Shown here: positions 1-64,000 of the stretch, piece after piece
Layout of the letters: every line of letters begins with the position of its first letter
Numbering within the stretch: position 1 is the first letter of the stretch
Source: Porphyra umbilicalis
Taxonomy: Eukaryota > Rhodophyta > Bangiophyceae > Bangiales > Bangiaceae
DNA length: 64,000 nucleotides
Direction of reading: 5' to 3'
NCBI GenBank assembly: GCA_002049455.2
Contig: KV918897.1
Coordinates: 1 to 64,000 of the forward strand
Notes under the pieces: model-generated
The model's input: the letters and a program-made list of their open reading frames with translations, nothing else
What the model was told of the DNA's origin: nothing
The model's database searches: none
Position numbers and translations under genes: made by a program

Positions 1-27
1 GGGGCGAAGGAGGGATTTTGGTGGCGT

Positions 28-68
<41 letters not shown>
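28..68. repeat. 41-bp poly-G run
   Basis: An uninterrupted run of 41 G. Similar long G or C runs recur at 14,525-14,552, near 16,260-16,285, 16,760, 16,910, 17,540 and 48,860. Such runs can form quadruplexes and are prone to length errors in sequencing, which matters for the gene models nearby. Confidence 0.95.
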
Positions 69-70
<2 letters not shown>

Positions 71-391
71 GCCGCCGTGACACACGGGGATGCAGGCGAC
101 GCGCCCTGCGGTCGGCGGCGGCTGGGCGACGGGCATGACCGCCCCGCGGGCGCGGCCGCGGCGTGGCCCCACGCGTCGGGGCGCCGCCGCGCCCGGTGAC
201 GCCGCATCGCGAGCCGTGAGGCGGGCCGACCGCCGCCGGCCCCGCCGCGTCGCCCGTGCTCGTCGACGCGCGGCGTGGCAGCGTCGGCGACGGGGCGCAC
301 CCGCACCGCCGCCGACGGCGTTGCACGACGGCCGCCGTGCCGGCGCGTGTGCTCCCGTTGCCGTTGGCGGCTGTAGGGGGCGGGGCGGACG

Positions 392-3300
392 ATGGCGCCG
401 CCACTGGCCGCCGCCGCCGCCCGCGCTCCGCTGCCGTCGGTCGGGCGCCGACGCGCGGCGTTGTCGTTGCGCCCGCCCCGTCGGCGGCGGCAGCTCGTGC
501 CGGTGGTGGGCGTTGCGGCGGCGACGGCGGCGGTGGTGGTGGTGGTGGTGGTGGCGGCCGCTTGGGGCACCGCCGCCCCCGCCGCCGCTGTCGGCGTGCG
601 CCACCGGCCGCACGGGCAGCTGCGGACGGTGCGGCAAGGGGGGGCCCCCGACGAGGGGGGGGGCGACGCGGCGGCCGAGGCGCCAGCGGCAGAGGTGGCG
701 GCGGTCTCCCCGCCCGCCACCACGGCGGCGGCGAGCGCGGCGCCCCACGACGCGGCGGCGGCACACGCGACGCCGGTTGACGCGGCGTCGCCGGGGGGCA
801 ACAAGACGCACTCGGCGCACGCGGTCATTGACGCGCTCGACTTGACGTACGTGGACCACGACGGCGACGGGGAGGCGGCGGTGACGCTCTCTGGCGTCGG
901 CTCCCACACCCACCACTTTGCCGACGACGGGTCGCCGGGCACCCTCACCCGCACCGAGTGGTTCAACAATGACACGGGGGCGCTGCTCGGGTCGGCCCTG
1001 CGCGTGACGGCCACGTTTCCGCTCGGCACCACGACCGTGCGGCTCGAGGTGGCCGACTCGGCGGGCGCCGTCGCGTCGGACTGGGCGGTCGTGGCCGTCG
1101 TGGACGCCATCCGCCCCGGCGCCTACTGCTACTACTTCCCGCCGGGCACGGCCTTCCCGCCGCCTGCCGACGGGGCGGGGGCACCCAAGGCCGTCTTTGC
1201 GGCGCCGTCGGGGATGCAATTCATCGGCACCCGCACCTTCCCCGAGGGACCCCACGGCGACGGCGACTGGGTGGCGCGGTGCGTGTGGCTCTACCACGCG
1301 GCGGCGGCGGGGGACTACACGTTTGGCGTCAACGTGACGGGCCGTGCGGCGCTGCGCGTCGACGCAAAGACGGTGTTTGACGACGGCGAGGAGGCCGGGA
1401 CGGTCACGCTCGCGGCGGGCCTCCACGAAGCGGTGCTGGCGTACGCCAAGGTCGGGCCCGACGCGCACCTGCGCGTCACCGTCAATGGCGACGACATGCC
1501 CGACGGCGCCTTTTCGCACGACCAAAACCGCGTCGTGCCGGTGATTACGGGTATCTCCCCCGCCGCGGGCGGCACGGTCGGCGGCACGGCCGTGCGGGTG
1601 ACGGGCGTCGGCTTTTTTACTTCGTCCGTGCGCGTGGTTTTCGGGGCGGCCCCCGCCGCCAGCGTCGACCGCGTCTCCGCGACGGAGCTGAGGGTGGTGG
1701 CGCCGCCTGCGTCGCCCGGACCCCATGCCGTGACGGTGGTGACTGGCGGGGGGGGGGCTGACGACGACGGCAGTGGCGACAATGTCGCGGGCGATGGCCG
1801 CGAGGCGGCACCTGCCGAGGGTGGTGTCTCCAACGCCGTGACCTTTACGGTGGCTGGCGACGCGGTCGCCCCCGAGTTTACGTCCTTCCTCGTCAAGGGC
1901 GCGACCGGGGACGAAAAGTTCGACCTCCCCAGCGGTATCGCCATTGCGTATGGCCCAGACGGGCGCTACTACGTATCCCTCTACGGCCCACATGTGCTCG
2001 CGCTGACCATCAGCGGCGACGGCCTCGACCACCGCGTGACGGACGTGTGCAAAAGTGAGTCGCTGGGGGTCAACGTGTCGGCGGCGAGCGTCTCCTTCAA
2101 CCCCGCCGACGGCGACAACCTCCAAGCCTACGTGTCGGTCGCGACGCTCTACTACCACGAGCGGTACGGCCTGCCTATGAGCGCCTGGGACAATGGGCGC
2201 ATCCTGCTGCTCGCGCCCGACGACGACCGTGGCGAGTGCCTCGGCATCAAGTCGACGGTCATTTCGGGGCTGCCAACGTCCAACCACGATCACTCTCCGG
2301 CCGGACTTGCGTGGGACCCTGACGGACGGCTGCTCATCCTCAGCCCTGGGCTGACCAACATGGGCACCGCAGCGGGCGGGGAGCGCCTCGGGGGCACGGA
2401 CGAGTCGCCCCTGTCGGCGGCCGTGCTGATTGCCGACGTCAACGCGCCGGGCTTTGACGGAGCCATCACGTACAACTCGACGGCCGAGGAGCGGTACGCC
2501 GTCCAGACGGGCGGGTTTGACGTGGCCATCTACGCGACGGGGCTGCGGTCGGCCTTTGGGTCGACGGTCCACACCAGCGGGGAGCTGTACGTGACCGACA
2601 ATGGGCCGAATGAACTTTTTGGAGATGAAGTGTTTGACGGTTGTGACAGCTCGCGTGCCTCGACGGGGCACGGTGACAAGGTCGTGCGCCTCGTCCGGGG
2701 CGCCCACTATGGCCACCCAAACCCCAACCGGGGGCGCGACGACCCGGCGCAGTGCACGTACAAGTGGCCCAACGAGGCAGAGACAGCCGACTATAAGCCA
2801 CCGCTCGTCGCGTTTGCCGACGGCAGCCACGACGGCATCGTCGAGGTGCTCTCCAACGTCTTCCCAGCTATGAAACACGACGTGCTCGTGTCAAAGTTCT
2901 CGACGGGCAATCGCGCCAACGACGGCCTCCTCAAGCTCATCCACCTCTCGGACGCGGGGGCCGACGACCCCCCGACCGTCACGGACGTGCACCCCGCGTC
3001 GGGGCTGGACATTGAGTCGACGCCGTCGGGCGCCTACTACCTGCCCCGCACCCAAAAGGGGGAGCTCCTCGCCATCGTCCCCGTGTACGACCCCCCCCCG
3101 GCAGACGGCCCGCCGCTGCCGCTAGGCGTCAAGCCCCACCGGGGCCCCGCCGCCGGCGGGCACACCGTGACCGTTGGGGGGCACAACTTTGGGGCGGCGC
3201 CGACGGCGACGCTCGGCGACCGCCCGTGCACGGACGTGCGGGACGTGGCGCCCGACGGCACCCGCTTCCGCTGCACCGTCCCGCCCGCGGCCGTGGCGGG

Positions 3301-3466
3301 CGCGCTCGTGCGCCTCGCCGTGACGGCGGGGGAGACGGGGGTGACGAGCGACGTGACGCCGGGGCGTGGGGATTACTGGTACATGAATGACGTGGCGGTG
3401 GCGGGGGTGGACCGGGCGTCGTGCGTGGTGGGGGGGGGGAGGGGCACCTGCAAGGTGCGGCAGTAG
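392..3466 (+). CDS. PA14-like / TIG / glucose-sorbosone-dehydrogenase-like / TIG protein
   Basis: A 1,024-residue frame starting at an ATG. Residues about 36-58 are a Val/Ala-rich hydrophobic stretch behind an Arg-rich N-terminus, which fits a signal anchor, so the rest probably faces the secretory lumen or cell exterior. A PA14-like beta segment (about 240-380) is followed by an IPT/TIG immunoglobulin-like domain (about 384-490, with ITGISPAAGGTVGGTAVRVTG), a beta-propeller resembling soluble glucose/sorbosone dehydrogenases (about 495-900; NHDHSPAGLAWDPDGRLL, YVTDNGPNE, GAHYGHPNPNRG) and a second TIG domain (about 909-1000). Family knowledge: this propeller family contains PQQ-dependent sugar oxidoreductases but also many non-enzymatic members, so substrate and activity are not assigned. 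Stop is TAG. High GC3 supports coding. Domain family confidence is good; function is inference. Confidence 0.85.
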   Translation: MAPPLAAAAARAPLPSVGRRRAALSLRPPRRRRQLVPVVGVAAATAAVVVVVVVAAAWGTAAPAAAVGVRHRPHGQLRTVRQGGAPDEGGGDAAAEAPAAEVAAVSPPATTAAASAAPHDAAAAHATPVDAASPGGNKTHSAHAVIDALDLTYVDHDGDGEAAVTLSGVGSHTHHFADDGSPGTLTRTEWFNNDTGALLGSALRVTATFPLGTTTVRLEVADSAGAVASDWAVVAVVDAIRPGAYCYYFPPGTAFPPPADGAGAPKAVFAAPSGMQFIGTRTFPEGPHGDGDWVARCVWLYHAAAAGDYTFGVNVTGRAALRVDAKTVFDDGEEAGTVTLAAGLHEAVLAYAKVGPDAHLRVTVNGDDMPDGAFSHDQNRVVPVITGISPAAGGTVGGTAVRVTGVGFFTSSVRVVFGAAPAASVDRVSATELRVVAPPASPGPHAVTVVTGGGGADDDGSGDNVAGDGREAAPAEGGVSNAVTFTVAGDAVAPEFTSFLVKGATGDEKFDLPSGIAIAYGPDGRYYVSLYGPHVLALTISGDGLDHRVTDVCKSESLGVNVSAASVSFNPADGDNLQAYVSVATLYYHERYGLPMSAWDNGRILLLAPDDDRGECLGIKSTVISGLPTSNHDHSPAGLAWDPDGRLLILSPGLTNMGTAAGGERLGGTDESPLSAAVLIADVNAPGFDGAITYNSTAEERYAVQTGGFDVAIYATGLRSAFGSTVHTSGELYVTDNGPNELFGDEVFDGCDSSRASTGHGDKVVRLVRGAHYGHPNPNRGRDDPAQCTYKWPNEAETADYKPPLVAFADGSHDGIVEVLSNVFPAMKHDVLVSKFSTGNRANDGLLKLIHLSDAGADDPPTVTDVHPASGLDIESTPSGAYYLPRTQKGELLAIVPVYDPPPADGPPLPLGVKPHRGPAAGGHTVTVGGHNFGAAPTATLGDRPCTDVRDVAPDGTRFRCTVPPAAVAGALVRLAVTAGETGVTSDVTPGRGDYWYMNDVAVAGVDRASCVVGGGRGTCKVRQ

Positions 3467-5044
3467 GGGCGTTGTGGATGCACTGGCGCGGGGGGGGTGG
3501 GGCGTCGGTCTGGAGTATGGTTGGCCCAGCGACGGCGGGGCACTGGGGGGAACCATCGGCGTCGTGGCAGCCGCGGTGGGCACAAGGAAAAGGCTTGTGT
3601 TTTGGCCGCCTGGCCGTCGTCTGGGAGTCCCTCCTCGCCTTGTGCTGGCCACCGCGTGGGCGGCGGGGCATGGGCGGGTAGGCAGGTTGTGGGGCATGCC
3701 TTGATCAGTCGGCTGATTGCGCGCAGTCGGCAGACGGTGGCCGCCCGTCTGGCCGGGTCGGCACTTCCGCCGCGGGCTGCACGTGGGGGTCCCACAACAA
3801 ACAAATTGGCCTTCCAGGCGGCCCCTCCGCAGCCGACTATGTAAATGCAGTGCATTGCACGATGCGCGCGGGTACACAGCGGCAGTGTTCAACAATCAAA
3901 AGAAGAGCAGACACAGCTTCAAAACAAAAAAAACAGAGGCGGTTTCCTCCACATCGGACGCTGAGCGAGACCGGTTGGACGCGCCCCCGTACCAAACTCG
4001 TCCGTTGACCGCCGCAGCCGCCGCCGCCAGCGCCACCGTCGCCTTGTCACAAAGCACGCAGCGGCCCGGCGCACCCGCGCCCCCGGGTACAGTACGCGGG
4101 GTACAACAGTGGCGGCGGCGGGGTACCGGGGGTGCGTCGAATGATGTGTCATTTGGATTTTCAAAAATACGAACAGCTATGATTGTGACCCGCCCATACC
4201 TCAAGCGGCACATGGAAAAAACAAACAGCACCTCTTCTATATGTTTCTCCCATGATAGTGACACAATGACGCACACCCCGCTCGTATGAATTTCTTCTTT
4301 TTTTCGATGCATTATCTTGTGCACATCATCACCCCCCCACGTCTCCGCCCATCTCTCCCCTGCCTGCCTCTCCCTTTCCCGCACAAAGCGCCCCTCTCCC
4401 CGCTCTCCCCCCCTATGTCGCCATGGCAATCAAGCGAAGCGCCCCTCCCTCCCTGCGTCGGCGTCGCCACGGCGTCCGCCGCCCGGCGCTCCGGTGGCTC
4501 CCGGCGGCGGCTTTTCCCGCACCGCGCCGCTGCGGCGGACGGGGCAGCACGCTTCCCCCTTCCCCCCACTCCCTGTGACCATAGACAAGGCTTCCTGGCG
4601 GGTTGGGAGGGGAGCGGCACCTTTCCAACGCTCGGTCGTCACGGCGGTCATGTACGCGAAAGAGGTCGAGAATAAACAAAGATGCACTCATAACAAAGCA
4701 GTGTGCTCCGCGAACGCAGGGCGAGCCAAAAACGAGTGCAAGCACCGCAGTTGACGGTGCCCGTGAGGATTCTCCGTCCCTCGATGAATCAGGGACGACC
4801 GAACAATCAAACACGACCCCACAGAAACCGCAATACGAACAGGAGCAGGTAAACCCTCCGCCGGCACCTCCACCAAAAAGCCCAGAGACCGTTCCGTCGG
4901 TTCGTCGGACCATCGATCGGAGGTCGGGGGCCACCCGCCATCCAATCGATCGTCAGTTGTTGTGTTATCGTCACAAATTGGTGTTACTAGAGCAGCATAA
5001 CGTGCGTCACTCCCATTGGTCGTGCTCGGAAGACGTGGAGTGCG
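3467..5044. other. intergenic, no supported gene
   Basis: A GC-rich leader gives way to lower-GC sequence after about 3,840. No frame with coding-like codon use or a recognisable product was seen on either strand. Confidence 0.6.
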
Positions 5045-5049
5045 AAAAA
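5045..5049 (-). terminator. Pol III T5 terminator of tRNA-Asp
   Basis: Five T on the minus strand, 9 nt past the discriminator base of the tRNA-Asp gene; this is the usual RNA polymerase III stop signal. Confidence 0.8.
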
Positions 5050-5058
5050 TGATTGTGA

Positions 5059-5141
5059 CTCTCCCACCGGGACGTTCTTTTCCATTGAACCCGGGTCTCC
5101 CGCGTGACAGGCGGGCATACTGACCACTATACTATGGAAGA
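5059..5141 (-). tRNA. tRNA-Asp(GUC) with an 11-nt insertion in the T-loop
   Basis: Reading on the minus strand: acceptor TCTTCCA (5141-5135) pairs over all seven positions (one G-U) with TGGGAGA (5066-5060), discriminator G at 5059. D-arm GTATAGTGGTCAGTAT, anticodon stem CCCGC/GCGGG with loop CTGTCAC (anticodon GTC), variable AGAC, and T-stem CCGGG/CCCGG. The T-loop reads TTCAAT, then GGAAAAGAACG (5083-5073), then T. Removing these 11 nt gives a normal 72-nt tRNA-Asp with loop TTCAATT. Everything else is canonical and a T5 terminator follows, so the gene looks functional and the insert behaves like a small non-canonical intron. Ectopic tRNA introns are documented in the red alga Cyanidioschyzon merolae; the link here is inference. 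The alternative is a pseudogene with a T-loop insertion. Confidence 0.85.
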
Positions 5142-5588
5142 TTCATCTGATGTAGATCGAGAGAGAATAAAAGAATAACTACCACGTTAGGCTCAGCTAT
5201 AACAGGGATACCCTTTTCTGCATCGCTCCCGTGAACCTGAAGGGCGCGTGGGAGCGCGATCATCCACTTCCAACGTGCGCATCCTGAAAAGGGGACACCC
5301 CCGTTGGAGAGCCAATTCTGCCAATGTGTTTGGCAGACACCAACATGCCGCTCGCGTGAAAGATGGCCGGCACTGGGGCTATTTTGGTGGGTACGGCGCC
5401 TGTTGGCGCGCGGCGGGGGGTGGTCGCGGCGCCGTGTCGGGGCGAGGCGAGAGGACAATCAACGCTCCATTGCCCGTGGAGAGCGCAAGTGGGGGGGCCC
5501 GCGGAAGCAAAGAACACACAAAGAGGGCGGTAAATAGCGGCCGCCCTCTGGTCGCCTCTATACTACTACCTCTACAGCCCTCCCTCGT

Positions 5589-6906
5589 CTAGGCCGCACC
5601 CTCGGCAGCGTCAGCATCTTCCGCGCCGCCGCTGCTCGAATTGAGGCTGATGTAGCCGGCGTCCAGCGGGGCGCTAGGTGGCGGCGGCTTTTGGTAGCCA
5701 TCATCCCCCGGTTCGACGATGCAAACCTCATCGTCGTCTGACTCGCCGTCGCCGTCGGCCGCCGCTGCCGTCGACACCGCCGCCGACACATCGCCCCTCC
5801 ACCGCCTTGGCGCGGCCATCAACAGCGGCCGCCCCGCCTCGTCCGTGAAGCCGTTCGCTAGGAAGAAAATGCGGTCACGATAATACACCGTCCAGCTTAG
5901 ACCCGGCACGTCCCGGTACCTCCGGCGGACGACCGACTCGGTGCCGGCGGCCACGTCGGCCGCCTCCCGCGCCCGCTTTTGGCGTGGCGTCTCGCTGCGG
6001 GGGTCGCGCCACTCGTCGCTGCCGTCGCTCGACGACGTGTCGTCGGTGGAGCTGCTCGTGCCACTCCAGAGACTCCCACGCAGCGAGACGTCCGAGGCGC
6101 CGCCGCCATCGCCGCCGCCACGCCAGTCGTCGGTGGCACCAGCAGCGTCGGAGCCGCGGCGGGCGCCCGCGTCGCCCCCGCCGCGGCCCGTCGCCTCCGC
6201 CTGCGGTTCGTCGGCGGGCGCGACGGGCGGATCGGCGGCGTCATGGCCACGTGGCACCGGCGCCGCGGGCGGCGCGGGGGGCGGCGCCCCCCCGGCGCGC
6301 GCGGGCGGGTGGCGACGGCGGCCGCCGCATCGGCGCCGGCCGCGGGCGCGCCGGTCGACGCGGGCGCGCCGGCCGGCACCGTGGCGCCGCCGCGCCCCCC
6401 CCTCCCCGCAGAGGCGGCGGCCGCCGCAGCCAACGTGGGCGCGTCGGCCGCCCGCCCCACCCGCGGCGGGCGGACGCGGCGGCCGCGGGCGTCGAGGCGC
6501 GTGCCGGCCGTCACGCACAGCCGCACGTCCTTTGCGGCGAGCGCCTCGGGGAGCGTCACGCGGGGGGCGCCGGGGGCGGGCGGCGCCGCCGCGCTCGGGG
6601 GGGGGGGGGGAGGACCGCCACCGGGGGGGGGACCGCCACCGGGGTGACGATGGGGGGGGCCGCCGCCGCAGCCGCCGCCAGCATCGTTGCCGCCGCGGGA
6701 GTGACCGACCGTGTGGCGGTTGTGCGCAATGGCAGGCTCAGAGGGAGTGCGGCCGTCTCGGCTTTGGCCGTGGCGGTGTCCGACTTGACTTCGCCACCGG
6801 CCGCCATGCCCGCACCACCCTCTGTCTTGGTCGCGCCACCCTCTGTCTTGGTCGCGCCACCCTCTGTCATGGTTGCGTTACCCTCCGTCTTGACCGTGGC
6901 TCTCAT
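5589..6906 (-). CDS. unrecognised acidic, Ser-rich protein (frame broken at G-runs)
   Basis: The product is not recognised. An ATG at 6906 opens a frame with three TKTEGGA-type repeats and an Ala/Pro-rich stretch that runs out near a G-run at 6597-6610. A second frame then reads a sensible segment (LPEALAAKDVRLCVTAGTRL), and a third frame carries the C-terminus (about 6,100-5,589) with SSSTDDTSSSDGSDEW, an aromatic segment (LSWTVYYRDRIFFLANGF) and an acidic tail, ending in TAG at 5589-5591. I read these as one gene whose frames are displaced by homopolymer length errors, or as exons of one gene. The KTEG repeats resemble psi-K-x-E SUMO sites, which hints at a nuclear protein but proves nothing. 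Confidence 0.5.
6812..6895. repeat. four 21-bp tandem repeats (coding)
   Basis: Four units of 21 bp, the first two differing at one base (gcaccaccc/gcgccaccc) and the other two diverging further. On the minus strand they encode the heptad T-K-T-E-G-G-A and variants at the N-terminus of the preceding gene. The period is a multiple of three, so copy number changes would keep the frame. Confidence 0.8.
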
Positions 6907-6945
6907 CGTCCTCGCTATCGTCGCCTTCCGCGTCTGCGGTGGCCA

Positions 6946-7010
6946 GGTTTGTCAGCGTTTGGTTTGGTTTGCCAAACATGAACGGAATTCAACCTGATTC
7001 ACTTGAACGC
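6946..7010. repeat. dispersed ~60-bp repeat, copy 1
   Basis: Shares the pattern TTTGGTTTGGTTTG ... CAACCTGATTCA with 9191-9236 and, more diverged, with 23,545-23,611, all in the same orientation. It ends in a small hairpin (GAACGC-tgga-GCGTTC). Confidence 0.55.
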
Positions 7011-7642
7011 TGGAGCGTTCAGGTTGAACGCAACATGTCAAAGGGCGTACTTGTTCCGCGTAATACTTAGTGTGCCACGTTTAATGTAGTTGAGATTGTG
7101 CTTAGGGATGTCGGGTTGTCTGACTCGAGCTCCATCGAGCTTGAGTCGCCAAGCCGATGTAGCGTGTGCATAGCAGGCCTGCTGCAGTCCCGGCGACAGA
7201 GCCCTGCTTGTCTGCCCCACCACCGCGACACAATCCAAACGACTGGTACGAGTCGACACAGGGGCGACGACGTTGACAACCACCTGGGCCAACGCGCAGT
7301 AACGGAGACGGGGGGACCAAACAGAAAGGACCAAACACCGATACGTGTAGACGGGGCGTTGAGGGCGAGTGGATGCCCCGTTTTCCGAGGAGCAGCTTGC
7401 TGCACTCCACGCAATCCTGGGTACGACCACGACCCATCCATCCTCCAGCCAAGAAGGCTATGATTCACGCACACGTTGACAGCAGATGAATCGATCTACG
7501 TACTCCGCGCTTAGGGTGCTACACAGCCGATTTGCAACAGTTGACATGAAGGAGGGTCTGGGAGCAGAACCCTCAGCGCGACTGACCTGCAGGGGATATG
7601 TCAACGAGGCAGTCAGAGCGGCCGCACAGCGCCGAACCACCT

Positions 7643-7685
7643 GCGCAGTGGGGCTCGTTGCAGGATCCACGACGAGGCCCTTTTT
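7643..7685 (+). repeat. 43-bp inverted repeat, left arm
   Basis: Begins GCGCAGTGGGGCTCGTTGCA and ends GAGGCCCTTTTT. Its exact reverse complement lies at 9075-9117. Arms this long, perfect and 1.4 kb apart suggest terminal inverted repeats of a non-autonomous DNA transposon; no clear target duplication was found outside the arms. Confidence 0.75.
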
Positions 7686-9074
7686 TCTCGATTCGGCGAC
7701 GAGAAACCTGTCAAGCTGGCGAAAAACCCCCCTTGAATGCCCTTGTGAGAGCTTTTCTCGTCGAATTCCATATTCTGCTTGTCTGTGGCTACGTATTTGC
7801 ATTTTTCACACTGTTCTTGGGTGCTCCAGGACCGTCACGGAGAGCGCCTTCAAGTGATGTAGAACAGCATGGTGTGAGATGGAGCATGAGGAAGGTAACA
7901 AGGGACAACGAGGCCTCATCGAGCCAGCGAGAACGGTCGCAACGATGTTTGAACATGAAGCTCGTTGAGCTCTTAATCCCCGCTGGTAGCAAGCGCTCAT
8001 ATTAAGTCGCTCACAGGGTGCGGAGATACTGCAAAGACGACTGTCCGTGCGAGTTGCGCGCGGATTCAAGCGAGAAATACGGAATTGATACGCCCATCGT
8101 GGATGCCAGCTGTTATGGATCTGAAGAGTAATAGAATGGAAACACAACTGAACTAGGAAATTAATCAGTCCGATCCACCGAGATGAAGCGGGATGCATCC
8201 GAGGCCGAACGACGCCAGTCGCCGACGTCCAAGAACGGGGCTGAGAGCGCGTTCTGATCCGCTCGTGACCCCGGCTGAATCCGCGAATTCCACGCGTTCC
8301 CACCGCCTTCGTTGGGCGAGTCAAGTCTATGTGGAGCGCAATGCCTCCATGCGGCTGCCGCTGCTCGTTCTGTAGGGGTTCCTTCCGCAGCCATTGGCAG
8401 GTCTTGCCGGCTGACGCGGGTGCCACAGTCTTAGGAGAACGGGGAGATGCTGGACCCCGGGGGCACGAGGTCGCGACCAGCACCGGGGCTGTCCGCGGTG
8501 CCGGGGTCTGCCCGGTTGGTAGTCGAACGGGGGGCAGAGGCGATAGTTGCCGCTTTGACACGCGTGCGGATGAGTGGGTTCGTCCATGGCACGCCGCACG
8601 GCCGCCCACGAGGGCAGGGTCCCCGTGTTGGCGTCGTCACCTTATTCGGCGTAGGCGGGGGGGGAGGGAGTGTTGTAAAAAGCCCTCGGTGATACTTCTG
8701 AGGCAATGCAACATGTACCTTTTGTTAGCCGCGATGGTTGTTTGTGGCACCCAACCACAGCGCTGCGGATTGGCGGGAAAACAAGGAGGAAGCCATGTGT
8801 GGCCGAATCATGCGCTGTTGTGTGAGTCATCGGGCTGCACTTGTGTCTGTTTTGCTCCTACTTGTGGGGCTCTTGTAGAACTTTTTGCAACTTGCACGTA
8901 GCTCTCTATTATCTACTTGCCAGGACTTCGGGGCACTTAAAATGACCTCTATTAGAGCCCAACAGCTATTATAGTCGAAGTCGAGAATCTCGATCAGGCA
9001 TATCATGACCGAGTGACGAGGTTTTGACGAGAAAAGTACCCTCGTCAACGAGCAAAAACGAGCGATCGGGGGGG

Positions 9075-9117
9075 AAAAAGGGCCTCGTCGTGGATCCTGC
9101 AACGAGCCCCACTGCGC
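9075..9117 (-). repeat. 43-bp inverted repeat, right arm
   Basis: Perfect reverse complement of 7643-7685 over all 43 positions. The sequence between the arms has no transposase-like frame. Confidence 0.75.
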
Positions 9118-9190
9118 TGGCTGATCAATTTGAAGTGGTCAACGAAAGCTCCAGTCTACCCGGGCAATTAATCAGAAATTCAACTAAGTC

Positions 9191-9236
9191 GTTTGTTGTT
9201 TGGTTTGGTTTGTTTCTTGAAATCAACCTGATTCAT
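9191..9236. repeat. dispersed ~60-bp repeat, copy 2
   Basis: Contains TTTGGTTTGGTTTG and CAACCTGATTCAT as in copy 1 at 6946-7010, same orientation. Confidence 0.5.
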
Positions 9237-9252
9237 CGAACCATCTGTAGAT

Positions 9253-9459
9253 TCAACATGAACTTACAACCCTGGCGGTGGCGGTCGTGAACTTGACGAC
9301 GCTCAACGCAAAGGGGCTCTTGGACGGCATGCAAAAGGCGCGGCCGTTGAGCTTGGCGTCGTCCGACTCGGTGAAGCGGGCGACGTTGACCGTTTTGCGC
9401 TTGGCCCGCAGGTTGGCGTAGGCCACCGCGGGTTCCACGGGCGGCGACTGGGTGTCCAT
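9253..9459 (-). CDS. short unrecognised frame, possible first exon or gene fragment
   Basis: An ATG in good context (CGGCAATGG) at 9459 opens a 68-residue frame with coding-like composition (NLRAKRKTVNVARFTESDD, NGRAFCMPSKSPF). Coding character stops at about 9,268, where GTAAGT offers a strong splice donor; just beyond lies the dispersed repeat. It may be a first exon whose partners were lost or moved when repeats inserted at 6.9-9.2 kb. No function can be named. Confidence 0.4.
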   Translation of the reverse strand: MDTQSPPVEPAVAYANLRAKRKTVNVARFTESDDAKLNGRAFCMPSKSPFALSVVKFTTATARVVSSC

Positions 9460-10789
9460 TGCCGCCGAGCGTGGGGGACGGGGTTGAAAGGGGGTGCGCG
9501 TGCGCTGCGTGTGCCCGCGCGTTGGGTGGTGTTGGGTGGGCGGGGGCGTGGAGCTGCGCAAGGGCAAGGGGGCGAGCAGGTCCTTGACACGCGGGCGTCG
9601 TCTTTATGGCTGCGCGGCGGCAGCTGCCAGTGGGCCTTTCGACCGCGCAGGGCGACCGCCCGTGTCCACACACCTCACCCCCCCAGGGCGCGCCCGCCGA
9701 CCCCCCCACGCCCACTAAAGCAAACGGTCGCACTACCACCCCGTGGGCCACAACACACAGGGGGCACCACGGCGACCCGTTGGTGGAGCCCCCCGGCCGC
9801 GCCTCAGAAAAACGCGTCGACGCCGCGACCGGCGCCCGACCGGCGCGGATGGGCGCAACGCATCGGCATCCGAGGCGGGATCCGGGCGCTCCCCGTCCGG
9901 CGACGAGTTTCCGCCACCCCCACCGCCGCGCCACCGCCGCGCGTCGGCGGCCGACGTGTGGCCGCCGCCGCTGCACGTGCGCTTGCACGCGGCGGGCGCC
10001 AATGCATCGTGTGCCGTGCTCGCGGGCGGGCGCCGCCTCCCGTTCCTGCCCCCGGTGGATCGGACAAATTTGCCACTGACACTTTGGGAGCGGGCCAACT
10101 CCTGTGCAAACGGAACGACCGCCGACCACCCGCCGACGGCAGCGCCGCGACGGCGGCCGCCGTGGCGCGTGGCCGCCGCCGCGGCTGTCGTGCGGGGAGG
10201 GGGAGGGGCACGCGGGTCGGCCGCCCACGCCCGCCGTCGACGCGCTCGCCACTGCCGCCCGCGTCGGCGCACCGACGGGCGAGCGGCGGTCGCGACGGCC
10301 GCCCCGCGGGGCCGAGGCGCGCGGCGCCACGGCCGCGCCGGCGGGGAAAGTGCCCCGCCGCCCGACGCGGGGGGCGGGCTGCTGCGCCGCCGCTGGGTTG
10401 TGCCGCCCGCCCGGCGGGCGGTGGCGCGCGGCGGCGGCGGCGGGTGCGCATCGACGGCGGCGACGGGGTGGGTGCGCCGGCCCTTTGGGTGCGGCGCCGC
10501 GGCGGCGCTCGGCGCGGGCCAGCGGCCGGCTGGCCGCGGCACTCTGCACGCCCGCCTCGCCAGTCGGTGCCACCCGCTGTCCTCGACACGAGCGCAGGCG
10601 CCCACGCGCACGCGCGCAGCCCGACAGTCGCGACCGATGCACGGGTGTGCGCAACGCCCGACCGACGCTGGTCCTTGGATGCGACCATTTTGACTTGCCT
10701 CTGCTAAGCCCGCCACTGTTGTTGCACTCCTCTTTCTACAGCCCCCCTCCCTCCTCCCCCCACCCCCCCCGTGCCAACCCGCCCGCCGC
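9460..10789. other. GC-rich intergenic stretch
   Basis: Frames are open on both strands because of extreme GC and simple (GCC)-like content, but none has a recognisable domain. The 5' end may hold the promoter of the short minus-strand frame at 9,253-9,459 and the right end the 3' flank of the HAT-repeat gene. Confidence 0.5.
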
Positions 10790-12627
10790 TCACCTGGTCT
10801 TGCGCGGCCCGCCAGCCGGTTTCCCCCCCCCCTTGCCACCGCCGCCCGCCGCCGCAACGCCGCCGCCGCCGCCGGGTGCCCCGCCGCCGCCTCCCACGCG
10901 GCCCAGGCGCCGAGGGCGGTCCCCCCCCCCCCCACCCCCGTCGACCGTCCGGCGCGCGCCCACAGCGCGCGCACGCGGTCCTCGGCGCCCGCCTCGCCGC
11001 GGAAGACACGCCACTCGAGGCGCGCCGCCGCGGTCGCCGCCACCGCGTCGCCCGGCGCAACGGCGAGGGCGCGGCGGAGGAGCGAGCGCGCGGCGGCCGG
11101 CTCGCCCGCCCGCGCCTCGAGGCCCGCCGCGGCGGTGAGGGCGACCGCATCCGACCGCACCTTGGCAATGGCGCGCGCGTGCAGGGCGCGCGCGGCGGGG
11201 ATGTCGCCGGCGGCCGCCTCCAAGCCGGCGGCGGCGGTCAGCAGCCGCGCGGCGGCGGCGGGCGTGTCGCGCCGCTCCAAGCCGGCGGCAAAGACGGCGC
11301 GCGCGGCGGCCGTGTCGCCGGCCGCCGCCTCGAGGCGCCCCCACGCCAGATACAGGCAGCCGCCCGTGTCGCGGCGGCCGCCCACCGGCGGTCGCCCCCC
11401 ACCCGCCGCCGTCAGATGCAACGCGGCAGTGCGGTAGAGGGTGCGGGCGGCGTCGACGTCCCCCGCGCCCTCCTCAAAGCGCCCCCACGCTTGCCACACG
11501 GCCGGGTCAGCCGCGTCGGCGAGCGTGCCCCGCTTAAACAGCCGCCGCGCGGCGGCAGCGTCGCCGGCCGCCGCTTCGGCGAGCGCCCACGTCAACCACA
11601 AGGAGGAGAGGCCCGGGTCGGCCACAACGCCGTGCTCGCACAGCTCCCGCGCGCGGTTGCCATTGCCGGCCTTGGCCTCCGCGTCGGCCCATGCTTGCCA
11701 CAGCAGACCGTCGCGAGGGCACGCGCCGACGCCCGCCGCAAACGCCGCCCGCGCCGCGTCGAGGCGCCCCGCCCGCGCCTCTGCCTGCGCCGTCGCCAAC
11801 GCCAGGCGGGGCGAGCGCGGGCAGGCGGCGAGGCCCGCGGCGAGCACTCGCGCCGCCCGCCCCGGCGACCGCCCCGCCCGCCCCTCCATCGTCGCCCACG
11901 CCGAGTAGGTGGCCTCGTCGGTCGGCGCCGCGGCGGCAGACCGCTGAAACAGCTCCCGTGAGCGCATCACCGCGCCGCCGGCGCCTTCCAGGATCGCCCA
12001 CGGGACGAGCATGTGCGGAATATCACCGGCAGCGGCCACGCCCCGCGCATACACGGCGCGCGCGGCGGCCGAGGCGCCCGCGTCGGCCAACCCCGCCGCC
12101 CAGTACCGCCAGAGGTGGGTGTCGGCGGGGCACGCCGAGACCGCCGCCTCCATCACCGCCTCCCACTCGCGGCGGGCGGCGGGGCCACCACCGCCCATGG
12201 CGCCCCGGTGGAGGCGCGCCAAAGCGCCCCACGACCGCCCGTCCGTCGGGTGCACCTCAAGGTGCGCGCTGTAGAGGGAGCGCGCGAGGTCGACCCGCCG
12301 CCCGCGGGCGGCGGCGGCGGCTTGGGCCAACAGGGAGCGGCCGCGGCCGGGAAGGGCACCCGCGTCCGCGTCGGCAGCGTCGGAGTGGAAGTGGGCGGGG
12401 AGAAAGTCGGGGACCGCTGCTCCCGAGGGCGGCGGCGGAAGCGGAGGGGAGGACGAGGCCATTGCCATGGTCGGGCCCCGGGCGGGAACGGCCACGCGGC
12501 GGGGGGCGGCAGCCACCCACGGCAGTGGGTGGGGGGTGCTCGCCGCCGCCGCGGCGGACCCACCAACGTGATGCACCGCACCTAGGCGGACGGGGGCAGG
12601 CACAAAGGCAGGCAATGAAGAGTCCAT
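10790..12627 (-). CDS. HAT/TPR-repeat protein, chloroplast RNA-stabilising type (Mbb1/HCF107-like)
   Basis: An ATG at 12,627 opens about 600 residues. The first ~100 are Ala/Ser/Pro/Arg-rich with few acids, as in plastid transit peptides. From about 110 to 590 there are at least a dozen half-a-TPR units with the W-x-x-W-x-x-x-E signature (LWQAWADAEAKAGN, LWLTWALAEAAAGD, VWQAWGRFEEGAGD, LYLAWGRLEAAAGD), each followed by A-A-R-x-L/V-F/Y. Such helical repeat solenoids bind RNA; Mbb1 and HCF107 protect chloroplast psbB/psbH transcripts, while Prp6 and crooked-neck act in splicing. The predicted transit peptide favours the plastid group. The C-terminus is uncertain: a C-run at 10,822-10,832 lets the frame end as GPRKTR-stop (10,790) or run on without homology. 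The stop overlaps a possible donor (AG|GTGAGC). Confidence 0.75.
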
Positions 12628-13611
12628 GATCGAGGCACTCCTAGAACAGCGATAGCACCTGGGGAGGTGATCGGGAGCGGGACGTAGCAGCGGCCAAGTT
12701 GCCCACAAAAGGGATGACCAAAACCGGAAGCGAGCACTCGCACGAGTCCCGCGGCCAGACGAAACCAGTCCAGGATGGGGAACAAACAAGGTGAAGGTGT
12801 GTAGGACAGGGGACAAGGGCACCAGACTGAGGGGAAGGGGCGACACACCGTCTCGGTGCAGTATCCCGACGGCAGTCGCAGACCCCTCACTCCTGCAGGA
12901 GCAGGGTGTTCCAGCTGGACAAGACAGGCCCTCGTCCCAGAGCCGCCACCACCGTCGAGGCCTGGAGATATCCGGGCCTCGGGTCGGCCCGCCCGGATAT
13001 CTCGCAAAGGTCGACCCCCCCCGTGCAACCCCCCAGTCGCCGTTTTGTTGCACAGATGCCGAGCAGCGGACGTTGCTCAACCCCGCACGACCCCCCTCCC
13101 TCCACAAGGGCAACCTCTCCGGCTGTTCGTTGTTCTCGCCAGCCACCTCGGGGACACGACCTCACCTGGATCCGCCGTTGAGCCACCGATTCCACGGACC
13201 GCCTCCGCTTCCCGCACTCTGAACGGGCCGGGGGGCGACTGGTGGCGTCCTCCAGGGCCGAAGGCGGTGGCGGGCGCGACGCAACGAGATCACTCGTGAG
13301 AGGGGGGAAAGAGCAACGGCGCTCCGCGCATTGGGTGGGAAGAGACCAAGAGAGATGATGCTCGCAGGGGGGCTCCCATTGGCATCCGGCTGGCGGGGGT
13401 CATTGACCGAGCTCCGAGCTCAACCGTTGTTTCGCCAGCAGGTTGAGATGTCCAGGCCTAGCCAACAGTTTCCTGCGTTTGATTGGCTCAGACAGCAGTC
13501 GGCCTGACTTGGGCCACTCCAGGAGCTGCCAGGGCGAAACTAAATTAAGCAAACAGCAGAGTTGAGAGGCTGGAGGGTGACGAACACGATCTCACCGATG
13601 TCAAAACTACT
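12628..13611. other. intergenic, promoter side of the HAT-repeat gene
   Basis: No gene recognised. A long minus-strand frame continues upstream of the chosen ATG at 12,627, but it loses the repeat signature and coding codon bias, so I treat it as 5' flank. Confidence 0.5.
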
Positions 13612-13982
13612 TCAAAATGGAGTGTTTGGAGTGTCATTGTGCAAAATGGTGTGACTTGGTTTGAGAAAGGCAAGATCAATTCCACAGAGGCTGGTCCAGG
13701 ATCGTGCGGGTGCTCTGGCGTCGTCCACTCGTGCCGCCCCGCCGACGGTTCGCCAGCGCGCCGTCGCCACTGCCGGCGCGCGTCCCCCGGCGGCAGCGGC
13801 GGCGGCCGCGCCGCGGCGGCGGCGGCGGCGGAGCGAGCGGCGGCGGCCGCACGCGTGCCACCCGCAGCGGGGCCACGCGGGTGGGCGTGGACAGCGGCGA
13901 CCGCGGTCGCACCGGCCGCCACCCGAGCCCGCGGCACGTCCACCCGCGGCGCCGCCGCCGCCGCCGCCGCCGCCGCTGCCGC

Positions 13983-14023
<41 letters not shown>

Positions 14024-14072
14024 AGCGCGGCGGTGCCACCGCCGAGCGGCGCGCCGCCCGCGCCGCCGCCGC

Positions 14073-14106
<34 letters not shown>

Positions 14107-14524
14107 CCGCTCCCACCGCGGGCGGTCGCGCGCCGAGCCGCACGGGCGGCGGCGCCGCCGGCGCGCGCGGCCGGCGGCGTGCGGGGCGCCCGCCGCGCGG
14201 CCGCCGCGCCCCGTGGCCGCGGCGGCGGCGGCGGCGGCGGCGGCGCGGGCGCCGCCCGGCGTGCGCGCCCGCCGGCCGCCCCGCCGGCCGGCCGCGCGCG
14301 GCTGTGCCCCTGGTGGGGGGTTTGTGGGGGTGCGCCCCCGCGGGCGGGCGCGGTGCGCGCCCCGCCGCCGCCCGCCGCCGCCGCCGCCGCCGCCGGCACG
14401 CCGCTCGGTGTGTGCGCGCACGCCCCGTTTACGCGCGCGCGGCGCGGCGGCGCCGCGCTCACCACAAGCCCAACTCACTAAAGAGGCGGCGGGTTGGGTC
14501 GTTCCCCCCCCCCCCCAGCGCCCA

Positions 14525-14555
<31 letters not shown>

Positions 14556-15423
14556 CCCGCCGCCCACCCCCCCCGCCGCGCGCTGGGCGCTCCCCGCCCC
14601 GGCGGGGTGTGCCACACCCCGCCGCCGCCGCCGCCGCCGCTGCCGCCCGCCGGCGGCGGCGGGGAGCCCCCCCGACGCCGAGCGGGGAAAAGCAGGCGGT
14701 CGGGCGGGGCGCCCAGCACCCCCCCCCCCGGTGCCACCCCAACCCCCCGGCGGGCGGGCGGCGCCCCCCCCCCCCCGGGCGCCACGTTTTCATCCCCCCC
14801 CCCGCCGCCGCCGCCGCCGCCGCCGCACGGGGAGGCGCCCCACACGGGCGGGGGGCCGACCGGGGGCGTGCCGCGCAGCAGCGCCGCCGCCCAGCCGCCG
14901 CTCGGGGGGGTGCCCCCGCCCCCGCCCCCACCGGCGGCCGACAGCCACCCGCCGCTGCTGCCGCCGCCGCTGCGGCGTCGACCCGACGGGGGGCGGCGGG
15001 GGTGCCGGCGGCGCCAGCGGCGCCGCCCGCGTCGCCAAACGAGTCGCCACCGCCGTCGTGCCACCGGCGGCCGACGCCGCCGTCGCCGCTGCCGCGCGAG
15101 GGAACCGCCCCAAACGGCGGCCGCGCCAGGGGGGTACCCCCGCGTGCGCCCCCACCCCTCGACGCACCCGACCGCGGGGTCGTGCTCCACGGCGTGGTTT
15201 CCGGCAGGACGGCGCACCCGCCGCCGTCGGCGGCTGGGGGCGCCGCCCCCCCGCCGCCCGCGCCGGCGGGCGGCGACACGTCCATGGCGTCGGCGGCGGT
15301 GGCGGCGGGGAGGCCGCCCCAGCCCCCGCCGCCGCCCGTGGGGGGTGACCAGCCGGTGGGGGTGGCGAGCAGCAGCGCCTCGGCCTTGATGGCGCTACCG
15401 CCCCCCGCCGCTGCCAGCGTCAG

Positions 15424-15455
<32 letters not shown>

Positions 15456-15663
15456 GGCCCCCAACGCCCGCCGCGCCGAGCGCCCTCGCCTCGCCCTTGA
15501 CGCGTGCCGGCGCGCCCGCCGCTCCCGTCGTGGCCGCCGTGGCCGCCCCCGCCGGCGGCGGCACGGGGGCGGCGGCGGCGGTGGTGGCGGCGCCGACGGC
15601 AGCAGCGGGAGGGGCGTGCCACCCCCCCGCTGCCACCACCGCCGCCGCCGCCGCCGCCGCTGA

Positions 15664-15699
<36 letters not shown>

Positions 15700-15976
15700 T
15701 GACGCCGCGGATGCTGCCGCCGGGGCGGCGGCGCGGGCGCCCCCCCGCCCGCCCGCCGCCCGCGCGGTGCGGCGTTTGGCAATCGCCGCGCGGCGGCGCA
15801 CCGCCGCCGCCGCAACGGCCGACGCGGCGGCACGCGGCGGGGCGACCCCCCCGAGGCGCGGGGGGGGGCCGCCCAAACCCCCCCCCCGCGCGTCGGGGGG
15901 GCCGCCAGAGGAGGTTGCCGTCGACTCGTCGTCGGTCGTGTCGGTCGCCGCCGCGTAGGCGCCGGCCGTCGCGCCG

Positions 15977-16015
<39 letters not shown>

Positions 16016-17219
16016 TCGCCCGCGGAGCGGTGGGTGGGGGGGGACGGACCCGGCCAGTGGCTCGCCGACGCCGACGAGGCGGTTGCGCGGGAGCGAGGTG
16101 GGGGCGGGCGCGGGCGCGGATCGGCCGCCGGCGCCCCCCCAGACGGCCGACCCGCGGCGGCCGCCGCCGCGGGTGCGGCGGTGACGGCCCCCCCAGCGCC
16201 GCCGCCCGCCGGCGGCGGCGCCTGTGCGTCCCCGTCGCCCTCGTCCTCGGCGTCGACGTCCCCCTCCCCCCCCCCCCCCCCCCCGGCTGCGCGTCGCGAG
16301 CCGCCGCCGCGTCGCGTTGTAGTGGTTCTTAATACAATTGTCGGTGCGGCCCGGGAGCTCGCGGCTGATGAGGGACCAGCGGTTGCCGAGGCGCCCGTGG
16401 GCGGCGAGCAACACCCGCTCCTCCGCCACCGTCCACGGGCAGCGGCGGATGGAGGGGTCGAGGTGGTTGACCCACCGCTCCCGACACTGCTTGCCGAGGC
16501 GCCCGGGCAGCGCGGCGGCAACGTCCGACCAGGACGGCCGGCGGGCGGCGGCGAGGGAGGCGAGGATCGCCCGATCCTCGGCGGCCGTCCACGGCTCCTT
16601 TTTGAGGCCGGGGCGGAGGACCTTGGTCCACCGGTGCAAACACTGCGCGTCCGTGCGCGCGGGGAGGTGCGCGGCGACCGCCTTCCACGCCGCTTTTTCG
16701 CCGTGGTGCACGACCGCCGCGCGGAGGAGGGTGTCTTCTCCGGGCGTCCAGCCGCTGTTGGGGGGGGGGGGGGGGGGGGGTTCCAGTGGACCAACACAAA
16801 GGCGGGGGGGGGGGGGGGGGTCGCCGCACCGGCAGCACAGCAGCGACGCGCAGCGGCAAGGCGCGGCGGTTAGTCGGGCGGTCCCGGTCGGCGACGCGGG
16901 GGGCACCCCCCCCCCCCCCCCCCCCGGCGCGCCCGCGGCCCGCCCCCGCACCCACCGCCGCCAGCGCGCACGGCGGTGCGCGCCGTCGGCCACCCCGTCC
17001 CCCCCCGCGAGCGGCGGCGGCGGCGGCGGCCACGTACCCCTTGGACGACTTGCGCGTGCGCGGGCGGTGGAGCAGCGCCGCAATGCGGAACGCCTCGGTC
17101 GAGGGCAACACGTCGGCGCCCGCGGGCCCGCCGCCGCCGCCCGCCGCCGCCGCCGCGTCCGACCCGCCGCCGCCGCCGCCGCCGCCACGCGGCTCGTGCA
17201 CCCCCGCCCCCGACGCCCG

Positions 17220-17258
<39 letters not shown>

Positions 17259-17336
17259 GCCGCCCGACGGGGGCGCCCCGGCCGTCGACGCGGTCGTCCT
17301 CCGACTCGTCGCCGACGCTGCGGCGGCAGCGGCGGC

Positions 17337-17375
<39 letters not shown>

Positions 17376-17579
17376 CCCCCCCCCGCTCCGGCCTGCCGTC
17401 TGACCAGCGGGCGCAAACACAATGGAGATGCGGCCGCCGTGGGCGGTGCGGTGGGTGGCCGCCCCGCGCGCCGCCGCCGCTGCCGCCGCGTCCGTGCCGG
17501 GGAGGGGGACGAGCAGCCGCAGGCGCCCGCTGGGGGGGGGGGGGGGGGGGGAGGGCGGGGGGGGGAACGACGCGTCCAT
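13612..17579 (-). CDS. R1R2R3-type MYB transcription factor, low-complexity flanks
   Basis: The supported core is 16,750-16,310: three MYB repeats. R1 starts GWTPGEDTLL with Trp at all three positions; R2 is KEPWTAAED ... WSDVAAALPGR, then GKQCRERWVNHLDP; R3 is CPWTVAEE ... RWSLISRELPGRTDN and IKNHYN, with Tyr replacing the third Trp. Three-repeat MYBs bind MSA-type elements and often control cell-cycle genes. The likely ATG is at 17,579 (MDASFPPPP); a nine-Asp run and poly-Ala follow. Between start and R1 and again after R3 the frame shifts at long C-runs (about 16,910, 16,790 and 16,275), which I attribute to homopolymer length errors. The C-terminal part has possible SUMO sites (VKGE, IKAE) and then dissolves into (GCC)n repeats; the 3' end is uncertain by several hundred bases. 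Confidence 0.65.
14525..14552. repeat. 28-bp poly-C run within (GCC)n-rich DNA
   Basis: An uninterrupted 28-C run; 13,950-14,270 and 15,640-15,710 are almost pure (GCC)n variants. All six frames stay open here for compositional reasons, so open frames in this stretch are not evidence of genes. Confidence 0.9.
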
Positions 17580-18847
17580 GGAACCGAGGGGGGCGGGGCG
17601 CCGCGGCGCGGCGCGTGCCAGACGGCTGCGCGGGGGGGGGCGGGGGGGGCGGGGAGTGCCGTGCGGGAGGGGAAGGACGCGTGCGAGGCCAACCTGCCGC
17701 CGCCGCGCATGCGGCACGTCGCCACTGACGACGCGGCGGCCACGGCACGCCGGCGGGCGGTCGTCGGCGCGCGCACCGGCGGCGGTGCGTGCGCCGCGGG
17801 GGCATGGCGCGCGCGGCGGGCGCGGCGGCAGCGCGCCGCCGCCGCCGGCCCCACCGCTGCCGCCGCCGCCGCGTCGCCGCGCGGCGGCCGCGGCGCGGCG
17901 CCCCCCCCGCGGGCGCCCGCCCCGCCCCGCCCCGCCGGCCGCTGCCGCTGCCGCCGCCCGCCCGCCGCGCGGCGGCGGCGCCCGAGCGCGGTCGGGTGCC
18001 GCCGGCCGGCGCGGCGGGCGGCAGCGGCGGCGGGCGGGGGGGCGGGGGGGGCGTGGCCCCCCTCTCCCCCCGCCCGCGCGCCCCCCGGCCCGCCGCGGTG
18101 CCGCCGGCGGGCGGGCGGCGGGGGGGGCCCGCCCGGCTGGCGCGGCGCGGCGCGCGGCGCGGCGGCGGGCGGCGCGTCGGGCGCGGCCGACCCGACCGGC
18201 GGGCGGCCGACGGCGGGGGGGGGGGTGGGGGGGGAGTGGTCGCGCGCGCCCCCGCGCGCGCGTCGCGCGCGCGCGGTGGGGGCGGCGCCCGCCCCGCGGC
18301 CGCGCGCCGTCGACGCCGCGTCGGCCGCGCGGCGTGGCGCGAGGCGCGCGTGATCCGCCGTTGGCGATCGCGGTTCAAAAAAGGGCGGCGCTTTGTGATC
18401 TTTGAAATTTGAAAAGAACTTGGGTCAAGTGCGTTGTGTGTTTGATACAATTGAATTGTGCCATCAGCCGGGTTCCGGGCTCCGCCGGGTCTGTAAGCGG
18501 CCGTTGCCAACCATTGCGTTGCCATCGGGCTCTCGCCCCTGCGGCCACCGTATCCTACTGTACGGCGGCCCCGCCCCGCACCGCCAGTCTCGTCAGCAGT
18601 GGCGCGCGGGTGGGGCTCGTTACCGGTTGTGCTGGACCGCCCCTGTTGAGTGTGCGGGCGCTTGTTGGTCTCCCTCCCGCAGCCCCTGTCTTGGTAGGCT
18701 ACCTGGCGTTTTGTATCTGGTAGCCGTGCAACGTCGGTGACGGCCGTTTTCCCTCGCGCGACGGTGCAGGCCGGCCGACGCTGCGCCCGCGTGCCGGCGT
18801 CACGCTCGCGCCTCTGCGGGCTCCCTCGGCCCGGCGGGGGCGCTCCC
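17580..18847. other. divergent intergenic region, MYB-like gene / lipase gene
   Basis: 17,600-18,350 is extreme-GC simple sequence with open frames on both strands and no recognisable domain. From about 18,380 the composition drops; 18,400-18,740 probably holds the lipase promoter and 5' leader. Confidence 0.5.
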
Positions 18848-19900
18848 ATGGCCATGGACGCGCCGCCCCCTGGGGTCGACGCGGAGCTGGACGCGCCCGC
18901 CGCCAACCCGCCGCCCCGCAAGGGCACCTTGACCCTCGCGGTCGGGTCGCTGGCCGGCGAGACGCTCGCCACGTACCGGTGGGACCCGCGGCCGCCCGCG
19001 CACGCCGCCGGGGTGGTTTTCCTCCTGCACGGCATCTTTGCGCACTGCCGCTTTGAGTTTCTCGACTCGGACGCGGCCAACGCGCGCACCCGCTACGTCG
19101 GGTCGGTGGTGGAGGCGCTCAACGGGGCGGGCCTCGTCGTCATTGGGCACGACTATGTCGGCCACGGGGACTCGACGGGGATGCGCGGCTACTTTGACTC
19201 GGTCGACACGCTCGTCGACGGCGCCTTGGCGGTCGTCGACAGCGTGCTCGGCGGCGGCGCGCCGGCGGCGACCACGGCCGCGGGCGCCAATGGCGCCCTG
19301 GCGCCCGCCGGCGGGGACGCCGCCTTGGCCGGCCTCCCCGTCTTCCTCGGGGGCGTGAGCCTCGGCGGCGCCGTCGCCATCCTCACCTCCCTCCGCCGGC
19401 CCACCCGCTTTGCGGGGGTGGCCCTCTTCTCCCCTGCCGTGCACCCGCCGGCCGACATGTTTGGGCTCAAGGGCCACGTGCTCGCCGCCCTGTCGGGGCT
19501 GCTCTCCACGCTCATGCCGACGGTGCCCGTGTTGCAGCTGCCGCCGTCGCCCTTTCCCAAATTCCGCGAGGCGGTCGAGCTCGACCCGCTCTTTTACCAC
19601 GGCGGCGTCCGCTGCCGCGTCGGCCGCGAGATGCTCCGCGTGTATGGGGAGGTGGGCGCCCGCCAGGGGGAGGTGCGCGGCCGCTGGTTTGTGTGTTCGG
19701 GCGCCAAGGACGTGATTGTGAGCGCCGAGGGCATCCGCGCGTGGGTGGCTGGCGTCGTGGAAGGCTCCACAGAGGGGGGCGCTCCGGGCGCCACCGTGAC
19801 GGAGCGCCGGTACGACGGCATGGGGCATGACTTGCTGCGGGAGGAGGGGACGGCGCAGGTGCGGGCCGACTTTGTCTCGTGGGTCAAGGGCCTCTTGTAG
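18848..19900 (+). CDS. monoacylglycerol-lipase-like alpha/beta hydrolase
   Basis: Serine hydrolase of the monoglyceride lipase/lysophospholipase family, expected to release fatty acids from monoacylglycerols or lysophospholipids. I start it at the first ATG (18,848, CCCATGG context), giving 350 residues, close to the family's ~300. Visible motifs: oxyanion motif FLLHGIFAHC, GHDYVGHGDSTGMRGY, nucleophile elbow GVSLGGA with Ser171, charge-relay Asp288 in SGAKD, and His327 in GMGHD. All three catalytic residues are in the expected order and spacing. A Gly/Ala-rich loop at about 130-155 is a lineage-specific insertion. No signal peptide is evident. It converges with MSH4 with only ~200 bp between stops. 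Confidence 0.9.
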   Translation: MAMDAPPPGVDAELDAPAANPPPRKGTLTLAVGSLAGETLATYRWDPRPPAHAAGVVFLLHGIFAHCRFEFLDSDAANARTRYVGSVVEALNGAGLVVIGHDYVGHGDSTGMRGYFDSVDTLVDGALAVVDSVLGGGAPAATTAAGANGALAPAGGDAALAGLPVFLGGVSLGGAVAILTSLRRPTRFAGVALFSPAVHPPADMFGLKGHVLAALSGLLSTLMPTVPVLQLPPSPFPKFREAVELDPLFYHGGVRCRVGREMLRVYGEVGARQGEVRGRWFVCSGAKDVIVSAEGIRAWVAGVVEGSTEGGAPGATVTERRYDGMGHDLLREEGTAQVRADFVSWVKGLL

Positions 19901-20104
19901 TGGGTGGCGCGACCTTTTTTGGGAGGTGCGGATGTCTTGTCGGTGGCGGCGGGTGTATCTTTTATGATGTGACGTGAGGGGCTGCTGCCAAGCACATGGC
20001 AGCAACGTATGTTCTTTTGTCCGGGGGTAGCGGGTGCTCATCGCACTGCAAAGAAGATGTGCTTATTCATTGTACACACGCGACAGCCCGACGCAAGCCG
20101 TGGG

Positions 20105-23100
20105 TCAACGACCAACCACAGCAGGAGGACTCATCCGACTGCCCGCGTTTGCCGTCGGGGGCCTCGTATCGTTGACCATCTCGTCCAAGACCCTGGCCGG
20201 CAGCCGAGACCGGATGGACATCGCGTCCCGAATCAAGGACGCGGGTACCCCAGCCGCCGCCGCGGTCGTGACGCCATACCCGCGGGTAGTGCACGGACCC
20301 GCCTGCAGCCTAAATGTTGGGCGAAAGTCTACTGTCACCTGCCCGTCCTCGGCCGCACCACCACCACCGCCCCCGCCAGTGGCGGTATCGCTTGCTGGAA
20401 GAGTGGAGCCCATAGCACCGCGGCGTCCCGTGGCGCCACCGAGCAGCAGTGCAGCGCCCGGAGGCAACCGGTCGCGACCGGCCGACCCGCCCGCGGTGGC
20501 GCCGTCGCTTGCAGTCCCTGCATCGGCGCTCCGCGCTGCGCAGGCCAGGTGAAACATGGCCACACTCGGCACGTACTTGTTAAGCGCACAAAGCGACGCA
20601 AAGTGCGTCGCCAAGAGGGTGAAAGTGCGCGGAGTCTGGGCCAGCCGCTCCATGATGGCCCACGTGACCGCAAAGCCGTCCACCGTCGACGTTGACCGCC
20701 CCAGCTCGTCAATAATAATGAGGGAGTTGGCGTCACGCGCCGATGAAGCAGAGGCATCCTGCTCGTCGCCGTCGAGCTGTTGGTCAGACGACGAGTCGCG
20801 GGAGCCGGTGACAGTGCCCATGCCCTCCCCGTGTGGGAAATGCGGCAGGCCGGCCAGGATGGCTGCCATCTCCGCCATCTCCAAGGAAAAAGAGGACTCG
20901 CTGCGCTCGAGGCTGTCACTCGTGCCGACGCGCGTGCAGACACGGTGGATGGTCCGCAGTTGTGCGCTACCAGCGGGGACGGGGCACCCCGCCTGCGCCA
21001 TGATGCACGTGAGGGCGACAAGCTTGAGGTAGATGCTCTTGCCAGCCCCATTGACTCCAGTGATGACCATCGCGTTACGGCCGGGCGAAGACAAGAAGAC
21101 GTCATTGGGCACACACTCATCCCCAGAAAGGCAGTCCAAGATGGGGTGCCGCCCCTGCTTGATGTCGATGGGACCGTCGGCGCCTGTGAAGTTAGGACGC
21201 ACGTAACCCTCTCGCAACGACACGTGCGTGACAAAGCCCAATAGGGCGTCAGTCATCGCCACGGCGTCGCACATGCGGTGGAGGGCACCCATCGTCGACG
21301 GGGCGCACGCAAAAGAGACGACGCGCTGCAGCTCGCGGTTGCTCAGCAGCCAAATCTCCTCCAGGGCCTTCTCGTACCGGATGTTCAAGTCCATGAGCGG
21401 GTGGGTGGACAGGTGGATCCTTTTGCCTCGTTGGACGGGCTCCACAAAGGACGAGGGCAGACTGCGGATCATCTCCCGTGCAGTGCCCTCAATGGGCACG
21501 GACATGTGGTACCCGCGCTTGACAGAGAACGCCATCGACAGCTTGTCCAGCCGCGTGCTCTCCTTCTCCCGTTGTACCGTCCGACGAATGTCGTCCAGCG
21601 TCTCTGTGAGCGTCTTGCGCGCCACATCGAGCACCCCGTTGACGCCGGGCTTGACCGCGAAGGCCCCGCTGAGGCGCACCTGCTCCGCCGTTCCGACAGC
21701 GAGGGCATCCTCGTCCACCACCTCGTGGATGTGGTCCCACAGTGTGGCCAGCACCGGACTACGCAGCGTCTCGCACACGGTAAGGAGCAGCGGGCTCCGC
21801 GCACTGGACAGCGCGTGCACCAAGTTGGGGATGCAAGACAACCCCTGCTTCAGCAACAGTACGTTACGCACCACGTTCATGTCTGGCGCCTGGTAGCACT
21901 CCTCCACCTCGTCGGTCCCCGTAGATGACGCCGACGGGGGGCGGAGCCCGACAGAAGCAGAAGATGACGCCTCCGACGCAGCACGCGCAAGCGACATAGC
22001 TGGCGCTCGGTTCGCCTGCTGCGTCAGCCGCGACACTAGGCCCTCGAGGTCGGGGAAGTTCTCCAGCGCCGCCGACGCGGGGAAGTACATCTCCTCCGAC
22101 GCCGACACTTCGGCCACCACTGCTTGCCGCATCTCAAAAGTAGGCTGGTCACAGGGAGGCTCCAGCAGATTCCTTCGCAAGAACCGAGCGCCCGCCCGTG
22201 TCTTGGTGTGGTCCAGCTGCCCGAGGAGGGTCTGCTTCCGAGCGGCCAGCGTCGGGGCGAGGCTCAGGTTGCTCACGAGTTCGAGCGACGACATGCTGGA
22301 CAAGTCCATAAACAGGATGCCCGCGTTAGGCCGCAATTTGATGCGCAGCGTTCGGGGTACAAACGTCGTGTCCATGCGATGCTCGATGTAGCGGAGCAGC
22401 GCCCCGCAGGCCGCCAACGCCAGGTAGCGGGGCACGTCACTCGCTAGCGCTAGGTCTGCACTCTTCTCAACGGAGAGACGGTCGACGTAAAGAGCCCCAG
22501 TCGTGTCGCTAAAGTATCGCCGCTGCACGAAGGACCGACGAACGCCAGAGAGCAGCGCAGAGCGCTGTAACGCAGCAATAAGTGGCCCGTTCTCGCTAGA
22601 GAGGGACAAAACTATTTCCGTCGGGCTGTCGTCCCAGGGAATATGGAAGACGGTCCCAACACATGACACAGCATCCACAGGCGATGCACAAGAAGGCCAC
22701 TCACCTCATCGAAATGCACGTGTCAGGGTATCCGCATCAACAGGTCACCGCCTGGTAAGAGAGAATGCATGCGCAATGCACCAATGCACTCACACACAGG
22801 AAAAAAATGCACTTCCCAGGGCAGAACACACGCGCCAGTTGGAATAAAGATCGACGTACGCTGTGACCGCCAAAGCGGCGAGGGTTGTGGAAAACGAGTT
22901 GGAATCGCAGTACTGCCGCAGCTCGACATGGAAGGAGCGCAGGCTGTAGACAGCCATGCCCACCTCCCGCGCACGGTTCTCAATTAGTGCCACCATGTAC
23001 GAGGGCTCCTCCGTCATGGCACCCGTCCCCGTCTCGGTGTGCGTCGTCGCCCGCGTCCCAGGCGTGGATGTGCGGCGGCTTCGATAGGAACGGGAGCCGG

Positions 23101-23164
23101 CACGCCCGCTGGCCACCGCCAATGAAGCACTGCGGACGCCGTCGCGGCCTTGGTGACCATTCAT
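20105..23164 (-). CDS. MSH4: MutS homologue MSH4, meiotic crossover factor
   Basis: MSH4 forms a heterodimer with MSH5 that stabilises Holliday junctions for crossover in meiosis. Exon 1 (about 23,164-22,850; ATG at 23,164) carries the family N-terminal block VALIENRAREVGMA. After an intron of roughly 150-200 nt, whose exact borders I could not fix, the second exon runs to the stop at 20,105 (about 857 codons). It has the lever/clamp region, VKRGYHMSVP, YVRPNF, IKQGRHPIL, Walker A TGVNGAGKS (about 21,057-21,033), Walker B LIIIDELGRSTST (about 20,720-20,690) and TLLATHF. There is no MutS mismatch-recognition domain I, as expected for MSH4. Both nucleotide-binding motifs deviate from the usual TGPNMSGKST and DELGRGT. 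A Ser/Gly-rich insertion sits between Walker B and the C-terminal helix-turn-helix. Its presence implies a sexual cycle. Confidence 0.92.
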
Positions 23165-24049
23165 GGCCACGGCGGTTGGGGCGCGATGGCGGGACCAACC
23201 CAGGTGGCGGCGACGGGACTGGTACGAACGGAGGAGACGGTGGTCGGCAACGTAAACGGGGCTGAACCACAGACAGGTACCTGTGTGGCAATTGGCGCAG
23301 AGAACCGCACGTCGAGGGAAGGCGTCCGTCGGTGGCGGCTAGGACGTTACAACATGTCGCCCGATGGCAGTTGGAGGACCAAAGCGGGACAGCGACATGC
23401 GAGGAGCTCACAGACGAGGCAATTTGCCCGCAGGCACACACGTCTCGAGCACCTACGCAGCTGCATGGTGTGTTCTCAGAAAACCTGCAGTATCGTGGCC
23501 GTCATCCAGGTTTCTCCCCGGTCGCCACCCCGCACGGCAAAGATCCAGGGTTGTCAGCCTTTGGCTGGGTTCGCCAAAACCTGAAGGTGAATCATCCTGA
23601 TTGAAATGAACGACAGAGCACTCAGGTTAAATCTAGTACACACAACGCTGTGATCAATTGATCCAACAGCCAGTGGAACAGGCGTTGGAAACTTTATTAC
23701 TCACTACTTTCGTCTTGGGCAATTGTACAGCGACGCAGCCAGATGGCGCGCGTGCCAACGCCAGGCGCGCCCGGCAAACTGGTCGACGCGAGGGGGGCAC
23801 ATGTGGCGTCAAGACCAGTGTGGAGGTGGAGCGGCTCTTGTGAGCGGCCATATGAATCTTGCTGCTTTTCGCGCTCGCGCACCTCAACCAAGACGTGTAT
23901 GGCAGGTCTTCGTCGTGCCAGGCGTGTGCGCTTGCTTGGCACGCGAGCCAATATGGTGGCCAAGACGGAATACCTGGTGTCGCGGCTTGCGCTACTGTGC
24001 CGCCCTTTGCGCCCGTGTCGCCCGTCCTGGTGGTGGCCTGCAGCGCTGC
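23165..24049. other. intergenic with dispersed repeat copy 3
   Basis: No supported gene. Contains the third, most diverged copy of the ~60-bp repeat (23,545-23,611). The right end may include further decayed transposase sequence. Confidence 0.5.
23545..23611. repeat. dispersed ~60-bp repeat, copy 3
   Basis: Aligns with 6946-7010: CAGG-TTGTCAGC-TTTGG ... GCCAAA ... CCTGATT ... TGAACG in the same order, with scattered substitutions. Confidence 0.45.
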
Positions 24050-24320
24050 ATGTACAGCGGGCACAAAAGGGACCACGCCATAAATATTTAGTCTGTGGTG
24101 ACACCTAATGGGCTGGTCTTCCATCTGTACGGGCCTGTGGAGGGCCACAGGAGCGACATGACCATGTAAAACGAGTCGGGCATGGACGACATCCTCTCCG
24201 AGAACCTGGTGATCGACGGTGTGCAGTACATCCTATATGATGACAAGGCGTACATCTTGAGGCTGTGGATGCAGATGGCATACACGGGGGAGCTGACGGC
24301 GGAGCAGGTGGAGTACAACG
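24050..24320 (+). pseudogene. Harbinger/PIF-type DDE transposase remnant
   Basis: In one frame after correcting a one-base shift near 24,088 the translation reads MYSGHKRDHAIKY, then VVTPNGLVFHLYGPVEGHRSDMTM, a TAA, then NESGMDDILSENLVIDGVQY and LYDDKAYILRLWMQMAYTGE. This is the typical C-terminal core of Harbinger (DDE_Tnp4) transposases: Y-x-G-H-K-R-x-H, GPVEG, and the L-Y-G-D-x-A-Y motif (here Asp replaces Gly). A TAG where the family usually has Gln, a TAA and the frameshift show it is dead. It ends at YN|G with a possible donor GTACGC. Confidence 0.7.
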
Positions 24321-24818
24321 GTACGCCACGGCCTCGATGACAGTCATGTGGCACCACAACGCCACAATAACCTCCCGTGCTGCAGTCTGCCATGAAGTCT
24401 CACCGTCGCGCCAACAACACGGCATCCTGCGCGCACACTGACCAAGGCTCCTGCCAACGATGACCTCACACATTCAAACCACCGCGTGCGTCCCAGCACA
24501 CCCGCAACCACAATTCCCCCCGCATACTCCACCTCCCAACGCTTCTCCACCCGTACCCTACACCCCATCTACTCACGCCTGGCGGTGGAGAGCGCCAGCT
24601 CCATCATCAGGGACATGGTCGCCGAGTGCTGTGCAGCCGATGATGCCGCCGCCGCGGCAGCCGAGGACGCATCTCGTGACGTCTGCGCCTGCGCCGTCAC
24701 GAGCAATTCTCTCGCGTGATGCATCCGGCGCTCCTCGAGGGCGAGACGCCGGTCCTCTAAGTCTTGCTTGCGCTCTTCCCTCTATTTTATAATGGAGAGA
24801 AGCTCGTCTTCATGGGCA

Positions 24819-25265
24819 TCATAGAATGCACGGCGTAGTTTCTTGCTGCCGCTCCGATGGATAGGGGTGCTCGCAGAACCATCGTTTTCCCCCACAGTCT
24901 GTACCGCCTCCCGGTTCGTCGCCCTTCGTCAATTCGACATCAATCGACACTCGACAACGACGCATCATGGCGTTCCGTGCCTGCGCACCTTGCTGGCGCA
25001 GCCGTGCCTCCTTCTGGTACGTCGCCTCATCCCCACACTCATTCGCCTGGAGCCACATCTCCGTAGCCCTCACTGCACCCACCAAGAGCTCAGTCAGCTC
25101 GCTCCGTTCCAGCTCATTCTCCTTGCTGCTATGGGACTTACACACTTTGTTTTCTCGCTCACACTGGTCCGTCAGCAACTTAGAGCGGTCGGCCAGGTGC
25201 TTGGGATCGGTATCGAACGGGGCATTGGATTGTTTGTTGAACCAGTCCACCGCCTTCTGCGACAT
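24819..25265 (-). CDS. possible transposon accessory protein, Lys/Glu-rich helical
   Basis: An ATG at 25,265 opens 148 residues (MSQKAVDWFNKQSNAPFDTD). The middle is helical and charged (CERENKVCKSHSSKENELERSEL, EARLRQQGAQARNAMMRRC). Pattern and position opposite a Harbinger transposase remnant resemble the Myb-like partner protein that Harbinger elements carry; that is inference, because the DNA-binding half is not visible. Another short coding-like stretch on the plus strand (24,590-24,719: LAVESASSIIRDMVAECC) may belong to the same decayed element. Confidence 0.4.
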   Translation of the reverse strand: MSQKAVDWFNKQSNAPFDTDPKHLADRSKLLTDQCERENKVCKSHSSKENELERSELTELLVGAVRATEMWLQANECGDEATYQKEARLRQQGAQARNAMMRRCRVSIDVELTKGDEPGGGTDCGGKRWFCEHPYPSERQQETTPCIL

Positions 25266-26609
25266 AGCGACGCGCGCGTGCCCCGAGGCAACATGCGCAC
25301 CAGCGTTACAAGCCACATTCACTCACATTACATCATTAAGATCGCTTGCACCTGTCGGACGCCAGAAACGAGCTGATTCCCTGTTGTCGACTCAGGGACG
25401 CAGCTCTTCGACGGTTCATCGCCGGTGGTCGCACGTGACGGCGTTCCGTCAACAGGCGGGGCAGGGGAGGGTGTCGATATCATAGCTACACTGACGTGAG
25501 CGATTGTGATACCCGAAGACGCGAAAAAATGGCCTGCATGTCACCACTGGCCCCGCTGTGAAAGAGAGAGCCACGTGGCCTCAAACCTACCGCATCGCGT
25601 TGTACAAGTGTATTCGGGCCGTGCCACCCCTTTTTGGAGCCCCGCAGCGGCGACACGTGGTCGAACCGTTCAGGTGTGGTACTGTGCGCTCAACCCGGAC
25701 ACGGCTGTAACGCCTGAGAGTACCATCGGGAACGGTCGAGAACTTATGTATCTCGACGGTATCTCCGCAACGTAGCACGATGTACCGACGAAAGACCGTC
25801 AATGGGACGGGCGCGTTATATGCCAAAACTCCCCAATGCCCCAGCGCCGGTACACAGTAGCGGGCTGAAAGGATCCCAGCAGAGTGCACAGGGGCTCCTG
25901 CAGAGCATAGTATCGTCGTACCCCCGCCGCGGCGGCCAAGCTGCGCGTCATGGGTGCATTCAAGCTTCATGACGAAGTCTCCACAAGAAAGAACCCACTG
26001 CGCACCCATTACCTGGACATGTGGCTTCTCTGTGGTCAGAGGCAAAAGCGGAGGAGAAGGCCAGGCTGCCTAGCCTCGCTCGCGAGAGGGGGTGCCAGGC
26101 ATGTCGCACACTGGCAGAGAAGCGAAGCCGCGTTGCAGCCCCTTAGATCGGACCTCTTGCATCCCCACGGCCTGGGGACTCGAGGGCGGAGGGTCTAGCT
26201 GCACCCCAGGGCGCGGATGTGCTCCTATAGCTCGCACCGGTTGAGAGATTCACTCTGCCTGGGATCGTAGCCGGGGATCGGGCACTGTGTACGTCGACGG
26301 GCAGCGCAGCGATCGCAGCCGCCGGTTCGACTGGTTGTAGCGCCGGGCGGGCTATAGATGCGGCTGGAAATTGTTTACGGACCACCGCGGCGGCAATGGT
26401 GGCTAGTGCTGACGTCGAAGCTGTGGCACCCACTGGCAGCGGGGAAGGCCATGAGACGCGCGCTGCCGGGCCCAGCGTGGATATGGCATTCGATACTCGG
26501 ATGGCCGCCTGTGACTCTTCGGGAGAGGCGCAGCCACGGTCCTTCGAAGCCATCGTCAGAGCACATCTCGTGGCTGAAAATCTGAATACGTTCCGAGCCA
26601 TGTCGGGCA
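25266..26609. other. no supported gene
   Basis: Average-GC sequence with short frames only. The plus-strand stretch 26,396-26,758 is weakly coding-like and may be an upstream piece of the degenerate gene that follows. Confidence 0.5.
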
Positions 26610-27317
26610 ATGGACGGGATACTCTCTACACCCGCAAGACAGTGCCCCACAAGGCCGTCGGGGGCCCGAGACATTCGTCGACGGTCCCTCAAAGCGTCGT
26701 CGGCCGTCATGAGACGGTGCCGCAACAGCGAGGCGGCTGTGAAGAAAAACATTGGTGACGTCTGCCGTAGGGCTAAGGAAGATGGTATTACGGTCGTGGT
26801 CCTGTCGCGGGCCTCTGCGGCCGTTCCCGTGCGTTTTCAGACACAATGTGTTGTGACAAACAGTATCTCCTTTGAGATGTGGCAGCGAATCCGCTGCCGC
26901 ATCGGCGGGTCTCTGAGCGTACTTACAAGTGCGGCGGAAACGCGCGTTAACGGGCGGGCAGCCTTCTCAGAGATTCGGAACCGCATGAACTTTACTCCTA
27001 TGGGGGCCACGCTGATGAGCGTGCTGGCCGCTGCCAAGGCCCTGGTGGCATGTACTTTGGCCCGCAACCACTTCATCGAAGGATCCGTTGATGGCCACCC
27101 AGCCGCGGAGATTCTGCTCTCCTTTGGCTCTGACGCGGTGGTCGACAGAGTTCGTGCAAGGCTATCCTCATGTGCATCAAGCAGTCGTCTCCATGCAGCC
27201 GGGACAACGCAATCCTTTTCGGGGATTTTTCCTTTGAGAAGGACAACTACAGCTTGTTGGTCTGTATGGCTGAGCTGTGTGCACTTGATTCAAAAGACAT
27301 GCGGACCAGAGGAATAA
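26610..27317 (+). CDS. unrecognised frame, part of a broken gene
   Basis: An ATG-started frame of 235 codons. Residues about 45-190 look protein-like (AKEDGITVVVLSRAS, FEMWQRIRCRIGGSLSVL, MNFTPMGATLMSVLAAAKALVA) and then coding character moves to another frame at about 27,170. No domain is recognised. Confidence 0.35.
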   Translation: MDGILSTPARQCPTRPSGARDIRRRSLKASSAVMRRCRNSEAAVKKNIGDVCRRAKEDGITVVVLSRASAAVPVRFQTQCVVTNSISFEMWQRIRCRIGGSLSVLTSAAETRVNGRAAFSEIRNRMNFTPMGATLMSVLAAAKALVACTLARNHFIEGSVDGHPAAEILLSFGSDAVVDRVRARLSSCASSSRLHAAGTTQSFSGIFPLRRTTTACWSVWLSCVHLIQKTCGPEE

Positions 27318-27643
27318 TCGTGGCACGCGGCACGCGACCAGTGCACCTGATCCTGATGGCGGACTACTCATTCACTATCTCATTTGACGGACACGCACGG
27401 GCTACCTGCCGTTCTCCGCGCGTGTACTGCGGCTGCCTCGCGCGACCGTTTGCCATAAGCAATAGGCTCCTTCCAAGATATGCTGACTACGTCACTACGA
27501 ACCACAGCAGCCGTGCCGCGCTCGTGCCTCGCACGCTCCTCCAACAACAGGAAAAGGGGTCACTGCACGCCGACGGACCTTTAGCGACGATTGTGGACCC
27601 CCCGGCGGCCGTGAGACCCTGTCCTACACGCGTCGGGTACTGA
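27170..27643 (+). CDS. unrecognised frame, continuation of the broken gene
   Basis: A 157-codon open frame with DNAILFGDFSFEKDNYSLLV and HLILMADYSFTISFDGHA. It overlaps the previous frame and ends one base into the ATG of the next. Three successive frames with protein-like content suggest one ancestral gene broken by frameshifts, or unresolved introns. Confidence 0.3.
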   Translation: MCIKQSSPCSRDNAILFGDFSFEKDNYSLLVCMAELCALDSKDMRTRGIIVARGTRPVHLILMADYSFTISFDGHARATCRSPRVYCGCLARPFAISNRLLPRYADYVTTNHSSRAALVPRTLLQQQEKGSLHADGPLATIVDPPAAVRPCPTRVGY

Positions 27644-28812
27644 TGGTGTATGAACCCGAAGGTACTGTACCGATGCCCTTGCAGATTACACTTGGCGTGA
27701 GCCCGTGGATACTGTCGCTGGGGGTGGAGGCGGTTGCATTTGAGGCGGACGCGGAGCGGGAGAAGGCATATGCGGCGGCAATTGCGGGCGCGCTGCGGCA
27801 GGACGTGGGGGTATCTCCGGAATCCGTTTGGGCCAGCACACTCGAGGGAAAGGTGTGCCACAACATTGGGAGGAATCTCGCAACCGGTTGCGACGTGGTG
27901 GAGGGCTTCGTGCACCTCGCGCTTTCCACGACTTATCGGCGGGTCTGTGAGCTGTGGACCGCTCCGCTGCCAGTATTGAACCGACCAGTTCTCTTCGGGG
28001 CCGAAGAGCGGTTCACTGTCCGGCGGCAAGAAATAGTTTTGTGGACCTCTTCCGTTTCAGCTTCGAGTGGGCGAGTATCACGCCCAAGCTCCACGTGCTT
28101 GCATGTCACGCTGCTGAATTGGCTGCAACAATATGGGTCCTTGGCGCTCTGTTACGGACCGGGAATCGAGACCTGGCACTGGTACAGTGCGTTCTCGTTA
28201 CAAGAGACAGCTGATTCGGCTCTATATGAAAAAAAGTGGCCTACACGCACTGGAATGGAAGACTCGCGACCCATATTCCCTTGTACACGATTCTCTTGTA
28301 ACGAGAACGCACTGTACTTCAACCAGAATACCACAGATGCTTCAGCAGCGCCCGATTCGAAGAGTTGCGTGCGGTTGGTCGAACGGGCCCCAGTGAGCCG
28401 GGGCCTTGGAAATCTCGCGTTCAACCGTGGGAAGCGTCGGGCCACGGCTACCGTAGACGCTCGGTGTGCCAAGAAACTAAATGACATGCGGACCGCTCGG
28501 GATCAAATCTGCTACTGTCGCGGCGCGCGCCAGTCGACCGCCTGCGCGGCCACGGCACTTGCCAACGCGGAAAATTGGGCATCCAGCGTCTACCAGGCGG
28601 CGGTTGGCATGATTGCAACTTACCGAGCTGGGGCCGCATTGGCCAACGAGGCAGCTGTCACCGCATCTGTGGCTGAAGCTGCTGTGGCCGCCGAGACCCA
28701 GGCGCTTCTCGAGCGGGCAGAGGAAGCCTGTCTGAAAGCACTACTGCAGGAGTGGATCTATTCCATGTATAGGTTCTTGTGTTGCTGTATGAAAAGGGGC
28801 GCTTCGATATGA
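27643..28812 (+). CDS. unrecognised protein, interrupted in frame by a small inverted-repeat element
   Basis: An ATG at 27,643 opens 389 codons. The N-terminal part (about 1-130) and the C-terminal Ala-rich helical part (about 260-389; VYQAAVGMIATYRAGAAL, ending in a Cys-rich hydrophobic tail) look coding. Codons 181-224 come from a TA-flanked inverted-repeat element (28,185-28,314) whose 132-bp addition preserved the frame. No known domain; may be a decayed gene rather than a live one. Confidence 0.4.
   Translation: MVYEPEGTVPMPLQITLGVSPWILSLGVEAVAFEADAEREKAYAAAIAGALRQDVGVSPESVWASTLEGKVCHNIGRNLATGCDVVEGFVHLALSTTYRRVCELWTAPLPVLNRPVLFGAEERFTVRRQEIVLWTSSVSASSGRVSRPSSTCLHVTLLNWLQQYGSLALCYGPGIETWHWYSAFSLQETADSALYEKKWPTRTGMEDSRPIFPCTRFSCNENALYFNQNTTDASAAPDSKSCVRLVERAPVSRGLGNLAFNRGKRRATATVDARCAKKLNDMRTARDQICYCRGARQSTACAATALANAENWASSVYQAAVGMIATYRAGAALANEAAVTASVAEAAVAAETQALLERAEEACLKALLQEWIYSMYRFLCCCMKRGASI
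28185..28314. mobile_element. 130-bp TA-flanked inverted-repeat element (Tc1/mariner-type MITE)
   Basis: Perfect 23-bp terminal inverted repeats, 28,185-28,207 and 28,292-28,314, beginning CAGTGCGTTCTCG. Flanking dinucleotides are TA on both sides (28,183-28,184 and 28,315-28,316), the target duplication of the IS630-Tc1-mariner superfamily. No internal gene. Confidence 0.85.
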
Positions 28813-29367
28813 CTACTTTCCGCTCCTAACGTCTATTTCCCTGAGAGGATCTATTGATCATCTTAGGATCACTTGATCCCCATTTCCAGTGTGGTCGGAG
28901 GTAAGTAGCTGACACTGTGCACATGGAGGTGTTCACCTCACGTTTGGCACCTGTCCGTTCCGAACATCGACGTTCGCCCCCCCGTTATACTTGTGTCATA
29001 CACGGCCGCATCAATATAGGTATTCGAACCGGGACGTGAAGCACTAACAAAGACAGTTTCTGTACAACATCAGTCGATATTTCCGTAAGAATATTCTAAA
29101 CGCACGCAGGCGAGGACTTTTTTTGGAAAGCCCTTGTCATGTCCCGCACTCTTGTGGCCCTCTGTAACTGTCTTGGAGCATAAAGGACGTTCTTGACGTA
29201 TCGAAGATCAGTTGTAGAAGACAGAGTCGGCCACAAATTTTATCTGCCGGCCCTAGGGACGCGTGTTCGCGGTGCTGTGACACTGAATAGCCCAAAAACG
29301 AGCGTTTGCCGTTGACCCCGTCTCGAACTGTGGGCTAGTTCAGGATCTTCTTCAATAAACAGTCATA
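28813..29367. other. no supported gene
   Basis: Moderate-GC sequence without coding character, between the unknown frame and the left end of an inverted-repeat element. Confidence 0.55.
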
Positions 29368-29919
29368 TGGTGCGTGTCCCAAAAATGAGACATGCGCGTT
29401 TTCTGAAGTACTGACACATCACTGCACGGGCGCAGGCGGCGTGGGGTACGAGAAAACTCTCGACTGGCTTTCATGGAAAGAGCCTCTCCCGACGCGTGCT
29501 TGGCTGACAACTCCTTAATACCCGCCTGTGGGCCCTGTTCTATGGACCTCTTAGATAGCCCCGATCTTGGAGCCAGTCTTTTTCAGGTTCTTGGGGTTAA
29601 AGGTTTGCAACGCCAAAGCTCATGTGCTGACTGGATCTTCGATGAGGGGTGTCCCAAATCGTGTTTTCCTCACAGGGGGCTACATGGGGGTCTTTTTCAC
29701 GTTTTTATTGGTAAGGTGGTGCCCATTTCTTCGTGCACAAATTGTCACTTTCCCCCATGACACGTCAGGATGTGCCGCCTCTGCTAACACTGTCAGGGGC
29801 TGTTCTGGAAACACAGTGGGACCGAATGGGTCACATTACATTATCGGACCGTTGCAGAAGGCCAGTGGGCCGAGAAAAAAAGAAAAAACCGCGATGTCTC
29901 ATTTTTGGGACACGCACCA
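29368..29919. mobile_element. 552-bp TA-flanked inverted-repeat element
   Basis: Left end TGGTGCGTGTCCCAAAAATG continues as a perfect inverted repeat of 26 bp inside TA (29,366-29,367); the right end is its reverse complement, followed by TA (29,920-29,921). Interior frames show no transposase motif, so it is non-autonomous. Its ends differ from those of the 28.2-kb and 56.5-kb elements, so at least three families are present. Confidence 0.8.
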
Positions 29920-31081
29920 TACAAGAAATGTTGATTGCTTCGTAGTCACTGGAAAATGTGACGAATCTTAGATTTCCAACCAGGGCTACCTGCCAGTAGT
30001 ACACGGCGAAAATTAAGGTGCTCGATAATTGCGCGCGACGGTAATCATCGATAAAGTGCATCAGGTATGGGAGCGGTGGCACGAAGGATGCAGCGCGGTC
30101 AGAATACAGGAGGTGGGGATAATGCAGCCTCCGAGTGGGGCGCTGGAGTACACAGCGTGCAGTTCGGCGCTCGGGCTTCGAGCAGGGCATCAAGTGCCCA
30201 CGCCTAGTTAAGACCGCCTCCAGCGGCTCTTTTGGATTTCAGGGCCCAGGAGGCCACCTGATTGGATCGGTCCAACACTTTTGGCTTTCTATCGGCGGTT
30301 GCGATGGCTGGCAGTGGGATTGGAGAACATTACACTTACTGCCTGCACGTCCTCAGTCTTTCCTGAGGAAGTGGACGTGGACCAATCAGCCCATGACACC
30401 TACTCAACAGGCGAGATGCCCTTGAGTCCACTCCCAGTGTGAAGGCAAGTCTCTGATCTGTCTCCGGCTCTCATGCGCATGCGCAAGACATGACATCCGA
30501 CGAGCCCAGTTCGAAGAAGATGCAGTTTACTTCCCGATCCGATAGCGGTCGGATGGGTTCTTTCCATACCATTGGGTTCAACTCAGAGCGCTGATCACGA
30601 TGATGTCAAAACCACGCGGTCCACCCAAGACTATCAACAAACCCAGAGTAATTGGGTTGCCTTCGTTGCCAGCAGAGCTCGTGTTGTCCGGTCCTGCTGG
30701 CCGCGCATCATGGTTGTATGCGGACCCTCCTTTACCATATAGTTGTTGACGTCCAGGGCCGGCCCTCAAGGTGCTTGGAAACATCAGGAGCGAAAGGAGA
30801 GGCGACAGGATGGCGGCACAGCGATCATGAGCTCGGTGCGGGATGATCCGGCGACGGGTGGACGTGGCGGCGAGGAAGACGGGCTGCCAAATCGCTGCTC
30901 CGACACGAGAGTGTGGATCAGAGCCACTTGAGGCCACACGAGAATCGCGGCGCATTCAGGCAACTTCTTCAATGGCATCTTGCTCTTCAAATTCAAAAGA
31001 GCCACCTTGACTTGGCGTGGGCCGCCGATAGGCAATCTCCGCACTTCCAGAGTGAGCTAGTGCGAGGTAGGGAGAAAACAT
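29920..31081. other. no supported gene
   Basis: Mixed-composition DNA; nothing recognisable on either strand. Confidence 0.5.
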
Positions 31082-31656
31082 ACATTAGTCAGCACGGGCG
31101 AGTGTCTGCTCCGTCGTATGGGATAGTGCCTGTTTATTCCATCGAATGAGGCTGCGCCTGTTGATGAATGCCGACGATAGAGTACTGTTTGTGCTGATAT
31201 GTAATGATACGTCTGCCGATGGACCACATTAGTCAGCACGGGCGAGTGTCTTCTCCGTCGTATGGGATAGTGCCTGTTTATTCCATCGAATGAGGCTGCG
31301 CCTGTTGATGAATGCCGACGATAGAGTACTGTTTGTGCTGATATGTAATGATACGTCTGCCGATGGACCACATTAGTCAGCACGGGCGAGTGTCTTCTCC
31401 GTCGTATGGGATAGTGCCTGTTTATTCCATCGAATGAGGCTGCGCCTGTTGATGAATGCCGACGATAGAGTACTGTTTGTGCTGATATGTAATGATACGT
31501 CTGCCGATGGACCACATTAGTCAGCACGGGCGAGTGTCTTCTCCGTCGTATGGGATAGTGCCTGTTTATTCCATCGAATGAGGCTGCGGCTGTTGATAAA
31601 TGCCGACGATTGAGTACTGCTTGTGGTAATATTGAGTAGAACGTCTGCCGATGGAA
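31082..31656. repeat. four 144-bp tandem repeats
   Basis: Units start at 31,082, 31,226, 31,370 and 31,514, each with ACATTAGTCAGCACGGGCGA. Copies 1-3 are nearly identical (copy 1 has TCTGCTCC, the others TCTTCTCC); copy 4 diverges in its second half. Because 144 is a multiple of three, the minus strand stays open through the array, but the 48-residue peptide repeat resembles nothing known and I do not call it a gene. The array ends 8 bp before the tRNA-Leu gene. Confidence 0.95.
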
Positions 31657-31663
31657 CCAAGCA

Positions 31664-31746
31664 GGTCAGACTGCCGAGCGGTCTAAGGCGCTGCGTTCAG
31701 GTCGCAGTCAACATCGTTGGCGTGGGTTCGAATCCCACTCTGATCA
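31664..31746 (+). tRNA. tRNA-Leu(CAG)
   Basis: 83 nt. Acceptor GGTCAGA pairs with TCTGATC (one G-U), discriminator A at 31,746. D-arm TGCCGAGCGGTCTAAGGCG, anticodon stem CTGCG/CGCAG with loop TTCAGGT (anticodon CAG), a long variable arm (TCAACATCGTTGGC) as in all tRNA-Leu, and T-arm GTGGG TTCGAAT CCCAC. No intron. A T5 stretch follows at once. Confidence 0.96.
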
Positions 31747-31749
31747 ATC

Positions 31750-31754
31750 TTTTT
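31750..31754 (+). terminator. Pol III T5 terminator of tRNA-Leu
   Basis: Five T, 4 nt after the discriminator base. Confidence 0.85.
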
Positions 31755-33038
31755 ATCACCTCAAATGAGGTATGTGCGGGGGCACCGGCTCAGGCCCAGT
31801 CTTGACGACGGGCTCTCAGCGTGCACGCACGCGTGTGAACCAATGAGAGCGCTGCGTTCCAATCACGGCTGCTTCATTTCTATAAATCTGCCTCGAACGA
31901 CAGTTCCGCTCACGCAGGCCTTACGCTCAAAATAGGCTCCTTTTGGGACGATTGTGGTCGGGACGTGAGCGTGTGCGAGATTTTCTGGAATATCTCGCAC
32001 ACGAACATGCGTGGCGAGGCCATCAGATGATCCCAGATCGGTTTTTGGACCCGGGTCGACTGTCAGAAAGTAATGCCCACACGTGACTGACCACGATACG
32101 AGGCACCACAAAACGGGGGCAGAGATGGACGATCGTCACTGATTGGGCGCTTGCGGCCACGGCTCTCGCCTGTTTCACAGCAACCGAGATCGCGTGGCTG
32201 GCGTCCATCGATCTCTTTTCACCCGATTTGCGAACATTTCTGCTGCGCCGTTAAGATCACCCCCACCCCAGCACGACGAAAAACAGGACTTAGACGTCAT
32301 ATTCGGGTCGATCACGTTCACATGTGCTCACCGTCAAGACAAAGCCTCAGTGAGATTCCCGTTCAAGATCGTGGGAAATTCAGCAGGAACCTTGCACACG
32401 TTTCTTCGTGCCCCCCTGCATGACCAGGACACGATGCTCAGTTCAGTATGGTGCTTTTCCAAATTTTGCCATGTCCGCGGGCGTGAACGTTTGACCATAC
32501 CCCAACACCCCCTCTGAGTCCCTCAAAATCGCCTGTCTCTCGACGCGGCCCACAGACACGAATGAGCACTCGTGTTCAAATCGTGGCCTGATCGAGACGA
32601 AACGACGAAAGATCGAGACTATCTGATGGCTGGGAAGTGGTCCAGTTGACGGATCACGCTCTGACGGGCACTCTGATGGCCCTTGACCCGAATTGTACTG
32701 CCCCGTTCGATGCCGGTCCACGCTCCGTCCGAATTGGCTTTCAAACACCTTCGGCCCAGGGCTTAATCTGATTGCGCTGTCTAATGCAGAGGCTCTCCTG
32801 GGCCCTGTGCGCGTGTCATGAAAATTACGGAATCTTGCAGCGCTCGGGGGACTCCCATGAGGACGAAATGGCCCGCAAACACCTTCCTCGTGAGATGACC
32901 ATAAAGCGCATCGGAACTTCCGGTACGCGACCTAGGCGTCATTCCATTGGTCCACGCACATCCGGTGGTTTGAACTGAGAATCAGATCCTCTGCCGGCTG
33001 CCAGTGCCCACCAGGAACGAGAAAAGGAGTCAGCACTC
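31755..33038. other. no supported gene
   Basis: Low-signal DNA between tRNA-Leu and the retrotransposon; no coding frame or repeat identified. Confidence 0.5.
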
Positions 33039-33043
33039 GTGTC
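33039..33043. repeat. target site duplication GTGTC, left copy
   Basis: Identical to 43,377-43,381 immediately after the right LTR. A 5-bp duplication is typical of Ty3/gypsy integrase. Confidence 0.95.
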
Positions 33044-33811
33044 TGTGGGGGAAACCCCCTCTCCCCTGATGACGCGATCCCCCCGGTATGAGCCGGGGGA
33101 GGGGTCGCGAGCACCCACGCAATGCCCCTAGAGGGAGCGGGGTGCGGCGCCCCTTCGGGGCGCCTGCCAGGTGGCTCTCAGGGCCACCCCCGGGTCTGAC
33201 ATCCCCCTTGCCCGAAGGCAGGGGGGGACAGGGCCTGACGCGAACGAGGGGCCACGCGACCCCTCGATCCGGGCCCCCTAGAGGGGCCTGGAAGCTTGTG
33301 GAAGCTCCTCTGGCTGGGGAGAAGCCCGGGACCGAGATTAGATCTCGGCCACTATCGATATCCCACGAGGACTTCGATCGGAGAGTTGAAAATCTGGGGA
33401 TAAGTCCCTAGTGATGTATTGGGCAATTTCAGTCCAAGCTGGCTTAAATCCTGGGACCATATCTCTCTTCCAGTGGAAGGGGGTCCCTTGATCCGTGGCA
33501 GGGGCCACCAGGACCCCTCATCAGGGACCGTGGCCCGTCGGGCCCCGGCCCCCCTACGACCGTCTTTTCCTGGGTCGGGATTGTGCACGTCCTGCGTCTT
33601 GTTTCTGAGGGTATATGAGTGTATGCTTTGGGGTCATCGTGCGTACTCGAATAAATCAGCAATGCGTTTGCGTTAGTTCCGGCGTTCTGGTGCGCTCCGC
33701 GCCCTGTGATCCAGGCGTTTGTGTTCTTTCTCCTTTGTGTCGCTCCGCATCCTGTGCTGGGTTTTCTGACGGGGCCTTGCCCCGTCGGCTTTGTGGGCAG
33801 AAACCACTACA
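33044..33811 (+). repeat. 5' LTR
   Basis: Starts TG and ends CA. Carries AATAAA at 33,650-33,655 and several perfect hairpins, for example GGCGCCCC-ttc-GGGGCGCC at 33,156-33,174. Small frames inside it are duplicated in the 3' LTR and are not genes. Confidence 0.97.
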
Positions 33812-33813
33812 TT

Positions 33814-33831
33814 TGGTGGATCAGCGGGGGA
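33814..33831 (+). promoter_or_regulatory. primer-binding site
   Basis: Two bases after the LTR the sequence TGGTGGATCAGCGGGG begins with TGG, complementary to a tRNA 3' CCA. It does not match the initiator-Met type (TGGTATCAGAGC) or the tRNA-Leu in this window, so the primer tRNA is unknown. Confidence 0.6.
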
Positions 33832-33986
33832 CAGGGTCTGGCCCTTCTTGATCAGTCGGGTCTACCCTGTGTCAGTTCTCACGGTGGTCGTTCTGCTGTG
33901 CTTTGTCTTGCCCTTGGGTGTGACTGTTCTGTTGAGATCGTCTTTGAGGATTGATTGTTACCGCAGGAGGACGGAGTCTTCCCGCC

Positions 33987-36008
33987 ATGGACACCACTGG
34001 GGTGGCGGAGACCGGCGCCCCGGGCGCCGGCAACCCGTCACGGGGCGACCGTGACGGAGCCAGCGAGGGCTCGGGGTCTCAGGACCCCGGAGGGATCCCT
34101 CCTCGGCGGGAGCGTCAAGCCGGCACCGCCATGCCGGAGCGTGGCGCGCCGGGAGACGGGGGTGGAGACGGAAGGGTATTCCCGTCTCTCCCCCCCCAAG
34201 GAGCGGGGGATGTAGGCGGAAGGGTATTCCCGTCTCTTCCCCCCCAAGGTGCGGGGGGCGTAGGTGGAAGGGAATTCCCACCTCCTTTCCCCCAAGGTGT
34301 GGAGGGTGGAGCCGGAGGGGAATTCCCGCCTCCATCTCCTCTACCCCCGGGTAGGCGGGACCAAGCGGTCCCCCGTTTACCCTGGGGCCCATATGACGGG
34401 CTGGCGAGAGCCGCCGGCCCACCCCGAACACCTCCTCGTGGAGGTGGTGACCGGGCCCCAACGGGGGCCCAAGACGCGGCTGCCATATCGGCAGCCCTAC
34501 GGGATTCATTGGACGCTTTGATTAGCCCGTTACACGATCGACTGTCTCTCATCGAGACAGCCCTCGGGACCACTAGACGGTCCCGACGCCGACGTCGGCG
34601 CATGAGTTCCTCCTCCTCGGATGGGGAATACTCCGGGGGAGACGGGGGTCGCCCTGTGCCCCGTCGATCGGTCACCCGTGCCCTAGGGCACGAGCTGGGA
34701 GGGGAATCCCACCGTCGGATTCCCCCTAAGATCGTCCCCGCGGACGACCGCTATGCTGCAGTCTTAGACTGCGCAACTTATGCTTTGGCGAATACCGACA
34801 CCCGGTACGACCGGACCATGGCGCACGGCCTAGGCCGTCTGCGTAAGGATGTATCGGCCACTTTTGGCCGTGATGCAGAGTGGGATGGGACGCCCGCCTT
34901 AGGCGTCTTCGAATTTCTCAGCCGCTTCGTAAAAGCGGGTGACGACAATGACGTCTCGGAGGGCCGAGCCCTATATCTCCTTCCCGAGTTCACTAAGGGT
35001 GATCTCAAACGGGAATTGTATACGATCATGCCGTCCCTCCAAGGAGGACGGAGTGGAGAGGTCAGCTCCTACTTGGAACTGATCAACTGGCTCCTCCGCA
35101 AATATGCGGATGAGCAGTCGCTAAGCGACCAAGATGCCATGTTCCATGGGGCCGCCCAAGGGGCGGAGGAAACAGAGAATGAATTCTACGTACGCCTACG
35201 GGGGTTACGTCGCCTGTGTGGATACATTCACACGGAAGGACAGATGAAAAGTCGCTATATGCAGGGGCTGGGTTGGGAGATTCGCGCCGATGTGCGCGAA
35301 CATAACACCCCCAACATGCCAATGGACCTGCTGGTGCAATATGCCCAGCGGAAGGGGGACGTCTGTCGTAGGCGCCTCCAGGAGCAGAAGGATGAAGAAG
35401 ACCGACGGGCCGAGGCCCGTCGGGTGCGTCGTGCTGCTCGACCAGCACCGCGGAAATACGTAACCGCGGCCGTAACAGCCCCACCTCCGGTGGGGCAAGT
35501 TCCTCCGGGTCCCTCCCGATGGGGCCCACCTAAGGTGGGGGAGGTGTACCCCCCCCGGAGGGACCCCCCGAAGGCTGGGGAAGCTGGTCCATCCCGATGG
35601 GGCCCCCCTAAGATAAAGGAGGCCCCTCAAGGACAGGCCCAAGGGGCTTCCGCTAAGGTGGGGGAAGGGCCTCGAGGGCCTTCCCCACGGACTAACCCCA
35701 AGGGGGGAGAAGCGGGTCGCCCCGGGCGACCCCGGACGAATAACTGTCTCGCATGTAACATGCGGGGGCATTTCTTTAGAGAGTGTCCCCGCCTTGATGC
35801 GGGGACAAAGGCTCTGTTGACCAAAGCCTTTCTGGAACGGTGCGAAGAGCGCCGCAAAGCGGACGAGGAAGTCCGTAAGGGACAACCGGTCGCGGCGGTG
35901 AGGGAACATTATGGTCCCCCGTGGTCGTCCTCGGACGACTCACCCTCCCCCGAGAGGGATGCGGCCGAGCAGGACGAGGAGGACAACTCCCCCTCGGGAA
36001 ACGAGTAG
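33987..36008 (+). CDS. gag: Gag polyprotein with CCHC zinc knuckle
   Basis: ATG at 33,987 in CCGCCATGG context; 673 residues. The N-terminal third is Gly/Pro/Arg-rich with an imperfect repeat (GRVFPSLPPQGAG twice, then variants). The middle (about 250-480) is the capsid-like helical region (FEFLSRFVKAGDDNDVSEGRAL, RYMQGLGWEIRADV). The C-terminal part has a second Pro/Gly-rich repeat (WGPPKVGE, WGPPKIKE) and a single zinc knuckle C587-x2-C590-x4-H595-x4-C600 that should bind element RNA. The last codons are Ser-Gly-Asn-Glu-stop and contain the slippery site used to enter pol. Confidence 0.93.
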   Translation: MDTTGVAETGAPGAGNPSRGDRDGASEGSGSQDPGGIPPRRERQAGTAMPERGAPGDGGGDGRVFPSLPPQGAGDVGGRVFPSLPPQGAGGVGGREFPPPFPQGVEGGAGGEFPPPSPLPPGRRDQAVPRLPWGPYDGLARAAGPPRTPPRGGGDRAPTGAQDAAAISAALRDSLDALISPLHDRLSLIETALGTTRRSRRRRRRMSSSSSDGEYSGGDGGRPVPRRSVTRALGHELGGESHRRIPPKIVPADDRYAAVLDCATYALANTDTRYDRTMAHGLGRLRKDVSATFGRDAEWDGTPALGVFEFLSRFVKAGDDNDVSEGRALYLLPEFTKGDLKRELYTIMPSLQGGRSGEVSSYLELINWLLRKYADEQSLSDQDAMFHGAAQGAEETENEFYVRLRGLRRLCGYIHTEGQMKSRYMQGLGWEIRADVREHNTPNMPMDLLVQYAQRKGDVCRRRLQEQKDEEDRRAEARRVRRAARPAPRKYVTAAVTAPPPVGQVPPGPSRWGPPKVGEVYPPRRDPPKAGEAGPSRWGPPKIKEAPQGQAQGASAKVGEGPRGPSPRTNPKGGEAGRPGRPRTNNCLACNMRGHFFRECPRLDAGTKALLTKAFLERCEERRKADEEVRKGQPVAAVREHYGPPWSSSDDSPSPERDAAEQDEEDNSPSGNE

Positions 36009-36030
36009 CGGGTGGGGTTATCCCACCCGC
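35996..36030 (+). promoter_or_regulatory. -1 ribosomal frameshift signal (slippery heptamer, spacer, hairpin)
   Basis: The heptamer G-GGA-AAC at 35,996-36,002 is in the gag frame, two codons before the gag TAG (36,006-36,008). A 5-nt spacer (GAGTA) is followed by a perfect 9-bp stem GCGGGTGGG/CCCACCCGC (36,008-36,016 with 36,022-36,030) and a 5-nt loop. Slipping by -1 gives GGG AAA CGA GTA, which enters the pol frame exactly. All three elements of a classical eukaryotic -1 signal are present; function is inferred. Confidence 0.88.
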
Positions 36031-39000
36031 CCGGGAGACGCAAGGGGTCGACCGGAGATGCAAGTCATCTCGTAGGGCCGGGAGAAACCGGCCTAGTCGA
36101 GTAGTGGGGGCCTCCCAAGGGAGACCCCCAAAGGGAACGCCTTGCGCGTTCATGCCCTCCTCTAGTTACCAACTAGCCGTCCGATTATTCCTGACGGCAG
36201 GATTCGATCTCACTACCCGGGCTATATTGGATACGGGTAGTGGCCCAACGCTAATAGACCGGCGGCTACTGCCGGTCGACACCCCGCTACAACCGCTGGG
36301 TGATCTCGCGAAGATGTTCCATGATGTCAATGGGGGCTGGCTCCCCATTGTTGGAGCTGTATGTCTTGGTGTGACCCTTGGGGGTCAGACCTCCTACATC
36401 TCCTTCGGAGTCGTGAACAATATGAGTGTCCCAGCTATTTTGGGCACCTCCTTTATTGACGTTGCAACAAAAAACATTGCAACCCAGGAGCAACATGTGG
36501 AACTCCTAGACGGCACCAAGGTGCCGATCAAACGGAGGGGAGCCCCTAGGGGACGCCCCGATCCCTCCATTTCGGCGGTCTGTGCTTGCCCCGAGGGGCT
36601 AACGGCTCAACTGAAGCCGGCCCGGAAGACCTGGGTTCAACCCGGGACGATAGCCCATGTTCCCGGAAGAAGTACATACACGGGGCATGGCCTCGTGAGA
36701 GGGCGACCGCCTTTGTACCACAAGCATGGTCTACAGGTCGCCCAAGGCCCTGCCATAATGATGGCAGACGAGCCCATAACCATCCAGGTGATGCACCTGG
36801 GTGTTACGCCGTTGCGGCTAACCACCGATATGACCATCGGGTACATCGACGCCCACGAGGGGCCGACGTACGAGGTCTCGGAAAGCGAGCTCAAGGAGCT
36901 CGCTACACCCCCCAAGGGGGTAGAGGGTGCACCTCTACCGAAGGTGGATGTTTCTTCGGTGCCGGCGGAGTGGTCGGGGCCCGTAAAGGCCCTCCTCCAA
37001 AAGCATTCCTCCCTTTGGGAGGGAAAGCTCGGCTTAATTCGAGGGGTGGAACACCGAATTCGACTGAAGCCTGGGGCTGTCCCCGTGAGACAACACCCGT
37101 ACAAGGCCGGGCCGATGGCCCGGGAGAGAGAAAAGGGTGAAGTCGAGCGTATGCGCTCGATGGACGTCACTGAGCCCGCCAGTGGGGAATGGGCTAGCCC
37201 CGTAGTGATGGTACCGAAGCCTGATGGTTCGGTACGCTTCTGTATCGATTACAGAAAGCTCAACTTGATGACTATCAAGGATGCGTATCCCATCCCACGG
37301 ATGGATGAATGCATCGACTCCCTAGGGGACGCCAGGGTGTTCTCCACCCTGGATTGTAATGCGGGTTACTGGCAAATACCAGTAGCCGAGGAGGACAAGC
37401 ATCTCACGGCTTTCACGTGCCACTCGGGCGCGTGGCAGTGCGTGCGCCTTCCCTTTGGGTTGTGCAACGCCCCTGCGACTTTCCAACGCGCTATGGATAT
37501 GATCCTAGCCGGCGTGAAGTGGCAGATATGTTTGGTGTATCTGGATGATGTGATTGTTTTCTCGGGTTCCCCCGAGGAACACTTACAGCACCTTGATGAG
37601 GTGCTGACCCTGCTCGGGAAGGCAGGGGTCACCTTGAAGGCGTCTAAGTGCCACTTCTTCCAGGAGGAAGTGGAATACCTTGGTCATGTGATCCGACCAG
37701 GACGGGTACATGTCCTGGAGAAAAACCTCCGGGCGCTTCGGGGTCTCCGTTATCCGGAAACCCAAACCCAGATGAAGAGCTTTCTGGGTATGTGCGGCGT
37801 ATATCGCCGCTTCGTAGCAGGCTTCGCTAAGATAGCGAAGCCACTAACGGCGCTTACAAGCACCAAGCTTCCTAAGAAGCTTCCTCCACCCTCAGGGAAG
37901 GAGACGGACGCCTTTGAGATGCTCCGAGGACGTCTATTAGACGCCCCTATCCTAGCCCTGCCCAAGAGACACGGGCATTATATCGTCGATGTCGACGCCA
38001 GCTATGAACAGCTGGGTTGTTGCCTACAGCAACAACAGTCCGACGGGGAATACCACCCCATCGGCTACTATAGCCGTGCTCTTCTCCCTGCGGAGAAGAA
38101 CTACTTCGCCACGGAGATCGAGGCGCTAGGCGTCGTCTGGGCTGTGACCTATTTACGGTCCTACCTAGAAGGTGCGGAATTTGTGGTGCGGTGCGATCAC
38201 CGCGCCCTGTTATCGGTTCTCACTAGTATGAGTCCGAATGCTCGGATTAACCGATGGCGACTCCGACTATCGGAGTACAATTATGAAATACGGCATAAGC
38301 CGGGAAAGGATCACAAGGTGGCAGACGCGCTATCGCGTCTCCCTACAGAGGGTTTGGACACCTCGCCCCTGGACGAGGATATCCCCGTCCTAGCTGTCGA
38401 GACCCGGGCCAGTGACGTCTTACAAGAAGCGTCACCGGAGGAGGCCCCTATGGGGGCCCTGACGGCCCGAGAGATTATCCTGGGCCAGGCTGAGGACACC
38501 TTTTGCCAGGCCAGGCTTAAAGAGCTCGATGATCTTTCGCCCCCCGACCCCACGTGGAGTCGTCAGGCGTTCTTCTTCCGAGAAAAGAACGGGCTACTCT
38601 GCCGTCGCTCGGTGTACGGACGGGAAACCCAAGTGGTTATCCCCGAGGCGCTAAAGAAGCGCCTCCTAACTCACCAACACCAGTCGGTGTTAGCCGGGCA
38701 TCCCGGCTCGAGGAAGATGTATAACACCCTCCGTAGGTATGTGTACTGGCCTACAATGGTCGTTGACGTGTACAAGCACGTGGAGCAATGCCCCGCGTGC
38801 GCCAAGAACCGTCTCTCAGAGAGAAAACATACGACGGTGATGAAGTTGTTCGCCGCCGACGAGCCCTTCTCGGGGCTCGCCATGGACCTGTTGGGCCCAC
38901 TGCCCACCTCTAGAGGGGGGCACAAGCACGTCCTGGTCATCTGTGACCGGTTCACGAACTTGACAAGAGCGATCCCCCTGAGGGAAGCCACGGCCCTGAC

Positions 39001-40066
39001 CGTGGCATCAGCCTTTATAGATACATGGGTTGCCGCCTACGGCATCCCCGACACTGTCCTTACGGACAACGGACCGCAGTTTGCCTCGGTATATTACCAG
39101 GGCATCCTGGGTTTGCTCGGTATAGCCTCGAACTATACCTCGCCTTATCACCCGCAGACGAACGGGCAGGTGGAGCGGTATAACCGCACCCTCGCTCGAC
39201 AGCTCCGCTGCTATGTGGCAGAGCACCAAGCCGAATGGGACAGCCATCTGTCCCTCTTGACAACTGCGTACAATACGCAGGTCCATTCTAGCACTGGGGA
39301 AATCCCCTTTGCTTTCGTGAGCCCGAGGCGGCTCCAACTGATTGGGATTGAGAGGATGCCTCGGCTAAGACAGGCCGAGGAACGACCCGTCGACGCCAGC
39401 TCGGCGGCGGAACAATATGTTGAGGACCTGAAGGCCCTCATTCCCAAGGTCCGGGAGCACCTGGGGAAAGCCCAGGCAGCGTACAAGCGCGCCTTCGATG
39501 CGCGCGCTCGAGAGAAGAATAACCAGCTAAAGGCTGGGGACTGGGTCTATCTGGATGCCCACTCCCGCTCGCCAAAGAAGCTTGGGTTTAAGACCCAGGG
39601 GCCTTATATGGTACTACAGACCGATGGGTATCGATTCCTGGTAGAGAGCCCCAGGGGCATCAGGACGGTGAGCAGTGACCATGTCACTGGAGCTCCCACG
39701 CCCCCGGCGAGGGATGCTAAGTGGACCCGTGCCCTGAAGGCACAGGCCCTCTTTAAGGAGGGGACCCACCTTAAGGATGGTCCCGAATACGTGTTTGAAA
39801 AATTTATCAAACATGGGTGGAATGATGACGGGCAATTGAAGCTCTTAGTCAAATGGTTTGGGTTTCCCGAAGGGGAAGCCACGTGGCAATTTGCCTCTTC
39901 TCTTCCGAGAGAAGCCCTCCGGAAATACTGTCTCCGGAAGAAAATTAAGCTCCCCGCCTTGACGCGGGAAGGGGTATACTTCTCTGACCAAGTCAAGAAA
40001 AGGGTACAAGACCTACGAGTCGCTCGGGCGGCCGTAGAGACAAAGGTCACAAAGAAGAGGGGCTAA
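35996..40066 (+). CDS. pol: Pol polyprotein (PR-RT-RNaseH-IN-chromodomain), in the -1 frame
   Basis: The open pol frame starts upstream of the gag stop and overlaps gag by 88 nt; expression is expected by -1 frameshifting at 35,996. Counting from 35,921: aspartic protease ILDTGSGPTLI (D104); reverse transcriptase with VPKPDGSVRFCIDYRKLN, FSTLDCNAGYWQIP, LPFGLCNAPATFQR and YLDD (540-543); RNase H with VDASYEQLGCCLQQ and the YFATEIEALGVVWA block; integrase zinc region (AGHPGSRKMY ... CPAC) and catalytic D989, D1049, E1085 (35 residues between the last two); then a chromodomain-like module at about 1290-1335 (LLVKWFGFPEGEATW) that may steer integration to particular chromatin. No stops or frameshifts were seen. 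Confidence 0.96.
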   Translation, partial: GKRVAGGVIPPARETQGVDRRCKSSRRAGRNRPSRVVGASQGRPPKGTPCAFMPSSSYQLAVRLFLTAGFDLTTRAILDTGSGPTLIDRRLLPVDTPLQPLGDLAKMFHDVNGGWLPIVGAVCLGVTLGGQTSYISFGVVNNMSVPAILGTSFIDVATKNIATQEQHVELLDGTKVPIKRRGAPRGRPDPSISAVCACPEGLTAQLKPARKTWVQPGTIAHVPGRSTYTGHGLVRGRPPLYHKHGLQVAQGPAIMMADEPITIQVMHLGVTPLRLTTDMTIGYIDAHEGPTYEVSESELKELATPPKGVEGAPLPKVDVSSVPAEWSGPVKALLQKHSSLWEGKLGLIRGVEHRIRLKPGAVPVRQHPYKAGPMAREREKGEVERMRSMDVTEPASGEWASPVVMVPKPDGSVRFCIDYRKLNLMTIKDAYPIPRMDECIDSLGDARVFSTLDCNAGYWQIPVAEEDKHLTAFTCHSGAWQCVRLPFGLCNAPATFQRAMDMILAGVKWQICLVYLDDVIVFSGSPEEHLQHLDEVLTLLGKAGVTLKASKCHFFQEEVEYLGHVIRPGRVHVLEKNLRALRGLRYPETQTQMKSFLGMCGVYRRFVAGFAKIAKPLTALTSTKLPKKLPPPSGKETDAFEMLRGRLLDAPILALPKRHGHYIVDVDASYEQLGCCLQQQQSDGEYHPIGYYSRALLPAEKNYFATEIEALGVVWAVTYLRSYLEGAEFVVRCDHRALLSVLTSMSPNARINRWRLRLSEYNYEIRHKPGKDHKVADALSRLPTEGLDTSPLDEDIPVLAVETRASDVLQEASPEEAPMGALTAREIILGQAEDTFCQARLKELDDLSPPDPTWSRQAFFFREKNGLLCRRSVYGRETQVVIPEALKKRLLTHQHQSVLAGHPGSRKMYNTLRRYVYWPTMVVDVYKHVEQCPACAKNRLSERKHTTVMKLFAADEPFSGLAMDLLGPLPTSRGGHKHVLVICDRFTNLTRAIPLREATALTVASAFIDTWVAAYGIPDTVLTDNGPQFASVYYQGILGLLGIASNYTSPYHPQTNGQVERYNRTLARQLRCYVAEHQAEWDSHLSLLTTAYNTQVHSSTGEIPFAFVSPRRLQLIGIERMPRLRQAEERPVDASSAAEQYVEDLKALIPKVREHLGKAQAAYKRAFDARAREKNNQLKAGDWVYLDAHSRSPKKLGFKTQGPYMVLQTDGYRFLVESPRGIRTVSSDHVTGAPTPPARDAKWTRALKAQALFKEGTHLKDGPEYVFEKFIKHGWNDDGQLKLLVKWFGFPEGEATWQFASSLPREALRKYCLRKKIKLPALTREGVYFSDQVKKRVQDLRVARAAVETKVTKKRG

Positions 40067-40196
40067 GCCCCTTTATTCCCTACGGGGCCCTCTCGCACTC
40101 TCCCCCACAGTGCGGCACCTCCCTTTACAAAGGGCGGTGAAGGGTAACACAACCAAAGACCGAGGGACAGGGGTGCCAAGCACCCCTGGTGACAAG

Positions 40197-42236
40197 TCAC
40201 CAACCCCCGGAGCGAGAACCAAAGTCAGGGTTATAACCCTGACCGGGATCATCATCGCGCGAGTAATACCCCGGCCCCGAGAAGGTCGGGGGTGTCGCCG
40301 AGGGACCAGTCGCCGTCCCATAAGGGACAGGAATAGCGACACCAGAGCCCGCCCCATAAGGGGATGGGGTAGCCGATCCCGAGCCCGCCCCATAATGGGA
40401 CGGGGTAGCCGATCCCGAGCCCGCCCCATAAGGGGGCGGGGCTACCGAACCCAAGGTCGCCCCGTAAGGGGACGGAACAGAAGAGCCAGGCCCCACCCCG
40501 TAGTGGGGTGGGGAAGGGGACGGCGGACGCTGTAGCGCCGCCGACGAAATACCACCCCCGGCCGGAGCCGGGGGTGACGCCATGTTGCGAATGGCCCATC
40601 CCGCCAAGACGGTATTGGTCTCGGCCACGGCCGCGCCATACTCCTCCGCCAAGAGGCGGCGGATTGAGTCGACTGTACTCAAGGAGTACAGCACATCCGC
40701 TTCTCGGTCACCCATAGGGCGTGACACGATAACGGCCATCTCGTTGCGAAGCCGCACCAAGGTGCGGCTTAAGGCCATCATCAAGGTATGATCCACCCCG
40801 TTGGTAAGGATCGGGGGAAGCTCCCCTAGGGAGCGGGCCAAGCCATCCCACACCGCGCGCCGCACAGGCCGCGGGGTCCCCAATTGGGCGGCCCCGTCCC
40901 ACGAGAACAAGGGAAGGGCCGCCAACGGCGGACCCGAACGTCCCCCAATAAGGGGGACCGACCCTCCTCCGGGGTAGGCACGGCGCGATCGGCCAAAGCG
41001 TACACCCCCACGGGGGGTGTAAGGACGAGAGACCGCCCCCCCAAGGGGCGAGGCCGGATACGGCACCCCCGCGAAGCTCGCGGGGGGCGACGCCGGCGGT
41101 GCCGCCGGGGGAGCCAAAAGGGCCGCCGGACCGTAACGGTTCGGCCCGGCTGTGGCCAAGTCCCGATCAAGGGGACGAAGACGCAGTTCGTGAGTGACAT
41201 CCCTCCCATAAGGGAGGGTGGAGTCACCAAGGCCCTCCATGAGGACCAAGACCCCGTCATCGTCAAGTACCTTGGCACACCGGAAGACCCCTCGGGGGCT
41301 CCCATCATGCAGGAGCCACGACTCCTTCCCATGCTCCTCCACAAGGCGGAGGAGCTCTAACCCGGCCTCCAAGAGGGGCCGAGCGGACGGATCGGCCGAG
41401 CACAGTCGCTCTGCCGTGAGCTCAACAAAAGCCGTCCGCAGGACCAGGGGGAGACGCCACAGATGGCCATGATGGCGGATGCTGCCGACGAAGACGTCGG
41501 CCACCTCGGCGGCCCAAAGGGTCGCCAACATAATATGGTAGGGTCCCCCGAGGACCTCTCCCATCAGCTTGCTGCCACGCAGCGCCACCATCTGTGGCAT
41601 CCGCGCGGCCATACCGCGCGGCACCTCGACCGACGCCCACCAAAGGGGGGCGATCGGATACAGGGCCTTGCGCCGAGATACCGGAACTTCTCGGACCTCC
41701 CGCTGCTCATGGAGCACCAGGACGCCCAGGGTAGTCCGAATCGTCCACTCCCCCAGGGCGCCGGGTACAAAGTACCCGCGGTCCTCCTCCCCCAACTTGG
41801 GGGGGGTGCCAGGGTAGTAGTCCCACGAGAAGTAGGCCTTATCGCCTACCTCCGGGGGGAGGTCACGCTCCGCCAAATGGCGAAGCACCTGACACACCCG
41901 CCAGTCCTCCTGGCGGCGGAGAAAGGGGAAGTCAGTTGCCGTCCCCTCGGGAACGGCGTACAACGGGCCATAGTTGGCCCGGATGGTCGTCCATAGACGG
42001 ACCATGCGGCGGCCCTCAAGGACCGCATACCGTTGCTCCACCAGGGACCCCCCGAGGTCCCAGGGGAACCGGCGAAAAGAGTCGTCGACGACGGCGGGAG
42101 TCGGCCAAGAAGCCGACAGGAGGGAGGCCAGGGTGCCGTCAATCTCCTCCTCCTCGCCGAGGACGTCACCAGGGGCACCGCCCCGACTGTCGACCGCCAT
42201 GGCGGCCGCACCGTGGGCCGCATCGGCCGACGCCAT
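40197..42236 (-). CDS. antisense accessory protein of the retrotransposon, unrecognised
   Basis: A 679-codon open frame opposite to gag-pol, between pol and the 3' LTR, with an ATG at 42,236 (earlier in-frame codons lack ATG). The central part reads like a folded protein rich in Trp, Tyr and hydrophobic residues (DWRVCQVLRHLAERDLPPEV, DKAYFSWDYYPGTPP, YHIMLATLWAAEVADVFVGS, LWRLPLVLRTAFVELTAERL). The C-terminal 100 residues are a degenerate Pro-Tyr-Gly repeat (SPYGAGSGSATP and variants). No domain is recognised. Antisense frames in this slot are known from some large plant Ty3/gypsy elements, where their role is unclear; homology to those is not claimed. A Gag-like or RNA-binding role is only a guess. 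Confidence 0.75.
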   Translation of the reverse strand: MASADAAHGAAAMAVDSRGGAPGDVLGEEEEIDGTLASLLSASWPTPAVVDDSFRRFPWDLGGSLVEQRYAVLEGRRMVRLWTTIRANYGPLYAVPEGTATDFPFLRRQEDWRVCQVLRHLAERDLPPEVGDKAYFSWDYYPGTPPKLGEEDRGYFVPGALGEWTIRTTLGVLVLHEQREVREVPVSRRKALYPIAPLWWASVEVPRGMAARMPQMVALRGSKLMGEVLGGPYHIMLATLWAAEVADVFVGSIRHHGHLWRLPLVLRTAFVELTAERLCSADPSARPLLEAGLELLRLVEEHGKESWLLHDGSPRGVFRCAKVLDDDGVLVLMEGLGDSTLPYGRDVTHELRLRPLDRDLATAGPNRYGPAALLAPPAAPPASPPASFAGVPYPASPLGGAVSRPYTPRGGVRFGRSRRAYPGGGSVPLIGGRSGPPLAALPLFSWDGAAQLGTPRPVRRAVWDGLARSLGELPPILTNGVDHTLMMALSRTLVRLRNEMAVIVSRPMGDREADVLYSLSTVDSIRRLLAEEYGAAVAETNTVLAGWAIRNMASPPAPAGGGISSAALQRPPSPSPPHYGVGPGSSVPSPYGATLGSVAPPPYGAGSGSATPSHYGAGSGSATPSPYGAGSGVAIPVPYGTATGPSATPPTFSGPGYYSRDDDPGQGYNPDFGSRSGGW

Positions 42237-42593
42237 CGGACCCCGCGAGACGGGGCCCCCAAGAAGTCCGAAGAGCCCCACCCGTGGGCGGGGCACGAGG
42301 TCGGCGAGGAGGGGGGAAGAACCCCGGACACGCGCTCTCGGCGCTGTCCCACCTCGTGACGACGAGGGTGCCCGCGGGACACCCGAGTAGCCCGGTCCCC
42401 CCAACGAGGGGGACCGTTTTGTATGCCCTGGGGGGGCTCACCGAGGCCCTCGTGGGGCCCGAGTCCGGGGGCGGCCCGCCAGGATGTCCCACCGAGGGGC
42501 CCTGGAGAGGCAAGGCCGGACGAACCGCCGGGGGCTCCCCCTGGCCAGTGTGTGGGCTGTTGGACACAGCCCCGGGTCTGCGAGACGCAGGCC

Positions 42594-42608
42594 CTAAGGT
42601 GGGGAATA
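42594..42608 (+). promoter_or_regulatory. polypurine tract region before the 3' LTR
   Basis: AAGGTGGGGAA is a purine-rich stretch interrupted by one T and ends five bases short of the 3' LTR. It is the only candidate plus-strand primer here and is weaker than usual. Confidence 0.45.
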
Positions 42609-43376
42609 TGTGGGGGAAACCCCCTCTCCCCTGATGACGCGATCCCCCCGGTATGAGCCGGGGGAGGGGTCGCGAGCACCCACGCAATGCCCCTAGAGGG
42701 AGCGGGGTGCGGCGCCCCTTCGGGGCGCCTGCCAGGTGGCTCTCAGGGCCACCCCCGGGTCTGACATCCCCCTTGCCCGAAGGCAGGGGGGGACAGGGCC
42801 TGACGCGAACGAGGGGCCACGCGACCCCTCGATCCGGGCCCCCTAGAGGGGCCTGGAAGCTTGTGGAAGCTCCTCTGGCTGGGGAGAAGCCCGGGACCGA
42901 GATTAGATCTCGGCCACTATCGATATCCCACGAGGACTTCGATCGGAGAGTTGAAAATCTGGGGATAAGTCCCTAGTGATGTATTGGGCAATTTCAGTCC
43001 AAGCTGGCTTAAATCCTGGGACCATATCTCTCTTCCAGTGGAAGGGGGTCCCTTGATCCGTGGCAGGGGCCACCAGGACCCCTCATCAGGGACCGTGGCC
43101 CGTCGGGCCCCGGCCCCCCTACGACCGTCTTTTCCTGGGTCGGGATTGTGCACGTCCTGCGTCTTGTTTCTGAGGGTATATGAGTGTATGCTTTGGGGTC
43201 ATCGTGCGTACTCGAATAAATCAGCGTTGCGTTTGCGTTAGTTCCGGCGTTCTGGTGCGCTCCGCGCCCTGTGATCCAGGCGTTTGTGTTCTTTCTCCTT
43301 TGTGTCGCTCCGCATCCTGTGCTGGGTTTTCTGACGGGGCCTTGCCCCGTCGGCTTTGTGGGCAGAAACCACTACA
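42609..43376 (+). repeat. 3' LTR
   Basis: 768 bp, identical to the 5' LTR except GT for AA at 43,226-43,227. The AATAAA at 43,215-43,220 should direct 3' end formation of the element RNA. Confidence 0.97.
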
Positions 43377-43381
43377 GTGTC
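43377..43381. repeat. target site duplication GTGTC, right copy
   Basis: Matches 33,039-33,043. Confidence 0.95.
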
Positions 43382-45711
43382 TGATAAATTCTGTCGTTGA
43401 ACACAGAGGGACCCTCTCGTGCCTCCCGCAATTACCGCCCCACCGTGTCCCAGAGGCAGAAACTGTTGGCGCGTACAGCGAATCGTCCACCCGAGGGCGC
43501 CTTTCTGACGTGGCACCTCGTTCCCTTCGCAGAACGAGTGGCGCTTGGACGGCGGCGACGGCGTGTGTGACGACACGGTCGCGTGGGATGCCACCGTGAT
43601 CGGCAGCAAGGGCTTGGCCGCCGCCGTCGTCTAGAGAAGTGGCGGTTCCGCGGCTCTCGCCCGCCTTTTAGCGTACCGTCGCCGAGAGGCGGTAGGCATT
43701 GCGCCGCTGGCGACGAGGGGAGGGTGAGCGGGGGGGGGGGTTGGGGTAAGCCTGTCACCCTTGCCCGTCCAGGTAGTGGTGACGCTGCCTGTCGCGCGTG
43801 ATCAACGGCTGGCGTGGCCGCGCGGCGACGCCGCGGCCCCGTCACCAGAATTGACCCCTGTAGCGGTCGCCTCGCACCCTAGCGGGTGAGCGGGATGCGG
43901 GTGCCGTCACAGTTGCCTCCGGGACCTTCGCCGCGCCGCGGAGCCCTCCCGGAGGACACGCGTGCTGAGTGTGGCGAGGAGTCCACGTCGGCAGCAGTGG
44001 AGACGGCTGAGGTGGGGTATGTGAAACGTCACTGTCTCGCCGCCGCTGACGAATAGGGACGCTACGGGCCGCCTTTGGCTCCTTCGACGCGCCTCTGCTG
44101 CCGACGCTGCCGACGCCGCGAGCCGTCGTATCCCCCATCGGCGAGGGCCCTAGGGCGCGTCGCGGCATTGCGGAATTTGTATGCCGCGGTTGCCACCACG
44201 CCAATTGTCCGGCTGCGCGCGACGTCGCCGGTATGATGCAGTACGGTGGGGCGGGGGCGGGGCAGGTGTGAGGGGATGCGGTGAAGGCGCCGCGGCGGCG
44301 GTCGGCGGCCCGCGCCGCACCTCTTGGCGGCGGGTGCACCCCTTAACACGGGGTCTGCCGCAAGGGTCTTTCTGGGGCACGGGCGGGAAGCGGACAGCCG
44401 CATCCGTGACAGCGACGGCCGCCTATCATGAGTGGTGGGGTACGTAGCCATGAATACTTCTATTATTCTTCGCGGTGGCAACCGCCAACGCACTCAGACG
44501 CACCGATCAGCTGTACTGGAAGCCCCGGCGGGGGCGGGGGGTGTTAGTGTCCCCGTGGGAGCGACTGTTGTAGGCAAGAGTGCGACCCCACCTCCAGTAA
44601 CGCGTGGTGGCGACGCGTGGCGAGGTCGCGACGGACGGCGGTGACGGTCAAGGCCACGCCAAGTGACTGCAGCGGCACGTGGCGGCGGCGGTGGAGACCG
44701 TACGCCATGGCGACAGCAGTTGCGGTATGTAGTGTGCGGCGGCGGCGGTGGTGGCGGTTCGCGGCGCTGGCGCCGACGCCGTCGCTGTCGCCTTCTCTGC
44801 TGCAGGAGTTAGTGGCGACAGTGACGTCGGCGGTAGCCGCGACCGCCGTGGCGGCGACGGCCGGCATTAAAAGCATTCAACCTGGCAGTCGATGGGATCC
44901 GGACGCCGCTCTCTTGAAAAGCGTCCGATCACTTGGACCAACTGCACGGTCCCATGTTGTGAACACAGGGTATATCTCCGCCAGTCCTTCTGATTGGCCG
45001 AGAAAATGACTGCCCACCCATCTCACCATCCATTCATCAGGCGAGATCGGTCGCAAGATTTAATTTGAAAAACTGTTGACGCAGAAGTGACCGATGTTTT
45101 CCCGGGTGCGCTCCTCCAGTCATTCGACTTCCGGTCGGCCTCGACGGGTCGCGATGACGTGGGGGCGTCAACAAGTGCCCAAAGAGCTCCCCGGGCCTCC
45201 TCGTGAGGATGGGCGCTTCACGGCAGCGAGCGCCGGCGCTCCGCGGCGGATGCACTCGGTTTTGTCCGAGACCCACATGGTACGTCGCTCTCCCGCTCAC
45301 CCCCCCGTGAGATTGGGTTTGACGGGGTTGGGGATGCCGCACTTCCTCGCTGCCGGGTTCGGACCACACCCCACATCCGGGATGCATTCCGCATGCAGTC
45401 ACCACCTGGCACCCCATGGTAGCGCGGACACCGTCTGTCTTCGGGCCCGTGACCACGTTTATGTGTGCAGCCGCAGGCTCCTCACTTGTGTGTCCCTTCT
45501 GGCGCTTCAAGACGACGTGCTGTGCCCCACGGCGTCACCCCGCCCGGTCCATTGCCGATGCGCCGTGCGAGCGGCGTCGTCCGACGTTGTCTCTTGCTCA
45601 CACACCTGGCCGGCCGCCCCCCCCCCCCCCCGCCGTGCCCGTGTCCTTGTGCCGCATTGACCCTTTTTTTTCTCGTCGTCTCGTCGCGCTCACTCCTCGC
45701 GCGTCGCTCTC
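43382..45711. other. no supported gene; 5' side of the GATA gene
   Basis: GC-rich DNA with short frames on both strands and no recognisable domain. Because the GATA frame lacks an upstream ATG, a 5' exon of that gene may lie in 45,000-45,790, but I could not identify it. Confidence 0.45.
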
Positions 45712-47814
45712 TTGTGTCGTGGCCTCCGTGCTGGACCTGTCTTGTGCTGCGCATGTGACTCGACGTCGGCCACGCCGCCGGTGGAAGCAGGCAGTCTCAA
45801 TGAGGCTCCTCTATGCCTGTCGTGCGGCGCTACGTCAACACCTATGTGGCGGTCGGGGCCTGAGGGCCCCCGCACCCTCTGCAATGCGTGCGGCCTGCGG
45901 CGCAGTAGTCGCCCCCCCGCGACTCGGGAGGTCTGTGCGTCAACTGGCGCCGCGGTGCAGCGGTTGGGTAAGCGCGACAGGGACTTGAGCACGTCTTCCT
46001 CTTCGTCACCCAGTCGTCTCTCCAAGGTGCATGGGAGCTCGTTTGCCGGCCGCACAGCAGCCGCGGACGTGGCGACCAGCCGTGCCAGGCAGTCAGCTGA
46101 GCCGCTCAACGTCGGTGTGCAGAAGTCGTCTGCCGTTGCGCTCCGTCTTGGCCGTCGCTATTTCGGTGCCGGCCGTGGGGCTAGTGCTCCACCGCTCCCC
46201 CAGAGCTCGCCGACTCCCGCTTCGGCACCTCAAGGTACAACCATGGGCTGCGACGGCACTGGCGTCAAACGCGGTGCCACGGCGTCCTTCGCGTTTCGTC
46301 GGCTTGTCGGCGGCGTCCGTGACCTCCCTCAAGAAACTCCACTTGCATCTTCGACAGCACCAGAAGCTGTTGACGGTGGTTCTCTTGTCCCCTGTGACTC
46401 TCTCGCGCACGCGTCGCTTGCGTCGGCGGCGGCCAAGGAAGGCCTACCTGGGCTGTCTGCGGCAAACAAGACTGCCGCGTCACACGGTCTGTCGTGGACC
46501 GCCGCGGACGCTGTCGTGCCCTTCAACGTGAAGAAAGAGCCCGAGCCTGCCGCTCTCGTCAAGCTGGAGGACCTCGCTGTCGACAATGGTCGTCGCCGAG
46601 CCGTGGCGTATGCGTTGCGTACAAAATTGCATCCTCCGGACGGCCCGGGCAAGGCGGCCGTGCTTCGGGCCGCTGAGCGCAGCACGAGATTTGTGGCCGT
46701 GGCGACAGCGGCGCACCATGCGGGTCCGGGCGCGGCCGACGCTGGTGGGTCCAGCACCGGGGACGTTGTCGTTGGCGCTGCGGCGCAAGATGCTGTGGGT
46801 GGCGAGCATGAGACACAAGATCATGGCGGTGGCGGCACGGGGCCAACTGGCGACGCACGGAACGCGACGGCTGCTGCTCCTGTCGCGGCGGCCAAGGTGT
46901 CCGGCAAGGGCGCCGACGACGGCCAAGCCGACGGGGGTGGGGGTGGCGCCCAGGGCGGTGTTGGTGGAGTCGCCCGAGGTGCTGGTGGAGCTTTTTGGCG
47001 CGCTGAGCATGCTCGTGCCGCCAACGTTGGTGCAGCCGGCGGCCTTGCGGGTCACTCAACCGGGCGCGGGCACGGGGGACACGACGATGGACATGGTGGC
47101 CCGCGTCCTGGTCGTCGTGCCTATGGAATCGTTGGTACTGACGCCGCGGCAGACGACGCCGCCGGCTTGGCACGCGACGGAGACGATGGCATGCATGGCG
47201 GCTCCTATGCGGCGCGCGTCGCGCACGACGCCATGGCGGCCATAACGATGGCGGGTGCTGCCGCGGCATCAACCACTCCTATCGCGGGTGCGCGCACGGC
47301 CGCTGGAACTGGTGGCCGTAGTGGAATGGTCAGTGGTGGTACCGGAGTGGCGGCTGGCGATGCAGATCTTGGCGATGGCGGCACGGGCGCTACCGCTGCT
47401 GCACCTGGCCGTGGCTGTGCAGCCGCGTGCGATGGGGGTGGCGAGTGGACTCCTGCAGAGCCAGTTGCTGGCGTATTGCGCCTTCATGAGGCACGGGCTG
47501 CGGCGGCCGCCGCCGTCGCCGGCGGACGTCACGCGGTGGCTGTTGCTGGCTTTCGATTATTCGGGCCAGTACAGGTCGCTGCGGCTGTGGCTGCTTTTGC
47601 TGGCGTCGGTCTGTCTCTGGAGAGGCGCGTTCGTCTTACGCGCGCTGTGGCGGTTGCCGCCGACCAGAACGACCTCACCGGCAGCGTGGCGGTCGAAGCG
47701 CACGAAGAGGACGTGCTCCAATCTCTCTTGCGCCACTGTCATCGTACGAGCTGCGGCCGCATCCCCCTCGGCATCCGCTGGCGCGTCATGGCCTTTCTAC
47801 GAGCGCAACAGTAG
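45712..47814 (+). CDS. GATA-type zinc-finger protein (5' end uncertain)
   Basis: One finger, C-x2-C-x18-C-x2-C, at 45,814-45,891 (CLSCGATSTPMWRSGPEG, then CNACGLRR), the form that binds (A/T)GATA(A/G). The frame stays open for 700 codons to a TAG/TGA-free end at 47,814. No in-frame ATG lies before the finger, so translation probably starts in an upstream exon; GCAG|GCAG at 45,787-45,794 offers acceptors. After the finger come a basic tail, Ser runs, two possible SUMO sites (VKKE, VKLE, about residue 275-290), a long Gly/Ala/His-rich region and a C-terminal block that looks folded (EEDVLQSLLRHCHRTSCGRI, WRVMAFLRAQQ). Expected nuclear regulator; targets unknown. Confidence 0.72.
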   Translation: MCRGLRAGPVLCCACDSTSATPPVEAGSLNEAPLCLSCGATSTPMWRSGPEGPRTLCNACGLRRSSRPPATREVCASTGAAVQRLGKRDRDLSTSSSSSPSRLSKVHGSSFAGRTAAADVATSRARQSAEPLNVGVQKSSAVALRLGRRYFGAGRGASAPPLPQSSPTPASAPQGTTMGCDGTGVKRGATASFAFRRLVGGVRDLPQETPLASSTAPEAVDGGSLVPCDSLAHASLASAAAKEGLPGLSAANKTAASHGLSWTAADAVVPFNVKKEPEPAALVKLEDLAVDNGRRRAVAYALRTKLHPPDGPGKAAVLRAAERSTRFVAVATAAHHAGPGAADAGGSSTGDVVVGAAAQDAVGGEHETQDHGGGGTGPTGDARNATAAAPVAAAKVSGKGADDGQADGGGGGAQGGVGGVARGAGGAFWRAEHARAANVGAAGGLAGHSTGRGHGGHDDGHGGPRPGRRAYGIVGTDAAADDAAGLARDGDDGMHGGSYAARVAHDAMAAITMAGAAAASTTPIAGARTAAGTGGRSGMVSGGTGVAAGDADLGDGGTGATAAAPGRGCAAACDGGGEWTPAEPVAGVLRLHEARAAAAAAVAGGRHAVAVAGFRLFGPVQVAAAVAAFAGVGLSLERRVRLTRAVAVAADQNDLTGSVAVEAHEEDVLQSLLRHCHRTSCGRIPLGIRWRVMAFLRAQQ

Positions 47815-48183
47815 CGTGATGCCGTTGCGTCTACCAATGACGGTGATGCTAGGCACGATGACTGCTGCAGTCCAACGGCCCGATCCCACACCCCAAGCTA
47901 CTGGCTAGTTGCCTTTGCCGACAACGTCGCGTCGCCAAGTGCTCCATCTGCAACTTTCTCGGCTTTCTTTCTTGAGCAAGACTCTTGCATCTTGTTTATC
48001 ACGGCATCGGCGCTCATAAAACTTGTGCTTTGTGTCCCAGAGAGATGCAGGAAAGACTGTTTGCGTCTCTCCATCGAGCCAGGCCATGAGGGGTCGCCGT
48101 TGCGCCACGATCTGAAAACCGGCACAAGGCGACCGCGGTCGCGTCTTTGTCGGGGATGTGTCCATCCCCTCAAATTGAGAACC
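47815..48183. other. intergenic, no gene seen
   Basis: Short gap between two plus-strand frames; nothing recognised. Confidence 0.5.
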
Positions 48184-49173
48184 ATGTTCATCGGACGTGC
48201 ACGGGTGGCACCCTCCGCCGCAGCCGCCGCCGCCGCCGCCGGGTGTCGTTGCTGCGGGCGGGTGCGTGCATCCGGCGTTTGGGGGGCACCCGCCGGGCAC
48301 GCCCGCCTACTCGTCGGTGCCGACGTTGGCGCACTCGTCGTGCGCGTCGACGGCGTCGGCAGCGGCGGCGCCGCCGCCGCCGCGGCGACGCCTCGGCGCC
48401 GCGGGTGCCACCGCGGCCGGCGCCACGGCGGGGGTGGCCCCCGGGGCCGGCCGGCGGTCGGCGGCGACAGCAGCAGCGATGGCGACGGTGGTGCCGACGG
48501 CGCGCCCCCTGGCGGTAGCTCCTCCCCCCCCCGGCGGCGGCGGCGGCGGCGCCGTGCCCGTTGCCGCCGCCAGCGCCACGGGGGGGACCCCCCCCCCCCC
48601 CGGCGGCGCGGCCGCGGCCGCCGCCGCTGGCGGCGGCACCCGCCGCTGGCGCCGCCGGCGCATGCGCAACCTCGACGAACTCTCCAACAATGCCGTCCTC
48701 GTCGCCCGCGTCCTCCACAACCGCGACTCGGCGCGGCGGTGCAACGATGGGCGGCGGCGGGCGCGGCTGGCCGCCGCCGCTGCCGCTGCGTCGGAAGCGT
48801 CGGGGGCAGACCCGGCCGAGGCGGCGGCGGCGGGGGCGGTGGCCGCCGCCGCCGCGGGGGGGGGGGGGGGGGGGGGGGCGCCGCCTCGCCCGCCTCGGCG
48901 CCCGTGTCGGGTTCGCAGTCGGGCACCACGTCGCCGTCGGCGCCGCCGTCGCCGGCACCGTCGGCGGCTGCTGGGGGGCGGGCGCCGGGTGCCGCGGGCT
49001 GTCCAAGCGGTGCCGGCGGTGGCGCCGCCGCCTCGGCTCCGTCGGCCCCGGGCGCCCGCACCGTGTCGGGGGAAACGTCGGCGCTGGTGTCGCCGCCGCC
49101 GCGGCGGCCATCGTCCATGGCGCGGCTGCGGGTGGGGCGGGGCGCGCCGTCGCCGCCGTCGCCGTACCCGTAA
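48184..49173 (+). CDS. low-complexity protein with a bZIP-like basic segment (tentative)
   Basis: The best-supported part is 48,655-48,780, where third codon positions are almost all G/C and the translation reads MRNLDELSNNAVLVARVLHN, then RDSARRCNDGRRRARL. N-R-D-S-A-R-R resembles the bZIP basic signature N-R-x-S-A-x-R, but no leucine heptads follow. Coding character appears to move to another frame at the G-run 48,857-48,878, ending SPPPRRPSSMARL ... SPYP and stop at 49,173. The ATG at 48,184 is in the second frame; the true start is unknown. The minus strand is also open, so strand is not certain. Confidence 0.35.
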   Translation: MFIGRARVAPSAAAAAAAAGCRCCGRVRASGVWGAPAGHARLLVGADVGALVVRVDGVGSGGAAAAAATPRRRGCHRGRRHGGGGPRGRPAVGGDSSSDGDGGADGAPPGGSSSPPRRRRRRRRARCRRQRHGGDPPPPRRRGRGRRRWRRHPPLAPPAHAQPRRTLQQCRPRRPRPPQPRLGAAVQRWAAAGAAGRRRCRCVGSVGGRPGRGGGGGGGGRRRRGGGGGGGGAASPASAPVSGSQSGTTSPSAPPSPAPSAAAGGRAPGAAGCPSGAGGGAAASAPSAPGARTVSGETSALVSPPPRRPSSMARLRVGRGAPSPPSPYP

Positions 49174-50047
49174 GGCCGGGGGCGAGGCCGCCACCGCGCG
49201 TTTTTTGGTACGTGGTGCGGGGGAGGCGGCGGGGTTGCGCGGTGGCGGCGGCGGTGGGGGGGGGGGGTGGCCGCGCGCCACGCGTGCGCAGCGGCGGGGG
49301 TGGGTGCTGCGTCGCCTGCGGTCCCTGCCGACACCCGAAAAGTGCGAGACTGCCTTCATGCGACAAACCGGCTCAAATGAAGCAGGCGAACCATGACCAT
49401 CCGTCGTGAGAGTGTTCGAATGACCCACAGCTCGGCCGAACAGCGATGCGGACGCGTGCGCATTCAAAGAAATTAATGAATTTGAACTGAAGTTGTGGCG
49501 GCCGAGCGCAGGCGTGCGGTGCAACAGCTCGTTGCCACCGCCGGCATGGCCGGGGCCACACGCGCGCGCCGCCGTGGCCCGTGGGAATTTGTTCCGCCCT
49601 GGCGTCGCTGCTTCCCTTGTTGCGGAGACGGCCGCCGCCGTCGCTGCCGCTGCGGCTACTGGTGCCGGCGCCGCCGCTGCCGACGCTGCTAGTGGCCGAC
49701 CCAGCCGCGGATGGGTTTGCGGTGGTGGTGGCCGCAGCGCGGATGACGGTAGCGCCGATGATGACGCGCATGGGCGAGTGCGGCCACACCGGCCGGCAGC
49801 TGCCGGCGTCGATGACGCAGTGGGCCACGCGTCGCCATTGGCCGCTCCGCGTCGCCACGGTGATTGCAGCGGCGGTGATGGAGGCAGCAGCGATGGCCGC
49901 GATGGCGGCAGCGGCAACGGAAGCGGGTCTGACAATGACGCCGGTTCACGCAGGTGCCAGCCGCTCGCAGGACCGGCTAGCCGTGCGACGGGGCAAACGT
50001 CGCGGCAGACGTCTCGGATTTGCCAATCTGGTGCCGCGGCGCCCCCG

Positions 50048-50533
50048 ATGCAACCGCCTGTACGCGCCGATGGCGCACGCACCCTTCCTGCCTCGCGCGC
50101 CCCGAAGCCCCCCACTGGCCGCCAGAGCATTACATCGTCCTACATATGGGATACGACCACCGACGTGGCGCTCCGCACAGCGATTGCCGCTGTGGGATGG
50201 GGCGAGTGGGCAGCTATTGCGCGTGCGATGGCAGCGGCAGTCACGCGCCGCTTCACTGCCAGGGCAGTGGAGGCGCGAGCGCGCAAGTTGCTTGCCACCG
50301 GAGAGGCGGCACTCGTTGTGGCGCAAGCTGCGGACAAGCGGCTGGGGGATCGGCGCATCCGCCGTGACATCCAAGCTGGAATTGAGGCTCCCCCGTCGCC
50401 GTCAGTGTCAATGCGGGGCCCGGGCCGCACGCGCAAGCGCTCACGAGTGGAGGGTGGGGACGGGTTGTCGGTGAGCGGAGGTGGGTTGTCGGCAGGTGCG
50501 CGTGGGTTGTCGGAGGGGAAAGGTGGGTTGTGA
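50048..50533 (+). CDS. SANT/Myb-like protein, C-terminal part (tentative)
   Basis: From the first in-frame ATG, 161 residues. About 50,140-50,295 encodes one SANT-like helix set: IWDTTTDVALRTAIAAVGWG, then EWAAIARAM and ARAVEARARKLL, i.e. W...D..L..A....G.G.W..IA....R....V..R...L. Followed by a basic segment (GRTRKRSR) and a short GGLS repeat tail. The frame is open upstream to about 49,493 with low-complexity sequence, so an earlier start or 5' exon is possible. The role would be chromatin or DNA binding, inferred from the fold only. Confidence 0.45.
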   Translation: MQPPVRADGARTLPASRAPKPPTGRQSITSSYIWDTTTDVALRTAIAAVGWGEWAAIARAMAAAVTRRFTARAVEARARKLLATGEAALVVAQAADKRLGDRRIRRDIQAGIEAPPSPSVSMRGPGRTRKRSRVEGGDGLSVSGGGLSAGARGLSEGKGGL

Positions 50534-51562
50534 GCCCGTTTACGACTCTTGCGACGGGTATAGCGCGTGCGAGCACGCGCTTCCACCTCCCATGATAGAG
50601 ACCAATCGGGCGGTTCGCACAAACGAGACGGGCAGCGCCGCCCACGTGCGCGCGTGAGTGGCCGGCAACGTTCCGTCTTCACGCCTACGTAAGTTTAAAA
50701 GACAGCACGTGGGCGACGCGGGGGTGCTATCGCCTCCGCTTCGACTGTGGGGGGACGCTGCCAAGGCCATCGCACGGACGCCTATAAGCGGAGAGGCGTT
50801 TCTGTTTTTCATGAATGCGTCGTCTACGATCCCGTATTTTACGCGCACTGTGCTGGTTATGCACTCGAGACACACTTCCTCCGAGGCACACAGCTCTGGT
50901 GACCACCTGCCCCCACAGATCTCCCCTCCGCCCCCAGGGGCGCCTGGTCTTGACCGAGGGGGTCACTGCGCCAATGGCAAACCCAAGCGCATCCAAGCGA
51001 GATGGCTCCCCCCTTTGGTGCCGCTCTGCAGCGCCCTCCGTGCCGCTGTCAAAGCACCCAAACCGATGCTCATCCGACCGTCGTTGCCTGGACCTCTTGC
51101 GACCTCCTCCTCGCAGCTCCGCCGTGCCTCGCTTTTTTGTGTCTTACGCCCGCCACCTCCCCCGCGACAGTGGCTCTACGATGCACCCGCATACGTCGCA
51201 ACCACGTACGCGCCCACAATCCCCACCTACCGCGCCCATCTCGGGCACGGAGACTCCGCGTCGACGACGCACGACCGTCAACCTGTTCCCCATCGCACAC
51301 GTGCGCGGCCGCCGTCGGCCGCGCCCGTACCACTACGTTATCCCCTGACGGCGCCCACCACCGTCGCCGACTGCCTCTCTTTGCCTAGCAACTCCCCCCT
51401 TCCCCAGCCGCCCCGACCACCTTTGAGCGCCGGGCGACTGTCCCCCCCCTGTCCCCCCCTTGACCCCAACACACCCGGCCTGGCCATTGAGCTGCGGCTT
51501 CTCACCACTATCTTGCCCCCTCATCACACATTCTCCACCTCGCTTCATCTCGTTCCCGTGCG
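50534..51562. other. no supported gene; promoter side of the histone gene
   Basis: Open frames exist but lack coding character; the last few hundred bases are Pyr-rich on the plus strand (many C-runs with CACC/CCCC), typical of a leader or promoter. Confidence 0.5.
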
Positions 51563-52066
51563 ATGGCCCGTGTCAAGCAGACGGCTGCCCGCCACCCCCC
51601 GACGATAGGGGAGCCGATGGGGCCCGGCGGCCGCCGCATCGTCGGGACCCAGTTTGTTCGCAAGACGAAGGCGTCGACCTCCGGTGGAATTAAGACAACA
51701 ACGCGCTACCGTCCCGGGACAAGAGCGCTCCGGGAAATTCGCAAGTACCAAGCCTCCACCAAGCCGGTACTGCCAAGGGCGCCCTTTGTACGCCTCGTGC
51801 GAGAGGTCGCGCAAGAGGTGCGTCCTGATTTCCGCTTCACGAAGAAGTGTCTCGTCCTTCTGCAAGAGGCCGCGGAGGGACACGTGGTGGAGGTCATCCA
51901 GGATGCGTACGCGTGCGCACGGCACGCGCGGCGCGTCACGCTCATGCCTAAGGACCTCCTGCTGGCACAGCGCATCCGGGGCGAGCGCAGCCGCCCGTGG
52001 ACGGGGGCACCGACCGCAGTGGACGCAGCTCTGAACCGACGCATCCGCGGGGGGGAGCGAGTGTGA
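51563..52066 (+). CDS. divergent histone H3 variant
   Basis: A 167-residue H3-fold protein with ATG at 51,563. It begins ARVKQTA, keeping the Lys4 context but with Val for Thr3, then leaves canonical H3: the Lys9/Ser10 and Lys14 motifs are missing and the tail is longer. GGIK keeps a Lys36-like residue before RYRPGTRALREIRKYQ. The histone fold is clear (FVRLVREVAQEVRPDFRF, ALQEA replaced by LLQEA, RRVTLMPKDLLLAQRIRGER). Loop 1 has the same length as canonical H3, unlike most centromeric H3. About 25 extra residues follow RIRGER, ending RRIRGGERV. It is packaged into nucleosomes presumably with a special role; centromeric, sperm-like or retired variant are all possible. Confidence 0.9.
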   Translation: MARVKQTAARHPPTIGEPMGPGGRRIVGTQFVRKTKASTSGGIKTTTRYRPGTRALREIRKYQASTKPVLPRAPFVRLVREVAQEVRPDFRFTKKCLVLLQEAAEGHVVEVIQDAYACARHARRVTLMPKDLLLAQRIRGERSRPWTGAPTAVDAALNRRIRGGERV

Positions 52067-54021
52067 GGGTGTTGCCGTGCGCGTGGTTGTCTTGTCTGTC
52101 ATTGCTTTCGAGTGTAGGTTGTCGGGGGCTGGTTCGTCATTCTGGGTACGTAGTAATGTAGTCATCTACCTCAATGGGGACCACGTCGTTTTTGACCAAG
52201 TCATCTCAAAGGGATGATCGTGGCGCTGCAGAGACGTTGTCCACATGGATGCACGAACGCAGCGATCCAGCCGCAGATCACTGCGTCTTCCTATTGGAAC
52301 ATGAAGCAGTCGCGAGATGCGGGCAACCTGCTCGACGCCACGAACTGAGGTGCTGCACGCTTGGCCGTTGCATGCTGGCCGTTCATTGCCGAGAACACGC
52401 AGTAGCTCACAACCACATTCTGTGCATCCTCGTGACTTCGTGTCATTCTCGAAAATATCAGGCAAGATCCAGGGGCCGTCCCGAGGACAAAAAGTAACCC
52501 GCCAGCTGAAAAGGAAGTCGTTCTTGTCCATTTTAGCGGATCGCGGAATAGCTGCCTCATGCTGACGCTCAGTGCATTTCACAGAAGAGTGCGGAGGTAC
52601 TTTGCGGCGCTTCTGAAGCGAGATTCTCGTGGATTGGTACCACATATTGGTGCACGCGAGTACTTTCTATAGATTGTGATCGACTTCGTTGCGCCCGTGT
52701 GCATCGTCTCGGTGCTTTGCGCCTACGTTTGCCGCCACCGGGCGCCCACTGAACTGCTGCGAGTGTGCCACTGAACTGCTGCGAGTGTGATGGATAGGAA
52801 GACGATGCAACGGTATCTCTCTGTAGTCGTACATGCTTGTAGCTTCCGATAGACTCGGGCGCACCGAGATGCGTGAAGTGAAGCGATTGTTTGATGCGTT
52901 TTTGCAGCAGGAAACGATGAGCACTCGATGAAGCGGAGACGGCTGCTTCGTGTGCAGGAGCGCATTCGGCATTTCCCGCGGTAGTGACGTCAGGTGCCCG
53001 GGGGTTTCATTTCATACCGCGCGGTACAGGGCAACGTCCCCTCTTATGGCGAGGGCAACCTTCACATTCCGTATTGCGCAGCTCCCGTAAGCTTCCGCAG
53101 TATGAGGCCACACGTATTTGCGCGCGAAGCGGACGGTGTGTCTTGCCTTCACAGCCGTGCTCTTTAGCCCTGTGGGCAGGGTTCATACAGAAGTGCCAGA
53201 TTTCGGGTGGTGTAAGCCACATGCGTGGGGGCTACGTTCCTGACTTGGAGTTGCACACTTCGCAGCCATTTTTCAGTCAACTCTGCTGCCTGAACCGTTG
53301 GGTAAAGAGCGCTGCTGGCTTGTTATGTCGGGAGCTGGAGCGGGTGACAGATGAAAATCTGTCCGGATCGCTTCCGACATGCAAGAAACTTTCACTTGAG
53401 ACGGGATCAGCTCGTTTTTCAGTAGTGCGCTCGTGGCGATTCGGCGAGATCTGATGACGGCGCATTCGTGGCCACAGAGAATCTGATGGCGAGCGATCAC
53501 CGCAGGGACAGTCAGACCTGGGGGTCGCATGTCGCGTGGGCGGACGAGAGAGGGAACGCAGTCAACTGTGCGGCGGTGAGGCACGCGGTTTTCTCTCGGC
53601 ACTGACGTCTACGATGGCATGTGTTCTGCATGTGCTTGCGCAAGGTCTCTTCAGATGTCTCAGCGTTGCACGATGGTCACGCTGTGAGTTTCTGCGTGAC
53701 AGGAGTATTCGTTGAGGCAGGCGCGGACTCACTGTGCTGGACCACTCTTGACGGCATGTTTGCTTGGTTCACTGTGCGTGTCATGGGCGATCGCTGCTAC
53801 TCTGGCACTCCAAACTGTCTGCGCTCGTTGTCTTTCGTGGATCTCGTTTGGCCGCTAACACGCTTCTTCCATTGTCTTGTTGCTTTCCGTTTTTCTTGAT
53901 CGCCCTGTGCATGACTGTGAGAAACGTGCTTGTCAAGTGACCGCAGGCTGTGTCTTACGTGTAGCTGCCGTCGAGGGCATCAACAGCCGCCGCTGGCCCT
54001 ATCGCATTCAACAGCGTCCCC
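52067..54021. other. no supported gene
   Basis: Moderate-GC DNA with short frames only, apart from a small tandem duplication at 52,746-52,789. Confidence 0.55.
52746..52789. repeat. 22-bp tandem duplication
   Basis: CCACTGAACTGCTGCGAGTG plus TG, twice in a row without mismatch. Confidence 0.9.
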
Positions 54022-55265
54022 CTAATTGACGGTGGCGGCGGCGGCTGTACAGCAGCTACCCTCAGTGCGACGCCTTCCCTGGCGGATGTAGTGGGCGCTG
54101 CGCCAATGGTTTTGTGGTTTGGTTCCCTGGGTGGCATTTGGAGCTGCTGCCCTCGCAGGGGCTGAAAAATAGCGACGTGATAGAGCGAGCGCCGATGTCG
54201 AGCTCGTCGTAACGATACCTGTAGACACGGTATCTCCTTGAGCACGTTCTTTGTCGAGAGCATAGATGCGGGGTGGGGGGCTCGTGGATGTGGAGCTCGT
54301 CTCGGGCGGCACGCTCCACGCAGCCAGTCCCCGCAGCCAGTGCTGGTTCACACCAGGCCACTCCCAGCACAAGTTCTGTACCACTTTGACACCCGTTGTA
54401 CACAGTTTTTTGGTGATGCCAGGAATCGCCGCGGCCGCCGCTGCACCTGAGGGGCACGGCGGAGGCGTGCACGCGTTTGATTCGGGACAGCGACGACGGG
54501 CAAAGGGAGACAACATACGGCCGAGACGTTCGTGAAAGGACATTTAGCTTCTGATGTGAAAGCGGCAGAGCCTTTACGGTCACCAGCCCGCATGTACGCC
54601 GAATAACAGAGAGGGCGACGGCTGGACGAATTCTTACGAGCGAACGCCCGACGCCACAGACGCACCCACATGAGGGGCACCAAGGCGCTGTCGGCGTCGC
54701 TGTCTTCGGCCTGTACGAACCCACCGACGATGAGAACAGCGTTTGGCGGGAATGTTGTGGATGTGATGCCGACGAGCGCGATGAGAGCGAAGGGGTCGTG
54801 GCAGGGGCTGTCGTCGCCGCTGGCGCACGGCCTGCTAGACGGCAACGACTGTCACATCTAGCAGATTATAAAGGTGCGCGGCATGTACATGGATGTGCAC
54901 TCTCAGCTGCTGCAGACGAGCGAACTCGGCGGGCAGGTGCTGTCCGCGGAGTCGTCGTCGGCCAGCACGAAGCTGCCCTCGCCGGCGTCGGTCAACCCTC
55001 CGGCGGTGGGCTCCGAAGCGACGGGCGGGATGTCGGTTGAGAACTGCTTCTCCAGCACCATCAGGGAGTCGCTGGAGAAAGGTGCACCTGGACATGGGCG
55101 TCCACCTCCACGTTGAGCCGGCCGATGGCACGAGCCTGCGCACCCAGGAGTTGGCGGCGACCAAGAGCGGCAACATGAAGGGCGATTTTGTGTTGGAAAA
55201 GGAGAATGTGGGCAAAACGAAACGCCGTAGGAGCAGTCGCCGCATTTCTTTTGTCCAAAGGTCAT
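54022..55265 (-). pseudogene. degenerate minus-strand coding remnant, unrecognised
   Basis: Protein-like segments occur in different minus-strand frames in order: FVLPTFSFSNTKSPFMLPLL (about 55,200), DSLMVLEKQFSTDIPP and GEGSFVLADDDSADS (about 55,060-54,930), AVLIVGGFVQAEDSDADSAL (about 54,720) and GITKKLCTTGVKVVQNLCWE (about 54,400). Frame changes and stops between them suggest a decayed gene or an intron-rich gene I cannot resolve. No family recognised. Confidence 0.3.
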
Positions 55266-55559
55266 CCACTGAGTCTAGCGCGGCAGTAGCAAGCGACTCT
55301 ATGAACAGAGATCAAAAACGAACAGCGATACAATGGTACAAGAAAAAGAGGGGGATTCCACGACGACACACCCAGGCAAAAGCAAGAAATATGACCACAA
55401 CGAGACACGCGAGCGGGTGAATACCGCGGGTGCATCGTGGACTGCTGCCGCGACGACAGCACGAGTGGGTCCCATGAGCGCAACGATACTGGTGAAGCGA
55501 CTGCTCAAGCAAGGATGGTTGGAGCGATGTTGATGGTGCAACTGACGACGACCTAGGGG

Positions 55560-55800
55560 GCAACGACAATGGTAGGAGCGACGACGATGGTGGGAGCGAC
55601 GGCGACTGTGGGAGCGACGGCGATGGTGGGAGCGACAGCAACGGCGAGACCGACGACGGTTGTTGGAGTGATGACAATGGTGAAAGCGAGAGCGGAGGTG
55701 AGGCAGATGACGTTTGTTGGGGCGACGACGATGGTGGGAGCGACGATCGTATCACGACCCACGGGGATGGGAAGAGCGCGGACATCAACGGAGGCGGTGT
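55560..55800. repeat. 18-bp-type minisatellite (GATGGTGGGAGCGAC)
   Basis: Degenerate repeats of GATGGTGGGAGCGACG in steps of about 18 bp. A relative lies at 57,117-57,290. Confidence 0.7.
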
Positions 55801-55880
55801 ACGACAATTGAAAAACAGGCATGTGAGAATGACAGCAAGGGGAGTAGAGACCAGGGGCTGAGGTGGATAAAGTTGAGCTA

Positions 55881-55911
55881 GATATATCCGCACAGTATAC
55901 TCGGATATATC
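55881..55911. repeat. AT-rich DNA hairpin
   Basis: Perfect 10-bp arms GATATATCCG and CGGATATATC around an 11-nt centre. Confidence 0.8.
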
Positions 55912-56523
55912 CAGATTCACGCCGTAGCTGCGTATTCTTAATGTACTCTGTCCATGCACCGACGATTATAATGTGCCTTAATAACTCTCTGAGGTCAGGA
56001 TATAATGTAATCAGAGTGGCGATACTTTGCCTGAGTTTATCCGACTCCCGGAATCGGCTGTGCGCTACAACAACAGTCTGGGGCAGCCCTTGCGACGCCG
56101 CAGGCGAACAAGATGCCAATGTTGGCTACCAGATATGCGATAGGGGCTGGACCTTCGCAACTAAGAGAGAAATGTGTCTGGCACACCTGAGCCGGATGCC
56201 CGGACCACGACGTTAAGGTGTTTGGGTATCCGCAGCATGATCCTATCCCCTTCGCGTAAGGAGCAGCCCTGCCGCCCTGCTTCTCGTCGCATAAAAACTG
56301 CGCCTCTTTGCTGTCACAACACCCTCCAGCGTCGACCACTGTTGCACCCCGACGAGCGCTCATCGTGACTTGGAGAGCACTGCCCGCAGCACCACAAATC
56401 TTTCTGTGTCCGACAACGAGATTGTAGCTTTTAGTTTGCACGCTGGAATTGTGCAGGTACACCATACCACTCCAGTTTCCCAGGAGATTGAGACCACCTC
56501 AAAACGTACGTTGGCTGGCGCTA

Positions 56524-56821
56524 GTGTCTATTCTACCGCAATCGGGCATCAAATGATGCCCGTTTGGGCATCAAATGATGCACCCTCTCCCAGGGCCAGA
56601 AAACGACGGTTCTACCCCCCCTGTTGAGGCAACTGAAGCACCCCCCGTTTGTATCTACAGCATATTGGCTGGGATCTCCCCCAAGAATAACAAGGCATCG
56701 CTGAGTCCGTTTCTGCTGTCGAAAAGAGCGTCAGAGGTCGGGAAGTACGAAAACGAGCGCTCCGAAAATGGGCATCATTTGATGCGATTCGCATCAAATG
56801 ATGCTACGGTAGAATAGACAC
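56524..56821. mobile_element. 298-bp TA-flanked inverted-repeat element
   Basis: Terminal inverted repeats GTGTCTATTCTACCG (56,524-56,538) and reverse complement (56,807-56,821), with TA on both sides (56,522-56,523; 56,822-56,823). Subterminal hairpins GCATCA-aa-TGATGC occur twice near the left end and related ones twice near the right. No internal gene. Confidence 0.85.
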
Positions 56822-57116
56822 TAGACTGTGTTGGCGGCGTCGTCGGACAACCTCTCGTTGGTACATGCGTCGATCCCTATTTGCGCAGCAGTGTCCTCCT
56901 ACGGAATATACTCACTCTAGGTACACAGATTATAATCGAAATCGGAGCAATAACATATCCGAATATAATGCTGATTCTGAATCCGACCGACGAGGTCAGA
57001 TCCGAATCCAGATACATGATATCATCAAAAACTCAAATCTGAGTGCACGTCAGCGCAACTGGAGTATATTCAGATTCTATGAAAAGTGACAGATTCAAAA
57101 GCCCCTGGTAGAGACG

Positions 57117-57290
57117 ACAATGATGGGAGCGAGGACCGCGGGAACGAGGAGGAAGGCATTGCGGGCGAGGGGGGCGAAAACGGTTGTAGGAGCAAGGATG
57201 GTGGGCGCGAGAACGGTGGGAGCGAGGATGGTGGGATCGGGGGTCGAGGGGGCGACGCCGGCGGTGGTAGCCATGACCATGCGTGCGGCG
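57117..57290. repeat. minisatellite related to 55,560-55,800
   Basis: Degenerate GATGGTGGGAGCGAGGA repeats. Confidence 0.6.
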
Positions 57291-58752
57291 ATTGCCAGAA
57301 CTCTTACGCGTCTGGCTGGGGTGATGACCGTCCCAGCCCAGAGCGTGCCTCAAATTCAGTTCGGATTCTGCTCAGCCACCGACCCGAGATCGAGATCATC
57401 GGAAGATGCATATTTTTTTGAACTGCGCTTGCACTTCGGCAAGTTCGGACATGCTTCAGTTTTGAGACCGAGCAAGCATCCCCGACACTCACTCCGTGGT
57501 TGAACACGGTCCCGTTGGGTATGACTGAAACAAAATGTGTCCTGGTGGGACATCGGCATTCTCATAATTCAGACTCGGTTTGCTTCGGCTGGCAACGTTC
57601 GGAATCCAAGGCGATGCGATTTATCTGGGAATGGACGTGTGTCGTCGTTTTACCTCATGAACCGCTCACGCATCGAGGCGCCTTATCTGCTCATTCGGGT
57701 ATGCCCTGCTCCTATACTGGCTGATTGCCAAGAACTTCATGAATGAGGGGCACATACCCTTGCTCGGTGCCATGCTCGGCTCTGCTGCGCAATCAAGACG
57801 GCATCTCTTGGGTGGTATGCTCACAGAGAAACGTGTACGCAGTTAAAAGTGGCAAGAAGACACTGAGACGGAATCACGCCGCCATCACCCTGCATTCGCC
57901 GCATTCTTCGCCGCGTACTTGGCGGCAGCCGGCATGGTTGGCTCTTGGAGCACCACCCATTCCGGGGTATGCTGCTGTCAGCGAAAACGGCGGTTGTGCA
58001 TGCTTCTTGGAGAGTGAGCTCGTTCAGAACCAAGGACCACCGGAGGTACAGATGTCACCAATCGTTTGCATGCGGCTGGAGAGCGCTGGCGCATGGGCGT
58101 GACGCGTGGTCTGCTGCGCGAGCGACAAGATGATATCAACTACCCTATTTCATGGCCTTTACGAGTAGTTCAGCTGGACGTTGACGCCGAACGACCGACG
58201 TCGTCTGAACAATGCTGATGCACGCGTCATGTAATTTCTGGCAATTCTTTGTCAGAACGTTCTTGTGGGAGACTACAACATGTCATACCGATAATGCAAA
58301 TGTTGCGAAGACTCCATATCTCGAGGTGATCACCATCCTGCGGCTGGAAAATGCCATCGCCGCCCGAAACACCCCAATCGTGTGAGGGTACCGTGTCGGC
58401 GCCACATCGTGCGGCACGCAGCGTCTTCGTCGCTGTGCACGACGACGCCGTCCTTGGGCGGCTCCTCTTCGCCCGTCCCATCCACATTGACGACACCCAA
58501 GCCGTCTGCTCCCCGCCATCGGCTTTGACAGCACGCAGTCCCCACTTCTGGCCGGTGCCGACCAGTTCCCGCAGCCTCCGCACGCGGTCGACTGCTCCCC
58601 GCTGGTGGGGCCCCAGACGCACCTGAATTGGGCGCCGTCGGCGTGGCCCGGCACGCCCCGCCGTCACAACCTGCGACGGCTGCCCTCGCGACTGCGCGTG
58701 TCCCACGCGCGGGAGGCAACCAGCATCTACCAACTTCTACACGCCGCGGAGA

Positions 58753-59778
58753 ATGTTCTCCGAGATGCAACGGCTGCACGGGCTGGACCTTGTTCAGGAG
58801 GGCTACGGGTGGGAGGAGGCGGCGCTGATCATTGGTTGCTCACAGCATTCACTACGTCGTTGGCACGCATGCTTCATGGCTTCGGGTAGTGTTTGGCAAA
58901 ATCCTGAGCTGCAAAACCGGCACGGCGACGCCGCGCTGGGCAATGACGACTTGCGGCACGCCATTCTTACCCTAGTCGAGGCGGAGCCGGCCGCATTTTT
59001 GCGCGACCACGTGGACCTACTTGTGCGGCTCAGCCTCCACTACCCCGCCGTCGACCACCGGTACGTCAGCGCCTCCACCGTGCACCGAGTGCTGCGGAAC
59101 AACGGATACACTCGCAAGAAGGTGGAGCGACTCTTCATCGAGCGGTCAGAGGAGGCGCAGCGGGAGCTGGCCGAGGTGCTTCTAGACGTGCCCATGCGAT
59201 GCCTGGTGAGCGTCGACGAGACGCACACGGATGGCGGCGACGTGTTTCGTCGCTTTGGGCGCTCGCCAAACGGCGTGCGCTGCGAGCTGCTGGATCGCGA
59301 CCCTCGCTCTGTGCCAAGCACCAGTACTATGATGGGCGTGTCCATGACGCGGGGCGTCATTTGGTCGCAGACGGTGGTGCTGCCGCCAGCGCAGACGGCC
59401 GATGACTGGCGCTTGTTCTTGCAATGCCTAGGCGAGCAGATGAACAGCTACGTGCCTGGCTTGCCCTGGGACGTCCAGCCCGACGCGTGCGTAGTGCTGT
59501 ACGACAACGCCGGCATTCATGACCTCCATTCTGATGAGTTTATGAACGCCAACGGCATGTACCACGTCCGCCTGTCGGCGTACTCGCCCAATCTCATGCC
59601 GATTGAGGGCGTCTTCAGCGAGCTCAAGAAACACGTCAGGGAGCTCGTCTACCACAACGCCAACTACCTTGACAAGCCGCGGCAGCTCATGGCTGCCGCT
59701 ACTTGCTTGCTCACCCTCCCGCAGATTGCTGGCCAGTTTACTCGGGTGTCAAACAAGCTGGCTGCGTTGCTCAACTAA
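58753..59778 (+). CDS. IS630/Tc1-mariner-like transposase, intact frame
   Basis: 341 residues from ATG at 58,753. The N-terminal ~110 residues hold a helix-turn-helix (EEAALIIGCSQHSLRRWHAC) and a second winged part (SASTVHRVLRNNGYTRKKVER). The DDE core is complete: D155 in VSVDETHTDGGD with FRRFGRSP, D251 in LYDNAGIH, and E285 in SAYSPNLMPIEGVFSELK, with 33 residues between the last two. This enzyme would cut and paste elements into TA dinucleotides, as flank the three small inverted-repeat elements in this window. I found no terminal inverted repeats around the gene itself, so it may be an immobilised or domesticated copy. Confidence 0.9.
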   Translation: MFSEMQRLHGLDLVQEGYGWEEAALIIGCSQHSLRRWHACFMASGSVWQNPELQNRHGDAALGNDDLRHAILTLVEAEPAAFLRDHVDLLVRLSLHYPAVDHRYVSASTVHRVLRNNGYTRKKVERLFIERSEEAQRELAEVLLDVPMRCLVSVDETHTDGGDVFRRFGRSPNGVRCELLDRDPRSVPSTSTMMGVSMTRGVIWSQTVVLPPAQTADDWRLFLQCLGEQMNSYVPGLPWDVQPDACVVLYDNAGIHDLHSDEFMNANGMYHVRLSAYSPNLMPIEGVFSELKKHVRELVYHNANYLDKPRQLMAAATCLLTLPQIAGQFTRVSNKLAALLN

Positions 59779-60159
59779 TTGGAGCTGGCGAAAGGGTGCG
59801 TGTGTGTTATGTACGCGGCGGGTGCCAGGACATGGGCGCGCCGTGGGAGCCGCGAGTGGGACTCATTTGCCGTCATCGACGTTGGAGGGCGCGTCGAGCG
59901 CCTGTCTCTGCTTGTTCTCGGGTCTTGGGGATATCAGGGTTGGTGGGGAAGGAGAAGCCAATGGAGACGGGTGCCGTCCGGGTTTTTTGTTGATTACATT
60001 TCCATCCACTCCCTTCGTAATACCTCTGTTGGCGGATAGTGATCACCGCGGGGCGCCGCAGCCGTCATCCGCCGCGGCGGCGGCCGGCTCCCAGTGGGGC
60101 GGCCGAAGTGGGTGGCGCCCACCGCCGAGCTGCTGGTGCCGCCGCGCCTGCCGCTGCCG
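59779..60159. other. 3' flank of the transposase gene
   Basis: No gene or inverted repeat recognised before the satellite begins. Confidence 0.5.
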
Positions 60160-61044
60160 CCGCCGCCGCCACTGCCACAGTTGCCACCGCCGCCGCCGCT
60201 GCCACCGCCTCTGCCGCCGGCACCGCCACCGCCACCACCACCGCCGCTGCTGCTGTTGCCGACGCGGTGGGCGGCGGTGGCACGCCCGCCGCTTGCTGCC
60301 ACAGCTGCTACCGCCGCCGCCGCTGCCACCGCCTCCGCCGCCGCCGCCGCCACCGCCACCACCACCGCCGCTGCTGCTGCTGCCGACGCGGCGGGCGGCG
60401 GTGGCTTGCCCGCTGCTTGCTGCCAAAGCTGCTACCGCCGCCGCCGCTGCCACCGCCTCCGCCGCCGGCACCGCCACCGCCACCACCACCGCCGCTGCTG
60501 CTGTTGCCGACGCGGTGGGCGGCGATGGCTCGCCCGCCGCCTGCTGCCACAGCTGCTACCGCCGCCGCCGCTGCCACCGCCTCATCCGTCGGCACCGCCA
60601 CCGCCACCACCACCGCCGCTGCTGCTGTTGCCGACGCGGTGGGCGGCGGTGGCACGCCCGCCGCTTGCTGCCACAGCTGCTACCGCCGCCGCCGCTGCCA
60701 CCGCCTCCGCCGCCGCCACCGCCACCGTCACCACCACCGCCGCTGCTGCTGCTGCCGACGCGGCGGGCGTCGGTGGCTTGCCCGCTGCTTGCTGCCACAG
60801 CTGCTACCGCCGCCGCCGCTGCCACCGCCTCCGCCGCCGCCACCGCCACCCCCACCACCACCACCGCTGCTGCTGCTGCCGACGCGGTGGGCGGCGGTGG
60901 CACGCCCGCTGCCTGCTGCCACAGCTGCTACCGCCGCCGCCGCTGCCACCGCCTCCGCCGCTGCCACCGCCACCGCCACCACCACCGCCGCTGCTGCTGT
61001 TGCCGACGCGGCGGGCGGCGGTGGCACGCCCGCTGCTACCGGAG
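60160..61044. repeat. 124-bp GC-rich tandem repeat, about 7 copies
   Basis: The landmark (GCC)ACAGCTGCTACC recurs at 60,177 (variant), 60,301, 60,425, 60,549, 60,673, 60,797 and 60,921, always 124 bp apart. Since 124 is one more than a multiple of three, each frame reads all three phases in turn; long open frames across it on both strands are an artefact of its stop-free composition. Confidence 0.92.
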
Positions 61045-61798
61045 CCACCGTATCCGCCAGAGTGACCGCCGCCGGCCGTCGAGCGGGCGCCCACCAACCG
61101 CCCCTACGCCGTCGTGCCCGACATGATGGTCGGTCGGTGGCCAACCCCGCCAGGTGGAGCGGGGGGCAAAGACGAATCGCCGCCGTGGGGGGGGGGTGGC
61201 GGGGGATCCCCGAGCCAGTGGCGGATGCCCAGCGGGGTGGGGGGGGGGGGGGGGGGGATTGGAACACGGGGGTGAAAAGCGTGAGGAAGGGGAGAGTACA
61301 TGGGACAGAGATGCGCGGCGGGGGTGTCGGGTGCGAATGAGGTTAGAAGTTTTGGGCGGGGATGCGTTGCGAAAGTCTGTGGAGAGCGTCCTGGACATGG
61401 ATGGGCGAAGGTGCGTCCCAACCGCAAACTGCAAAACATGACGAATGTCACTTTCACGTGCATTCACGAGCGACATGGTGGTTTTTGAGCACCACGTCGC
61501 GCCACCGAGCGCCAGAACGAGGTCTCTCCAGCTGAACACCGTGAGAGCCATTTATGTTTTTAGTGACGAATCCAAGTTTGCGTCCGTATTCCACCGTTCC
61601 CAAGCTCCCACGTCCGAGCATGGCAACGAGCGACTTTGTGTGCAGGCACGCATCAGACTTTTTCGCCATCATCTCACGGCTGCCCAGCCCTCTCCCGAAA
61701 AGTTCGTGACGCACTCTCTCGTGTGTTGAAGCAGTTCAAAGGTTTGAGCGATCAGGTGCAGTGCAGAGGAGTTCCTCGGTGGGACTTGAGCTGTGCAG
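61045..61798. other. no supported gene
   Basis: GC-rich then mixed DNA with a G-run at 61,236-61,257. The right end may be an intron leading to the acceptor at 61,798. Confidence 0.5.
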
Positions 61799-62808
61799 GC
61801 CACGTCTTGGGCGTGGATCCGGCACTCAGATTTGAAGCCGAGGCGGCGGCGCTCGCCGCGCACGCGAACAAGGTGGAGGCCGCCGCCGTTGTGACGCGCG
61901 TGGAGGAGCTCCGTACCGCCGCAACGGCGGCGGCCGGCGGGGTGCTCCGCCGCGCCTCGGCGGCCGCCGAGAACGCGACAACGGCGACAGTGCGGGGGAT
62001 TGCCGACGGCGGGGCGGCGGCGGCAGCGGCGGCGCGCGCCGCGGCGGCCGCGTCGGCCAAGGCGGCGGCCGACGCGGCCGACGCGGCCGTTGTCGCGGCC
62101 GACGAGCGGCTGGCGCGCGTAAAGGCGGACACGGCGGCCGCGCTCGGCCGCGTGCGGGACTAGGTGGCGGCGGCGGCGGCGGACGAAGCCGCCGCCCGCG
62201 ACCGAGCGTACGCCGACGGCAAAGCCGCCGCCGCGGCGCGCGCGCGCTCCGCCGTCGCGACGCTGTCTCTCGACCCCCGGACGGCCGCGTGTCGGGAGCG
62301 CCTCGACGCGGTGGCCGACGCGGCGGCCACCCTCGCGTGGGCGGAAGCCGCCTTCGACGCCGCAGCCGCCGTTGGCGACGCGCGCGCGTCGCCGGCGGCG
62401 GCCGACGCGCTGCTGGCGTCGGCGGCGCTCGATGCGGCGGCGGCAGCCGGGCAGGCGCTGCTGGCGGTCGGCGGCGGCGCCGGCGGCGCCGGCGGCGGCG
62501 GCGGCGGCGGCGTCGGGGACGGCCTCCTCGGCGCCGTGACGGGGCAGCTGCCGCCGCCGGGCGTGGCCCTGTCGACCGCCGACCACCTGTGGCGGCGCTT
62601 TGACGACGCCGTGGCGCCCGCCGCCACCGCCGCCGCGCTCGTCACGTCGACGGTGGCGCCGGCGGCGGTGGCCGCGGCGGGCGCGATGCCGCCGCTCGGT
62701 CCTCGGTCGGCTGCCGACGGGGGTGTCGGCGGCGGCACGCTGGGGCTGTGGGCGCACCTCGTCGCGTCGGCGTTTTCGCAGCTCAAGCCCGCCGGCGGAA
62801 CGGTAGGC
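61799..62808 (+). pseudogene. MIC60/mitofilin-like gene fragment with an in-frame TAG
   Basis: MIC60 shapes mitochondrial crista junctions. Here an Ala/Glu/Arg-rich coiled coil (from about 61,800) leads into the mitofilin end domain: LPPPGVALSTADHLWRRFDD, then GGGTLGLWAHLVASAFSQLK (to about 62,795), matching the family pattern of L-P...G....L..RF followed by a Gly stretch, A-H and W/F-x-x-L-K. Coding bias is strong throughout, but a TAG at 62,161-62,163 interrupts the coiled coil in the same frame, the N-terminal mitochondrial signal and membrane helix are absent, and the usual last ~70 residues are missing. TGTGCAG|GCC at 61,798 could be an acceptor and AACG|GTAGGC at 62,805 a donor. So it is either a pseudogene or exons of a gene with one misread base. 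Confidence 0.55.
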
Positions 62809-63282
62809 GGCCACGCCGTGACGGCGGCATCATACGACAGCGCCCTCAGTGCCTACTCTGTCAGAGCCACGAACTGCTTCCCGGCGACGCCACGCAGCGC
62901 CGCACGTCCTCTTCGTGCATTCACGCGGGCGTGCAGCCTTAATTATCTCATGGCGCCACAAAGCCGCTGAGGCACCTACGACCGGCTGAGTTAACGGGTG
63001 TTATTCGATACAGGGAGAAGAAACGCAATCGCTTTGTAGCCTGGTATGACGCACCAACCGGTCGCGTGCGGGCGCAATTCTTGCCCACCTACATGGTCGC
63101 AAAGACTAGAACAGACAGGATGGAGAGAACCGAGAAGCGGTCCATGACTCTGTCCTGAATACACTACGGCAAGTCTAGAAGATTCCAGACGTGGGAAGTC
63201 TCCACTCACGCAAAACACGGCCTGCCACAACGCGGCTCGGCGACTATGCTGCCGCGCAAAAAGGCGCACCAATGTGTGCTAC
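62809..63282. other. intergenic, no gene seen
   Basis: No coding frame with support; the last exon expected for MIC60 was not found here. Confidence 0.5.
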
Positions 63283-63999
63283 CTATAACTGCGGCAAGTC
63301 CAGCTCCACAGAGTGGACAGGATGGTCAGCATCGCCGTCAGCCAGGGCAGAGGCAGGCTGCTCGGCACCAGCCGCCGTGGTGGTCCCGCCGCCGCGCGCC
63401 TCGGCGCCGAGTGGCTCGCTTCGTGTCGCAGCGATGCGGCCAGCCAATGCGTCAGCCACGTCAACGGCAGCGCCATCGGGTTGGCTCGCGGAAAATGAAG
63501 ACGGCTCCCACTCAGAGCCTGTTCGCGCCCCAGCGACGACCAAGTGAACCGCAAACGCAATGCTTGAGAGCAGAGCCGGGCGCATCGTTGCCGGCATGGC
63601 GGAACACAGCCATTCTGACACGTCGGCCGGCGCAAGGGAGCCACTCGTCAGCGCGTACCCACGCAGGTGCGACTGTACGGCGCCCTTGATGATATACGAT
63701 GCGAGCTCCTGGTCTGCTTCTTCCACCGGGCACCGGCACAGCTGCAAAATGATCCGGTGCGCAATCTGCAGCGGGGGGAGGCTCCCAAACGCACGGTTTT
63801 TGAAGACCGCGAGCGGCTTGGCGTAGATGGCGCGCGTTCCGCGGGGCCACAGGTCGTCCTTGTTGACACAAAAGGAGGGCAGCCCGATCGCCGTCTCGCC
63901 GGCAGGCAGTGGGGAGGCGCCCTCGTTCGTGCCCTTGGCTCGGCCCTTGCCCTTTCCAGATACTTTGGCCGCGCGAGGCGCTTGCGCCGCGGCCCGCTT
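63283..63999 (-). CDS. 3' part of an unrecognised gene, running off the right edge
   Basis: An open minus-strand frame of 238 codons enters from the window edge (no start inside) and ends at 63,283. It begins with a Lys/Ala-rich basic segment (AAKVSGKGKGRAKG), then a well-ordered region (GLPSFCVNKDDLWPRGTRAI, KPLAVFKNRAFGSLPPLQIA, LCRCPVEEADQELASYIIKG, PADVSEWLCSAMPATMRPAL) and an acidic/Ser/Ala tail. High GC3 supports coding. No domain is recognised. Confidence 0.6.
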   Translation of the reverse strand, partial: KRAAAQAPRAAKVSGKGKGRAKGTNEGASPLPAGETAIGLPSFCVNKDDLWPRGTRAIYAKPLAVFKNRAFGSLPPLQIAHRIILQLCRCPVEEADQELASYIIKGAVQSHLRGYALTSGSLAPADVSEWLCSAMPATMRPALLSSIAFAVHLVVAGARTGSEWEPSSFSASQPDGAAVDVADALAGRIAATRSEPLGAEARGGGTTTAAGAEQPASALADGDADHPVHSVELDLPQL

Positions 64000-64000
64000 G

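Follow-up and report, generated by a model that had tools for sequence, protein, structure and literature searches.

Short perfect hairpins in excess along a Ty3/Gypsy retrotransposon of the red alga Porphyra umbilicalis

We analysed a stretch of 64,000 nt from Porphyra umbilicalis (contig KV918897.1, positions 1 to 64,000; the window) and found that the recently inserted, chromovirus-like Ty3/Gypsy LTR retrotransposon at positions 33044..43376 is packed with short perfect hairpins, as the initial annotation had proposed. Perfect inverted repeats with a stem of at least 7 bp and a loop of at most 10 nt, which are the stems counted below unless stated otherwise, number 95 in the element and 12.6 ± 4.1 in 12 dinucleotide shuffles of its local 150-nt blocks. 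We consider it rather probable that the sequence was selected to fold back locally as many such hairpins, scattered at random. Genome-wide folding is known from some RNA viruses and was unexpected in an LTR retrotransposon.

The element and its hairpins

The element has LTRs with the ends TG..CA, a target-site duplication and the domain order RT-RNase H-integrase, as expected for Ty3/Gypsy. Its parts are:

33039..33043: left copy of the target-site duplication (GTGTC), immediately upstream of the 5' LTR
33044..33811, plus strand: 5' LTR, 768 bp, TG...CA, with 766/768 bases as in the 3' LTR
33951..36008, plus strand: gag-like ORF of 685 aa (ORF call), 24 stems
36185..40066, plus strand: analysed part of the pol ORF with RT, RNase H, integrase and a weak chromodomain (Pfam), 37 stems
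40197..42404, minus strand: antisense ORF of 735 aa with 58 homologues, 18 stems
42609..43376, plus strand: 3' LTR, 768 bp, near-identical to the 5' LTR
43377..43381: right copy of the target-site duplication (GTGTC), immediately downstream of the 3' LTR

The LTRs differ by one adjacent dinucleotide. A Pfam search of the gag-like ORF gave no match. In pol, the chromodomain PF00385 (residues 1205-1241, E 8.2e-4) scores 19.7 bits and does not reach the curated cut-off of 25.1; many homologues carry a chromodomain. The antisense ORF is conserved among relatives and has 64 matches in the same genome. No relatives were found in IMG/VR and GTDB, and the plasmid collection contained distant Gypsy-like records only, three of which were used as controls.

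Eight of the nine hairpins cited initially lie exactly where they had been placed, while the first was off by 10 (33,146-33,164 instead of a start at 33,156). Examples are:

33146..33164: 8 bp, loop TTC, arms GGCGCCCC/GGGGCGCC, position checked in the sequence
37332..37352: 8 bp, loop 5, within the RT domain (sequence and Pfam)
37820..37842: 10 bp, loop AGA
40224..40243: perfect palindrome of 20 bp
40749..40770: 10 bp, loop of 2 nt

The excess over the shuffles of the whole element is also seen with stems of at least 6 bp (169 vs 41.7) and of at least 8 bp (37 vs 3.8). All three ORFs are hairpin-rich, in line with the initial description: when each was compared with 40 codon- and dinucleotide-preserving shuffles, these contained on average 5.1 stems for gag (maximum 13), 5.3 for pol (maximum 9) and 5.4 for the antisense ORF (maximum 13). 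The LTR, however, is not equally dense as had been claimed, since the 5' LTR has five stems in 768 bp and none in its middle 420 bp. Nor does the picture of an ordered, end-to-end tiling hold, because non-overlapping stems of at least 6 bp are spaced at random (CV 0.95; chance expectation 0.99 ± 0.08). The stems are mostly 6-10 bp long, loops most often have 3-5 nt and are at background level above 11, and the closing base pair prefers 5'C-G3' (70:28). Loops are A-rich (0.31 vs 0.21) with no clear strand bias, and no loop motif or packaging-signal consensus was seen by eye.

Host genes such as MSH4 had been said to lack this feature, and this is borne out: there is no stem excess in MSH4 (3 vs 2.6 in shuffles), in the ORFs 392-3466 (6 vs 8.0) and 18737-19900 (3 vs 3.2) or in the ORF 58753-59778 (2 vs 1.3), all in the same window. 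GC-rich stretches outside the element also exceed their shuffles, though proportionally far less (8-16 kb, 71 vs 48; 16-24 kb, 40 vs 28; 43.4-50 kb, 34 vs 13), and their folding is near normal. The loop spectrum outside the element is flat; within the window, the short-loop peak exists inside the element only.

Folding energy and the two strands

The mean MFED of the element is 18.3% on the sense strand (27 fragments of 350 nt, 27/27 positive) and 16.6% on the antisense strand. Against codon- and dinucleotide-preserving shuffles, the comparison that had been suggested at the outset, the excess persists in gag (12.8%, 5 fragments), pol (17.5%, 11 fragments) and the antisense ORF (12.9%, 6 fragments), while MSH4 gave -0.6%. 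In 150-nt windows the folding z-score is -2.43 for the element (136 windows), -0.39 for the rest of the 64,000 nt (244 windows) and -0.34 for outside windows matched to the GC content of the element (105 windows). Moderately folded outside stretches are located at 28-32 kb (z -1.07) and 51.4-55.4 kb (z -1.01, plus strand).

Genome-scale ordered RNA structure (GORS) was reportedly named in 2004 and is said to have remained puzzling in animal RNA viruses. The proposed resemblance holds for the size of the MFED, here in an LTR element, and fails for the order. According to PMC7642675, MFED is 7.5-10.7% in HCV and about 15% in SARS-CoV-2. Like the viruses described there, the element shows a folding excess over dinucleotide-preserving controls, similar or larger here, and stem-loops throughout the coding sequence, beyond known regulatory elements, with pair positions mostly unconserved between relatives. 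Unlike them, it is an integrated LTR retrotransposon and not a positive-strand RNA virus genome, its hairpins are short, perfect and Watson-Crick, its strands are equally folded, and it shares its genome with Copia elements without folding excess. Among retroelements, the genomic RNAs of Ty1, Ty3 and HIV-1 have well-folded regions, as predicted for this element, and up to 30% of Ty1 and Ty3 RNA is reported to lie in low-SHAPE/low-entropy regions; a genome-wide excess against shuffles is not reported for them in the excerpted part of PMC11381356. We read the structure as GORS-like and maintained by selection, and shielding from RNAi or compaction would be its presumable benefit.

The initial reading as RNA structure is supported by the genome-wide folding, but this is not visibly a matter of the sense RNA alone. 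As sense and antisense strands of the element fold equally, selection probably sees the genomic RNA and its complement. In classical GORS, by contrast, the sense genomic RNA alone would be under selection, for its stability, packaging or shielding, and the antisense strand would fold merely because Watson-Crick pairing is reproduced in it. We regard this explanation as possible but doubtful. It matches the size and spread of the folding, and the related 41% family is sense-biased (MFED 9.9-13.6 sense, 7.0-9.3 antisense). Moreover, MFED is likewise high on the two strands of the ssRNA phages measured in the same pipeline (MS2, Qbeta, PP7, GA, AP205 and SP; 19.7-29.0% sense vs 16.3-27.1% antisense), and perfect inverted repeats are in excess in them as well. 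However, the sense-antisense z difference is -0.24 to +0.45 in the clade of the element and its 52% relatives (7 loci, relative to the pol strand), while it is -0.89 to 0.00 in the six phages, two of them clearly below zero; the sense strand of the phages is more folded on average. The phages have 1.4-4.2 perfect stems/kb at lower GC, compared to 9.4 in the element, and their stems hold more G-T pairs and mismatches; the Watson-Crick purity of the stems here is above that of phages.

The strand question was also addressed by one-sided unique changes in stems. We counted 105 G-T and 132 A-C changes, vs 98 and 86 in chance stems (p 0.077); G-U is not favoured, and the trend runs opposite to the sense-RNA expectation. 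The power of this test is limited, because the phage control shows a modest excess of G-T over A-C (16.5 vs 9.6) and the rRNA control has too few sites to be used. Equal folding of the strands may be the mere symmetry of perfect Watson-Crick hairpins. The G-U fraction of folds was dropped as a strand marker, as it seems to track strand composition. The antisense gene as the cause of strand symmetry is weakened by the 52% loci, which fold symmetrically too; no antisense homologue beside them was among the matches listed (61/228 candidates scored).

If selection favours local folding, as we prefer to think, its target would be less the individual hairpins than the overall degree of self-pairing. 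Stems would turn over between lineages and, while present, would be protected and repaired by compensatory changes. The complement seen by selection could be minus-strand cDNA or an antisense RNA. Hairpins that are tight and local would interfere with sense-antisense annealing and with the access of small guide RNAs to their target, and would make the genome more compact for packaging. Their stems, with no more than 10 bp, would not be long enough for Dicer-type enzymes to act on. A more specific proposal, which we make tentatively and hold to be possible rather than probable, is a two-strand "anti-duplex armour", in which Dicer-escaping hairpins would block sense/antisense (or RNA/cDNA) annealing and small-RNA targeting. 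The host genome harbours two Piwi-domain loci and one tandem RNase III locus. In maize, according to PMC10760457, transposon transcripts also contain local hairpins, and these miRNA-like, pre-miRNA-like structures correlate with more small RNAs; unlike them, the stems described here do not exceed about 10 bp and are spread over the element.

Stems in diverged copies

The copy comparison comprised 13 loci of the same genome. L012-L015 are 99% identical and have 1-3 changes each in 541 stem bases; the diverged copies are 80-89% identical to the window element. In pol of the diverged copies L024, L025 and L028, stems were substituted at rates of 0.061, 0.129 and 0.074, compared to 0.146, 0.244 and 0.130 in flanks and 0.169, 0.242 and 0.184 in loops. 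Stem positions were thus substituted at about half the rate of loops and flanks, and when the stem mask was rotated more than 400 times, no rotation gave rates as low. The same was found at third codon positions (0.111, 0.239 and 0.144 in stems vs 0.262, 0.440 and 0.242 elsewhere), and 19, 14 and 16 of the 37 pol stems were kept identical (expected 5.6, 1.3 and 6.6). Conservation in gag was as in pol for L024 and L028 and weaker for L025 (P 0.07).

Compensatory changes, for which a search in related elements had been recommended, were found: two-sided changes stayed Watson-Crick in 53/99 cases in short-loop stems, compared to 16/48 in chance stems with long loops (p 0.023; three overlapping base copies combined). 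Examples are:

36461..36483: hairpin with a double change that keeps pairing, 36463/36481 being T-A in this element but C-G in L024, L025, L028 and L029
39486..39508: hairpin with the pair 39490/39502 (overlapping stem) being C-G, T-A or G-C depending on the copy
39897..39914: hairpin of 7 bp in which the pair 39901/39910 is T-A here, C-G in L024, L025 and L028, and T-G in L029

In pol of L025 there are 42 stems and the MFED is 24%, yet only 15/37 window stems are intact at 80% identity, and in the 52% locus L020 1/22 is intact. The folding property is kept while individual pairings turn over between relatives.

The diverged copies speak for selection on stems. They share ancestry, and the comparisons are therefore not independent; with 4 stops in L024 and at least one each in L025, L026 and L028, they are not clean live controls. 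Stem conservation was not significant in pol of L029, the most decayed copy tested (12 stops listed; P 0.24; 7/37 stems identical vs 3.9 expected; gag borderline, P 0.059), or, by rotation, in the antisense-gene part (P 0.20, 0.08 and 0.08), and between 52% families there is no more than a hint of it (P 0.04-0.21). The closer copies with stops showed little difference, stems and other positions being substituted at 0.026 vs 0.029 (L017) and 0.022 vs 0.028 (L018); L016 showed 0.030 in stems vs 0.044 elsewhere overall. At codon positions 1+2, stems changed more (L016, 0.028 vs 0.018; L017, 0.022 vs 0.017).

The copies also bear on a mutational origin, in which template switching or fold-back copying during reverse transcription would write one arm complementary to its partner, protein selection would filter the products, and the folds would be functionless. 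Arm writing would be expected to yield perfect Watson-Crick stems with short loops at random spacing, as observed. PMC8794818 and PMC8604942 describe, respectively, that template switching makes and repairs perfect stems and that it homogenises inverted-repeat arms in yeast genes; the single adjacent dinucleotide by which the LTRs differ would fit as well. Nevertheless, we consider this origin improbable. Stems are substitution cold spots between copies, their own loops changing about twice as fast, and the raised, clustered change in stems which marks template switching was not found in pol of L024, L025 and L028. Unlike template-switch products, the stems are protected from change and accumulate in particular element lineages, and Copia, also RT-mobilised in the same genome, is without folding excess. 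Pol stems show no increase in amino-acid divergence, while in the antisense ORF it was higher in stems in 8/11 comparisons, clearly in one; covariation at the protein level gave no signal. Finally, no stem of at least 11 bp exists in the window-family loci counted; this ceiling of 10 bp is an observation on related copies, and the 52% set contains two 11-bp stems.

Codon phase gives arm writing some support. Synonymous positions had been proposed to be chosen for pairing, but amino-acid positions join in: the codon phase that needs them to pair accounts for 34/89 stems and is as common as the other phases (gag 11/21, the largest contribution; pol 12/39; antisense ORF 11/29). Modelled on random proteins, synonymous-only selection gave a fraction of 0.146 ± 0.04, and purely synonymous selection is disfavoured by codon phase. 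Arm writing gave 0.256 ± 0.06 vs 0.382 observed (P 0.02), the closest of the forward models and still short of it. In MSH4, encodable sites in the amino-acid-dependent phase are also raised (ratio 1.70), and random proteins therefore overstate the contrast. Template switching is disfavoured as the sole cause, but may be a source of raw stems for selection.

Graded folding in one genome

The Copia loci of the same genome have an MFED of -0.1% at pol-like GC (best 20 of 150 matches listed); as the copies resemble each other, they are not 20 independent families. They contain 93 short-loop perfect stems, where longer loops would predict 51, again in copies which are alike. Since Copia lacks the folding excess and the host ORFs of the window show no surplus of hairpins, a host-wide mutation bias finds no support. 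Base composition, codon use or low-complexity repeats are hardly credible as the cause: the element is GC-rich with tandem repeats of 36 and 48 bp, and GC-rich window parts are also rich in inverted repeats, but the excess disappears in each of the three kinds of shuffle (local dinucleotide, codon, codon+dinucleotide), which refutes an artefact for the element as a whole, and neither the equal-GC outside windows nor Copia fold comparably.

Three unrelated Gypsy elements have MFED values of 4.2, 2.8 and 1.5%, with perfect stems about two-fold over shuffles, and folding is graded from little to strong among the Gypsy families of the genome. In one set of 19 loci, MFED was computed for 9; L050, L053, L055, L057 and L058 are 92-98% alike and in effect one family, and L056 belongs to the same family as L019 (98.6%).

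In one seaweed genome, related retroelement families range from little through moderate to extreme structure, and many decaying copies exist beside them. The equal folding of both strands sets the element apart from the usual sense-RNA reading. If the armour proposal is true, it would be an evolved counter-defence graded across the Gypsy lineages of one genome, with Copia lacking the folding excess. As structured and unstructured families exist side by side, the question of what genome-wide folding protects against becomes testable: small RNAs, expression and copy number of structured and unstructured elements can be compared in the same cells.

Excess of short stem-loops and local folding

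The Ty3/Gypsy LTR retrotransposon under study consists of the following parts:

33,044-43,376: element, bounded by two LTRs of 768 bp (TG..CA) identical at 766 of 768 bases
Either side of the element: target duplication GTGTC
33951-36008 (+): gag-like ORF without Pfam match
36185-40066 (+): analysed part of the pol ORF, with RT, RNase H and integrase by Pfam, and a chromodomain score below threshold
40197-42404 (-): antisense ORF (735 aa) lacking a Pfam match

Pol and the end of gag, whose stop is at 36006-36008, overlap in different frames (35921-36184), the pol frame being open from 35921. The LTRs differ only in one adjacent dinucleotide, AA versus GT (33661-33662 and 43226-43227); the stem GCAA/TTGC (4 bp) is complete with AA, a single event that could be due to chance. 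Tandem repeats of 48 bp in gag (34152-34343) and of 36 bp in the C-terminal part of the antisense ORF (40313-40528) contain hairpins in some units. The protein collection contains 58 homologues of the antisense ORF (49-90% identity). In the searched genome (83.8 Mb, 665 contigs) this ORF has 64 matches and pol 41; it is possibly a new gene of this retrotransposon clade that the antisense ORF represents.

The initial annotation described the element as rich in short perfect stem-loops. Indeed, we found 95 perfect inverted repeats (stem of at least 7 bp, loop of at most 10 nt; hereafter stems), while local dinucleotide shuffles contain 12.6 ± 4.1. Eight of the nine hairpins cited as examples were exactly placed and the first was displaced by ten bases. 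The 24, 37 and 18 stems in gag, pol and the antisense ORF dropped to 2.6, 5.8 and 4.6 upon synonymous-codon shuffling, and to 5.1, 5.3 and 5.4 when codons and dinucleotides were preserved. By the latter shuffles, four other ORFs of the window showed no excess. One is MSH4, whose 75% identity to a Pyropia vietnamensis MSH4 marks the host as a Bangiales-like red alga; another is the ORF 58753-59778 (341 aa), which by eye we take to resemble a Tc1/IS630-type transposase. Within the element, loops of 3-5 nt are the most frequent and those longer than 11 nt occur at background level, while the spectrum elsewhere in the window is flat. Inverted repeats exceed shuffles 7.5-fold in the element versus 1.4- to 2.7-fold in GC-rich parts of the window.

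Folding energy also differed from shuffled sequence, with a mean local z of -2.43 in the element and -0.39 outside. The very GC-rich stretches 14001-18000 and 48001-49000 harbour many inverted repeats, moderately over shuffles, at near-normal folding; 28001-32000 and 51377-55376 show moderately raised folding (z about -1) with few perfect stems; and an array of 144-bp tandem repeats (31082-31655) lies immediately upstream of the insertion.

With 350-nt fragments, much as is done for genome-scale ordered RNA structure (GORS) of RNA viruses, the folding-energy excess over shuffles (MFED) was 18.3% in sense, all 27 fragments being positive, and 16.6% in antisense. The suggested resemblance to viral GORS holds in size: PMC7642675 gives 1.1% for unstructured viruses, 7.5-10.7% in HCV, about 15% in SARS-CoV-2 and 23.4% at maximum. 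Three unrelated Gypsy elements gave 4.2, 2.8 and 1.5% and contained roughly double the perfect stems of their shuffles. With a 150-nt pipeline the element reached 19.3%, and six RNA phages were similar or higher (19.7-29.0%). Structure in the genomic RNA of Ty1, Ty3 and HIV has been described before (PMC11381356); we found no report of GORS in an LTR retrotransposon in the open PMC literature, as judged by titles and abstract openings.

Construction and conservation of the stems

Contrary to the proposal, the hairpins do not tile the element end to end, since their placement is random (spacing CV 0.95 versus 0.99 by chance). Stem lengths in the excess run from 4 to 10 bp, and no longer stem occurs in those window-family loci that were counted. 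As the closing pair, 5'C-G3' predominates over G-C (70 versus 28). The idea that synonymous positions are chosen for pairing is disfavoured as a full account, because stems are about as frequent (34 of 89) in the codon phase where positions 1 and 2 have to pair mutually as in the other phases. Codon-phase models on random proteins gave 0.146 ± 0.04 for synonymous-only selection, 0.226 for selection with conservative replacements and 0.256 for mutation writing the arms. Amino-acid divergence was not elevated in pol stems and was slightly higher in those of the antisense ORF (8 of 11 comparisons).

Using the stems of the window copy, we compared pol substitution in diverged copies of the same genome. 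The rates in stems, loops and flanks were 0.061, 0.169 and 0.146 in L024, 0.129, 0.242 and 0.244 in L025, and 0.074, 0.184 and 0.130 in L028; rotating the stem mask more than 400 times never gave a value as low as the stem rate. L029, a copy with many stops, had an ordinary stem rate in pol (0.131, rotation P 0.24). Gag stems were conserved likewise in L024 and L028 and more weakly in L025 (P 0.07) and L029 (P 0.059); in the antisense-gene part, conservation was not significant by rotation. The effect was strongest at third codon positions (stems versus elsewhere: L024 0.111 versus 0.262, L025 0.239 versus 0.440, L028 0.144 versus 0.242), but small in L029 (0.217 versus 0.246). Closer copies showed a smaller overall effect (stems versus rest: L016 0.030 versus 0.044, L017 0.026 versus 0.029, L018 0.022 versus 0.028), and in L016 and L017 stems were not protected at first and second codon positions. 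Identical stems were retained at 19 of 37 sites in L024 (5.6 expected) and 14 of 37 in L025 (1.3 expected). Between the two families at 52% identity, the corresponding comparison was only suggestive of stem conservation (P 0.04-0.21).

Compensatory changes were also detected: among two-sided changes, 53 of 99 in short-loop stems kept Watson-Crick pairing versus 16 of 48 in long-loop chance stems (p 0.023; counts pooled from three overlapping base copies). The pair 39490/39502, for example, occurs as C-G, T-A and G-C. If the stems were written by a mutation process, they would be expected to be hot spots of change rather than constrained sites. We consider it well supported that selection maintains pervasive local self-pairing in this lineage.

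Element families and strands

The trait is a property of certain Gypsy lineages and rises towards the window clade, as follows from the grading of MFED. Copia elements of the same genome with GC like pol (20 of 150 listed loci) had -0.1%, two distant Gypsy loci (30% identity) 3-4% in pol, and the 41% family 10-14% in sense and 7-9% in antisense. Both-strand values were 14-16% for the 52% families and 17-24% for the window clade. Among 9 of 19 loci computed, MFED was 15-23% in the window family, 10-15% in the 52% families and 8-9% in L029. Stems per kb amounted to 5.1-10.7, 3.9-4.7 and 3.0, respectively. The 41% family had 1.4-2.0, low yet over the long-loop expectation, and the 20 Copia loci 0.3-2.1 (93 in total versus 51 expected from longer loops, copies alike).

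With its sense bias and few perfect stems, the 41% family (L050, L051, L053, L055, L057, L058, L059; G000 C64, C204, C329, C58, C269, C71, C24), which shares the genome, has a pattern closer to classical GORS. Gypsy-type pol proteins are also encoded by three records of the plasmid collection, a 'Wolbachia' plasmid (L008) and two from 'Bacillus licheniformis' (L009 and L010), which seem to be eukaryotic contaminants.

Since G-T pairs as G-U in RNA, selection on sense RNA only would tolerate G-T more than A-C. One-sided changes to G-T and A-C numbered 105 versus 132 in stems and 98 versus 86 in chance stems. In seven window-clade and 52% loci both strands fold equally (z differences -0.24 to +0.45), and the 41% family leans to sense (-0.06 to -0.84; five loci, in effect one family). 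RNA phages, at -0.89 to 0.00, also lean to sense, with a clear bias in two of the six. By the phage control, the strand test has limited power. Selected self-pairing likely acts on both strands.

Possible function

Blocking of RNA duplexes with the complement or with small RNAs is suggested as a possible function by the strand symmetry, the limit in stem length, and the Piwi-domain loci and one tandem RNase III locus of the host genome: self-pairing of the element would hinder the formation of such duplexes. Just as naturally, self-pairing may serve to compact the RNA for packaging, which would need no strand symmetry.
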